IMG/VR virus record: IMGVR_UViG_3300036795_000443
Span: 1 to 38,993 of that record
DNA length: 38,993 bases
Strand: one strand, 5' to 3'
DNA from: a virus
Shown here: one piece after another, positions 1 to 38,993 of the stretch
Numbering within the stretch: the first letter of the stretch is position 1
How the letters are laid out: each line of letters opens with the position of its first letter
Notes under the pieces: model-generated
Databases searched by the model: none
Seen by the model: the letters and a program-made list of their open reading frames with translations, nothing else
What the model was told of the DNA's origin: nothing
Program-made: the position numbers and the translations under genes

Positions 1-1518
1 GTGAAGTCAGTTCGCGTACTGCGCAAGGTGAAGGTCGACCGCCAATGGAAGCTGCTGCCGGTGGCGAAAACGGGGCCGCGCTTTGACTGGGCGTATGTGA
101 AGCTGCGCGGCGAACGGCTGCCGGCCGGAGCGGGCGCGTTCTACCTCGAGTACATCGAACACGGGCGCAAGGTGCGGCGCCTGGTGGGGGCGACACCCAA
201 AGACGCGCAGGCCGCGATGCTGAACCAGGCGCAGGTGCTCGAGCTCCGCTCGCGAGGCGTCGAGGTCCAGGACGCGCCGGAGATCCAGACGCGCCGCGAC
301 GTGCACGGCAAGACGATTGCCGAGGTTGTGAATAAATTCACCACGCATCCGCCGGCAGGACTGCGGCCGAGGTCGGTGACGAAGTACACATTCGACCTCG
401 AGCAGTTCGCAGCCTGGGCGCGCGGCCGGGGAATCACCCACCTCTGCCAGCTGGAGCGTGAGCACCTCTGTGCTTACATCTCGCACCTGGTGCGCGTGGA
501 AGAGCTGGCCATGAAGTCGGCCGTCAACAAGACGGTGATCGCGCTGAAGCTGCTGCGCGACGCCGGCGCCGTGATCGTGATGAAGAAAGGCGACTGGCCG
601 AAGGTCACGCAGCAGCGGCCGGAGATCTACACGCCCGAGCAGCTTGAGCCGCTGTTCGCGGGAATGAACCGCACCGAGCGGGCGCTGTACCAGACGTTCC
701 TGATGACCGGCTTTCGCGACCAGGAGCTGGGGTACGCCACCCGATCTGACTTCAACGCCGCCGACGGCACGCTCAGCGTTACCAAGAAAGCTTTCACGCG
801 CGCGAGCGCGTCGCCCGCTGCATGCAATGCCTTCGATCCGAAGACGTACCGGGAGCGCACGGTGGAGATCCCGCCGCAGCTGGTGAAGATCCTGGAGGCT
901 CACGTCGCGCGGATGGAAGACAAAAACGAAAACGGAACACTGGGATCGGATGACCTGCTGTTTCCGACATCGGGCGGCAAGCGCGACAAACACATGCTGC
1001 GCAAGCTGAAGCGGATTGCGTTGCGCCAGGGGCTGAACTGCGGCCGCTGCGAGAGCGTTGTGCAGGGCAAGCCGGCGAGCTGCCGGACCGCGCCGATCTG
1101 CAGGCGGTGGACGCTGCACAAGTTCCGCCACACCTACGCGACGACGCTGATCCGCGACGGATGGGACGTCGTCACGGTGCAGCACATGCTGGGGCATGCG
1201 GAGCTGGAGAGCACATTGATTTATGTGCACGGGCTGCCCAGCGAGGAACGTCGCAGGAAAATGGCGTCGACGTCGCTGACTACGAAGTTCCTGTCCTTAC
1301 ATCGGCCTCAGCTACAGCAGACTCCGGCGCTATCTTCGGAGGCTGGCGCGCAGCGCGTTCGCTCCATGCAGTGGTCAGGTCTGCAGGCTCAAGGCCGAGC
1401 TGCTGGGCGAGCCGGCGATAGTCCTCGAGTGCGGCCGCGGCTTCGGCACGGAGCTCTTCGCCGACGGCGGGCGGGATCTCCGGCCGGCGTGCGGCTTCAG
1501 CGGCCGCAGCGGTCTTGA
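1..1518 (+). CDS. int: Tyrosine recombinase (phage integrase) with a Cys4 insert
   Basis: Site-specific tyrosine recombinase expected to integrate and excise the phage. Residues about 106-200 form the SAM-like core-binding domain and 210-415 the catalytic domain. Visible catalytic residues are R239 in TGFRDQE, H373 and R376 in LHKFRH, H399 in MLGH and the nucleophile Y408 in LIYVHG. C347, C350, C361 and C367 form a probable zinc-binding insert just before the second Arg box. A short dispersed repeat (798-830) adds about 11 residues at 267-277, between strands that normally lie close together. The start is GTG at base 1, so a longer upstream start cannot be excluded. The last 75 or so residues run antisense to the convergent gene 1280..2083 and look like read-through rather than a folded domain; the useful protein probably ends near residue 430. 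Confidence 0.93.
   Translation: MKSVRVLRKVKVDRQWKLLPVAKTGPRFDWAYVKLRGERLPAGAGAFYLEYIEHGRKVRRLVGATPKDAQAAMLNQAQVLELRSRGVEVQDAPEIQTRRDVHGKTIAEVVNKFTTHPPAGLRPRSVTKYTFDLEQFAAWARGRGITHLCQLEREHLCAYISHLVRVEELAMKSAVNKTVIALKLLRDAGAVIVMKKGDWPKVTQQRPEIYTPEQLEPLFAGMNRTERALYQTFLMTGFRDQELGYATRSDFNAADGTLSVTKKAFTRASASPAACNAFDPKTYRERTVEIPPQLVKILEAHVARMEDKNENGTLGSDDLLFPTSGGKRDKHMLRKLKRIALRQGLNCGRCESVVQGKPASCRTAPICRRWTLHKFRHTYATTLIRDGWDVVTVQHMLGHAELESTLIYVHGLPSEERRRKMASTSLTTKFLSLHRPQLQQTPALSSEAGAQRVRSMQWSGLQAQGRAAGRAGDSPRVRPRLRHGALRRRRAGSPAGVRLQRPQRS
798..830 (-). repeat. Dispersed palindromic repeat, in-frame in integrase
   Basis: Reverse orientation; core GCATTGCATGCAGCG followed by a gacgcgctcgcgcg hairpin half. 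It carries 3 extra bases relative to other copies, preserving the reading frame of the integrase. Confidence 0.65.
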
Positions 1519-2083
1519 CGAAGAAGCGGTTGTGGGCGCGGATCATGGCGGACTCATCCCGCAATGCGCTCTGCTCGGCCGAGGCCGCGATCGCGAGGGG
1601 CTGGTCGCAGAAGCGGCGCTCGAACTCGGGCGCGTCGACGACCTTGGCGAGCTGCACCATTTTCGAGGCAAGGTCCTCAAGCGTGGTGAAGTGCAGGGTG
1701 ATTTTGCCGCGGCGGAGCTCGATGTTCCAGCGGTCGATCGACTGCAGGTTGCCGTCCTCAAGCTGGCGCGGGAGCGCGATCCGCAGCTTGCGGCGGGAGG
1801 GCTTGGGCGGATCCTGGCGGAGCTGGTCGAGATGGGCGCGCAGGCGGTCCTCACGGGCGGCATGCAGCGCGTCGGCGAGCCACTGGATGAGCGCCTCCCG
1901 CTCCACCACAACAGAGTTGGCCTGCTGCAGGCGGGGCATGAGTTCGAGGAGACGCTGGGCGGACCGTTCCTGGATGCCGAAGAGAGCCTCGAGGTCGTGG
2001 CGGCCGTAGAGCGAGCGCGGTGAGTCCTGGACGCGGCGGCGGAGCTCGGGAAGGTTGGATTGCCACGAAATCGGTCTGGGCAT
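1280..2083 (-). CDS. Helix-turn-helix-like protein convergent with integrase
   Basis: A 267-aa protein of unknown function. The N-terminal 75 residues (RSLYGRHDLEALFGIQERSA, then RLLELMP) read like a winged-helix or Mor-like DNA-binding segment. The middle is basic (PPKPSRRKLRIALP) and the C-terminal half is Ala/Glu-rich helix (EELRAEAAAALEDYRRLAQQ). It resembles a family I associate with acidobacterial genomes, which I cannot verify here. It overlaps the integrase 3' end by 239 nt tail to tail; in the overlap this frame looks like the genuine protein. Its C-terminus contains a copy of the dispersed palindromic repeat (1345-1374), read as TAWSERAARQ. It may be a host-side gene or phage cargo at the left boundary. 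Confidence 0.72.
   Translation of the reverse strand: MPRPISWQSNLPELRRRVQDSPRSLYGRHDLEALFGIQERSAQRLLELMPRLQQANSVVVEREALIQWLADALHAAREDRLRAHLDQLRQDPPKPSRRKLRIALPRQLEDGNLQSIDRWNIELRRGKITLHFTTLEDLASKMVQLAKVVDAPEFERRFCDQPLAIAASAEQSALRDESAMIRAHNRFFVKTAAAAEAARRPEIPPAVGEELRAEAAAALEDYRRLAQQLGLEPADLTTAWSERAARQPPKIAPESAVAEADVRTGTS
1345..1374 (-). repeat. Dispersed palindromic repeat
   Basis: Reverse orientation copy (CCACTGCATGGAGCGAACGC read on minus). It lies in the C-terminal coding end of 1280..2083. Confidence 0.75.
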
Positions 2084-2348
2084 GAGCTTTACAAGCTGGC
2101 GGCGGCGAAGGGGATTATGACGGGTTCCCGCATTTACGAATCTGGGTGCGAAAAGTGCGCGGGGTTAATTAGTACCTAACATCGGGCGTAATGATACTTA
2201 TCGGACGTTGCCTCAGAGCGTTTTGGGACGCGGTTTGGGGCGGTTTGAGGGTCATGCGGGATTCCTCTAGTTACAGGTGGCGGCGCCTGGAAGTACTCGC
2301 CGGCCGGTGGGTTGGAGCTAACGGGAAAGTTCGTCAGCGTGAGCTGAG

Positions 2349-2600
2349 CTATTCGAAGGCCTCGAGGAAATGCTTGAAGATCAACCTGTTGACGGCCGCG
2401 TTCGATTCAAAAGAAAGTCGCGGCGTCGGCTGTATCCGCGCTTCGATACGCACCTCGAGGTCGTCCGGATCGACGCGGAGAGCGGATAGTCCACGCTGAT
2501 CGTTGGCGCGATTGACGCCCCGAGCCACGCCATCCATGAACTTGTGCACGATGTCTTTGTACTCGAGGTCTTCCGTAATTCGTTCGCAATGGCGGCACAT
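2349..2600 (-). CDS. Small hypothetical protein with N-terminal CxxC
   Basis: An 83-aa protein starting MCRHCER, with no family I recognise. A purine-rich GGGAAG sits upstream of the ATG. It is the last gene of the minus-strand run 4137 to 2349 and lies 2 nt from the end of the 2603..2785 gene, suggesting co-translation. The body is acidic/basic helix with conserved-looking features (DPDDLEVRIEARIQ). The function is unknown. Real coding is supported by the start spacing and operon position only. Confidence 0.55.
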   Translation of the reverse strand: MCRHCERITEDLEYKDIVHKFMDGVARGVNRANDQRGLSALRVDPDDLEVRIEARIQPTPRLSFESNAAVNRLIFKHFLEAFE

Positions 2601-2602
2601 GG

Positions 2603-2785
2603 TTACTTCCCTTTCTCGGTTTCATAGGCTTCTTGCTCGACGCGCTCGAGGGCCGCGACCAGGTCCGCGATCTCATCTACCTCACAGCTGGTAAGGCACT
2701 CGCCGGTTTCCATTCGTCGAAATGCGGAGAGGAGAACCTTCGCGTCCTGTAGCTGGAGTCGATAGATGAGGGCGTACCTGATCAT
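2603..2785 (-). CDS. Small helical hypothetical protein
   Basis: A 60-aa protein beginning MIRYALIYRLQLQD and ending in a charged tail (YETEKGK). A longer reading frame exists upstream but its extra part is antisense-like. The ATG at 2785 overlaps the stop of the gene before it by the ATGA arrangement, which fixes this start and implies translational coupling. It is predicted mostly helical. I cannot assign a function. Confidence 0.55.
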   Translation of the reverse strand: MIRYALIYRLQLQDAKVLLSAFRRMETGECLTSCEVDEIADLVAALERVEQEAYETEKGK

Positions 2786-3141
2786 GCGTCCTCGAGGCTC
2801 TTCTTCCGCTTCAGGTGAGTGGGCCAGGCGCCGCGGCGGATGGCAGCGATGGCGTCGCAGCAGAGATCGTAGGCGAGCATGAAGCAGGCGGGGCCGGGAT
2901 TGGCAGCCAGCTCCAACGTCTCGTGGTAGGCCGCGCTGTAGATCCCGCGCATTCGGCGTGTCAGCAGCTCCTGCACGCAGGCATAGCAGAACGGCCGTGG
3001 CGTGTTGCCGGCGACCATGCCGGCCATCAGCTTTTCGTTGCCGCAGACGCACTTGGACGCGAGGGCCTGGGCGTGCAGCGTGCGCGTGACAGGCATGGCT
3101 AGAGCCGCGCGCGCGGCCGGTGAGTGTGGCTGATTCTTCAT
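2782..3141 (-). CDS. Small Cys-rich (zinc-binding-like) protein
   Basis: A 119-aa protein. Residues 31-34 (CVCG) and 52-55 (CYAC) form a CxC/CxxC pair that could bind one zinc, followed by a helical region containing two more cysteines (FMLAYDLCCDAIAAIRRG). The start may instead be M16. It is the first gene after the structured leader at 3155-3236, so it is the gene that leader would control. Function is unknown; small zinc proteins of this kind are common in phage early regions and often bind host factors or nucleic acid. Confidence 0.65.
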   Translation of the reverse strand: MKNQPHSPAARAALAMPVTRTLHAQALASKCVCGNEKLMAGMVAGNTPRPFCYACVQELLTRRMRGIYSAAYHETLELAANPGPACFMLAYDLCCDAIAAIRRGAWPTHLKRKKSLEDA

Positions 3142-3154
3142 CGGTGGTGGTGCG

Positions 3155-3236
3155 CGGAGAGGGAGTAGAAAAGGCCCGGCAAATAGCCGAGCCGTTCTAC
3201 GCTCTGGCGATTCTCCGCGACCTCCTTTCCTCTCCG
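3155..3236 (-). ncRNA. Candidate structured leader RNA (minus strand)
   Basis: Nested inverted repeats lie between two minus-strand genes. The outer arms are CGGAGAGG (3155-3162) and CCTCTCCG (3229-3236). Inside, GTAGAA (3165-3170) pairs with TTCTAC (3195-3200), and within that GGCCCGGC (3173-3180) pairs with GCCGAGCC (3186-3193) around a 5-nt loop. The single non-Watson-Crick position is a G-U pair only if read on the minus strand. A short T run follows the inner stem, so it could act as an attenuator for the 2782..3141 gene. It does not fit a tRNA. The function is inferred only. Confidence 0.45.
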
Positions 3237-3248
3237 AATTAGTGAAGT

Positions 3249-3284
3249 AAAAAATGGGGCCGGCACCGCCTGCAGATGCCGGCC
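3249..3284 (-). terminator. Intrinsic terminator
   Basis: A perfect 7-bp stem, GGCCGGC (3258-3264) with GCCGGCC (3278-3284), is followed on the minus strand by a run of six T (3249-3254). It lies 14 nt past the stop of the 3298..3609 gene, the expected place for a rho-independent terminator of the 4137-3298 minus-strand operon. Confidence 0.8.
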
Positions 3285-3297
3285 CGGAGGAAACTGT

Positions 3298-3609
3298 TCA
3301 GCTCACCCTCGCGTCGTTTTCGATCACGTGGGTGATGGCGTTCTGAAGCCGTTCGCCAGTGGAGGGGTCGCTCATATCGCCCTGAACGATGGTGGCGGCG
3401 ACGCGCCGCAAATTGGCGGGTATTGTTCTTCCCGCGGGCACCATGAGGATGATCGGCTTGTCGAAGAGAATGGCCGCGCCGAGCTCCATGCACAGCTTCG
3501 GGTCCGGGTCCGCGCCATCGGGCGGCACGATCGTGACACTGAGGGCGGAGCTCTTCATCTTGGGGAACATCTCCTCACGGGCGTGCTTGAAAAACTCGTC
3601 GGTTTCCAT
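3298..3609 (-). CDS. Nucleoside 2-deoxyribosyltransferase-like phage protein
   Basis: A 103-aa protein. The stretch DPKLCMELGAAILFDKPIIL followed by MVPAGRTIPANLRRVA has the layout of small phage proteins with a nucleoside deoxyribosyltransferase-like Rossmann fold: an acidic residue and ELG helix, then a beta strand DKPII(L)xV. No full catalytic set is obvious, so the enzymatic role is uncertain; a TIR-like or nucleotide-binding role is an alternative. It lies just before a clear terminator and 6 nt after the excisionase-like gene, in the same operon. Confidence 0.7.
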   Translation of the reverse strand: METDEFFKHAREEMFPKMKSSALSVTIVPPDGADPDPKLCMELGAAILFDKPIILMVPAGRTIPANLRRVAATIVQGDMSDPSTGERLQNAITHVIENDARVS

Positions 3610-3615
3610 AACTCT

Positions 3616-3852
3616 TCATCGCCTCCGCGCTGCTTCGCGGAGCATGGGGTCGAGACGCTTGAGCTTGTAGGCCCAGGTGTGCGGGTCGACCTTCTTGGCT
3701 TCGCCGCCGTCGCCGAAGTTCACGACGGGAATCACGCCGGTCTTGAGCATCTCGTAGACCTTGCGCTTGCCGAAGCCGGTGAGGCGCATGATGTCGGCGG
3801 CGGTGAGGAGGCCGTCCTGCTGCTCGAGTTTTTCGATCAGGCTGAAGGGCAT
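3616..3852 (-). CDS. Excisionase-like helix-turn-helix protein
   Basis: A 78-aa MerR/excisionase-type DNA-binding protein. LLTAADIMRLTGFGKRKVYE is the helix-turn-helix, followed by LKTGVIPVVNFGDG, the wing strand, and a basic tail. This size and layout match HTH_17/Xis proteins, which bend attachment-site DNA and steer the integrase toward excision, or act as small repressors. Its minus-strand position between the repressor region and the integrase supports an excisionase-like role. Which of the two roles it has cannot be told from sequence. Confidence 0.75.
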   Translation of the reverse strand: MPFSLIEKLEQQDGLLTAADIMRLTGFGKRKVYEMLKTGVIPVVNFGDGGEAKKVDPHTWAYKLKRLDPMLREAARRR

Positions 3853-3855
3853 GAC

Positions 3856-4137
3856 TTACAGCTCCGGTTGCTCCATGCATGCGGGGTTGGGAAGCTCGCC
3901 GCGGTCGATGCGGTCCAGCCACAACTTGCGCAGCTCGGCCTGGATGAAGCGGTCGGCTCGCTCCGGGCTGGAGAATGGCCGGTGGAGCGCGCGGCGGCAG
4001 GCGCTGAGCGCATCATGCAGGCCGGCGGCGTAGGCGTCTCCCGCGCTGAGATCGTGCGTGGTGAGAGTCTCGGTCACATCGCACTCGTAGGCGCGCTCGA
4101 TCGGATCGACCATGGTCAGCTCGCTTTCCTGTTGCAT
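3856..4137 (-). CDS. Hypothetical early protein
   Basis: A 93-aa acidic protein (starts MQQESELTMVDPIERAYE; alternative start M9). No recognisable motif. It is separated by only 3 nt from the excisionase-like gene and by 5 nt from the divergent 4143 gene, so it is probably the first gene of the minus-strand operon that ends at the 3249 terminator. Codon use is like its neighbours. Function unknown. Confidence 0.55.
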   Translation of the reverse strand: MQQESELTMVDPIERAYECDVTETLTTHDLSAGDAYAAGLHDALSACRRALHRPFSSPERADRFIQAELRKLWLDRIDRGELPNPACMEQPEL

Positions 4138-4142
4138 GTAGC

Positions 4143-4400
4143 ATGGCCGGCATGAAGAACCACACCATTTATGCGCTCTATCTGGTGGCCCAAACGGCTG
4201 GCGGGATCATGGGACTGATGTATCTCGCGTTGCACATCACGCGCCATTTCGGCGCGAACGAACTCGACTCCGTGGCGTATGCGATCGGCGTCGCCATTGC
4301 GTACGCGCTCGTCACGTTGACGGTGACTTTCGGGCCGGCGATTGATGGTCTTTCGCCGAAGATCGATCGCATTATCGAGAGCATTGACCATCACAGCTAA
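4143..4400 (+). CDS. Small two-helix membrane protein
   Basis: An 85-aa protein with two hydrophobic segments, about residues 9-30 (YALYLVAQTAGGIMGLMYLA) and 46-66 (AYAIGVAIAYALVTLTVTFG), separated by a short polar loop. It would sit in the inner membrane. No good Shine-Dalgarno precedes either candidate ATG (4143 or 4152). Its end overlaps the convergent XRE gene by 4 nt. Membrane proteins beside phage repressors sometimes act in superinfection exclusion, but nothing specific shows that here. The opposite strand is also open; the clear hydrophobic pattern favours this strand. Confidence 0.5.
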   Translation: MAGMKNHTIYALYLVAQTAGGIMGLMYLALHITRHFGANELDSVAYAIGVAIAYALVTLTVTFGPAIDGLSPKIDRIIESIDHHS

Positions 4401-4657
4401 CTCGCTTTCTTCAGGCGCGTGCGCCGCGGAGCGTACTCCTCGGGAAAGAGGATCTGATCGCGGGTGACCGCGCCGGAGAAGAACTTCTCGATGCGAATGG
4501 CCAGCTCGGGCGAGGCGCGCTTGCGGCCGTTCTCAATCCGGCTGATGGTGGAGCGCGAGACCCCGACCGCCTTCGCGATGGCGTCCGGGATCACGCCGCG
4601 CCGCATGCGCTCGGACTTCAGCGGCGTTACGGATGTGTGCGCGCTGGTTTCAATCAT
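4397..4657 (-). CDS. XRE-family helix-turn-helix regulator (Cro-like)
   Basis: An 86-aa DNA-binding protein. The helix-turn-helix is IAKAVGVSRSTISRIENGRK, then a dimerisation-like helix (ELAIRIEKFF) and a basic C-terminus. I chose ATG at 4657 rather than the upstream GTG at 4699, because a start at 4699 would put the operators inside the gene. It is transcribed divergently from the LexA/CI-type repressor at 4709, across shared GTGCAC operator sites. This is the classic arrangement of a Cro/CI-type switch; which of the two keeps lysogeny is inferred from domain content. Confidence 0.82.
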   Translation of the reverse strand: MIETSAHTSVTPLKSERMRRGVIPDAIAKAVGVSRSTISRIENGRKRASPELAIRIEKFFSGAVTRDQILFPEEYAPRRTRLKKAS

Positions 4658-4667
4658 GGTGTGCCTA

Positions 4668-4710
4668 TTGTGCACTTTCTGTGCACCACGGGCAAGCACA
4701 ATCTGTGCAT
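4668..4710. promoter_or_regulatory. Repressor operator cluster
   Basis: The 51-nt gap between the divergent repressors holds TGTGCAC at 4669-4675 and again at 4680-4686 (11 nt apart), and the inverted repeat GCACA-atc-TGTGC at 4696-4708. The TGTGCAy half-site is the same as in the perfect palindrome at 5929-5945. No convincing -10/-35 pair could be assigned within the gap. Confidence 0.7.
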
Positions 4711-5350
4711 GATGGATGTGGGCGCGGAAATCAAGAGGCGCAGGAAAGCTTTAGGTTGGACCGGGGTGAAGCTGGCAACACTCGCGGGAATTTCGTCGCA
4801 GCACCTCTCGCGGATTGAAAACGGGAGGAGTTACTACACCCGCGAGACGCTGATGAAGATCTGCGGCGCGCTCGGGATCTCTGTCGACGCTCTGTATGCT
4901 GCCGGTTCCAACAGCAACGTGGAGCCGGCGGAGATTGGCTATCGCAAGGTCCCAGTTCTGGATTATGTTCAGGCAGGGCGGTGGATGAGCGTGGATGGGC
5001 GGCCCAAGGATGAAGACATCCAGGAGACGATCCTGACAGACCTGGAGCATCCGCCGAGCACGTTTGCGCTGCGGCTGCGCGGCGATTCGATGGCGCCGAT
5101 GTTTCAGGAGGGCGACATTGTGGTGGTAGCGCCAACGGTGGCGACGCAGCCCGGCGACTACGTGGTGGCGACGGACGAGAACGGCGAGGCCACCTTCAAG
5201 CAGTACCGGGTGGCGGGACGGAACGAGCGCGGCCAGGAGGTCTTCGAGCTGCACCCGCTGAACCCGATCTATGCGGTGATGCGCTCGGATCGCCAGCCGC
5301 TCGCGATCGTGGGGACGATGATCGAGCACCGGCGGTACCGCAAGCGGTAG
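4709..5350 (+). CDS. LexA/CI-type repressor with S24 autoprotease
   Basis: A 213-aa lysogeny repressor. Residues 6-62 are an XRE helix-turn-helix (LATLAGISSQHLSRIENGRS). The C-terminal peptidase S24 domain shows the cleavage site A89-G90 (DYVQAGRW), the catalytic Ser127 in GDSM and the base Lys164 in ATFKQY. The family self-cleaves when RecA filaments form, so DNA damage should induce this prophage. ATG at 4709 (or 4712) is chosen because the longer frame from 4637 would read through the operators. It is followed 13 nt later by the Tat-exported gene, probably on the same lysogenic transcript. Likely autoregulated through 4668-4710. Confidence 0.93.
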   Translation: MMDVGAEIKRRRKALGWTGVKLATLAGISSQHLSRIENGRSYYTRETLMKICGALGISVDALYAAGSNSNVEPAEIGYRKVPVLDYVQAGRWMSVDGRPKDEDIQETILTDLEHPPSTFALRLRGDSMAPMFQEGDIVVVAPTVATQPGDYVVATDENGEATFKQYRVAGRNERGQEVFELHPLNPIYAVMRSDRQPLAIVGTMIEHRRYRKR

Positions 5351-5363
5351 TAGACTGCGGGGC

Positions 5364-5705
5364 ATGAACCGGAGGAACTTCTGCAGCTTGGCGGCGATGG
5401 CGGGGGTAGCGGCTGCGCTGCCGGCGAAGGCGGATGACGATCTGATCGAGGCGCCTCGCGGGAGTTTTGTGGTCTTCTCCGACGATCTCGCGTTCGACGA
5501 TCCACAGCCACGCCAAGCTGTTCTCTACAGGCCACGCGAGTATCCAAAGCATCGCTCACTGCCGCTGCAGGGCGAACCGGTCGAGTTTCAGCTGACGGCT
5601 GAGGGTATACGGTTCATCGCCGAGGTTGAGGGCCGCGATCTTCCGTTACCAGCCGGGTATCCGGTTCATGATATGTATACGTTGCGCCGCATCCGGCGCA
5701 GCTGA
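5364..5705 (+). CDS. Tat-exported small protein
   Basis: A 113-aa protein with a twin-arginine signal: NRRNFCSLAAMAGVAAALPA, cleavage likely after AKA at about residue 23. The mature part (about 90 aa) has no motif I recognise. It lies 13 nt after the repressor gene in the same direction, the position of a lysogenic-conversion gene expressed in the lysogen. It overlaps the convergent 5614..5820 gene by 92 nt. A periplasmic role is inferred from the signal; a role in exclusion or host fitness is speculation. Confidence 0.68.
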   Translation: MNRRNFCSLAAMAGVAAALPAKADDDLIEAPRGSFVVFSDDLAFDDPQPRQAVLYRPREYPKHRSLPLQGEPVEFQLTAEGIRFIAEVEGRDLPLPAGYPVHDMYTLRRIRRS

Positions 5706-5820
5706 AGTTGAAGGGATCGACGAACGGATTGCCGCGCAATTCGTTGGCGGGGCCGAGATCTGAATGGTCGTGGCGTTTGCCGCACCCCTTGCAGCTGAAG
5801 ACGCGATAGTTACGTAGCAT
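5614..5820 (-). CDS. Zinc-ribbon small protein
   Basis: A 68-aa protein starting MLRNYRVFSCKGCG. C10 and C13 (CKGC) and C40 and C43 (CAGC) form a four-cysteine zinc ribbon. The open frame extends further upstream, but that part contains the early promoter and looks non-coding, so ATG at 5820 is chosen. It is transcribed against the repressor transcript and overlaps the Tat gene by 92 nt. Function unknown; such ribbons often bind DNA or RNA polymerase. Confidence 0.5.
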   Translation of the reverse strand: MLRNYRVFSCKGCGKRHDHSDLGPANELRGNPFVDPFNFSCAGCGATYTYHEPDTRLVTEDRGPQPRR

Positions 5821-5921
5821 CTTCGCAGTTTCCCGCTGAAAACTGACCTCTGAATGCCCTGAGAAGTGTGCAGTGGCCTGCGCCTGTGGAACACAGGTAC
5901 TCGTGGTTGGGATCTTTGCGC

Positions 5922-5950
5922 TTGACAGTGTGCATATTATGCACAACACT
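5922..5950 (+). promoter_or_regulatory. Early promoter with embedded repressor operator
   Basis: TTGACA (5922-5927) is a perfect -35. With 17-nt spacing the -10 is AACACT (5945-5950), a weak match. The palindrome TGTGCAT-att-ATGCACA (5929-5945) fills the spacer and matches the half-site of the 4668-4710 operators, so the 4709 repressor would block this promoter directly. It drives the early operon from 5999. Confidence 0.72.
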
Positions 5951-5998
5951 GGCTAAGCGTTTTAGGTTCCTTCACACTCACTCAAGGAGCACTCCCCC

Positions 5999-6451
5999 GT
6001 GGCCACTAGCACGACGATGGTCCCTTCCCTTCCCCTGCCCCTGCCTGCGCTGTCGAGGCCGCACGGGCGTTTTCTTCACTGCGATCGCGGCGCCCCTGTG
6101 TGTGGCGAGTGTTTAGGTTTGCTGGCGCTGGCCCTGGCCGGAGAGCTGGGCTTTGAGCGCCGGGCCGCCGAGGAGATCTCGCTGGAGTTCTACCTGGCGG
6201 CCATGGGGGTGGACCAGGCGTGGGCGCCGGAGGCGCGTGGCCTGCGCGAGCTGACGGCAGAGCTGTGTCCTGCCGCCGAAGGCGATCCGCTGCATGCAAT
6301 GCCGGCGGAAGCGGGAGAGCCCCCGGCGGAGCTTGCCGTGAGTGGGCCGCCGACGCTGGTGGTGACCGCCTTATGGACAGTCGGGGCTGTGATGGCCGGG
6401 CTGGTGGTGCTGGCGGGCTGTGTGCTCTCTGCGATCGTACGGGGGAGTTAG
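5999..6451 (+). CDS. Early protein with C-terminal membrane anchor
   Basis: A 150-aa protein, GTG start with AAGGAG about 9 nt upstream, first gene after the early promoter. The N-terminus holds a CxxC-type pair (HCDRGAPVCGECLG), the middle is acidic and helical, and residues about 119-146 form one hydrophobic helix (LVVTALWTVGAVMAGLVVLA). It would place the N-terminal part in the cytoplasm or periplasm depending on topology. A partial copy of the dispersed repeat core (6289-6303) is read as PLHAMPA. No family recognised. Confidence 0.6.
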   Translation: MATSTTMVPSLPLPLPALSRPHGRFLHCDRGAPVCGECLGLLALALAGELGFERRAAEEISLEFYLAAMGVDQAWAPEARGLRELTAELCPAAEGDPLHAMPAEAGEPPAELAVSGPPTLVVTALWTVGAVMAGLVVLAGCVLSAIVRGS

Positions 6452-6470
6452 AGCTTTGAGTGTTCTGGCC

Positions 6471-7508
6471 ATGTTGAGGATCAAGCACCTGACCCACACC
6501 CCGGACGGGCGCAAGCTGACGCCGTCGGAGAAGGGTGTGCTGATGCAGATCGCGGACGACCACAACGAGGACCGCGGCTATGCGTGGCCTTCCGTGAAGA
6601 AGCTGGCGATGCGGGTGGGCTTGAGCGCCGACCAGTGCCGGCGGCTGATCCGGAAGCTGGAAAAAGAGAAGGTCATCCAGTCGCGGCCGCGTCTGCGCGA
6701 CGACAGCGATCTCCAGCTGGCCAACGATTATCGTTTCTGGTTCGACCAACCGTTCGACGCGGCGACTACCGCGAAGACGGACAAACGCCTGCGCCTGCAG
6801 GCGGCGTTACGGGCCAAGCGGCCCCAACAGATGAAGCTCACTCCCCCGGCGGAGTCCGGGAAGCTCTCGACGGTCTCGGCGAGCGCGGCTTCACCCCAGC
6901 AGGAACCGGTCGCGACCCCTGGCATGGATGCAAGGGGTGGGCTGGCGCCGGTGCAAGGGTCCCCCTTGCATGCGCGCAAGGGTCCCCCTGGCATGGATGC
7001 AGGGGTACCCCTGGCATCGGTGCCAGGGCAAACAACGTCAGTACAACAACCAAAGCTTCCTCAAGGACAGCTTTTAGATCAGCTGCCAGTTAATCCCCCC
7101 TACCCCCCGCCAACGGGGGGTGCGATTGCATCGAGCGGAAACGCTTCGCGTGAAAAGCTCGAAGACCCTGAAAAGCCCGACGACCCTGAAAAGCCGGACG
7201 ATCAGGCGAACTTCTCACTGCTGAAGGTGCGGCTGAAGCAGCAGCTGCTGGACGCGCCGAACGCCAAGGGCTTCCGCACCGTGCGGCCGGGCGAGAACGA
7301 CTACGACGCCTGCTTCCGCGACTGGTGGTTCGTGGAGCTGCGGCGAAGCCCGTCGATGGTCCAGGTGATCACGACGGCCGCGGACGAAGCGGCCAGCCGC
7401 GCCGCGCTGACGAAGTACTCCGGCCGGCTGGAGAACCTGGTGCGAGAGTGCTTCGGTGTGCCGCGGCGGACGTTGGTTGTGTTCAAGCTGGACCGCCGGA
7501 GCACTTGA
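6471..7508 (+). CDS. Replication initiator, O-like, with origin inside the gene
   Basis: A 345-aa protein. Residues about 14-85 form a winged-helix DNA-binding domain (LTPSEKGVLMQIADDH, then WPSVKKLAMRVGLSADQCRR) typical of phage replication O-type and helix_turn_helix proteins. The middle (about residues 150-190) is encoded by five tandem 23-bp iterons and is a Pro/Gly-rich linker; next comes a repeated DPEKPDD segment and a conserved C-terminal domain (about 245-345) of unknown detail, possibly the partner-binding domain. ATG 6471 is chosen as start; GTG 6420 is an upstream alternative. No helicase or polymerase is seen nearby, so it would load host replication proteins. The function is inferred from fold and iterons. 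Confidence 0.78.
   Translation: MLRIKHLTHTPDGRKLTPSEKGVLMQIADDHNEDRGYAWPSVKKLAMRVGLSADQCRRLIRKLEKEKVIQSRPRLRDDSDLQLANDYRFWFDQPFDAATTAKTDKRLRLQAALRAKRPQQMKLTPPAESGKLSTVSASAASPQQEPVATPGMDARGGLAPVQGSPLHARKGPPGMDAGVPLASVPGQTTSVQQPKLPQGQLLDQLPVNPPYPPPTGGAIASSGNASREKLEDPEKPDDPEKPDDQANFSLLKVRLKQQLLDAPNAKGFRTVRPGENDYDACFRDWWFVELRRSPSMVQVITTAADEAASRAALTKYSGRLENLVRECFGVPRRTLVVFKLDRRST
6916..7030. repeat. Five tandem 23-bp iterons (probable origin)
   Basis: Five units of exactly 23 bp start at 6916, 6939, 6962, 6985 and 7008. Each is an imperfect palindrome built on CCCCTGGCAT and its partner TGCaAGGG; units 1, 4 and 5 are closest to each other, unit 5 has the perfect arms CCCTGGCA/TGCCAGGG. Because 23 is not a multiple of three, the repeats are read in shifting frames, so selection must act on DNA, not protein. 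This matches lambda-type oriλ inside the O gene. Confidence 0.8.
7031..7120. promoter_or_regulatory. Candidate DNA-unwinding region and hairpin next to iterons
   Basis: Directly after the iterons comes the least GC-rich stretch of this gene (about 7031-7095). It ends in the perfect hairpin CCCCCCG-ccaa-CGGGGGG (7103-7120). Such an AT-richer block beside iterons is where strand opening usually occurs; the hairpin could be a replication or primer element. It is inferred. Confidence 0.45.
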
Positions 7509-7516
7509 AGGTTCTC

Positions 7517-7546
7517 GGCGCGAAGCGCGCCGGCTGCATGCAATGC
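7517..7546 (-). repeat. Dispersed palindromic repeat
   Basis: Reverse orientation copy just after the initiator gene stop (7508), intergenic. Confidence 0.75.
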
Positions 7547-7591
7547 GTTTCTGAAGCTGGGTAGTGATCTTGGGTACCAGGAGCGAAAACG

Positions 7592-7855
7592 ATGGCCGAT
7601 TTAACCGACATTCTTTCCGTCCACAAAACACTCGCTGAGAGCACGCCACGGCTCCGCCGCGGCATCGTGTGGTGCACGGTGTGCGGCCGCGAGCTGAAGG
7701 TGGATTCAGCTCACTGCCTGGCCAAGGGCTGGCCGATGTGTCATGGCTACACGATGACGCTGGACTCGCCCGAAGAGCGGGCATTGCATGCAGATCACCC
7801 CAGCGAACAAGTTCGCCGGGGACCCCGAGCGGGCCAAAAGCCGGTGCCGCGATGA
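7592..7855 (+). CDS. Small zinc-ribbon protein
   Basis: An 87-aa protein. C28 and C31 (CTVC) with C42 and C50 (AHCLAKGWPMCHG) make a four-cysteine zinc-binding pattern. CAGGAG precedes the ATG. A repeat-core fragment (CATTGCATGCAG, 7782-7793) is read as ALHAD in the C-terminal tail, like the peptides of the dispersed repeats. It overlaps the next gene by ATGA, implying coupling. Function unknown. Confidence 0.65.
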   Translation: MADLTDILSVHKTLAESTPRLRRGIVWCTVCGRELKVDSAHCLAKGWPMCHGYTMTLDSPEERALHADHPSEQVRRGPRAGQKPVPR

Positions 7856-8070
7856 GTGTGCGCTGCAGCTGTGCCCGCACGATGTATCGCAACAACGCCG
7901 ATGGCAGCCGCGATCACAAGCTGCAGGGCAAATCTGGCTGCACGAAATGCCAAGGCTACGGCCGCGTGCAGAAATGCGGAGCCTGCGATGGATGCGGGCT
8001 CGAATTGGGTGTGATGTGCACACGCTGTTGCGGCCAGGGTGTTGTCGCAGACAAGAGAGGAGCGCGATGA
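7852..8070 (+). CDS. DnaJ-type zinc-finger mini-protein
   Basis: A 72-aa protein with three CxxCxGxG motifs (CTKCQGYG, CGACDGCG, CTRCCGQG) and an N-terminal CxC. This is the signature of the DnaJ cysteine-rich domain, here without J or substrate-binding domains. Start ATG 7852 overlaps the upstream stop (ATGA), and its own stop overlaps the next start. In DnaJ this domain binds unfolded substrate; a J-domain protein is encoded 1.3 kb downstream (9414). A nucleic-acid-binding ferredoxin-like or TraR-like role is an alternative. Confidence 0.7.
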   Translation: MSVRCSCARTMYRNNADGSRDHKLQGKSGCTKCQGYGRVQKCGACDGCGLELGVMCTRCCGQGVVADKRGAR

Positions 8071-8282
8071 AGATCACGATCGAAGCGACGGACCAACTGG
8101 TGACGGTGGACGGGCGAGAGTGCAGACGGTGGAAGGGCATGACGGAGCGCGGCGTGGAGTGCGACGTCTTTGTCCCGCGGGTCCGCGTGCGCAGCGATGC
8201 GGACCGCAGCCAATTCGACGCCGAGCTGAAGGAGATGCCGCAACCGCGATTGCCGGCAATCGATCTGCGGTTTCTGAACTAA
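8067..8282 (+). CDS. Small hypothetical protein
   Basis: A 71-aa protein, ATG 8067 overlapping the previous stop by ATGA. Beta-rich-looking N-terminus (MKITIEATDQLVTVDGRECR) then a charged tail (ELKEMPQPRLPAIDL). The N-terminal VDGRECRRWKG layout is common in small phage early proteins. I cannot give a function. Confidence 0.6.
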   Translation: MKITIEATDQLVTVDGRECRRWKGMTERGVECDVFVPRVRVRSDADRSQFDAELKEMPQPRLPAIDLRFLN

Positions 8283-8294
8283 GAGGGAGACGGA

Positions 8295-8624
8295 ATGGGA
8301 GAGAACACGGCGGGGCAGCTGGCGATGATCTGGTTTGTGCGCGACATGGTGAAGAACCTGGTCGACGACGCCGACAGCGTGCAGGTAACCGGGCAGCTCC
8401 GCGAGCAGGGCTTGGTGCTGGAGGTCAATGTGGCGCCTGAAGATCGCGGCCGGGTGATTGGCCGGGGCGGCGTGACGGCGCGATCGCTGCGCAACCTGGT
8501 GGCGGCCGCGGCGGGAAAACACCGCGTGCGGTGCGAGCTGATGCTGCATGACGGCCAGTGCGTGGACCGCGGACAGGCCGCGCTGCGCACCAATGCCGAC
8601 AACCAACGAAAGGACGGGTTATGA
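8295..8624 (+). CDS. KH-domain RNA-binding protein (KhpA-like)
   Basis: A 109-aa protein that is almost entirely one type-II-like KH domain. The diagnostic GxxG loop is GRGG (56-59) in the segment APEDRGRVIGRGGVTARSLR, as in KhpA/YlqC. KhpA proteins bind RNA, usually together with KhpB, and affect RNA stability and division in host bacteria. GGGAGAC sits upstream of ATG. A phage copy could redirect host RNA-binding complexes or act on phage mRNA. It sits in the early operon, ending in ATGA overlap with the next gene. Confidence 0.82.
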   Translation: MGENTAGQLAMIWFVRDMVKNLVDDADSVQVTGQLREQGLVLEVNVAPEDRGRVIGRGGVTARSLRNLVAAAAGKHRVRCELMLHDGQCVDRGQAALRTNADNQRKDGL

Positions 8625-8953
8625 GTGCAACGACTGAGCTGATGATTGCGGCGCCGAAGCTGGAGAGGTTTGTGCTGCCGGAGAAGATGGCGTGCTGTAA
8701 GTGCGCAACGCGGGTGTTCTGGTACGAGACCCTGGTGAGTGCGTTGAAGGGTGGCCAGGGATGCTGCTTCAACGTGTCCTGGTGCGCCGGGGGCAAGGAG
8801 CCGGTGGAGCAGCTCTCGCCGCTGCAGATGATGACCACCGGCCGCAGCGAGATGCACATTGCGTGCGCCGGCGTGATGCGCGAGCACCTGCATGCGAGGT
8901 GCCGACGCTGCGGACATGAGGTGCTGATGGAGACCAGCCGGGGCGAACGCTGA
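8621..8953 (+). CDS. Small zinc-binding early protein
   Basis: A 110-aa protein. It has CCKC near residue 26, CCFN and WCAGG mid-chain, and CRRCG near the end, so two or three zinc-binding pairs are possible. ATG 8621 overlaps the KH gene by ATGA. The N-terminal segment is hydrophobic/helical (MSATTELMIAAPKLERFVLP). No family recognised. Confidence 0.6.
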   Translation: MSATTELMIAAPKLERFVLPEKMACCKCATRVFWYETLVSALKGGQGCCFNVSWCAGGKEPVEQLSPLQMMTTGRSEMHIACAGVMREHLHARCRRCGHEVLMETSRGER

Positions 8954-9414
8954 TGCGGCCGCGCAAGGAAGTGCTGCTGGTGATGAAGAACGAGGCGGAG
9001 CTGGGCATCTGGAAGATGAAGCTCGAGGTGTGGGGATACCGCGCGCAGACCTGTGAAAGCACCGCGGCCGCGCTCGAGCACCTGCGCAACTTCCCGGTGT
9101 TTGCCGCGGCGACCTCCTTGCCCAGCGCGGCGCTGGCGCTGGCCGCGCGGATGGACCAGGTGCTGCTGTTTGGCGGGACCATTGCGCTCGCGAACCTTAC
9201 CGTCGGGCGCTTTGAGCCGCAGGGACCGGCGCTCGAGGCGCGGGTGCGGGAGGCACTGAGGATCCTGGTGGTCCGCAAGCGCGGCCCACTGCGTGGGACG
9301 CCCGCCAGCATTGCAGGCAGCGGATCTGAAAAGAAGCCGATGCAGCCGGCGGACAGGAAGCCGGTGAAGGGTGTGGCGGCGATCTTGGCGGCAGTGGATA
9401 AGAGGAGGGCGTGA
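8953..9414 (+). CDS. Response-regulator-receiver-like protein
   Basis: A 153-aa protein. The first 105 residues have the layout of a receiver domain (VLLVMKNEAELGIWKMKLEV, then GYRAQTCEST, AAALEHLRN), but the conserved phosphorylated Asp and the acidic pair are not evident, so it is a pseudo-receiver at best. The tail is Pro/Lys-rich and disordered. It overlaps the previous gene by 1 nt. A regulatory protein-protein role is inferred; the fold call is weak. Confidence 0.55.
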   Translation: MRPRKEVLLVMKNEAELGIWKMKLEVWGYRAQTCESTAAALEHLRNFPVFAAATSLPSAALALAARMDQVLLFGGTIALANLTVGRFEPQGPALEARVREALRILVVRKRGPLRGTPASIAGSGSEKKPMQPADRKPVKGVAAILAAVDKRRA

Positions 9415-10001
9415 TGGCGCATGAGGCTGCAAAGGCGTTTCCCCTGGCGTGGCCCGCGGGTCAACCGCGCGCACGATCGCGAGGGTCTTCGAAGTTCCGC
9501 GAGAGGAGCCTGGCTTCGGCGTTTCAGGAGCTCAAGGCGGAGCTCACGCGGCTGGGCGCGCAGTACATCGTGATCTCGACCAACGTTCCGCTGAAGGCGA
9601 ATGGCGAACCTTACTCCGATCCGGGGCGAATGCCGGATCCGGGCGTGGCCACGTACTTCAAGCTGCGCGGCAAGTCCTACGCGCTGGCCTGCGATCGCTG
9701 GTCGACGGTGGAAGAGAACATCTACGCCCTGGCAAAACACATCGAGGCGATGCGCGGAATGGAGCGGTGGGGCGTCGGCTCCGTGGAGCAGACGTTCGCC
9801 GGCTTCAAGCAGCTGACGAGCGAATCCGAGCCTGACTGGTGGGTGGTCCTCGGACTGGATGCTCGCGCCAGCGTGGATCAGATCCTCGCGGCGCACCGGG
9901 CGAAGGCGATGGCCGCGCATCCGGACCGTGGCGGCACGACCGAGCAGATGACGCGCGTCAACGTTGCCCGCGACCGGGCGTTGAAAGAAAGGAGTGCGTG
10001 A
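9414..10001 (+). CDS. J-domain (DnaJ-like) protein
   Basis: A 195-aa protein. Residues 35-135 form a domain seen in phage and prophage proteins (GAQYIVISTNVPLKANGEPY, then DPGVATYFKLRGKSYALACD). Residues 141-193 are a C-terminal J domain: DWWVVLGLDARASVDQILAA helix, the invariant HPD tripeptide at 169-171 in AAHPDRGG, and a final basic helix. J domains stimulate the ATPase of DnaK, so this protein could recruit host Hsp70, as lambda P does through DnaJ. ATG 9414 (GTG 9411 alternative) overlaps the previous stop. Confidence 0.82.
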   Translation: MAHEAAKAFPLAWPAGQPRARSRGSSKFRERSLASAFQELKAELTRLGAQYIVISTNVPLKANGEPYSDPGRMPDPGVATYFKLRGKSYALACDRWSTVEENIYALAKHIEAMRGMERWGVGSVEQTFAGFKQLTSESEPDWWVVLGLDARASVDQILAAHRAKAMAAHPDRGGTTEQMTRVNVARDRALKERSA

Positions 10002-10702
10002 TGGCCGGCCGGCCGTGGGCGCCTGACGAGATTGACCTGGTGCTGCACTGCTACGAGTTCACGCCGACGCGCGAGCTGGCGGAGCTGCTGGACCGCACCA
10101 TTCACTCGATCTATCGGCTGGCGGGCAAGCTGGACCTACGCAAGGACGTTTCCGTTATTCGCGAGGAAGCGAGGCGCTGCAGCTCGCGGCCAGACCACCC
10201 ATTCCGCCAGTCGCAATTTCCGAAAGGGCACGTGCCGGCGAACAAAGGCAAGAAATCGCCGGGCGTGTCCTATGGCCGCATGCGCGAGACGCAATTCAAA
10301 AAAGGCGAATCGCTCAACAAGATGCCGATCGGCGCGAAGCGCAGGATCGACGGCTATTGGTACCGCAAGGTGTCGGACGTGCCGTACGTCGCTTATTCGG
10401 TGAATTGGAAGCCGGTGCACCACCTGCTGTGGGAGAAGAAGCGTGCGCCCGTTCCGCGTGGCCACACGCTGGTGTTAAAAGACGGGAACGTCGACAACAT
10501 CAAGCTCTCGAACCTCGAGCTGATCACGCGCGCGGAGCTGATGCGGCGCAACACAGTTCACAACCTGCCGAAGAACCTGGTCCAGGTGATCATGCTCAAC
10601 GGCGCACTGAAACGGAAGATCCGAAGGAGACTGAGAGATGCCGAAAAACAAGATGAGCGACCTGAGAAACCACCTGTTCGAAACACTAGAAAGGCTGCGT
10701 GA
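10001..10702 (+). CDS. HNH homing-type endonuclease
   Basis: A 233-aa protein. Residues 1-60 look like a DNA-binding helical domain (MAGRPWAPDEIDLVLHCYEF, then RTIHSIYRLAGKL) and the centre has the HNH_3 core: VHHLLWEKKRAPVPRGHTLV, then KDGNVDNIKLSNLELITRAE, LMRRNTVHN. The conserved HH and N residues are visible. These are often phage nucleases for homing or DNA packaging. Start ATG 10001 follows the previous TGA with 1-nt overlap. Its end overlaps the next gene by 65 nt. Confidence 0.85.
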   Translation: MAGRPWAPDEIDLVLHCYEFTPTRELAELLDRTIHSIYRLAGKLDLRKDVSVIREEARRCSSRPDHPFRQSQFPKGHVPANKGKKSPGVSYGRMRETQFKKGESLNKMPIGAKRRIDGYWYRKVSDVPYVAYSVNWKPVHHLLWEKKRAPVPRGHTLVLKDGNVDNIKLSNLELITRAELMRRNTVHNLPKNLVQVIMLNGALKRKIRRRLRDAEKQDERPEKPPVRNTRKAA

Positions 10703-10886
10703 CAAAGACGAACCGATGGACATCAAACGCGCGCTGGCGGTGAGCAGCGTCGCGCAGACCATCATCGACAGCGCGAAGGCCGAGATCCAGTTCATGGAAG
10801 CGACCGGCGAGCAGGTGGACACAGACTTCTTTGGCGAGGTTCCCGCCGATCGCGCGCGGCCGAAGCTAATGGCAGGCGGACGGTGA
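10638..10886 (+). CDS. Small acidic phage protein after HNH gene
   Basis: An 82-aa protein (MPKNKMSDLRNHLFETLERL). It resembles a small phage protein family that I have seen immediately downstream of HNH genes; the helix (IDSAKAEIQFMEATG) is typical. ATG 10638 lies inside the HNH gene in another frame, and the upstream purine run (AGAGATG) supports it. Function unknown. Confidence 0.65.
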   Translation: MPKNKMSDLRNHLFETLERLRDKDEPMDIKRALAVSSVAQTIIDSAKAEIQFMEATGEQVDTDFFGEVPADRARPKLMAGGR

Positions 10887-11332
10887 CGGGTACGGCGCGG
10901 GGCCCCGGTTACTTCGGAAGCAACGACAAGCAGACGATGAACATCGGCGCGAGGATTCGCGATCTACGAGCGGCGAAGGGTCTCTCCCAGGGCGACATGG
11001 AGCACCGCACGGGGCTGTTGCGCTGCTACTTCTCGCGCGTCGAGAACGGCCACACGAACCCGGGGATCGATACGCTCCAGAAGATTGCCAAGGCTCTCGA
11101 AGTGCCGCTGGCGGAGCTGTTCTGTGAAGCGCCGCCCGGTATGGAACAGGCGGGTGCAGGGGTGGCCCTGGGCGAGGAGGATATCCGCTTCCTGACCCAA
11201 ATTCAGCGCTACACCGCGGACCTGGACGCCGGCGATCGGCAGATCCTGCTGGCCCTCATCCGCAAGTTCACAGGCGCTCCATTGCATGGTGCCGACGCGC
11301 TGCGCGCCGCAGCTGCGAGAAAGGAGCACTGA
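10883..11332 (+). CDS. XRE-family transcriptional regulator with repeat-derived tail
   Basis: A 149-aa protein. Residues 20-80 are a standard XRE domain (IRDLRAAKGLSQGDMEHRTG, then CYFSRVENGHTNPGIDTLQK). A helical region follows (IRFLTQIQRYTADLDAGDRQ). The last 20 residues contain a copy of the dispersed repeat at 11279-11308, read as PLHGADALRAAA. The start is GTG at 10883 (GTGA overlap) or ATG at M19 (10937). It may control the early genes. Related XRE proteins act as repressors or antitoxin-like regulators. Confidence 0.8.
   Translation: MTGTARGPGYFGSNDKQTMNIGARIRDLRAAKGLSQGDMEHRTGLLRCYFSRVENGHTNPGIDTLQKIAKALEVPLAELFCEAPPGMEQAGAGVALGEEDIRFLTQIQRYTADLDAGDRQILLALIRKFTGAPLHGADALRAAAARKEH
11279..11308 (+). 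repeat. Dispersed palindromic repeat, in-frame
   Basis: Forward copy in the C-terminal end of the XRE gene 10883..11332, read as PLHGADALRA. Confidence 0.8.
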
Positions 11333-11520
11333 TGGCCGAGCATTTCACGAAGTCGACGGTGGAAGCGAAGTTCTGGTGCGCGAAATGTGGCGGACCGACG
11401 ATGCACTACGTTCACGACGGCCGCCGCGGCGGCTGCCAGGCATGCATCCAGAGGCTGGCGCAGCTTGGCCGGGACAGGAAGAGCGAGCCGGCCAAGCCGA
11501 AGCAGGGAGAGCTGTTTTAG
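11332..11520 (+). CDS. Small Cys4 zinc-ribbon protein
   Basis: A 62-aa protein with C16/C19 (WCAKCG) and C35/C38 (GCQACI), a plain four-cysteine zinc ribbon. It overlaps the XRE gene by 1 nt and ends overlapping the convergent 11517 gene by 4 nt. It is the last gene of the rightward early operon. Likely nucleic-acid or protein binding; function unknown. Confidence 0.62.
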   Translation: MAEHFTKSTVEAKFWCAKCGGPTMHYVHDGRRGGCQACIQRLAQLGRDRKSEPAKPKQGELF

Positions 11521-11699
11521 CGCGGGCTATAGCCGGCTTCGCTCAGCCCCTGCTGGAGCCGGTAAATAGCATCGCGCATGAGGTAGGCTTCATCGTCATC
11601 GATGGCGTTGCCGCGGATCTCGTTCCAGCCGATGCGCTTCATGAGTTGAGCCAGGGCAAGAGCTTCCTGGTCGGGGATTTCGAATTTTACGTCGATCAT
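11517..11699 (-). CDS. Small hypothetical protein
   Basis: A 60-aa protein (MIDVKFEIPDQEALALAQLM start; ends EAGYSPR). GGAGGAAA sits right before the ATG, a strong ribosome-binding site. The pattern resembles a small phage family that I have seen as part of prophage minus-strand cassettes, which I cannot name. It ends tail to tail with the 11332 gene. Confidence 0.6.
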   Translation of the reverse strand: MIDVKFEIPDQEALALAQLMKRIGWNEIRGNAIDDDEAYLMRDAIYRLQQGLSEAGYSPR

Positions 11700-11714
11700 G
11701 GATTTCCTCCCTGG

Positions 11715-11927
11715 TTAGAACAGGCGGCGCTGGACCTGGTTGAGCTTGCGGGCGAAGTACTCGTGCTGCCAGCCCTTGCGGGGGGCTGCGCCGAGCATGA
11801 GCTCGGCACAGCGGTGACAGCGCCAGTCGCGCCGGCCGAACGCGGCCTTACACCAGCGCGAGTGTTTGGTCTTGCCTTCGCGGGTGGTCTCGCGAAGGTA
11901 CATGGCGTCCGGATCGGGCGGTTTCAC
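11715..11927 (-). CDS. Small basic Cys-containing protein
   Basis: A 70-aa protein with C26 and the pair C37/C40 (RCHRCAEL). GTG start overlapping the upstream stop by GTGA. The many basic residues suggest nucleic-acid binding. Function unknown. Confidence 0.55.
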   Translation of the reverse strand: MKPPDPDAMYLRETTREGKTKHSRWCKAAFGRRDWRCHRCAELMLGAAPRKGWQHEYFARKLNQVQRRLF

Positions 11928-12283
11928 AGGGCCGCCTTGGAGCGGATGTCGTCGGCCGCGTAGTTAGCCTGGACGGGATCGAGCAGGGCGTAGACGGCGG
12001 CGTGGGCGGCGGTGACCTGGTGGCGGTAGCACTTGCAGAAGCGCCAGCCCTGGACGGCCATGAGGTAGCCGAGCTGGAGCGAGAAGGTGGGACGCTTGCA
12101 CGGGCCGTGGTGATGGAGCACGGCGCCGATCGCGGTCCAGACCTGGTCCGGGACGAAGCGCCGGCAGCCGGGGCCGCAGGGCGCCAGCGAAACGGCGGCC
12201 TGATGCAGCGGGCGGGTGGGAATCTCCGAGACTTCGATATGCTCGGAGTGCGGGTGCGCAGCAACACCTTGGCGGGTGTGCAT
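11924..12283 (-). CDS. Hypothetical protein, Cys/His-rich
   Basis: A 119-aa protein. AAGGAGG sits 7 nt before ATG 12283, which decides this start over the upstream M (12322). It has conserved-looking Cys/His pairs (APCGPGCRRFV, HHHGPCKRP, FCKCYRHQ), so metal binding is likely. It is co-transcribed with 11715. Function unknown. Confidence 0.58.
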   Translation of the reverse strand: MHTRQGVAAHPHSEHIEVSEIPTRPLHQAAVSLAPCGPGCRRFVPDQVWTAIGAVLHHHGPCKRPTFSLQLGYLMAVQGWRFCKCYRHQVTAAHAAVYALLDPVQANYAADDIRSKAAL

Positions 12284-12378
12284 GATGGGCCTCCTTACAG
12301 GCTTGGTTGTGCGGGCTGACACCCGCGATATTGTTTTCCCGATCCGGCCGAGTTGGCGCCCGGCGGAGCGAGGGTGGA

Positions 12379-12792
12379 CTAGCGGATCGTGACCTCCAGT
12401 TGCTTGCCGAGGACGGCCAGGGCGCTGGCCAGGCTGTCGATCGACGTGGAGTGCCGCCGGTCCAGAAGCCGGTTCACATTCTGGCGCGGCATGTGCAGCC
12501 GGCGGGCGAGCTCGGCGGGCCGCACCTTCTGCGCGAGCAGCTCATTGTGGAGTAGAGCCTTGGCGGCGGCCAGCGGACGGAGAGCGACGACGGGCTGACT
12601 GCGGCGGGGCGCCGAAGGTGCGGGGACAGGGATGCCGGCCTCGAGGTAGTGGTCGAGCGCGGTCTCGAGCGCGTCAGCGGCGTGCGCCAGGGCGTCTTCC
12701 CGGGTGTCGCCCTGGGTGAGCGCCTCCGGGATGTCCGGGAAGCTGGCCATGAAGAACGGGCCGTCGCGGGTGAGTTTGACCGGGTAGAGCAT
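12379..12792 (-). CDS. hicB: HicB-type antitoxin with helix-turn-helix
   Basis: A 137-aa antitoxin. N-terminal residues 1-55 are the HicB fold (YPVKLTRDGPFFMASFPDIP, then EALTQGDTREDALAHAADAL) and residues 80-135 are a helix-turn-helix (LARRLHMPRQNVNRLLDRRH) that binds the operon operator. It neutralises HicA, its cognate mRNA interferase, and represses the operon. It is 33 nt downstream of hicA with an AAAGGA ribosome-binding site. The pair would stabilise the prophage or act in abortive defence. Confidence 0.9.
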   Translation of the reverse strand: MLYPVKLTRDGPFFMASFPDIPEALTQGDTREDALAHAADALETALDHYLEAGIPVPAPSAPRRSQPVVALRPLAAAKALLHNELLAQKVRPAELARRLHMPRQNVNRLLDRRHSTSIDSLASALAVLGKQLEVTIR

Positions 12793-12825
12793 GGTGACAT
12801 CCTTTCGGTGCGGGGCGTGCCCCTA

Positions 12826-13002
12826 TTACTTGAGGCCCAGCTGCTTCTTGATGGCGGCGACGAGGCCGGTGCCTAATTCCTTGCTGTGCATGGGGAGCAC
12901 GGACATTTTGCCGTTCAGCTCGGCGTGCAGGTGGCTGCCCTTTCCGGGCTTGAAGGTCACTCCCTGCTTAGCCAGCCACCGCTTGAACTCCGTGCTCTTC
13001 AT
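12826..13002 (-). CDS. hicA: HicA mRNA interferase toxin
   Basis: A 58-aa toxin too short for many ORF callers. It reads MKSTEFKRWLAKQGVTFKPG, then KGSHLHAELNGKMSVLPMHS. The catalytic His24 sits in GSH, and the dsRBD-like fold is typical (families run 55-70 aa). HicA cleaves mRNA and tmRNA independent of the ribosome. It lies upstream of hicB on the same transcript. The ATG is at the expected transcription start of the promoter at 13009-13037, so translation may be leaderless. Confidence 0.9.
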   Translation of the reverse strand: MKSTEFKRWLAKQGVTFKPGKGSHLHAELNGKMSVLPMHSKELGTGLVAAIKKQLGLK

Positions 13003-13008
13003 TCTTCT

Positions 13009-13049
13009 AATGTAATCATAGATGATTACGGTGTCAAGTTAAACTTGAC
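13009..13049 (-). promoter_or_regulatory. hicAB promoter with two palindromic operators
   Basis: On the minus strand TTGACA (13032-13037) and TACATT (13009-13014) have 17-nt spacing. Two perfect palindromes overlap them: GTAATCAT-ag-ATGATTAC (13012-13029) between -35 and -10, and GTCAAGTT-a-AACTTGAC (13033-13049) over the -35. The expected transcription start is near 13002, the first base of hicA. Confidence 0.8.
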
Positions 13050-13112
13050 GCCAGACCCGCCCGAAGTTGCTATGTACGTTACTTTGGGTTGCCCGAAGGT
13101 CCACAATTTTCT

Positions 13113-13141
13113 TTGACGGGTGGGTGGGGGGCTGCTATTGT
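13113..13141 (+). promoter_or_regulatory. Probable late promoter
   Basis: TTGACG (13113-13118) and TATTGT (13136-13141), 17 nt apart, facing the structural genes. It lies back to back with the hicAB promoter. Start expected near 13148. Confidence 0.55.
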
Positions 13142-13147
13142 CAGGGT

Positions 13148-13424
13148 CTGTTTCCCGGTGGGGGAGCTGCGGCGGACGGGGCTCCTCGGTGGGAGGAGCA
13201 TCCCGGCCACCTATTTTCAGAGACAGACGATACGAGCGCGCCCGGAACATCGGATCAGCGGCGGCCTCGCTCCAAGAAGGCCAACCAAGCGTTTGCAGCG
13301 TCATGTTCGAAATTTCATGTTCTTGCTAGTTTTTTGATAGTTGCCTCCCAAGCCAGCCAGCCGATGCCTTCGGCTGGCTGGCGTCGTTTCAGCCGAATCC
13401 GGCTCATTTTCTATCGGAGAATCG
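13148..13424 (+). other. Long untranslated leader with 13-bp hairpin
   Basis: No credible gene is seen in 13050-13424 beyond short shadow frames. The leader ends in a perfect 13-bp stem, 13352-13364 with 13370-13382 (arm GCCAGCCAGCCGA, loop TGCCT), without a following T run. A T-rich stretch precedes it. A role in antitermination or mRNA stability is possible. Confidence 0.45.
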
Positions 13425-13898
13425 ATGCGTAAACACTGCCGTACCCGTAGCCGGTCCCGCGGGAAGTTCGTGCTGTCCGCCCAGACGCGGATGGTGAGGA
13501 TGTTCGACTACCTGCAGGAAAAAGCCGGCGGCTGGCGGGACTGGAGCTTCCAGACGGTGAGCCAGGCGAAGGCCGAGGGAGCGGTGACCCGCGGCGAGGC
13601 TGAGCGGATCGTGCGGCGGGACGACGACGGGGTGGTGAAGGTGGTGGGCTACAAGCGCACCAAGGCCAGCCAGATCGTGCGGCGGAGCTCGAGCTCGCTG
13701 ACGTTCTCGACGCTGAACGCCGTGGCGAATTACGTGGGCGGCAGCACGCTGAGCCGGCATGAGCGGCATGAGGTGGAGCGGTTCATCACGTGGCCGCTGA
13801 TCGGCGACACCCGGGCGGTGGCGGTGCGGCCGCCGATCTCCGACGCGCAGCGGAAACAGGCGATGGGGCTGTTCAGGGGCGAACGGCTCGCAGCGTGA
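13425..13898 (+). CDS. Hypothetical basic protein, first late gene
   Basis: A 157-aa protein with a strongly basic N-terminus (MRKHCRTRSRSRGKF) and an Arg/Ser-rich centre. The ATG at 13425 is chosen over M at 13341 because the latter would translate the 13352 hairpin. Function is unknown; a nucleic-acid-binding role is plausible. It overlaps the next gene by GTGA. Confidence 0.6.
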   Translation: MRKHCRTRSRSRGKFVLSAQTRMVRMFDYLQEKAGGWRDWSFQTVSQAKAEGAVTRGEAERIVRRDDDGVVKVVGYKRTKASQIVRRSSSSLTFSTLNAVANYVGGSTLSRHERHEVERFITWPLIGDTRAVAVRPPISDAQRKQAMGLFRGERLAA

Positions 13899-14116
13899 TT
13901 GTGCACCGGACGGAGAGCCGTTGCCTGGTGTGTGACTGTTGCGGGCAGGCGACGAGTGTGGCGCAGAGTTGGAACGACCCGGCGGAGATGCGCCGGCGGC
14001 GGAGCGAGCTGGAGCGGGAGCATGAGGGCTGCAAAGCCTTCCAGGGCGACCCGGAGCGAGCGCGGGCGGAGCGGATCTTCCGGGAGGGCTTGAAACGTGA
14101 ACTCAGCGCCCTGTGA
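13895..14116 (+). CDS. Small CxxC protein
   Basis: A 73-aa protein, GTG start at 13895 overlapping the previous stop. Contains CLVCDCCGQ near the N-terminus and a helical charged remainder (EMRRRRSELEREHEGCKAF). It may be a zinc-hook helical protein. Function unknown. Confidence 0.55.
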   Translation: MIVHRTESRCLVCDCCGQATSVAQSWNDPAEMRRRRSELEREHEGCKAFQGDPERARAERIFREGLKRELSAL

Positions 14117-14429
14117 GACCGGACACCTTCGGCGGCGGTGCAGGAATCGCAGGCCATTGGCCGTGCGCAGCGTGCAGCGGCTGAACACATTTGAGGCGAC
14201 CGGCCGGAACGAGACGACTGCGGGCCAGGCGCTGGACGACATCATCCTGGAGCACCTGACGGTGCAGCGGGAGCTGGCCAAGCTGGACGCGCGTGAGGAG
14301 CTGGTGCTGCGCTTGCTGGCCGAGGGCTACACGAACCCGGAGATCGGCGTGGAGCTGGGCTTGACGGTGCAGACCGTGGTGCGCCTGCGCAGGGGCTTGG
14401 CGGTGAGTTTAGGAAGGCAGGCAGCTTGA
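14097..14429 (+). CDS. LuxR/sigma-4-type helix-turn-helix regulator
   Basis: A 110-aa protein. Residues 60-105 read as a LuxR/sigma region 4 helix-turn-helix (LDAREELVLRLLAEGYTNPE, then IGVELGLTVQTVVRLRRG). Start GTG 14097, 20 nt inside the previous gene. It lies just before the terminase genes, so it is a candidate late-gene activator. Confidence 0.65.
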   Translation: MNSAPCETGHLRRRCRNRRPLAVRSVQRLNTFEATGRNETTAGQALDDIILEHLTVQRELAKLDAREELVLRLLAEGYTNPEIGVELGLTVQTVVRLRRGLAVSLGRQAA

Positions 14430-14728
14430 ATCTGGGTCAGATAGCGCACGATGCGTTCCACTCCTCGAACGGGAGCGTGACGCGGGGATTTTCATTCGAC
14501 AGCTTGCGCGCGAGCGCGCGACGGCTGTGGGAGCAGGGTGCCGCGGCAGCGGTGCGCGACACCAACCTGGTGGCGGGCCGGGCGATGTACGACGGATATT
14601 TCGAAGCCACCGGTTTGAACCGGTCGACATTCATGCCCTGGGGAGAGATCTGCCAGGCGGCGAAGGTGCAGTGGGAGGCCGCCGGAGGCGCAGTGCGTGC
14701 TCTGCAGCCGGAACAGGTGGCCGCATGA
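14426..14728 (+). CDS. Hypothetical protein
   Basis: A 100-aa protein, TTG start at 14426 that overlaps the stop of the gene before. Contains WEQGAAAAVRDTNLVAGRAM and ends overlapping the next start by ATGA. No family recognised. Confidence 0.58.
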   Translation: MNLGQIAHDAFHSSNGSVTRGFSFDSLRASARRLWEQGAAAAVRDTNLVAGRAMYDGYFEATGLNRSTFMPWGEICQAAKVQWEAAGGAVRALQPEQVAA

Positions 14729-15198
14729 AGCGGCCGACAGGAAGAGAGTTCGATGCGCTGCTGACGCGGTTCGCGGGACTGCAGTCGAGTGCGCAGGAAG
14801 CGGCCGAGGCGGCCTCTGAAAAGAAGGCCGCCGTCGACGCCGTGAAAGACGAGATTGTGGGCATTGTGAAGCTGTTCGGCGTGCGCCATGCCGAGGCCTC
14901 GATGCGCATGCAGGGCGAGCGCACAACGGCGACAGTAACGACGGGCCGGATGACGAAGCAGAACGATGCGGCGATCGACGAGCTGCGCGGCTATCTGGAG
15001 AAGAGCGGGATCGAAGGCGTCAGCGAGCAGTTCTTCACGCCGGTGACGACGTACAAGCTGGTGGGCTCGCCGGCCGAGGTGGTGAAGACGCTCTCCGGAC
15101 CGGCGAATGTGCTGAAGAAGATCAAAGGGCTTGTCGCCCTGTGTTTTGAAGTGGTGACCAAGGCGCCGTCGCTGAAGGTCGACGTGCCGGCCGCGTGA
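14725..15198 (+). CDS. Hypothetical helical protein
   Basis: A 157-aa protein. Ala/Glu-rich helix (AQEAAEAASEKKAAVDAVKD) then an alpha/beta part (VTTGRMTKQNDAAIDELRGY). Its ATG overlaps the previous stop, and its end overlaps the sigma-like gene (GTGA). A structural or Gam-like accessory role is only a guess. Confidence 0.58.
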   Translation: MKRPTGREFDALLTRFAGLQSSAQEAAEAASEKKAAVDAVKDEIVGIVKLFGVRHAEASMRMQGERTTATVTTGRMTKQNDAAIDELRGYLEKSGIEGVSEQFFTPVTTYKLVGSPAEVVKTLSGPANVLKKIKGLVALCFEVVTKAPSLKVDVPAA

Positions 15199-15596
15199 CT
15201 GAGCTGGCGTTCTACCGCAAATACACCGAAACGGTGCTGCGGCGCTATGCGGAGCTGTGTGACGGCGCCGGGCGTGCACCCTCGCTGCTGGGAAGAGAGA
15301 TCTTTCGCGGCGATGGTCTGAAGATTCAGGCGCACGGCGGTTCCATCGACCTTCGCCTGGACCTGGAGCGTTTGATCTCGCGGCTGAACGCGGACGAGCG
15401 GCGCGTGATCCAGCGGGTGGCGTGTGAAGGCTACGGGCTGAGCGAAGCGGCCGCGTTGCTGGGCGTGACCGTCACCACGTGCATGCGGCGTTACAGGAAG
15501 GCGCTGGACCGGATGACGTGGCTTCTGCTGGAGTCTCGTTTGCTGGAGCCATTGCCATGGGAGTTGCGAGAGCGTAGTGGCGGCGAAGAAGAGTAA
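15195..15596 (+). CDS. Sigma-70 region 4-like regulator
   Basis: A 133-aa protein. Residues 62-110 have the sigma-4 layout (LNADERRVIQRVACEGYGLS, then EAAALLGVTVTTCMRRYRKA). Phage proteins of this type replace or redirect the host sigma factor for late transcription. GTG start 15195. With 14097 it is the second helix-turn-helix regulator immediately before the small terminase. Confidence 0.68.
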   Translation: MTELAFYRKYTETVLRRYAELCDGAGRAPSLLGREIFRGDGLKIQAHGGSIDLRLDLERLISRLNADERRVIQRVACEGYGLSEAAALLGVTVTTCMRRYRKALDRMTWLLLESRLLEPLPWELRERSGGEEE

Positions 15597-16347
15597 GAGT
15601 TCCTCGGGGGGCGCGAAAGCGCAGAGGAAGGCGAAGACGAGCGGAGCTGGCCGGGATCGTGTGGGGACCCGTCCAGCCCCTTCGCCGAAAAAGAAGGTCG
15701 CAGCTCCGAAAGAGCCGGTCATTCCGGAGCTGGACCAGCATTTAGATGCTGAAGCTGAGGCGGTTCCGGTTGAGCAGCGCGGCGATGTCGCAGGCACTGA
15801 CGTATTGGATGAGCTACTGGCACGGCTGCCGTATCGGCAGCAGACGTTTGTGGCCGAGTACATGGCCAACGGCGGCAATGCGACGCGGGCGGCGATCGTG
15901 GCCGGCTACAGCCAGGCGACGGCAGATTCGCAGGCCTCGCGGCTGTTGAAAGATGTCAAGGTTGCGGCGGTCGTCGATGTGTGGACCGCGAGCGCGCTGT
16001 CGCGCCGGAAGGTCACGGCCGAAGGCGTGCTGGATGAGCTGCGCAAGATTGCGTATCGCCGGCCGCAGAAGATGTTCCGGCCGGACGGTTCGCTGGTGCC
16101 GATCGCAGAGCTGGATGATGACACGGCCGCTGCGATCGAAGGCATCGAGGTGCGGGAGATCACGCGGGACGGATGCGTGATCGGCCATCTGAAGAAGATC
16201 AAGCTCGCGAGCAAGGTGAACGCGCTCGAGCTGCTGGGCAAGAAGTTGAAGCTGTTCACCGACAAGGTGGAGCACTCGGGGATGCTGGGCGTGCAGCTGA
16301 TCCACGACGTGCCTCGGCCACTGCGCGCCGAGAAGCAAAAGAAGTAA
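15577..16347 (+). CDS. terS: Terminase small subunit
   Basis: A 256-aa protein. A Lys/Pro-rich basic N-terminus (residues 1-50) precedes the Terminase_2 domain: FVAEYMANGGNATRAAIVAG, then YSQATADSQASRLL, VKVAAVVDVWTASALSRR. It recognises the packaging (pac) site and hands DNA to the large subunit. GTG start 15577, overlapping the sigma-like gene by 20 nt. Confidence 0.9.
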   Translation: MAAKKSKSSSGGAKAQRKAKTSGAGRDRVGTRPAPSPKKKVAAPKEPVIPELDQHLDAEAEAVPVEQRGDVAGTDVLDELLARLPYRQQTFVAEYMANGGNATRAAIVAGYSQATADSQASRLLKDVKVAAVVDVWTASALSRRKVTAEGVLDELRKIAYRRPQKMFRPDGSLVPIAELDDDTAAAIEGIEVREITRDGCVIGHLKKIKLASKVNALELLGKKLKLFTDKVEHSGMLGVQLIHDVPRPLRAEKQKK

Positions 16348-16360
16348 GGGAGACAGAGAC

Positions 16361-16711
16361 ATGTACGAGCAGAACCAGAAGCAGTTGAAAAATCACGAAA
16401 CCACACGGGTCATAGGTATCCCCGACGCGCCGGCGGGCGCAATCGGCCGTTCCTTTGGTAGCGACGATTGCGTCTCTTCCAAAGAGGCGACGTCGGTACG
16501 CGAGTTGGCGGAGCAGGTTCGTGATCGCGCCCGGGCTCTGGCTGCTCACGCAGGCACCATCCTGCAGATTTCGAAGGCAGCGGACGGCAATGCCAAAGAG
16601 CTACCGGCCTCGAACTCGCCGGGGTTGGACGGAACGCTCAAGGACGCCAGAAGCGCGCTGATTGAGGCTGGGGCCATCCTCGGCGACCTGGGCGCGTTCC
16701 TTCTCAGCTAA
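16361..16711 (+). CDS. Hypothetical protein between terminase genes
   Basis: A 116-aa protein with a strong GGGAGACAGAGAC ribosome-binding leader, shared with other late genes (18310, 22982, 26290). Helical (VRELAEQVRDRARALAAHAG). Its position between terminase subunits may mean a packaging accessory role; nothing in the sequence proves it. Confidence 0.6.
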   Translation: MYEQNQKQLKNHETTRVIGIPDAPAGAIGRSFGSDDCVSSKEATSVRELAEQVRDRARALAAHAGTILQISKAADGNAKELPASNSPGLDGTLKDARSALIEAGAILGDLGAFLLS

Positions 16712-16714
16712 CGC

Positions 16715-18262
16715 GTGCAGACGGGGGTTGAACGGTTCGCGGAGGACTTTCGCGAGCGGCTGCTGAAGATCAATTTCAAGGAACGCTACAGCCCCTATCC
16801 GAAGCAGCGGCTGTTTCACCAGTCGACGGCGCCGTATAACTTCCTGGGCGGCGCGGCCGGACCAGGCAAGACGGCGTGCGGCATCGTCGAGCACATGGTG
16901 AGCTCCAACGAGTTCAACATGGACGACGCGCCGCATGTGCATACCCTGATGCTGCGGCGGACCCAGCCCAAGCTGCGCGCCACGCTGGTGACGCGGTTCG
17001 AGGAGCTGATCCCGAAGGAGCTCTACCGGAGCTTCGATCGCACGTCGCTGAAGGTGAACTGGCTGAACGGCGCGAGCATGAACTTCGGCTCGATGCAGTA
17101 CGAGCACGATGCGTGGAACTGGCAGGGGCAGTGGCGCAAGATCTTCTACGACGAGCTGTGCGAGTTCACGTTCAGCCAGTGGAACGCGACGTCGGCCTGG
17201 AATCGTTGCCCGGTGGACCCGTTCTGCACTAAGGACGGCGCCGGCAACCCGATCGGCGTTGGCGCGATGTGGGTGCGCAAGGTGTTTGTGCTGCACCAGC
17301 CCTGCGACGAGATGGACGAGGACCAGAAGCGGCTGTATAACCCGGCCGACTATGCGTACTTTCCGTGCACGTATCGCGACAACCCGATCTATGCGAACGA
17401 TCCGCAGTTCCTGAAGAACCTGCAGACGTACCAGTTGGCCATCCGCAAGGCCCTGATGGTTGGGTCGTGGGACATCGTCGGCGGCTACTTCATGGGCGCG
17501 TTCGACGAGGCGGAGAACGTCTGCGCACCGGAAGAGTGCCAGCCGCAGCCGTGGCACCGGCGCTGGATCTCCGGCGACTGGGGCTTTGAGCACTTCGCGG
17601 CGATCTACTGGCATTACATGGACGACTTCGGCATTGTGCGGACCTACAAGGAGCGCATGGTGCAGCACCACGACCCGGAGATGCTGGCCGAGCTGGTGAT
17701 CAAGGAGTCGATGGACGAGCAGGGCAAGTTCCCGAAGTTTGTGAGCTTCCCGTTCTCGCACGACGCGTTTGCGGACCAGACCACGAAGAGCTACGGCGCG
17801 AACCCGAACTCGGTGGCGATGCGCATGGGACGCATTCTGCGGCCGTACGCTCTGCCGCTGCCGCTGAACGCGGGCAATGACAAGATCGGGCGCGAGCAGA
17901 CGATGTACAACATGCTGCGCCGGCGGGTGAAGGTGGGCAGGACGGCCGACGGGGTGCCGATCGAGCGGGCCAACTGGATCATCTCCAGCGAGTGCCCAAA
18001 GCTGATCGAGTGCATCAAGGTCGCGCCGCGGCACGAGGTGCATAAGGAAAAGATTGCGGAGTTCCTGGGCGACGATCCGCTGCAGGGCGCAGGCTACGGG
18101 ATCTATCACATCCTGGGCTCGCCGGCGAAGAAGCCGCGCGAAGAGCTGCTGCGCGAAGAGATCGATGCTGCGCCGAGCGAGACGGAGAAGCACTGGATCC
18201 GGCTGAAAGAGACGGAGCGGCGCACCAAGGCGCGGCAACCGAAGCAGTGGTGGGAAACCTAG
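16715..18262 (+). CDS. terL: Terminase large subunit (packaging ATPase/nuclease)
   Basis: A 515-aa packaging motor. Walker A is GGAAGPGKT at 45-53, Walker B with catalytic Glu is FYDEL at 144-148, and the nuclease acidic residue D288 sits in ISGDWGFEH. Full-length for the family. GTG start 16715 follows the 16361 gene by 3 nt. The nuclease domain carries the RNase H-like fold that cuts concatemers. It works with the small subunit at 15577 and the portal at 20257. Confidence 0.95.
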   Translation: MQTGVERFAEDFRERLLKINFKERYSPYPKQRLFHQSTAPYNFLGGAAGPGKTACGIVEHMVSSNEFNMDDAPHVHTLMLRRTQPKLRATLVTRFEELIPKELYRSFDRTSLKVNWLNGASMNFGSMQYEHDAWNWQGQWRKIFYDELCEFTFSQWNATSAWNRCPVDPFCTKDGAGNPIGVGAMWVRKVFVLHQPCDEMDEDQKRLYNPADYAYFPCTYRDNPIYANDPQFLKNLQTYQLAIRKALMVGSWDIVGGYFMGAFDEAENVCAPEECQPQPWHRRWISGDWGFEHFAAIYWHYMDDFGIVRTYKERMVQHHDPEMLAELVIKESMDEQGKFPKFVSFPFSHDAFADQTTKSYGANPNSVAMRMGRILRPYALPLPLNAGNDKIGREQTMYNMLRRRVKVGRTADGVPIERANWIISSECPKLIECIKVAPRHEVHKEKIAEFLGDDPLQGAGYGIYHILGSPAKKPREELLREEIDAAPSETEKHWIRLKETERRTKARQPKQWWET

Positions 18263-18309
18263 CGGTTGGCGGAGACGCGCTGATGCGCGTGAAGGCAGGA
18301 GACAGAGAC

Positions 18310-18654
18310 ATGCAGAAAAACATTCTGGGACTGGGCGTGCTGAAGCGCCTGGTGGAGGCCCTTGGCCGCAGCCTGGCGAAGAAGCCGTCTGAGGTGCGCA
18401 GCGAGGCGTTCCGCAAGGCGCTCGAGCCAATCAAGCGGCGGGAGACGCCGAGTGCGATGGGATCGACCAGCCGCGGACGAGGATGGTTTCCGCGGCGCGC
18501 GACGTATCGCCCAGTGCAGATTCCGGGCACGACGCTGGTGAAGATGCTGCCGCGCTTCGGCTACGAACTGGACTGGCACGGCACGATCCGGAGGACCGCG
18601 GCCAAGGTGAACAAGTGCAGCCGGCGTAGAGCGAGAGCAGCATGCGCGGCCTGA
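18310..18654 (+). CDS. Hypothetical basic late protein
   Basis: A 114-aa basic protein. The GGAGACAGAGAC leader directly before ATG 18310 decides this start over the GTG at 18247. The segment between holds an incomplete copy of the dispersed repeat (18271-18290). Function unknown. Confidence 0.6.
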   Translation: MQKNILGLGVLKRLVEALGRSLAKKPSEVRSEAFRKALEPIKRRETPSAMGSTSRGRGWFPRRATYRPVQIPGTTLVKMLPRFGYELDWHGTIRRTAAKVNKCSRRRARAACAA

Positions 18655-19034
18655 ACCTTTATTCGCGGGTGCAGGCGTGGCTAGGACTCGATCTGGTCAA
18701 TGCGCGGCTCGTTTTGCTGAACGGCGCGGCAGAGAACCAGGTGCGGCAGAACGGCCTGGTGCTGCAGGAGCTCGAGGCCAATCGCGAACAGGTCCGCGAG
18801 ATGCGGGCGGCGATCGAGAGCAACGCGAACGACGCTGCGGCAAGACATCTGGTTTGGCTGGAATCCAGCAAAGAGACTGACCACGCGATCTTCGAGACGA
18901 AGGCCAGCGTGGACCGGTTAGTGGAGCTGGTAACGCCGAGGGCGGAGCGCCTGCAGGGGCGGCGGCCGGTGGGCGGGTGGGACGAGGTTGTGACCCAGAA
19001 CCTGCAGCAGTTTGAGGAACAAGCGAGGACGTAG
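18642..19034 (+). CDS. Hypothetical coiled-coil protein
   Basis: A 130-aa protein. Long polar helix (LQELEANREQVREMRAAIES) suggests coiled coil. Start overlaps the previous gene by 13 nt. Head-assembly role is possible from position only. Confidence 0.6.
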   Translation: MRGLNLYSRVQAWLGLDLVNARLVLLNGAAENQVRQNGLVLQELEANREQVREMRAAIESNANDAAARHLVWLESSKETDHAIFETKASVDRLVELVTPRAERLQGRRPVGGWDEVVTQNLQQFEEQART

Positions 19035-19406
19035 ATGGCGAATTTCACAGCAAAAGACGGATCGAAGCACACCAACCGCGACACGATGAAGCGCGCGGAC
19101 GCACGTTTTGGTGCACAGCAGCCGGCACCGCAGAAGATCGGCGGCGCAGGGATGGGCGCGGCCGGCGATGACGGCATGGGCGGCAACCCTGATGAGCAGG
19201 ATGGTGCGCAGGACGGTGCGGCGCTGGCGGCCGAGCATGGGCCCGCCGAGGAGCTGAACATCCAGCACGATCACGAGAACGGCGTGCACAAGGTGCATGC
19301 GCGGCATCCCGACGGGCATGAGCACGACACCGAGCACGGCAGCGCGGGCGAGGCCCACAAGTTTGCGGCCGACTGCGCCGGCGTCGGCGGCGGTGGCCAG
19401 GAGTGA
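19035..19406 (+). CDS. Hypothetical low-complexity protein
   Basis: A 123-aa acidic, Gly/His-rich protein (GMGAAGDDGMGGNPDEQDGA, then HDHENGVHKVHARHPDGHEH). His-rich stretches could bind metal. It is adjacent to the previous gene with no gap. No family recognised. Confidence 0.6.
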   Translation: MANFTAKDGSKHTNRDTMKRADARFGAQQPAPQKIGGAGMGAAGDDGMGGNPDEQDGAQDGAALAAEHGPAEELNIQHDHENGVHKVHARHPDGHEHDTEHGSAGEAHKFAADCAGVGGGGQE

Positions 19407-19768
19407 GAGCGAAGCACATTCTCTGGATCGGGGCCTGCCTGCTGGCGGCGTGGATGAACGGCTGCGCTGTGGAAGCGGCGTTTGCGCAGGCGGCGAAGCC
19501 CGCGGCTGTCGCGGCGGATGTGCAGGCCGTTCCCATTCCGCCCACAGTCACCGAGGGCATTGCCCTTCAGGCGCTCGCCTCCGCGCTCGCGAACAACCAG
19601 CAGCAGCGGCAGCAGCTGGAAGCGCAGCTGCACGCGGTGGAGGCGGAGATCGCGAAGAACCATCCTGGCTACCACTTCGATGAGGCGATGGGCGGGATCG
19701 TGAAGCTTCCGCCGGCGGCGGATCCAGCGAAGAAGGATCCAGCGAAGCCGGAGCCCAAAAAGAAGTGA
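19403..19768 (+). CDS. Exported protein with coiled coil (spanin-like candidate)
   Basis: A 121-aa protein with a signal sequence (ILWIGACLLAAWMNGC, likely cleaved near AFAQA), a helix (QQQRQQLEAQLHAVEAEIAK) and a Lys-rich tail. The layout is reminiscent of i-spanin or periplasmic lysis proteins, but no lysis enzyme lies beside it. GTG start 19403 overlaps the previous stop. Assignment uncertain. Confidence 0.5.
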   Translation: MRAKHILWIGACLLAAWMNGCAVEAAFAQAAKPAAVAADVQAVPIPPTVTEGIALQALASALANNQQQRQQLEAQLHAVEAEIAKNHPGYHFDEAMGGIVKLPPAADPAKKDPAKPEPKKK

Positions 19769-20040
19769 GTGTGCTGAAAGACCTGCCGCAGGTCAATCCG
19801 GCGGCGAAGGACTGCGTGCGCTTTGATCCAAGGGCCCGGCGCTATGAGCTGGTGGTGGGCGGCGAGGTGAAGGCCTCGATCTCCAGCTTCGGGATGACGG
19901 TGCCAGGCACACGGCGGAAGTTCGACGCAGCCGTGAAGGCTGCGCTGCGCGAGCGGCAGATCGACGCGACGGTGGAGAGGCTTTACCCCGAACCACTGCG
20001 TGGAGCAGACGCGCTTCGCGCCGAAGCGACGGAGAAATAA
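19765..20040 (+). CDS. Hypothetical protein with repeat-derived C-terminus
   Basis: A 91-aa protein, GTG start overlapping the previous stop. Its last 15 or so residues (PEPLRGADALRAEATEK) are encoded by a copy of the dispersed palindromic repeat (19993-20022). The N-terminal part is of unknown function. Confidence 0.6.
   Translation: MSVLKDLPQVNPAAKDCVRFDPRARRYELVVGGEVKASISSFGMTVPGTRRKFDAAVKAALRERQIDATVERLYPEPLRGADALRAEATEK
19993..20022 (+). repeat. Dispersed palindromic repeat, in-frame
   Basis: Forward copy at the 3' end of 19765..20040, read as PLRGADALRA. Confidence 0.8.
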
Positions 20041-20045
20041 GGCCG

Positions 20046-20264
20046 ATGGAAACAGAGTTGTGGATTCCGATACCGCCGGAGCTGGTGTGGGTGCCCTATG
20101 AAACTACTCCGCGCCTCGATAACCCGAAGATCCAACAGGCGAAGACCGTCGCCGAGTACTGCGATCGCCAGATGCGCGAAGCGCTCGACGCGCTGACCGA
20201 GTCGTTTGTCGAGCTGTGGCTGGAAGCGAACCCCAACATGGCGCAGGTGCACGGGCATGCCTAA
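20046..20264 (+). CDS. Hypothetical protein before portal
   Basis: A 72-aa protein, ending 8 nt inside the portal gene. Helical C-terminus (YCDRQMREALDALTESFVEL). Function unknown. Confidence 0.58.
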   Translation: METELWIPIPPELVWVPYETTPRLDNPKIQQAKTVAEYCDRQMREALDALTESFVELWLEANPNMAQVHGHA

Positions 20265-22926
20265 AGGATTGCAGCCAGCGGACGCGCTTCGCGCCAACGG
20301 CGACGGAACGGGCGGCGATGGTACGGGTGGTGATGGCCAGCAGCCGGGCCCGGAGATCTTTACGGCGCTGGACTGGCAGCAGCAGGACCCGGACTATGTG
20401 CCAGGGCGCTACGCGTCGATCGACGTCAGTGACCAGCCGATGTTCGGGCCGGACGAGCTGGCGGGCTACAAGGATGTAATCGACCAGCTGACCGAGTCGG
20501 CCACCAAGACGGACTCGAGCTCGCGGATCTTCGAGATCCTGCAGGCCTGGGAGGCGCGGCTGTTCTCGCGCGGCTACCAGTTCCTACTCTCGGGCAACAA
20601 GGGCTGGGGATTGTTCGGCGGGGCGGGGCGGGCGACGCCGGGCTCCATCATGGCGGAAGCCAATGCGCGCAAGCTTTTCGCCTGCAATGTGTATGGCGCG
20701 CGCGAAGACAAGATTATTGCGGCGCTGAGCCGCGAGGTGCCAGGGCTGAAGTTCGGGCCGAAGGATCCTGATTCGCCGCCGGACCAGACCATGGCCGATG
20801 AGAGCGATACCTACCTCGAGGTCTGGAAGACGGATTCGGACATCAAGGGCGTGCTGGCCAAGATCAGCCGCCTGTTCTACACCGACGGGCGCGCGGTGCT
20901 GTGGACCCGGTCCGTGGCCGACCAGCAGCGCTGGGGTACGGAGGCGGTGACCCAGGATGAGACCTTCGGCGCCGGCGAGGCCGAGGGCGTCACGCCGGAA
21001 AACGAGATGCAGGGCGCAGGCGAGGCGCTCGACGTAGGTGAAGGCGAAGTTCTCCCACCCGGAGTGCTGTCCGACGCGGAGTCGGCGGAGTCGCCGGCGG
21101 TGTGTGAGATCACGACGGCGCACGGCACGCTGGAGAGTAAGCTGCCGATCTACGCGGACGAGATCTTCGACATGGGCCATCTTCGCCTGGCCGAAGAGGT
21201 CGACGTCGATATCCTGCGCGAGCGCTATCCGTGGATCGAGGACAAGATCGAAGCGGGGCAGTCGGCGGCGGGATCGAGCGACCAGTACGACCGCATGGCG
21301 CGCATCAATGTGCGGCTGGCGGTGCAGAACTCGACAGCCTCGGGCGAGACGTTCATGAAGGACGCCACCGAGACCCATACCTGGTTCCGGCCGAGCCAGT
21401 ACCGCATGATCAAAGACAAGACCAAGCGGGCAGCGTGGTACAAGAACTTCCCGCGCGGCTGCCGGATCACGCATGCGGGCTCGCAGTTTGCCTTCGCCCG
21501 CAACGAGGGCATGGACGATCACCTGACGGTGACGCACGCGCGCAAGGGCGATGGCCAGAACCGTCGCGCGATCGGCGCCAACTACCTGCCGCTGCAGAAG
21601 GTGCTGAACCAGAATCTGAGCCTGGTGGTGCGGTATTTTGTGGGCTGCATTCCGCGGCGCTTTGCGGCCGAGGGGCCGATCGACGTCGACGCGCTGAACC
21701 AGCAGTCGAGCGATCCGTCGATTGTGACGCCGGTGCGGTTGGAGAACCCAGCGCAGAGAATCCAGGACCTGACCGGCATCGAGAATGTGCCGACGATCGC
21801 GAGCGGCCTGATGGAGTTTGTGCAGTGGCTGGTGAATGGCGCGCCCGAAGCCATGGACGGCGCGACGCCGACGATGTTTGGCCAGGGCGATGTGGGCACG
21901 GTGGGCGAGTCGCAGCTGAACCGCGACCAGAGCCTGCAGGTGTTTGGCCAGCCCTGGGCGCATAGCTGCAAGGCGCTGGCCCAGGCGGCGACGCAGGCGG
22001 CGATGTCCGCGCGCGCCAACCGCAAGACCGACATCCGGAGCCGCACGCCGGGGCAGAACAAGCTGACCGTGCAGCTGGCCAATCTGAAGGGCAACGCGCT
22101 GTGCTATCCGGTGAGCCTGGAGATCCCGCAGACGCTGGCCGAGCAGGAGGCCCAGACCGCGCAGCTGGTGGAGCAGTCCGCCAACGTGGCGCTGTACAAG
22201 GCGATCGTCGAAGATCCGCTGAACCTTCCGTTCTTCTCCAACATGCCGAGCCTGAGCGGGCTGAACATCCCAGGGCTGGATGCGGTGGAGAAGCAGCAGG
22301 GCGAGTTCGAGCTACTGCTGGAGTCCGGACCGATCGACAACCCGGACCTGCAGCAGTGGCCGGACTACCAGAACTGGCAGCAGCTGCAGCAGGTCGTCGC
22401 CGAGGGTGAAACGCATCCGGAGGCGCAGACGCCCGACGGGGCGAAGTTACTTGCGCAGGCGAAACAGGCGCTTGCGTTGCTGCAGCCTCCGGTACCAGTA
22501 AAGATCTCGAGCGTGCCGGTGGCCCAGGACGGCAGCGAGAACCATGCGGTGGAGGCGGCGGTAACGCTGGCCAAGATCAACTCGCCGGAGGGCCGCAAGC
22601 TGAAGAACGGCGACGCCGAGCAGCAGGCCTGGTACCAGAACCTGTTGCTGCACTGGCAGCAGCATGAGGCGATCAAGAAGAAGCTGACGCCGGTGCCGCC
22701 GCTGATCCCGAAGGTGAGCATCACGGGCGCGATCGACAAGGCTCCGCCGGCAGTGCAGGCGCAGGCGTGGCAGGCGGTGGGCGTGCAGGCCGGGCCGGAT
22801 GACTTCACCAACGCGGGCGAGCTGGTGCCGCACGAGGTGACGGTTGAGAAGGAAGGCGTCGACGCCAGTGGCGTGCCGGTGAAGCAGAAGATCTCGACGG
22901 TGAATCCCGGCGGTCAACTGCGTTGA
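20257..22926 (+). CDS. Portal protein (P22-like)
   Basis: An 889-aa portal, the dodecameric ring through which DNA enters and leaves the head. The size, the long C-terminal region and the sequence ARKLFACNVYGAREDKIIAA then ISRLFYTDGRAVLWTRSVAD match P22-type portals (about 700-850 aa). ATG 20257 is chosen over 20206 because it follows the previous gene. Its N-terminus starts with a dispersed repeat copy (20266-20295, read as LQPADALRANG) followed by a Gly/Asp repeat, an unusual extension for a portal. Confidence 0.85.
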   Translation: MPKGLQPADALRANGDGTGGDGTGGDGQQPGPEIFTALDWQQQDPDYVPGRYASIDVSDQPMFGPDELAGYKDVIDQLTESATKTDSSSRIFEILQAWEARLFSRGYQFLLSGNKGWGLFGGAGRATPGSIMAEANARKLFACNVYGAREDKIIAALSREVPGLKFGPKDPDSPPDQTMADESDTYLEVWKTDSDIKGVLAKISRLFYTDGRAVLWTRSVADQQRWGTEAVTQDETFGAGEAEGVTPENEMQGAGEALDVGEGEVLPPGVLSDAESAESPAVCEITTAHGTLESKLPIYADEIFDMGHLRLAEEVDVDILRERYPWIEDKIEAGQSAAGSSDQYDRMARINVRLAVQNSTASGETFMKDATETHTWFRPSQYRMIKDKTKRAAWYKNFPRGCRITHAGSQFAFARNEGMDDHLTVTHARKGDGQNRRAIGANYLPLQKVLNQNLSLVVRYFVGCIPRRFAAEGPIDVDALNQQSSDPSIVTPVRLENPAQRIQDLTGIENVPTIASGLMEFVQWLVNGAPEAMDGATPTMFGQGDVGTVGESQLNRDQSLQVFGQPWAHSCKALAQAATQAAMSARANRKTDIRSRTPGQNKLTVQLANLKGNALCYPVSLEIPQTLAEQEAQTAQLVEQSANVALYKAIVEDPLNLPFFSNMPSLSGLNIPGLDAVEKQQGEFELLLESGPIDNPDLQQWPDYQNWQQLQQVVAEGETHPEAQTPDGAKLLAQAKQALALLQPPVPVKISSVPVAQDGSENHAVEAAVTLAKINSPEGRKLKNGDAEQQAWYQNLLLHWQQHEAIKKKLTPVPPLIPKVSITGAIDKAPPAVQAQAWQAVGVQAGPDDFTNAGELVPHEVTVEKEGVDASGVPVKQKISTVNPGGQLR
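20266..20295 (+). repeat. Dispersed palindromic repeat, in-frame
   Basis: Forward copy at the N-terminus of the portal gene, read as LQPADALRA; less conserved first half. Confidence 0.72.
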
Positions 22927-22947
22927 GGCGGGGACGCGCTAGCGCGC
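22926..22947 (+). repeat. Possible hairpin half of the dispersed repeat
   Basis: GGGGACGCGCTAGCGCGC immediately after the portal stop resembles the GACGCGC hairpin half of the family; the CATTGCATG half is absent. A comparable remnant is at 18271-18290. Confidence 0.4.
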
Positions 22948-22981
22948 GAGCAGCGGGCGTAGATACAGGAGACAGAGACAA

Positions 22982-24358
22982 ATGGAATTGAGCGAGTACA
23001 TGCCCGAACCGGGCGTGATCGAGACGTTGTTTGCGGTGGGCGAGGATGGTGGCTTCGATGGCGGTGCCGACGGAGGGCTTGAGGATCCTGGTGGCGACGG
23101 TGGCGGCGACGGCGGTGACGGCGATCTGGGCGACGGTCAAGGTGGCGATCAAAGCACTGAAGGCGCGGGCGCAGATGGACAGGGCGAAGGCGACAAAGCC
23201 GACGCGCGCTATGGGCCGAAGGAGTTTCGCGAGGCGCTGAAGACGTTCGAATCGACGCCGGAGGGCGCGAAGTTCGCCAAGCAGGTGCGCGCCGACTACT
23301 ACGCCACCCAGCAGCTGAAGCAGATGGAGCCAGGCGGCCTGCCGGCGATCCGCGAGAAGTATGCGCTGATCGAGAGTGTAGGCGGTGCCGAAGGCCTGAC
23401 CACGCTGCAGGAGCGGGTGCAGCAGACGGACGCGACCGACGCGGCCCTGGCGGCCGGCGATCCGAAGGCGCTCGAGGCGCTGGGCCCGGACTTCGATCCT
23501 GGCCTGGCCAAGCTGATGCCGTCGATTCTCGATCGCATTATGAAGGCCGATCCGGAGGCATACTCGGCGGCGCTGCTGCCGCACCTGATGGGCGGGCTGA
23601 TGAATTCGCCGATGGTGGGCGACCTGGACCGCATGATCGACGTGCTGGACGCGCCGCACCTGGATGAGAAGGGCAAGATCGCGGCGATTACCAAGCTGCT
23701 GGGAAATATCGGGCAGTGGTTCAAGGCCAACGAGGACCGCGCCGGCAAGCTGAAGACAGCGGGCAGCGACAAGGGCGCCGGCGACATCGCGGAGCAGCGT
23801 GCGCAGCTGGACCGCGAGACGCAGACCGCGCACTGGGACAACAAGATTGCGCCGCGGGTGACGACATACGAGCGCACCAAGCTGGAGGATTTGTTCAAAC
23901 CGTACGCCGCGAAGCTGAAGCTGGATCCGGCCGCGAAGGCCGACCTGTTCGATACCTTCAAGGCGCGGATGAAAGCTGCGGGCGAGGCCGACCCGGCGTA
24001 CATGAAGCAGATGAAGATCTACCGCGGGCAGAAGAATCCCGATCCGGCGACGGTGGCGAACTTTGTGAAGTCGGCGATCAACCGGCACGGGAAGGCTGTC
24101 GTCGACGGGGTGGTGAAGGCGCGCTACGGCCGCTTCATCGGCGGCGGAGCGAAGCCCGGCGTCCAGCAGGCCGGGGCGAAAACCGGTGCGGCGGCTGGCG
24201 CACGTGGGGCAGCGGGCACAGGCGCGGTGACGGTGGTGAGCGTGAAGCCGAACCCGGAGGAGATCGATTACCGCAAGACCTCGGAAGAGGATCAGTGGAA
24301 GAAGATCTACACGCTGAAGGACGGCAGGAAGGTGAAGTGGGTGAAGCCCGCCGCGTGA
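22982..24358 (+). CDS. Scaffold-like protein
   Basis: A 458-aa protein. The first 80 residues are Gly/Asp-rich and disordered (GGDGGGDGGDGDLGDGQGGD), the centre is helical (ALAAGDPKALEALGPDFDPG). Its place between portal and capsid and its acidic disordered N-terminus fit a scaffolding protein. GGAGACAGAGACAA precedes ATG. Identity rests on context and composition. Confidence 0.65.
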   Translation: MELSEYMPEPGVIETLFAVGEDGGFDGGADGGLEDPGGDGGGDGGDGDLGDGQGGDQSTEGAGADGQGEGDKADARYGPKEFREALKTFESTPEGAKFAKQVRADYYATQQLKQMEPGGLPAIREKYALIESVGGAEGLTTLQERVQQTDATDAALAAGDPKALEALGPDFDPGLAKLMPSILDRIMKADPEAYSAALLPHLMGGLMNSPMVGDLDRMIDVLDAPHLDEKGKIAAITKLLGNIGQWFKANEDRAGKLKTAGSDKGAGDIAEQRAQLDRETQTAHWDNKIAPRVTTYERTKLEDLFKPYAAKLKLDPAAKADLFDTFKARMKAAGEADPAYMKQMKIYRGQKNPDPATVANFVKSAINRHGKAVVDGVVKARYGRFIGGGAKPGVQQAGAKTGAAAGARGAAGTGAVTVVSVKPNPEEIDYRKTSEEDQWKKIYTLKDGRKVKWVKPAA

Positions 24359-24576
24359 TCGGGTTCATGCCGGGGAATCGAAATCGCCGGCCGATCTATG
24401 GCGTACGGACGGGTGGCAAGATCGGATATGCCGAACGCGACGAGCAGGGAAATGAATGGTTCTGTGGCCCCGACGGGAGACGCGTTGCGAAGGTCCTCCG
24501 CTTCAAATGCGAGGCACCTGAAGTCAGCGCGAATCTTTGCGGCGGAACGATCATTACTCTCGAGGACCTCGAGTAA
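24355..24576 (+). CDS. Small hypothetical protein
   Basis: A 73-aa protein, GTG start with GTGA overlap (ATG 24367 is an alternative). Contains KVLRFKCEAPEVSANLCGGT with two cysteines. Possibly a small head accessory. No family recognised. Confidence 0.55.
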   Translation: MIGFMPGNRNRRPIYGVRTGGKIGYAERDEQGNEWFCGPDGRRVAKVLRFKCEAPEVSANLCGGTIITLEDLE

Positions 24577-24604
24577 CCCATATCAGGATTTGTAAAGGTT
24601 TCGT

Positions 24605-24802
24605 GTGGTGCACGACGACAAAAGACGTCCTGCGCCACCGGAAAAGTTTGGCCGTAAGAGACAGCGGCCAGTGAGTAGAAGTACGGAGTACCAGATTCAG
24701 CCGCGGTTCGAGATCACTACCTCGTTAAACGTGAAGCCGGCGCGCTTGATCGATCGAGTGACGAGACATCACGACGCCATGATACGGGCGAGCTGCGCAT
24801 AA
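24605..24802 (+). CDS. Doubtful small basic protein before capsid
   Basis: A 65-aa basic frame (GTG start) between scaffold and capsid genes. AAAGG lies upstream. Codon choice is less like its neighbours, so it may be non-coding; the 24577-24853 stretch otherwise shows only the ribosome-binding site before the capsid ATG. Confidence 0.3.
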   Translation: MVHDDKRRPAPPEKFGRKRQRPVSRSTEYQIQPRFEITTSLNVKPARLIDRVTRHHDAMIRASCA

Positions 24803-24853
24803 GCGCGTTCGGGACGGACATGGGCGATCTCAGGCAAAGCAGGAAACAACATC

Positions 24854-26194
24854 ATGGCACCAGTGACAGAGCTGGCCTACGAGGCAGTGGAACTTGAAGC
24901 GTTCGTAGACCAGATTCCCGATTACCAGGCGCGCTTCAACAAGCTGCAGCAGCGGCTGTTGAAGGACGGCAAGAAGCACCCCATCTCCAACATGACCTCG
25001 GCGGGCGGCGTGCAGCGCCAGCCGCTGCGGGTTCCATTCCGCGCGCAGGGCGGCGCGGCCATCCAGCAGTTCTCGGCCGACAGCGGGGGCACGATCCCGA
25101 TGTGGCCGAGCGGCACCGGATCGACCACGGATTCGTTCGTGGCGGCGCCGGTCCGCATCATCAACACGTGCACCATCTCCAACCTCACCCAGCAGGCCAC
25201 TGACGGCAAGGATCGCGGCCTGGTGAAGGTGAACAAGGAGGAGATGAAGCAGTCGCTGAAGTCGTTCGAGAACGGCATCGAAGGCCTGTTCAACGGCGAC
25301 GGCTCGGGCACCATCACCAACATCCCGACCACCGCGACGGTCAGCTCGAACTCGGGTAGCGGAGCGCAGACCAGCTACATCAGCGGCCTGAACACGGTGG
25401 CCGGCTTCAGCGATCAGCAGGTGATCCAGGTGCTGCCGGCGGTGGGTGGAACGGCGCGCGGCGTGGCGACGATCAGCTACGTGGATCCGGTCGCGCAGAC
25501 GCTGTACTTCTCGACGGTGCTGCCGGCGACGGGTGGAGCGACGCAGACGGGCGACATCCTGGTGGTGCTGGGAGCAACGGGCACAGCCGGATCGTCGATC
25601 TACGGCAAGAACTACTGGATCGCGAACGGAAGCACGGGCACGATCGCGGGCATCAACAAGGCGCTGTATCCGGGCCGCCTGTCGACCCCGACCATCAACC
25701 TGAACAACACCGGCGCGATCACGCTGGCGATGTCCGGGCGCGTGGAAGCGCTGCTGTCCAGGGCGCGCGGCGACGAGTACGACGAGAACGAGCAGGAGTT
25801 TTATTACACCAACCCTGCCCAGGGCGTCGCGCTCTCGATGAGCTACTACAACACGCTCATCACCCGCGCCGATGACGGTGGCGAGGACGTTCCCGACCTG
25901 GCCAAGCGCAGCCTGCAGAAGCAGTGGGGCGGAAAGCCGGTGGTCTACTCGAACACCTGCGACCCGACCCGGATGGACCGCTTCCGGCCGAGCGACTGGC
26001 ATGTGGGCGTGATGTTCGATACGCGCCTGCATGAGTGGACGCCGGGCAACACGATTGCGCCGCTGCCGGCGGTGACCGCGGGCTACAGCTACTACGACGC
26101 GATCACCTTCGGGTACGAGTGCGGCCTGCAGCTGGTGTGCGCGGATCCCAAGGGACAGTTCTACTTCCAGGGCTTGCCAGTTCCAACTGTGTAG
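24854..26194 (+). CDS. Major capsid protein (probable)
   Basis: A 446-aa protein placed right after the scaffold-like gene and before the GroES-like gene. The N-terminal helix (VELEAFVDQIPDYQARFNKL) and the mixed beta-rich body fit an HK97-fold capsid, which shows little sequence identity between phages. There is a loop-rich Gly/Ser/Thr insert about residues 160-255. CAGGAAACAACATC leads the ATG. The call rests mainly on position and size. Confidence 0.72.
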   Translation: MAPVTELAYEAVELEAFVDQIPDYQARFNKLQQRLLKDGKKHPISNMTSAGGVQRQPLRVPFRAQGGAAIQQFSADSGGTIPMWPSGTGSTTDSFVAAPVRIINTCTISNLTQQATDGKDRGLVKVNKEEMKQSLKSFENGIEGLFNGDGSGTITNIPTTATVSSNSGSGAQTSYISGLNTVAGFSDQQVIQVLPAVGGTARGVATISYVDPVAQTLYFSTVLPATGGATQTGDILVVLGATGTAGSSIYGKNYWIANGSTGTIAGINKALYPGRLSTPTINLNNTGAITLAMSGRVEALLSRARGDEYDENEQEFYYTNPAQGVALSMSYYNTLITRADDGGEDVPDLAKRSLQKQWGGKPVVYSNTCDPTRMDRFRPSDWHVGVMFDTRLHEWTPGNTIAPLPAVTAGYSYYDAITFGYECGLQLVCADPKGQFYFQGLPVPTV

Positions 26195-26210
26195 GTAGAC
26201 AAGAACAGTA

Positions 26211-26266
26211 AGGTGGGGCCTTGGTGAAGCCACCTCAGGCTTAAACGAGAATGACTCGGCCCACCT
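26211..26266 (+). ncRNA. Candidate structured RNA between capsid and GroES-like genes
   Basis: Outer stem: AGGTGGG-g-CC (26211-26220) pairs with GGCCCACCT (26258-26266), one bulged G. Inside are two hairpins, GGTG-aagc-CACC (26223-26234) and CGAG-aatga-CTCG (26246-26258). A short TTTT follows at 26270. This three-way-junction layout could be an attenuator or processing site tuning GroES-like expression against capsid. Confidence 0.45.
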
Positions 26267-26289
26267 AGATTTTCAGGAGACAAAGAGAC

Positions 26290-26775
26290 ATGGGAGAGGC
26301 GAAGCAGCGCAAGCTGCGTGAGGCCGAAGTATTGGCGGCGGGGGAGGCACTGGGCGTGCCAATTATCCGGCCGCGCGAGGAAGTGAAGTTCCGGGCGGTA
26401 CTGGACAAGATCTTCGTGGAGGAGATCCCGGTGGCCGAGACAGAGCTCAGCACGAGCGGGCTTGTGCTGTCCGACCAGGCGCACACGCGGCTGTCGCGCA
26501 AGCCGATGACCGGCAAGGTGCTGGCAGTGGGCGATGGCGTGCCCATGGGCGGGATCCTGATGCCGATGCCGTACAAGGTGGGCGACGTAGTGCGCTGCTC
26601 TGAGTACGGCCGCGACTACATCAACCTGCGCAACGGCCGCAACGGAGAGAACGCGTTCGAGAAGGGCGAGGTTCGCACCTTCCTGATCCGCGTCGCCGAC
26701 ACCCACGGCGAACTGGTGCCATTGCATGGAGCGGACGCGCCTGACGGCGCCAATGCAAAGCTGGTGCTGGGCTAA
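26290..26775 (+). CDS. GroES (Cpn10)-like co-chaperonin
   Basis: A 161-aa protein with a Cpn10-type core about residues 34-116: VLDKIFVEEIPVAETELSTS (start strand and mobile-loop area), GLVLSD, then GKVLAVGDGV with GGILMPMPYKVGDVVRCSEY, matching the GroES pattern VGxG…KVGDxVLF. T4 gp31 and RB49 CocO are phage GroES homologues needed for capsid folding. Its place directly after the capsid gene fits that role. The mobile loop contact (IVL/IIL) is not obvious. The C-terminal tail VPLHGADAPDGAN comes from a dispersed repeat (26719-26751). Confidence 0.8.
   Translation: MGEAKQRKLREAEVLAAGEALGVPIIRPREEVKFRAVLDKIFVEEIPVAETELSTSGLVLSDQAHTRLSRKPMTGKVLAVGDGVPMGGILMPMPYKVGDVVRCSEYGRDYINLRNGRNGENAFEKGEVRTFLIRVADTHGELVPLHGADAPDGANAKLVLG
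26719..26751 (+). repeat. Dispersed palindromic repeat, variant hairpin
   Basis: Forward copy near the 3' end of the GroES-like gene. The hairpin is GCGCC-tgac-GGCGC instead of GCGC-ttc-GCGC, a change that preserves base pairing. Confidence 0.8.
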
Positions 26776-27452
26776 TGCCTCGAATCTGTCCCTCTGAGTT
26801 TCAGGACGCGTTCACGCGCGCCGGCGGGACCAACCCGTACGGCGAGCCGGTGTTCAAGATCGTCTGGGCGCAGCACGAGCGGCAGCGTTCGGGCGGCTAC
26901 TGGGCGAAGGATGGCTACCTCGGCTATCGCGACTTCCTGATCGGCGGCAACGAGCCGTGCTGGATGCTGATGATGTGGAAGCCGGCCGCGGCGTTCGGAT
27001 CTCCGGAACGCTGGTACTGGCACCACAAAGACGAGGCGACCGGGCTGCAGGAGCTGGGCGAGTATCCCTACAGCGGGCAATACGTGGTGCTGCACAAGTT
27101 CATTCATCGCGAGATGGTGAACGGCGTCATGGAAGTGGAGCGGCTGGAACTCTCCGGCTTCCTGATCGACGTGGTGCTGCCGGCGGTGAAGTTCTGGGTG
27201 GCGCTGACCGAGGAAGAAAAGGCTGCGGCGCTGCGGCTGGAGATGGAGCTCGAGGAGGATAAGGTCCTGAACGAGATGATGGACGCGAAGGCCGACTGCG
27301 CGCCGGCTTTCCGAGGCGCGACGGCGAGCTTCACGAATCAGGGCTGCCGGACCTCGGTGGTGGCCAAGAAGGTGGAAGTGATGGAGCGCGGGATGCGCCA
27401 GGCGATGGCGTTGGCGGCGAAGATGCCGAAAGGGATGATGCAGCTGAGCTAG
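26775..27452 (+). CDS. Hypothetical head-associated protein
   Basis: A 225-aa protein, 1-nt overlap with GroES-like gene. Aromatic-rich start (FKIVWAQHERQRSGGYWAKD), helix and charged end. It is possibly a head decoration or completion protein. No family recognised. The dispersed repeat (27453-27482) begins immediately after its stop. Confidence 0.58.
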   Translation: MPRICPSEFQDAFTRAGGTNPYGEPVFKIVWAQHERQRSGGYWAKDGYLGYRDFLIGGNEPCWMLMMWKPAAAFGSPERWYWHHKDEATGLQELGEYPYSGQYVVLHKFIHREMVNGVMEVERLELSGFLIDVVLPAVKFWVALTEEEKAAALRLEMELEEDKVLNEMMDAKADCAPAFRGATASFTNQGCRTSVVAKKVEVMERGMRQAMALAAKMPKGMMQLS

Positions 27453-27482
27453 CCATTGCATGGAGCGGACGCGCTTCGCGCC
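27453..27482 (+). repeat. Dispersed palindromic repeat
   Basis: Forward copy directly after the stop of 26775..27452, intergenic. Confidence 0.85.
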
Positions 27483-27581
27483 TCAAACGCGGCACGTTGT
27501 GGTGAGCTCTCCCGGGAGTAAGCTGGGCACAACTGAGCACCCTGGGATGCGCGCTGTTCAGACCCCACCTTTCGAAAGGGC

Positions 27582-28160
27582 GTGTCTATGAATCCCACCG
27601 CAACGCAGTCCAACCAGTATCCGCTGTACAAGTGCCACAAGGAAGTTTCTGCCGCGAAGATCCAGAGCGTCGAGCGTGGCGGCGACGGCTCGCTGACGCT
27701 TCACCTCTACGACGGCTTCGACAACGTCGTGATCCCGCACGAGGAAATGCAGCGCAAGCCCCGGCCGGAAACGGGCTGGTACCTGGTGCTGTATGGCGAC
27801 GGCTACCGAACGTTCTCGCCGGCGAAGGCGTTTGAAGAGGGCTATACGCCGGTCAGTGAAATGGCGGACGAGAGTGACAACGTCATCGCATTCGATTCGG
27901 CCATGCTGTGGCGCGAGTATGCTGCGGCTCTCGAGCGCAAGCTCAACACCGACACCGCTTCGATCGCCGGAAACGAGCGGCGCACCGAGCCTCCCTCGAC
28001 GCAGGAGATCAGGGAGATATCGGGGCTCCCTGCCACAGGCGCCGGCAGCAGCGAGCAGAGGCGGCGGGCGACCGACTGGCCGAATCCGGGCGACGTCAAC
28101 CAGGGCCAGCAGCAGGAGGAAGGCGAGCTGGACACAGTGGCCGCCAACTCGACCGGATAG
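27582..28160 (+). CDS. Hypothetical late protein
   Basis: A 192-aa protein; a second ATG lies at residue 3 (27588). N-terminus alpha/beta (YPLYKCHKEVSAAKIQSVER), C-terminus disordered (GQQQEEGELDTVAANSTG). It ends at a strong terminator. Function unknown. Confidence 0.6.
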   Translation: MSMNPTATQSNQYPLYKCHKEVSAAKIQSVERGGDGSLTLHLYDGFDNVVIPHEEMQRKPRPETGWYLVLYGDGYRTFSPAKAFEEGYTPVSEMADESDNVIAFDSAMLWREYAAALERKLNTDTASIAGNERRTEPPSTQEIREISGLPATGAGSSEQRRRATDWPNPGDVNQGQQQEEGELDTVAANSTG

Positions 28161-28185
28161 TACGAACGTTTCAAAGGAACGGAGA

Positions 28186-28208
28186 GCCCCGCCTCGAGCG
28201 GGGCTTTT
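28186..28208 (+). terminator. Intrinsic terminator
   Basis: Perfect 7-bp stem GCCCCGC-ctcga-GCGGGGC (28186-28204) followed by TTTT. It would end or attenuate the capsid-side transcript. A dispersed repeat follows at 28217. Confidence 0.8.
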
Positions 28209-28216
28209 CTATGCCC

Positions 28217-28247
28217 GGCGCGCAGCGCGTCGGCTGCATGCAATGCC
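28217..28247 (-). repeat. Dispersed palindromic repeat
   Basis: Reverse orientation copy between the 28186 terminator and the 28256 gene start. Confidence 0.8.
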
Positions 28248-28255
28248 AAGGAGAC

Positions 28256-29173
28256 ATGACAATTATGGAATTTCACGACCTGAATCACCCTGAGTCCAGG
28301 GAAAAGACGGCCGCTGCGAATGCGCAGTGGTTTGACCCGCGGGTCGACCGCAACATGCTGCGCACGCCGGACCGCATGATCCACGTGTTCTCGACCTCGG
28401 CGCGCGAGTTTCGCATCGATCGCGCACCGCTGTGGTCGAAGCTGGTGCTGCGCGGCTGTAAGCCGGGCGAGCGCTACGTTACTGTCGCCCATGTGCCCGA
28501 TCCGCTGATCCAGGCGGTGCACAACACCGAGAACGGACGTCAGCGCGGCGAAGCGCATGACGGCTGGCGCGCGGCCGTCGACCTGCTGAACCCGAATAAC
28601 CCGACCAACGATCCGGACTGGAATCCCGGGCCGGAGATGGCCGCGTTCTTCGGCACCAGTGCCGGTGCGGACCTGTTTGCGCAGGGCCTGTTCCTCTCGC
28701 TGAATGAGGTGCCGACGGAGCAGGAGATTGCCAAGGCGGAGGCTCGCCGCGGCAAGCGCTCCGAAGCGCTGATCGCGCATGCGGACTCGCTCGAGAGCAC
28801 GTCGCCCAAGGAGCTGATGGAGTTCCTGAACGGGCCGGACGGCATGGACCTGCGCATGGCGCTGGATTTCTTCGGCGAGGAGCGCGCGTACCACAAGAAG
28901 CGCAAGGCCTCGAGGCTGTGCCCGAACTGTGGTGAGTCGATCGCCTCCGGCGTGGGCTTCCACAAGAGCGCAGCGCTGGGCGTGATCTGCGTTCTCGACT
29001 GGCAGAAGGCTGTCGACGCAGGCGTGAAATCGAAATCTGACGTACCCCAAGGCAAAGAGTGGTGGCCATCACCTGGAGCGGACGCGCCTGACGGCGCCGA
29101 AGCGGATGCAACGGCGACTGCGAAGCCGGCAAAGAAGCCGGCAGCGAAGAAAGCAGCCGGCAAGGCTGCTTAA
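28256..29173 (+). CDS. Hypothetical structural protein with zinc ribbon
   Basis: A 305-aa protein. Residues about 1-110 are unknown (WFDPRVDRNMLRTPDRMIHV), a helical middle follows, and residues 220-245 hold CPNCGES. The C-terminal tail is Ala/Lys-rich (KPAKKPAAKKAAGKAA) with a dispersed repeat (29066-29098) read as PGADAPDGAE. AAGGAG lies too close for ATG 28256 and suits ATG 28265, so either start is possible. No recognised family. Confidence 0.6.
   Translation: MTIMEFHDLNHPESREKTAAANAQWFDPRVDRNMLRTPDRMIHVFSTSAREFRIDRAPLWSKLVLRGCKPGERYVTVAHVPDPLIQAVHNTENGRQRGEAHDGWRAAVDLLNPNNPTNDPDWNPGPEMAAFFGTSAGADLFAQGLFLSLNEVPTEQEIAKAEARRGKRSEALIAHADSLESTSPKELMEFLNGPDGMDLRMALDFFGEERAYHKKRKASRLCPNCGESIASGVGFHKSAALGVICVLDWQKAVDAGVKSKSDVPQGKEWWPSPGADAPDGAEADATATAKPAKKPAAKKAAGKAA
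29066..29098 (+). repeat. Dispersed palindromic repeat, in-frame variant
   Basis: Forward copy in 28256..29173 with the same variant hairpin as 26719-26751, read as SPGADAPDGAE. Confidence 0.75.
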
Positions 29174-29189
29174 AGGGACGTCAACCAAC

Positions 29190-29266
29190 CTTGGTTCCTC
29201 GGGACTCCATGCGGCATGCCGCGTGGCCATGTCTCCCGCGCGGCGGCGTGGATCCCGAGGGCCAAG
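29190..29266 (+). ncRNA. Candidate structured RNA (three-way junction)
   Basis: Outer stem CTTGG-tt-CCTCGGGA (29190-29204) pairs with TCCCGAGG-g-CCAAG (29253-29266). Inside, CCATGCGG-catg-CCGCGTGG (29207-29226) and a second CCATG…CGTGG hairpin (29227-29251, direct repeat of the same frame). T-G pairs fit the plus strand only. It fills the 127-nt gap before the 29301 gene. Function unknown. Confidence 0.5.
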
Positions 29267-29300
29267 TTAGCAAAATGCGAAGTTTTGGAAGCGTGAACGA

Positions 29301-30104
29301 ATGAGTGTTTCCGGCGTCCAGCGGTATCCGAACCTGCAGGGCATGATGGACCAGTTCCGCTCGCTGGTGAACGATGACGGCGGCGGCAACGATGGGCCGC
29401 AGGGCGGGATCATCGCGACCAACGATGCGCCCTTCACGAAACCGTTCCTGAATAAGGCGATTCGCTGGCTGTACCGCAACCTGCGCAACATCGGCGACCC
29501 GGCGCTGATCATCGACAACTACATCCTGACCGGGATCCCGGCGCTGACACAGCCGAACCCGGCCGTGCAGGTGAGCCTGGGCTTCCTGGGCTACTTCGAC
29601 GGCTTCGCGATGCACAGCGAGTGGAAGCTGCCGGCCGGAGCGATGGGGATCGACCGTCTGTGGGAGCGGGCGACCGGCACAGGGCTGGACTTTGTGGAGA
29701 TGCACGCGCGGCCGGATGGCCTGGCGCCGCGGATGCAGGTGGGCCGCATGGGCGTGTACGAGTGGCGCGGCAATGCGGTGTGGATGCCGGGCGCGCTCCA
29801 GGAGCTCGACCTGCGGATCCGGTGCAAGATCGCGATCCCGCCGGTGCTGGGCAAGAACATCAACTTTGAAAACACGTACGTGCCGATTCTCGATGCCGAG
29901 GACACGATCGTGGACCGGATGCTGGTGTATTACGCGAAGCGATTTGCGCCCGAGCAGAAGGCGGATGCGATGGCCGACTCGGCCGAGTCGCTGAAGGATC
30001 TGCAGCTGGCGATCACGCGGCAGAAGCAGCGCACGCAGAGCGCACGCGCGGACTTCGGCGAAGAGGCCGTGGGCAACTTCGCCGGATGGAACAACGACCT
30101 CTAG
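29301..30104 (+). CDS. Head-tail connector-like structural protein
   Basis: A 267-aa protein with motif-rich middle (NKAIRWLYRNLRNIGDPALI) and a helical C-terminus. Position after the head genes and before the large tail protein fits a podovirus head-completion/adaptor. Family not recognised with certainty. Confidence 0.58.
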   Translation: MSVSGVQRYPNLQGMMDQFRSLVNDDGGGNDGPQGGIIATNDAPFTKPFLNKAIRWLYRNLRNIGDPALIIDNYILTGIPALTQPNPAVQVSLGFLGYFDGFAMHSEWKLPAGAMGIDRLWERATGTGLDFVEMHARPDGLAPRMQVGRMGVYEWRGNAVWMPGALQELDLRIRCKIAIPPVLGKNINFENTYVPILDAEDTIVDRMLVYYAKRFAPEQKADAMADSAESLKDLQLAITRQKQRTQSARADFGEEAVGNFAGWNNDL

Positions 30105-30163
30105 TCCGCACGATCTGTAGAGCGAATTGGAAACGAAAAACCCTTTTTAGGGAGAGGTGAACC

Positions 30164-30541
30164 ATGGCAACAGCAACAGTGAAGTTAAAGGTGAATGCGC
30201 CGCCGGCCGGTGTGGACAATACCCAGCGCCGGCAGATTGTGGAGGGCGTGGCGACGCTCTCGACGGGCGGAGACTATGTGGCCGGCGGGCTGCCGATGAC
30301 GTGGGTGTTTACCGATTCGCAGGGCGGGGCGTTCATTCCTGAGTGGAGCGACGCGGAGCCGCTGTGGACAGAGTTCAAGTCGCTGGGCGGCAATGTCGGC
30401 CAGACGTACCTGTACGAGGCTGGGGACGCGGACGGTGCCGGGTTCCTGCACATTGCGGTGGATGGCACGGAGCTGGACGGCGCCGTCGCGATTCCGGCAG
30501 ACATCGTCGGTTTCCGGGTGGAATACGCCCGCGGCTACTAA
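30164..30541 (+). CDS. Small structural protein
   Basis: A 125-aa protein, beta-rich (MATATVKLKVNAPPAGVDNT start). GGAGAGG precedes ATG. It precedes the large tail-nozzle gene and may be a head-tail adaptor or decoration protein. Function inferred only. Confidence 0.6.
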   Translation: MATATVKLKVNAPPAGVDNTQRRQIVEGVATLSTGGDYVAGGLPMTWVFTDSQGGAFIPEWSDAEPLWTEFKSLGGNVGQTYLYEAGDADGAGFLHIAVDGTELDGAVAIPADIVGFRVEYARGY

Positions 30542-30561
30542 CGGGCAGCTGAAAAACAAGG

Positions 30562-33500
30562 ATGCATAACCTCGGCCCTGGCGTGCAGGCCGTCGCTCTT
30601 GAGACTTACGGCGGCCTGGTCACGCTGGCGCGTCCGGAGAACGTTCCGGAGGGCGCCAGCCCGCGCAACTACGACATCGACTATCTGATTGGGAGCGCGC
30701 AGACGCGCGCCCCGCTGCAGAGCGTGTACAGCTACGAGGACGCGGACACCGGCGCGCGAACGCCGGATGCCGCCGTGAATACCACGCTGACGGGCAAGGC
30801 CTGGCAGAACCCGACCAGCGTCTTCGCCGGCGACGGAAGCTACGCGACGTGCAACTGCGCGGGCGGAAGCGATGCGCTGGACGTGACCTCGTTCGCGCTG
30901 GACCTGGAGCCGACGGTCACGCCGATCGGCCTGACGGTGACGCTGACCGGATTCACGCAGTCGGCGGTGACGCTGACGGCGCAGCTGCTGAAGAACGGCG
31001 TGCCGGTGGGTACGGCCAAGCAGGCGGCGCTGCCCTCGACCAACACCAGCGTCATCCTCGGTGGCCCCACCGACCTGTGGGGCACGACGGTCACGAGCGA
31101 CGACGCCAACAATGTGGGCTTCGGCGTGCGGATTACGGCCGATTCGAGCTTCCCCGGAGCGCAGGCGCTGATCGACGCGGTGACGCTCGACGTAAGCCTG
31201 GCGCTGAGCAGCGCGAACTTCAATTTCATTACCACCTTCACGGCCTATGACGGCAGCGTGAAGAACCTCTCAATCGACGCCAACGGCGGCTGGTGGGTGG
31301 AGGATGTCACCAACAATCCCGGCGAGCTGAGCCTGCTGCCGGTGCCGGTGACGCCGGGCTCGTTTGCGAGCGCGGTGAATGGGCCGGGCGTGGAGTACTT
31401 CGCCTTCACCGACCTGACCACGGGAAGCGATCTGCCGCGGCAGTACACGCCGGAATGGATTGACCGGATCTCGCAGGTGGGGCCAGGTGCGGCGCCGGTG
31501 TTTGCGGTGTCGACCAATGCGGCCGGAACCCCGGCGGTGATTACGGCCTTCGCCGTGAGCGGCGATGTGGTGACCCTGACGGCGGACAACAGCTTCAGCG
31601 CGGGCCAGCCGGTGCTGTTCTCCGGGCTGACGCCGGCAGCTTTCCTGAACGGGCAGACGCTGGTGGTGCTGGGCTCGGGCCTGTCAGGAACGCAGTTCGA
31701 GGTGGCCTTCACGCACGCCGACGTGGGAACGACGGCCGACAGCGGAAAGGCCACGCCGCAGACCAACTATCCGATCGCGACGATTACGCAGCCGGCGGCG
31801 CAGTCGCGCGGATTCTCGTACTTCCTGCAGTCGACGGGGCCGGGCTCGACCTCGCCAGGCAACGTGATCACGGCCTACTACTCGGACTCGACGACTTCGA
31901 GCGCGGACCAGGACCTGGTGGACGCGTTCAACAGCGGCAACGCGGTCTATCTCTACTTCTCATTTACGGGCACGCCGGTGCCTTTCGGCCCGCTGACGGT
32001 GCAGGTGACCAGCGTGGGCCTGGGCTCGCCGCCGGACCAGCCGCGCCAGTTCTACTACTTCACCTTCACGACGACGAACGCCGCGGCCTACACGCTGTAT
32101 GCGGGCAGCGGGCATTCCGGCTATACCGCGAACTACCAGCGCACGCTGGCGACGATGACGACGAGCGAGCCGGTGCCGGTGCTGGGTGTGGGCTCGAGCG
32201 CGACGATCGCGGGCACGAGCGTGAGCAACTACGACTCGACCTGGCCGATCGCGCAGGCGCTGAACTCCGGAGCGATGGCGATCACGCAGACGTCGCTGAC
32301 CGGCGGCGTGGCGACTTACAGCTACACGGTGGTGAGTGGCGCGAACCCGACGGCGGAGCAGCTGGTGACGATCACCGGGACGCTGAACGCCAACGGAATG
32401 CTGAACGGCGCAGACCTGGTGATTGCAGGCGTTATCGGCACGAACCAGGGCACCTTCACGGTGAACGGCTTCAGCTCGGCGCAGGATTATCCGGTTGCGG
32501 CCGAGCAGGGCCAGGCGACGACGGCCGGCACCGAGTTCAGCTTCGATCCGGGCCTCGAGACGCTGGGCAGCTCGACGAGCCCGATCTATGGCGCCTCGTC
32601 CGGCGGATACCTGATCTTCGCCGGCAACGGGCAGTATCTTTCCGCAGGCACCAAGCAGGGTGTGGTGTTCTTCATCACGCGCAACGGCTACTGGACGACG
32701 CCGAGCGCGCCGGTCACGTTCTCCATCCCCGAAAACTCAACCGCGATTTTAGCCAGCCAGATCCCGATCGGGCCGCCCAACGTGGTGGCGCGCGGGATCG
32801 CGTTTACGGAGAGCGGGGCGAACAATGTGCCGGGCGCGAACTTCTTCACCCTGCCGACGCCGCAGCAGTACATCGTCAACGGGGTGACCTACACCGCGAG
32901 CTCGCTGTTCGTGATGGACAACACGTCGACGACGGCGAGCTTCAGCTTCCCGGACTCGGAGCTGCTGCAGGCCGAGGCGATCGATCAGCAGGGCAACGAT
33001 CTCTTCAACCTGCTTGAGATCGGCAACCCCGGGTGGATCGCGAAGTATGCCAGCCGCAACGCCTACGGGCTGTGCCAGAACAAGGTACAGAACTTCGTCA
33101 ACCTGAGCTTCGACGGCGGCTACCTGCCGGGCGTGCAGCTGACGCCGCTGGGCTGGACCGCGCCGGACCAGTACGGCGAGCTGCTGGTTTCGCCGATCTT
33201 CGGCAACTCGTACTACATCAAGAACTCGACCACGGGAACACTGGCGATGGCCGGGATGATCGCGCAGGCGGCATACCAGGACGCGTACCAGCAGCCGATC
33301 CTGGCCGCGAATACCGGCTACAGCGTGCGCGTGACGGCGCGGGCCCCTTCCGGGCTCACCACCGGCAGCCTGGTGGTGGACCTGGTGGCCAACGGGGTGA
33401 GCTATGGCAGCTTCACCACGCCGTTCGCGAACCTGACGACGGCCATGCAGACGCTGACTGGAACGTTGCTGACGAACGGGTTAGCGACCGTACCCGGAGC

Positions 33501-34764
33501 GCTGCAGGTGCGGGCGTATGCCAGCGGCGCGGGAGCGGGTGCGGACGTCGAGATCGACCGCGTGGAGCTCTTTCCCACAGCCGTCCCGGTGCTTTCCACA
33601 ACCGTGTTCTTCAGCTACGCGAACGATCTGGAGAGCGTGGACGCGGTGACCGGCGGGGTGGTGTTCGACAGCGAGAACCAGCAGCCGGTGAACGGCGCCA
33701 AGGTGCTGTACGACACCTTCTACGGCCTGAAGGGCAGCTCGATGTACTCGCTGCAGAGCAGCCCGAACCTGGAGCCGGCGCAGTGGAACGAGCCGGAGGT
33801 GGCGCAGAAGGTGGGCACCTGCGGGATCAACGCCTACGACCAGGGCGAGCAGTGGCTGGTGACGGCCTGCAGGAACGGGCTCTACCTGTTCGAGGGCGGG
33901 CAGCCGGGCAAGATCATGGAAGAGATCCTGCAGATCTGGAACGCGATCAACTGGCGCGCCGGCAAGGCGATCTGGGTGACGAACGACGTGGTGAACCGGC
34001 GGCTGTATGTGGGCGTGCCGCTGCCGACGCCGAACTTCTGGCTGCCGGACGCGCCGGCGAACCCGGCGCCGTCGACGCCCAACGTCGTGCTGATGATGAA
34101 CTACCAGGGCCTGGACACGGCCGAGGCGATCAAGGGCAGCCCGCAGATGCACACCACGATGTTCGGGGCGCTGAACGCGATCGACATGCGGCGGAAGTGG
34201 TCGATCTGGCAGATCCAGAGTCCGTACGGCGCGGTGGTGAGCTCGACCGGACAGGCGGCGGGAAGCTTTGCGACCGGCGAGGTCAACATCCTCGATGGCG
34301 AGATGCGCTTCTGCAACGGGATCGCGAGCTCCAAGGTCTACCGGCTGAACACGGAGCTGGGGCCGAAGGAGATCCCGACCGACGATGGAGCGCCGCTGAA
34401 CTCGCTGTACACGACGTACGGCTGGGTGGCGCAGTCCAAGGCGGCGCAGATGCCGATGCTGGGACTGTTCCGCAAGCTGTGGGGCCTCATGACGCACCAG
34501 ATCAGCGGCGCCGGCACGTTGAAGGTGCGGCTGCTGCCGAACGTGCTACTGGGCCCGGACGATGACGATTCCGACTACTACCCGTGGACGCTGCCGGGCG
34601 GCTTTGTGCTGACCGATCCGTGCACGCGGACGCGTGAGGCGCCACTGAACTTCGCGGGCACGCGAACGTTCCTGGAGTTTTCGACCACCGGACGGATGGA
34701 CCTGAGCGACGTGGTGCTGGTGGGCCGCAAGCATCCCCACAACCAGCTCACAGGGCAACGCTAA
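30562..34764 (+). CDS. Large tail-nozzle/hub-like virion protein
   Basis: A 1400-aa protein, the largest gene. The opening segment (YGGLVTLARPENVPEGASPR, NYDIDYLIG) matches the start of beta-propeller tail-nozzle proteins of podoviruses, and the end (about 1080-1400) has propeller-like blades (FFSYANDLESVDAVTGG, WGLMTHQISGAGTLKVRLLP). Between lie Gly/Ser/Thr-rich beta regions and a carbohydrate-binding-module-like stretch near 960-1060 (GYSVRVTARAPSGLTTGSLV). At 1400 aa it is about twice the usual nozzle, so an insertion may add host-binding modules. Confidence 0.7.
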   Translation: MHNLGPGVQAVALETYGGLVTLARPENVPEGASPRNYDIDYLIGSAQTRAPLQSVYSYEDADTGARTPDAAVNTTLTGKAWQNPTSVFAGDGSYATCNCAGGSDALDVTSFALDLEPTVTPIGLTVTLTGFTQSAVTLTAQLLKNGVPVGTAKQAALPSTNTSVILGGPTDLWGTTVTSDDANNVGFGVRITADSSFPGAQALIDAVTLDVSLALSSANFNFITTFTAYDGSVKNLSIDANGGWWVEDVTNNPGELSLLPVPVTPGSFASAVNGPGVEYFAFTDLTTGSDLPRQYTPEWIDRISQVGPGAAPVFAVSTNAAGTPAVITAFAVSGDVVTLTADNSFSAGQPVLFSGLTPAAFLNGQTLVVLGSGLSGTQFEVAFTHADVGTTADSGKATPQTNYPIATITQPAAQSRGFSYFLQSTGPGSTSPGNVITAYYSDSTTSSADQDLVDAFNSGNAVYLYFSFTGTPVPFGPLTVQVTSVGLGSPPDQPRQFYYFTFTTTNAAAYTLYAGSGHSGYTANYQRTLATMTTSEPVPVLGVGSSATIAGTSVSNYDSTWPIAQALNSGAMAITQTSLTGGVATYSYTVVSGANPTAEQLVTITGTLNANGMLNGADLVIAGVIGTNQGTFTVNGFSSAQDYPVAAEQGQATTAGTEFSFDPGLETLGSSTSPIYGASSGGYLIFAGNGQYLSAGTKQGVVFFITRNGYWTTPSAPVTFSIPENSTAILASQIPIGPPNVVARGIAFTESGANNVPGANFFTLPTPQQYIVNGVTYTASSLFVMDNTSTTASFSFPDSELLQAEAIDQQGNDLFNLLEIGNPGWIAKYASRNAYGLCQNKVQNFVNLSFDGGYLPGVQLTPLGWTAPDQYGELLVSPIFGNSYYIKNSTTGTLAMAGMIAQAAYQDAYQQPILAANTGYSVRVTARAPSGLTTGSLVVDLVANGVSYGSFTTPFANLTTAMQTLTGTLLTNGLATVPGALQVRAYASGAGAGADVEIDRVELFPTAVPVLSTTVFFSYANDLESVDAVTGGVVFDSENQQPVNGAKVLYDTFYGLKGSSMYSLQSSPNLEPAQWNEPEVAQKVGTCGINAYDQGEQWLVTACRNGLYLFEGGQPGKIMEEILQIWNAINWRAGKAIWVTNDVVNRRLYVGVPLPTPNFWLPDAPANPAPSTPNVVLMMNYQGLDTAEAIKGSPQMHTTMFGALNAIDMRRKWSIWQIQSPYGAVVSSTGQAAGSFATGEVNILDGEMRFCNGIASSKVYRLNTELGPKEIPTDDGAPLNSLYTTYGWVAQSKAAQMPMLGLFRKLWGLMTHQISGAGTLKVRLLPNVLLGPDDDDSDYYPWTLPGGFVLTDPCTRTREAPLNFAGTRTFLEFSTTGRMDLSDVVLVGRKHPHNQLTGQR

Positions 34765-34781
34765 CCATTGCATGGAGCGGA
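34765..34781 (+). repeat. Truncated dispersed repeat
   Basis: First half only (CCATTGCATGGAGCGGA), beginning at the base after the stop of the large tail gene; the hairpin half is missing. Confidence 0.65.
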
Positions 34782-34786
34782 ACTTG

Positions 34787-34879
34787 ATGATTGAGCTGCG
34801 CTGGGTTTTCAGGAGCAAGATAGGCACCTTCCGTGGCCGGATGCAGACGTTCTTCTGGGTGATGCGAGGCCGGCGATGA
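34787..34879 (+). CDS. Very small basic ORF upstream of 34876
   Basis: A 30-aa frame, MIELRWVFRSKIGTFRGRMQ then TFFWVMRGRR, between the large tail gene and 34876. Its TGA overlaps the next ATG (ATGA). It follows a truncated dispersed repeat (34765-34781). It may be a leader peptide that couples translation or chance coding. Confidence 0.4.
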   Translation: MIELRWVFRSKIGTFRGRMQTFFWVMRGRR

Positions 34880-35457
34880 GTGTTCTGTCGAAGCAGCTGC
34901 TAAGCCAGATCGAGAACTCCTGGCCGCAGCTGGGGATCTATCTCCGCCAGCGCGAGACGGTGGTCTCGAACGTGGCGCGGTATGCGGCGGTGGGCACGGA
35001 GAGCGAGATCTCGACGCCCGGACCGCCCGCGTCAGTGAATGTCAAGGTGGCGGGCGAGCTGGCCCACGTCACGATTGAGGATCCGCAAGCGGCGCAGCGC
35101 GGCGGCCAATACCACGTGGAGCTGGCGACGAACCCGCAGTTCTCGCAGCCACACGTGGAGCACCTGGGCAGCTCGCGCGGCCGCTTTGTGACGCTGCCGA
35201 CCAACGACGACAGTGGAACGCCGCACACTTGGTATGCGCGGGCGTTCGTGCAGTATGCGGGATCGCAGCCGGGTGCGGTGACCAACTATGGCGGGGCGGC
35301 GCCGGCAGGCTTCCAGATGCAGGGAGCGACGAATATGACGCCGCTGCCGTCGACGGGAAGCGGAACGGCGAGCAGCAACGGCCAGCAGGGCGGATGGGGC
35401 CTGGGAAAGACACAGATCCGGCCGACACCGGCGCCGAAGAGAGCGGTGAGCAGCTGA
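34876..35457 (+). CDS. Structural protein with fibronectin-like core
   Basis: A 193-aa protein; residues 50-125 (PPASVNVKVAGELAHVTIED, then YHVELATNPQFSQ, TWYARAFVQYAG) read as a fibronectin-type fold, often found in phage tail proteins. The C-terminus is disordered. A host-contact or tail role is inferred. Confidence 0.58.
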   Translation: MSVLSKQLLSQIENSWPQLGIYLRQRETVVSNVARYAAVGTESEISTPGPPASVNVKVAGELAHVTIEDPQAAQRGGQYHVELATNPQFSQPHVEHLGSSRGRFVTLPTNDDSGTPHTWYARAFVQYAGSQPGAVTNYGGAAPAGFQMQGATNMTPLPSTGSGTASSNGQQGGWGLGKTQIRPTPAPKRAVSS

Positions 35458-35465
35458 ACGGCCTG

Positions 35466-35849
35466 GTGAGGGACGCGACGCCAGCGGACTATGCGGTGCT
35501 GCGCGCGATGCATGCGCGTAGCGGGATCGATTATGCGTTCCCGGATTTGAATGACCCGCTGTTCTTCGTGAAGAAGGTGCGGGTGGTGGATGAGCGGATT
35601 AATTCCGCATTGATTTTGAAGCTGTGTGCCGAGACATTTCTGCTCGTCGACGAGGGAAGGCCACAAGACAAGATGACCGCGATGCGCGAGCTGCAGGACG
35701 ACGTCCTGGGCGAGGCGGCCGCGCGTGGACTCGAGGAGATCCACGCGAGCGTGCCCGCGATCGGTTTCGACAAGCGGTTGGCGCAGCTGGGCTGGGCGAA
35801 AGACCGGCCGGGCTGGAACCTTTGGAGCAGAAAAACAGAATGCCGATAG
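35466..35849 (+). CDS. GNAT-family acetyltransferase-like protein
   Basis: A 127-aa protein. VRDATPADYAVLRAMHARSG then LILKLCAETFLLVDEGRPQD and the C-terminal helix resemble GNAT acetyltransferases that use acetyl-CoA; the glycine-rich acetyl-CoA loop is not clear. Start GTG at 35466, with the reading frame open further upstream. Its place within virion genes is unusual but GNAT-like proteins occur in phages. Confidence 0.58.
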   Translation: MRDATPADYAVLRAMHARSGIDYAFPDLNDPLFFVKKVRVVDERINSALILKLCAETFLLVDEGRPQDKMTAMRELQDDVLGEAAARGLEEIHASVPAIGFDKRLAQLGWAKDRPGWNLWSRKTECR

Positions 35850-36226
35850 GCGCGAAGACACAGGGACAACAGGACACGAGCGGGATGCTGGGCGCGGGTG
35901 GAAGCGATGCGGCACTCGGGACGCAGCTGACAGCGCAGGCGCTCAGAAACAGCGCCGCGGCGGGGATTCCGCTGAACGTGCCGGCCAACATTCCGGCCAG
36001 TCCGGACGTGGAGGTGCGGCTGCACGGAGAGCAGGCGCCCGCGCCGACGCTGATGGACCAGGCGAAGTCGGGGTGGAACACATTTGCGCAGAAGGCGCGG
36101 CTGGCGTGGACGGCGGCGCAGGGGAAAGATCCGTATGCGCCGGATCCGAAGATGCTGGCGGGAGCGCAGAGCCTTTACCAGCCGGGGCGTGATGCCTCTT
36201 CGATGATTTTCAGGAGCGGACGATGA
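35840..36226 (+). CDS. Hypothetical virion-associated protein
   Basis: A 128-aa protein, ATG 35840 overlapping the previous gene by 10 nt. Gln/Ala-rich N-terminus and a helical C-terminus. No recognised domain; it could be a small ejection or head-completion protein from its place. Confidence 0.55.
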   Translation: MPIGAKTQGQQDTSGMLGAGGSDAALGTQLTAQALRNSAAAGIPLNVPANIPASPDVEVRLHGEQAPAPTLMDQAKSGWNTFAQKARLAWTAAQGKDPYAPDPKMLAGAQSLYQPGRDASSMIFRSGR

Positions 36227-37026
36227 GAAGCGCAGTAGGACAGGCACAGGGCGCGGCAACGACCGCGGCCAACACTTCGACGCAGCTCGGCACGGAGGCC
36301 CAGGGGATCGGATCGACGCTGACGCCGTTCCTGACCCAGGAGATGGAGCATCCGCAGGGCTACAGCCAGCAGGATGAGAGCGCGATGCTCTCGGCCGGCG
36401 ATGCCGGGGCGGGCGGAGCGACCAGCGCGATCCAGGGCGCGGCGGCGCAGCGCGCGGCCCAGACGCACAATGGCGGAGCGTTCGGCGCAGTGCTGGACGA
36501 TGCGGCGCGGCAGAAGGCGAAGGCCGCGGCGGGCTCGAGCGAGAGTGTGGCGGCCGCGGATGCGGGCGTGAAGCAGCAGCAGCAGCAGGATGGCGCGCGC
36601 GGGCTGCAGGGGATGTACGGCACCGATACCAGCGGGATGCTGGACGCGTCCGGACAGGTTTCGAAGGATGTGGGCGCGGAGGTGCAGGCGAACAACAGCG
36701 GATGGCTGCAGAATGCGACGGGCGTGATGAACGCGGTCGGCAGCATGGCTTCCGGTGCGGGCTCGATGGGCTTGGGCTTCGGCGCGGGGCAGAAGTTTGG
36801 CTGCTGGATCGCGGCCGAGGTCTATCACGGGTGGCTGGATCCGCGGACGGTCGCCGTGCGCAACTGGATCTTCGGTGATTTCCAGAAGAAGCGTGCAGGC
36901 AGGATCCTCGGGCGCGCGTACCTGCGCTACGGGGCGCGGATCGCCGGATTGATTCGCCGGATGCCGGTGCTTCGCCAGCCCTTCAAGGCGCTGTTTGACT
37001 GCGCGCTGCGGGAGGCGCTGGCCTAA
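36223..37026 (+). CDS. Ejection-protein-like structural protein
   Basis: A 267-aa protein. Residues 1-185 are Gly/Ala/Gln-rich helix and low complexity. Residues about 197-245 contain a conserved phage/prophage motif (CWIAAEVYHGWLDPRTVAVR, then NWIFGDFQKK). Such proteins often sit among DNA-injection proteins. Function is unproven. Confidence 0.58.
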   Translation: MRSAVGQAQGAATTAANTSTQLGTEAQGIGSTLTPFLTQEMEHPQGYSQQDESAMLSAGDAGAGGATSAIQGAAAQRAAQTHNGGAFGAVLDDAARQKAKAAAGSSESVAAADAGVKQQQQQDGARGLQGMYGTDTSGMLDASGQVSKDVGAEVQANNSGWLQNATGVMNAVGSMASGAGSMGLGFGAGQKFGCWIAAEVYHGWLDPRTVAVRNWIFGDFQKKRAGRILGRAYLRYGARIAGLIRRMPVLRQPFKALFDCALREALA

Positions 37027-38372
37027 TGGCAAACCAGACGACACAGCAGCCGCAGATCTTCTATCAGCCGCCGCAGGATCCAGGGGAGGCTCCGGAGCTC
37101 GGGCCGATCGCGAGCCTGAGCGGACCGCCCAGTGGAGCTCCACAGGTGTTTGCGAACGCGCCGGCGATGCCGCGAGCCGCTGATGATCCTTTGCTGGATC
37201 AGCGCAACGTGGTGAACCGGCAGTTGCTCGGGCTGCAGGACAAAGATGCGCGGCACTGGGGATTCAAGGGTGACCCTTCGCGGGGTCTGGCGCCGAACCA
37301 TCCCGGGATTATCGGAAAGATCGGGCACGTGCTCTCGGTGGCGGGCAATATAGCAGGCGACATCTTCGCGCCGAGCACGATGGAGCTGATCCCGGGCACG
37401 GACCTGAACCGCCGCGTGCAGGAGGGTGGGCTGACGCAGAGGCTGGCGGGGCTGACGCAGCAGGACAGCGAGAACCAGGCGCGCGACGCGACCACGGCCA
37501 AGACGCAGCTGGAGACGGCCGAGGAGCCGGGCAAGACGGAGAGCGTAGAGGGCTTGGATTCCGCTAACACGCGCAAGGCGAATGCCGAGGCTGACAAGCT
37601 GCTTCATCCGCAGCCCGATCCGGACCGCGCCAAGACGATCACGACAGACAAAGGCATCATGCAGTGGAACCCGGCGACAAGTGCGTACGACATCCCCGCG
37701 GGACATGCTGCCAAGGAACAAGCGCCGCAGCAACAGGCATTCGACGGCTATATCGCGCAGGGCCTGACGCCCATGCAGGCGTTCGAGAAGATTCGCGAGA
37801 AGCCGCCATCGGCGAGCGAGGCCGGAACATGGCAGCTGGGCGAGGATAAGGACGGCAAACCGATCCTTTGGAACTCCAAGACCGGCGCCACCCGCGACAA
37901 CGCCACGGGAATTGAGAAGCCCGGGACGCACGATAAAGAACTCGCAGCGAACGCTCCGGTTGAGGGAGCGATGAAGTATGCGAGTGACTATGTGGCCAAC
38001 GGGCGATTCACTGGACCGGGGGACGAGGCGCTGCAGGAGAAGTTCTTCGAACTCGCCAAGCCGTCGACGGGATTCCGGATGACGCAGCCGCAGATCGATA
38101 TGCTGGCGAATTCGCGGAATTGGATGAACAGCTGGGGCGCGCATATGCGGCACATGACGTCGGGCACGTGGTTCTCGCCGGAGCAACGGCAGCAGATCGT
38201 GGACACGATGACGCAGCTGCACGATGCGAAGCTCGCGACGCAGCCGCACAGTGGCGGTGCACCTGCGGCGGGAGCTGCGGGTGGTGGCGCGACGCCGACG
38301 GAAGGCGAGATCAAGGTGAACGGAGCTGGAATCAAGGTGAAGTTCAGCGGTGGAAAGTGGGGGCCTGCCTAA
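37026..38372 (+). CDS. Ejection-protein-like large protein
   Basis: A 448-aa protein, Gln/Ala-rich and mostly helical, in the position of P22-type ejection/pilot proteins (late, after tail genes). N-terminus Pro-rich. No enzymatic motif such as lysozyme was seen. Assignment rests on position and composition. Confidence 0.55.
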   Translation: MANQTTQQPQIFYQPPQDPGEAPELGPIASLSGPPSGAPQVFANAPAMPRAADDPLLDQRNVVNRQLLGLQDKDARHWGFKGDPSRGLAPNHPGIIGKIGHVLSVAGNIAGDIFAPSTMELIPGTDLNRRVQEGGLTQRLAGLTQQDSENQARDATTAKTQLETAEEPGKTESVEGLDSANTRKANAEADKLLHPQPDPDRAKTITTDKGIMQWNPATSAYDIPAGHAAKEQAPQQQAFDGYIAQGLTPMQAFEKIREKPPSASEAGTWQLGEDKDGKPILWNSKTGATRDNATGIEKPGTHDKELAANAPVEGAMKYASDYVANGRFTGPGDEALQEKFFELAKPSTGFRMTQPQIDMLANSRNWMNSWGAHMRHMTSGTWFSPEQRQQIVDTMTQLHDAKLATQPHSGGAPAAGAAGGGATPTEGEIKVNGAGIKVKFSGGKWGPA

Positions 38373-38993
38373 ATGCAAACGCCTCAGATTGACCCGAAGA
38401 CGGGAGAGGTCGTTCAGCCGCAGAGCAGCGTACAGATCGATCCAAATACAGGCGAGGTCGTCACTCCGCAGGCTGCGGCCGCGCCGCAGAAGGAAGGCTT
38501 CTTCGAGTCGGCGCTCGATGCATCGGGTCTGCCGTCGCTGCCGCACGCGATCGCGCACCCGATCGACACCCTGTCAGGGATCGTTCACAACACCACCGAC
38601 AACGTCCGGCAGGGCGTGAAGGACTTCCACGACCAGGGACTTTCGAAGGTCACGCGGCGCGACTTCGGCCGTGCGGTGCCGGTGTTTGGGCCTGTGCTCG
38701 ATAAGGCGCAGGAGCAGCACGACGAAGGCAATGATCCTGGAATGTTTGGGACGCTGACGGGGTTTGTCGGCAGCGCGCCGCTGCTCGATGGCGCGGCCAA
38801 AGGTGTCGGCGCGGGGTTGGAGAAGATCGCCCCTCCGCTGGCTGAGTCGGCGGCTGGGATAAAGGCCATGGACCGAGCACACGGAGCTACGCCGGGCCGA
38901 TTTCTGCTGGACCGAACTTCAGGACTCAATCCTGAAAAGTGGGAAGCCTCCGGGCGCGCAAGCCTCGATGACCTCCATTCGCAGGAGACGAAT
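38373..38993 (+). CDS. Partial large protein (window edge), ejection-like
   Basis: The frame is open from ATG 38373 to the window end, at least 207 aa. It starts with two copies of IDPxTGEVV at residues 6-14 and 22-30. A hydrophobic/amphipathic middle follows. Likely a large virion or injection protein; the rest lies outside the window. Confidence 0.6.
   Translation, partial: MQTPQIDPKTGEVVQPQSSVQIDPNTGEVVTPQAAAAPQKEGFFESALDASGLPSLPHAIAHPIDTLSGIVHNTTDNVRQGVKDFHDQGLSKVTRRDFGRAVPVFGPVLDKAQEQHDEGNDPGMFGTLTGFVGSAPLLDGAAKGVGAGLEKIAPPLAESAAGIKAMDRAHGATPGRFLLDRTSGLNPEKWEASGRASLDDLHSQETN

Follow-up and report, generated by a model that had tools for sequence, protein, structure and literature searches.

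A candidate replication origin of palindromic iterons within the initiator gene of a temperate phage probably infecting Acidobacteria

The initiator gene and its product

The stretch of DNA analysed here, referred to as the window, is the viral record IMGVR_UViG_3300036795_000443 with a length of 38,993 nucleotides. An open reading frame ending at position 7508 encodes a protein of the Pfam family HTH_36 (PF13730; E-value 5e-11, 42.6 bits compared with a cut-off of 25), the match comprising residues 20–70 of the TTG-start protein. In addition, it matches two PHROG groups annotated as 'replication initiation (O-like)', phrog_270 (1.9e-10) and phrog_391 (1e-9). A match to PF04492 (Phage_rep_O), which is found by lambda O itself with 6e-36, was not obtained at E ≤ 0.1. 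The features of the locus are listed in Table 1.

Table 1 Features of the initiator locus and copies of the dispersed element in the window
Feature	Position	Strand	Remarks
Initiator gene	6456..7508	+	start TTG 6456 or ATG 6471; winged helix, long linker, C-terminal domain
Winged-helix DNA-binding domain	6498..6740	+	residues 10–90 from ATG 6471; AlphaFold, HTH_36
Iteron 1	6916..6938	+	CCCCTGGCATGGATGCAAGGGGT; 82 % palindromic
Iteron 2	6939..6961	+	GGGCTGGCGCCGGTGCAAGGGTC; 55 % palindromic, most diverged
Iteron 3	6962..6984	+	CCCCTTGCATGCGCGCAAGGGTC; 73 % palindromic
Iteron 4	6985..7007	+	CCCCTGGCATGGATGCAGGGGTA; 64 % palindromic
Iteron 5	7008..7030	+	CCCCTGGCATCGGTGCCAGGGCA; 82 % palindromic
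AT-richer block, candidate DNA unwinding element	7031..7093		core 7040–7081, 60 % AT; equivalent 3' of the array in relatives
Hairpin	7102..7121		ACCCCCCG-CCAA-CGGGGGGT; perfect 8 bp, 4-nt loop
Three 18-bp repeats, in frame	7151..7204	+	EKLEDP / EKPDDP / EKPDDQ
C-terminal domain	7200..7505	+	42 % identical to L005/L006; AlphaFold
Dispersed element GCTSCATGCAATGS	817, 6289, 7533, 28233	+	
Dispersed element GCTSCATGCAATGS	7781, 11279, 26719, 27453, 34765	−	

In the AlphaFold model the winged helix is predicted with confidence (pLDDT of about 90 or more for residues 11–70 and 74–81 for residues 71–90). It is followed by a disordered linker (residues 116–238), and the stretch coding for this linker contains the iterons, the AT-richer block and the hairpin. 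The C-terminal domain (residues 244–341) is modelled with moderate confidence (mean pLDDT 63) and is a possible recruitment domain for a helicase or a helicase loader. A Foldseek search with the model returned generic winged helix-turn-helix (wHTH) proteins, none of them at E ≤ 0.001.

Five open reading frames downstream of the gene (at 7592, 7788, 8953, 9411 and 9839) gave no helicase-loader match in Pfam and PHROG. The product of one of them (9411–9998) belongs to phrog_9210, a group of unknown function, and has at its C-terminus a weak match to the DnaJ J-domain, which at 8.6e-5 does not reach the Pfam cut-off. Since initiation in lambda employs the host proteins DnaJ and DnaK, a role of this protein in replication is conceivable. 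In the loci around the J-domain protein (L088–L097) no HTH_36 initiator was found.

The iteron array

The array at 6916–7030 consists of five units with a strict period of 23 bp, and among five-unit arrays with a period of 15–35 bp it has the highest score of the whole 39-kb window. The original prediction of five exact iterons holds for the number of units and the strict period but not for the exactness, as the identity at a lag of 23 bp is 0.696 over the four steps (70 %) and the units are similar rather than identical. Units 1 and 4 agree in 20 of 23 positions. Unit 2 is badly diverged, so that perhaps only four sites are working.

Every unit is an imperfect palindrome of about 22 bp with the consensus CCCCTKGCATnnRTGCMRGGG, a property which had been missed before. 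The symmetry is strong in three units and weak in unit 2; ranked against all 22-mers of the window, units 1 and 5 each belong to the top 0.03 % and unit 2 to the top 5 % only. The iteron pattern matches on both strands and, at 0–1 mismatch, does not occur in the window outside 6917–7028. It is this confinement, leaving no copy near the repressor gene, that makes it highly improbable that the array serves as a set of operators for the CI/LexA-like repressor encoded at 4637–5350, despite the operator-like size of the palindromes and a distance to the repressor gene of just 1.6 kb. Furthermore, dyads are present at the equivalent intragenic place in related initiator genes.

A period of 23 bp is not divisible by three, so the reading frame changes from unit to unit, and it is the DNA that is conserved, as had been proposed. 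The encoded peptide does not repeat across the units, except for PGMDA in units 1 and 4, which are 69 bp apart. In 2000 codon shuffles of the gene, the score of the array was not attained once (shuffle maximum 0.567). Together with the dyad symmetry, the frame shift and the shuffles render it very unlikely that the array is a protein-level repeat or a low-complexity linker sequence devoid of a function in DNA, an explanation to which the disorder of the linker and the presence of the in-frame 18-bp repeats would lend themselves. These latter repeats are best read as a protein-level repeat of the linker lying outside the iteron array.

The AT-richer block and the hairpin

The predicted AT-richer stretch behind the repeats is borne out by the 40-mers starting at 7040–7042, which represent the AT maximum of the gene (60 % AT compared with 35 % gene-wide). 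They belong to the top 0.28 % of the window and are the sole ones at that level in the gene. Nevertheless, with 60 % AT the block is modest, which counts against the reading as an origin.

The perfect GC hairpin, originally given as 7 bp, is extended by one A–T pair to 8 bp, with seven GC pairs in the arms 7102–7109 and 7114–7121. Perfect hairpins of at least 8 bp with a loop of 3–8 nucleotides occur nine times in the window (two of them overlapping), and three lie within 6952–7121. Among the relatives described below, a GC hairpin 3' of the array is restricted to GC-rich members (L005, L056, L058 and the window); most of the AT-richer relatives have none and the hairpin is not family-wide, so it may be a trait of the lineage or a mere consequence of composition. 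Elsewhere in the window, a perfect 12-bp hairpin (CCAGCCAGCCGATGCCTTCGGCTGGCTGG, 13353–13381), possibly a terminator, lies close to the 40-mer with the highest AT content in the window (13303).

Related initiators

Viral matches were found for the N-terminal domain (54) and for the initiator of phage C72C1 (24), the contigs being partly shared. In a set of 67 initiator genes, which includes lambda and the window and in which redundancy was kept, 35 genes contain a tandem array with a period of 18–27 bp (p ≤ 0.01 by codon shuffling), mostly near codons 85–125. For the window, the automatic array finder picked the 18-bp coding repeat instead of the iterons as the best array of this survey, and it also took a wrong period in the comparison of layouts, for which the values of the window are those measured directly on the array and the AT content. 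The tandem statistic misses jittered arrays as in L140 and L141 (p 0.17–0.4), and in L140 the half-sites are visible by eye (ATGCGA-ACTC-TCGCAT).

Perfect TGACA-N2–7-TGTCA dyads are concentrated within the genes: after removal of redundancy, 18 of 32 related initiator genes (26 kb in total) contain 36 of them, compared with three in the flanks, which amount to 116 kb. Codon shuffling gave a mean of 0.15 and a maximum of 2. Of the genes compared, 33 of 35 (lambda included) reach their AT maximum at codons 85–170. One of the two that deviate is the gene of the window, where the longer linker moves the maximum to codon 206 (numbering from GTG 6420), still directly 3' of its own array.

The environmental 'O-like' HTH_36 initiators (for instance C72C1, L014 and L028) resemble the one described here in the wHTH N-terminal domain, an in-gene dyad array of about 23–25 bp right behind it and a subsequent AT block. 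In phage C72C1 (OQ984150) the units measure 24 bp, contain TGACACAGTTGTGTCA and precede an AT block, and the units of L014 (CCCTGACACCAGATGTCGGGGTTA) are similar to the iterons of the window. However, the usual half-site of the HTH_36 initiators is TGACA/TGTCA, whereas the window has TGGCA/TGCMA, and its C-terminal domain differs from that of the other members. This domain is shared with the loci L005 and L006 alone (42 % identity); further close relatives were found neither in the genome contigs nor in the phage records. Both loci possess repeats of about 23 bp with a different sequence at the equivalent place. These are followed by a block of 65 % AT, and the hairpin ACCCTCCCTGGGAGGGAGGGT is situated about 77 nt past the array.

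It is quite conceivable, if still somewhat doubtful, that an HTH_36 winged helix, dyad iterons and an AT block form a cassette of DNA-binding domain plus origin that is widespread in tailed phages. Its members would share a recognisable half-site, TGRCA, in many cases flanked by CCC/GGG, with a half-site spacing that varies from 3 to 6 bp and with C-terminal domains that can be exchanged. In this view the window would be a diverged member from Acidobacteria phages to which a GC hairpin, a possible single-strand initiation site, has been added.

Comparison with lambda and with iteron plasmids

The sequence of the lambda origin, in the middle of gene O, shows four iterons (starting at 39034, 39054, 39078 and 39101), an A+T tract and an inverted repeat. 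The lambda iterons are inverted repeats bound by O dimers, and a 40-bp A+T region opens (PMC5043065, PMC7466680). All elements of this architecture are found at the locus, namely an in-gene array 3' of the code for the DNA-binding domain, iterons with inverted repeats and an adjacent A+T-richer region, and the order of the parts, including the final inverted repeat, is equal. Differences exist in the iterons, which are palindromes of about 19 bp spaced by 20–24 bp in lambda but five GC-rich 23-bp units of another sequence here, in the N-terminal domain (PF04492 in lambda O, HTH_36 here), in the P gene, of which none was recognised alongside, and in the AT block with its just 60 % AT. As the N-terminal domain falls outside PF04492, the similarity to the lambda origin is argued on the basis of mechanism, not of membership in the same protein family. 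A search by sequence yielded no solved structure of lambda O.

Iteron plasmids likewise combine an iteron array with an AT-rich opening region. Their iterons bind initiator monomers (PMC5043065), whereas the palindromic units described here would be expected to bind dimers.

The original prediction had regarded the arrangement as independently organised. This view finds no support: iterons, AT block and inverted repeat follow the order of lambda, and the HTH_36 relatives share the dyad array and the AT block, which is explained more simply by a common design.

The candidate origin and its possible mechanism

The anatomy, the non-randomness of the array, the family of the initiator and the layout shared with relatives are matters of observation. 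Judged from the sequence, the region 6916–7121 is very probably the theta replication origin of the phage, located in the linker-coding part of the initiator gene; its anatomy and the comparison with relatives support the predicted analogy to the lambda origin in O. A turning point of the GC skew at 7 kb was not seen. The remaining tandem arrays of the window are short (two to three copies of 15–18 bp), so that no better origin candidate is apparent among them.

This also bears on the idea that the array is an autoregulatory operator by which the initiator blocks transcription in its own gene while replication starts elsewhere. Palindromic sites for a wHTH dimer within the gene could indeed act as a roadblock as well, and the locus might combine both roles, operator and origin. 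However, an array of five phased sites with an AT block behind it agrees with the origin anatomy of lambda and the relatives, and operators in place of an origin are therefore improbable.

For an origin at this site, binding, melting, helicase loading and any role of the hairpin are steps that we infer. Dimers of the encoded winged-helix protein would occupy the palindromic iterons, each 23-bp unit (about two helical turns) taking up one dimer, and would bend them to form a nucleoprotein complex. Opening of the AT-richer block at 7031–7093 would come next, and the C-terminal domain may recruit the replicative helicase of the host, directly or via a loader. As a guess, the GC hairpin could, once the DNA has melted, act as a structured site for landing or priming on the single strand.

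Host and further features of the phage

The phage is temperate and its host is probably a soil member of the Acidobacteria. An Acidobacteria host is indicated by a dispersed repeat and by the relatives of the terminase. The element GCTSCATGCAATGS is present in eleven copies at 0–1 mismatch in the window, and at up to two mismatches 15 copies compare with 1.8 expected. It is often preceded by or adjoins a GC hairpin (GCGCG..CGCGY), often at the ends of genes. A longer form was detected in 36 stretches of genome contigs, of which 35 lie in Acidobacteria assemblies and one lies in Paraburkholderia, and one of those Acidobacteria genomes contains 98 copies of the core; the element looks like a REP-like repeat of the host carried by the phage. 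Terminase relatives are encoded in 51 of 399 genomes of the Acidobacteria class, the best with 79 % identity. In the 12 kb read at the locus of this terminase (L142/L150, G161 contig 158) an HTH_36 initiator was not found.

Relatives of the N-terminal domain are encoded in two genomes of the Acidobacteria class. One shows TGCGA/TCGCA dyads by eye and the other TCGCA direct repeats followed by a block of 75 % AT, neither being significant by the tandem test. The original prediction had called the phage podovirus-like. The large open reading frames scanned in the structural region (20206–38372), including those of 906, 458, 446, 421 and 1400 aa, had no PHROG match at 1e-3 that would bear on this assignment, and among 50,697 phage records tblastn gave no match to the one of 906 aa.

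Conclusions

In-gene origins with such a layout have been known since lambda. The locus described here is a well-supported candidate for an origin of this known design in a little-known phage, and many related environmental phages have this layout in common. It provides a precise and testable candidate origin for a phage probably infecting Acidobacteria. Moreover, the comparison suggests a rule for finding origins in uncultured phages, that is, a series of dyad repeats of 22–25 bp just past the winged-helix code of an initiator gene, with the AT maximum of this gene behind it.

Follow-up and report, generated by a model that had tools for sequence, protein, structure and literature searches.

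Why would a soil virus carry a GroES-like gene directly behind the gene of its major capsid protein (MCP), and what might the product do there? We approached this question in the window, that is, the whole stretch of 38,993 nucleotides analyzed here (IMG/VR record IMGVR_UViG_3300036795_000443). Homology, predicted fold, synteny, and selection strongly support that the open reading frame at 26290-26775 is GroES-like and tied to the capsid gene. The reading that we favor, to which we give a probability of roughly 0.75, is that its product is a phage co-chaperonin of the Cpn10/GroES family, capping the host GroEL for abundant late proteins, chiefly the capsid protein. The features of the locus are as follows.

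24854..26194, + strand: major capsid protein gene (446 aa, 47.6 kDa), named from synteny and distant homologues
26211..26266, + strand: stem-loop between the MCP gene and cpn10 (post-coat-gene hairpin)
26275..26280, + strand: Shine-Dalgarno sequence AGGAGA, 9 nt 5' of the cpn10 ATG
26290..26775, + strand: cpn10/GroES-like gene (161 aa, 17.4 kDa, ATG start)
26290..26385, + strand: N-terminal extension (aa 1-32), modeled as partly helical
26386..26718, + strand: Cpn10 beta-barrel core (aa 33-143); VIA-align places residues 33..143 onto 1wnr with Z 10.4
26419..26511, + strand: mobile-loop region (aa 44-74) with the S-G-L-V-L motif, LVL at 26461-26469
26533..26580, + strand: roof hairpin (aa 82-97), 16 residues, present
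26719..26755, + strand: repeat copy that accounts for the greater part of the C-terminal tail (aa 144-161, 26719-26772)
26775..27452, + strand: next gene (225 aa), its start overlapping the cpn10 stop (TAATG)

Identification of the Cpn10 Protein

The recognizable Cpn10 core reported in the earlier note on this DNA was borne out by profile searches, in which the open reading frame matched PF00166 (Cpn10) at aa 33-113 with E=1.3e-8 and 35.2 bits, exceeding the curated cut-off of 21.1 bits, and the GroES family phrog_3188 at aa 33-106 with E=7.6e-8. A weaker match was obtained with phrog_931, annotated as head morphogenesis (E=1.4e-4), and the best PDB sequence matches were all Cpn10/GroES proteins. 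Across the family, the Pfam domain was detected in all 22 diverse members scanned (best E 8.1e-11). An AlphaFold2 model built from nine relatives predicted the barrel fairly well (pLDDT about 80 at aa 70-140), and Foldseek paired this model with solved Cpn10 structures at a probability of 1.00. Cellular Cpn10s ranked first in VIA-align, with Z up to 10.4 (1wnr, 1p3h) over ~85-90 residues, whereas T4 gp31 came below them, at Z about 8 (Foldseek/VIA-align). The gene has also been under purifying selection, with dN/dS of 0.06-0.22 between near relatives. Its start, MGEAxQRK, is common to the window copy and L001, the relative with 94% MCP identity, and the GAGAC ahead of the start codon is invariant across aligned relatives.

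The mobile loop carries S-G-L-V-L at aa 56-60, the counterpart of G-G-I-V-L in E. coli GroES, and the loop region comprises 31 residues, against 25 between the same flanking positions of the E. coli protein. AlphaFold2 assigned pLDDT <50 to aa 50-69; the structure prediction that had been proposed as a check on the loop thus gave a predicted disordered stretch with the motif in place. The roof hairpin is nearly as long as that of E. coli GroES (16 vs. 17 residues). L001 has the loop motif G-G-I-I-V, and in several relatives the hydrophobic tripeptide has been reshaped (DIL, QII, LTL), so that GroEL binding should not be assumed for every relative. The roof region takes one of two lengths across the family, 16 or 8 residues, with nine relatives being roofless (L026, L028, L030, L031, L039, L040, L041, L049, and L053); on the MCP tree the distribution of these states needs four changes, two of which are forced by well-supported branches. 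Compared with bacterial GroES (PF00166), the window protein exhibits the same fold, a mobile loop with a hydrophobic tripeptide, a roof of near-equal size, and a single Cpn10 domain, but it differs in the loop longer by 6 residues, the 32-residue N-terminal extension, the repeat-derived tail, and the lack of a groEL partner in the phage.

Linkage to the Capsid Gene

The name of the capsid gene rests on the order portal-scaffold-MCP gene found in the relatives and on its two most distant homologues, L101 and L102, which match phrog_14242, 'major head protein' (E=1.1e-10 and 5.7e-7); L101 also matches the MCP of Arthrobacter phage Jasmine. One homologue of the large protein encoded two genes 5' of the MCP matches the 'portal' family phrog_156 (E=1.6e-4). 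The window copy of the MCP gave no direct family match in HMM searches of Pfam and PHROG, its AlphaFold2 model (mean pLDDT 38) was too poor for its fold search to be relied on, and no match was returned by PDB profile searches with the MCP and with the portal or by hhalign of both profiles against single sequences of P22 and PBR31. The placement of cpn10 directly after a capsid gene, as the earlier note had described it, is upheld: the gap is 95 nt, and the capsid name is backed through the homologues to phrog_14242.

The same note had placed a structured RNA between the two genes, and the 95-nt spacer indeed folds at -27.4 kcal/mol (z -2.25), a feature of a kind already annotated in P22. In nearly all relatives a hairpin lies right 3' of the MCP stop, its sequence differing from clade to clade; the P22 record has a stem-loop annotated at the equivalent position as 'similar in location to stem-loops in phage HK97 and phage lambda', and the order portal, scaffold-like gene, MCP, stem-loop also matches P22. 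As an Rfam search of the hairpin found no family and a simple scan found no intrinsic terminator there, we refer to it as a post-coat stem-loop and not as a proven terminator.

Relatives of the MCP were gathered from IMG/VR and from genomes, and only contigs that continue for 900 nt or more past the MCP were counted. Among these, 38 of the 40 related contigs encode a Cpn10 that follows the MCP homologue at a distance of no more than about 0.7 kb, and the pairing holds from 94% down to 38-39% MCP identity, being absent only from the most distant pair, L101 and L102. In L097 and L098, for which the fetched stretches were short, Cpn10 follows at about 1.5 kb. The pairing is no chance association. 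In part of the clade, 0.3-0.7 kb of sequence, either a gap or another gene, lies between MCP and cpn10, and because of such intervening stretches (1.5 kb in two relatives) the linkage is to the late head module and not strictly to the MCP. On the other side of cpn10, the 225-aa gene is kept in those relatives that have sequence there.

Phage GroES genes are well known (PMC7185714, PMC4294664), with carriers that include Pseudoalteromonas phage B8b, Shewanella phage 1/44, Xanthomonas phage PBR31, jumbo phages, and virioplankton. In PBR31 the gene precedes terL, and Shewanella phage 1/44 and Vibrio phage 2.096.O have it between the tail-completion and major tail genes; it directly follows the MCP in none of the four cultured phages examined, nor in any case in PMC4294664. 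A tblastn search of the window Cpn10 family against 50,697 phage records detected no similarity, E. coli GroES was matched by 89 records of the phage collection, some of which are evidently bacterial in origin, and the cultured phage collection held no near relative of the window clade. What is new is thus this member, the clade-wide linkage to the MCP, and the series of roofed and roofless forms, phage GroES itself being known. Across an entire clade of uncultured phages from soil, a phage GroES is seen to accompany one particular capsid gene.

Proposed Role and Alternative Readings

According to the favored reading, the cpn10 product would be expressed from the late operon immediately behind the capsid protein and would assemble into a seven-membered ring, as expected from its family. 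The S-G-L-V-L mobile loop would then let this lid cap the host GroEL, in place of the host GroES or besides it, and GroEL with the phage lid would fold the capsid protein, which is needed in very large amounts, and possibly further late proteins. Gene order suggests the capsid protein as the main client.

The known precedent is T4 gp31, which is needed for the capsid protein gp23 of ~56 kDa and has loops of 22 residues, vs. 16 in GroES, and no roof, a combination thought to make room for gp23 (PMC6318259). The window protein resembles gp31 as a phage-encoded Cpn10 fold with a longer loop, tied to capsid production in a phage without its own GroEL; it differs by having a roof, and the two share only a weak sequence match (phrog_931). 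A lid of the gp31 type, giving the GroEL chamber more room for a capsid protein that is oversized or folds slowly, would accommodate the loop extension of 6 residues, the same increment as reported for gp31 (PMC6318259), as well as the weak phrog_931 match and the roofless state of some relatives. This reading nonetheless seems unlikely to us, since the window copy has retained the roof, its capsid protein of 47.6 kDa is smaller than gp23, and cellular Cpn10s match it better than gp31 does. The suggestion in the earlier note of a capsid that depends on a modified GroEL cavity consequently fares unevenly: the longer loop agrees with it, and the roof and the size of the capsid protein speak against it, so that a modified cavity is not needed to explain cpn10. 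The gene would be explained as well by a lid that the phage contributes to the host GroEL when capsid output is high.

The product might instead serve late infection in general, with tail or other proteins as its main clients and the place after the MCP reflecting operon convenience. The varied locations of GroES genes in cultured phages are compatible with this, but the conservation of the post-MCP position from 94% down to 38% MCP identity speaks against it, and we regard it as improbable. Less probable still is a Cpn10-derived structural protein of the head, for decoration or completion, that no longer works with GroEL. Some phages do have head decoration genes after the capsid gene, and the loop tips vary among the relatives; however, the window copy retains the GroEL-facing parts, namely the S-G-L-V-L loop and the roof hairpin, L001 likewise retains its loop (G-G-I-I-V) and roof hairpin, the loop is predicted to be disordered like that of free GroES, and every member scanned has the Pfam Cpn10 match. 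The co-chaperonin capping host GroEL accordingly remains our preferred interpretation.

A more speculative extension, which we consider doubtful, is that the co-chaperonin is the dedicated, co-inherited partner of one capsid family, with switching between roofed and roofless forms tuning the GroEL chamber to each capsid protein. If so, the roofed (16-residue) and roofless (8-residue) lids would constitute a natural series between GroES and gp31. The loss of the roof has long been credited to the need of gp31 to fold a large capsid protein, and the lids of this clade would allow a direct test of whether roof loss follows the client.

The C-Terminal Tail and an Interspersed Repeat

The tail begins exactly at the start of a 37-nt repeat, at codon 144 (26719), and homology of the window Cpn10 to its relatives stops at aa 142-143. 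Alignments of the relatives showed the 18-residue tail in none of them, and in L001 the repeat site within cpn10 is empty. The tail (aa 144-161) had pLDDT <50 in the AlphaFold2 model and is predicted to be disordered. The repeat, CCATTGCATGGAGCGGACGCGCTTCGCGCC, occurs in the window in 13 full or partial copies, in both orientations:

805-830, 1342-1374, 6286-6302, 7123-7150, 7512-7545, 11279-11314, 19993-20026: copies of the repeat
20267-20299, 26719-26755, 27453-27489, 28212-28246, 29066-29101, 34765-34781: further copies of the repeat

For seven of these 13 copies, a called stop codon is no more than 20 nt away; random placement would give this with a probability of about 5e-5, as judged on the gene calls made in this analysis. 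The repeat is nearly private to the window phage: L001 has a single copy, located where another gene ends (8729), and this copy matches the window copy at 29066. An origin as a host-genome element was rejected, the repeat not being present in four Acidobacteria metagenome-assembled genomes (MAGs), and L060, which shares a 19-base match, proved to be an unrelated phage with no full repeat.

The tail is probably incidental, a passenger left by recent insertion of a phage-specific interspersed repeat, because that insertion is missing from the relatives. The earlier description of the tail as repeat-derived therefore stands; as a sign of a special mechanism it does not, the insertion being lineage-specific and without conservation, and the idea of a functional tail was dropped for lack of support, the relatives all being without it. 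The case illustrates how a coding gene can be extended by an interspersed repeat of a phage with no disturbance to the genes on either side.

The Phage, Its Probable Host, and the Putative GroEL Partner

The phage is probably temperate, given its genes for an integrase, a CI-like repressor, an O-like replication protein, and terminase. Its host is probably a member of the Acidobacteria: all four genome matches of the MCP were to Acidobacteria MAGs (L055-L058, one of them Granulicella), which suggests this phylum as host of the clade. Each of these MAGs has one strong groES match beside groEL, and three of the four have a second, weak Cpn10 of the phage type; the window Cpn10 is only about 35% identical to the GroES of MAGs carrying relatives. 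Cpn60/GroEL was found neither in the window nor in 15 other virus records, many of them fragments (14 relatives and L060).

Elsewhere in the window, a 1400-aa protein without a family match is encoded at 30562-34764, 3' of the gene at 29301, and by its position is perhaps a tail protein. Short palindromic units (CCCCTGGCATCGGTGCCAGGGG-like) are clustered at 6916-7028 inside the putative O-like replication-initiation gene, where they possibly constitute a replication origin as in lambda O.
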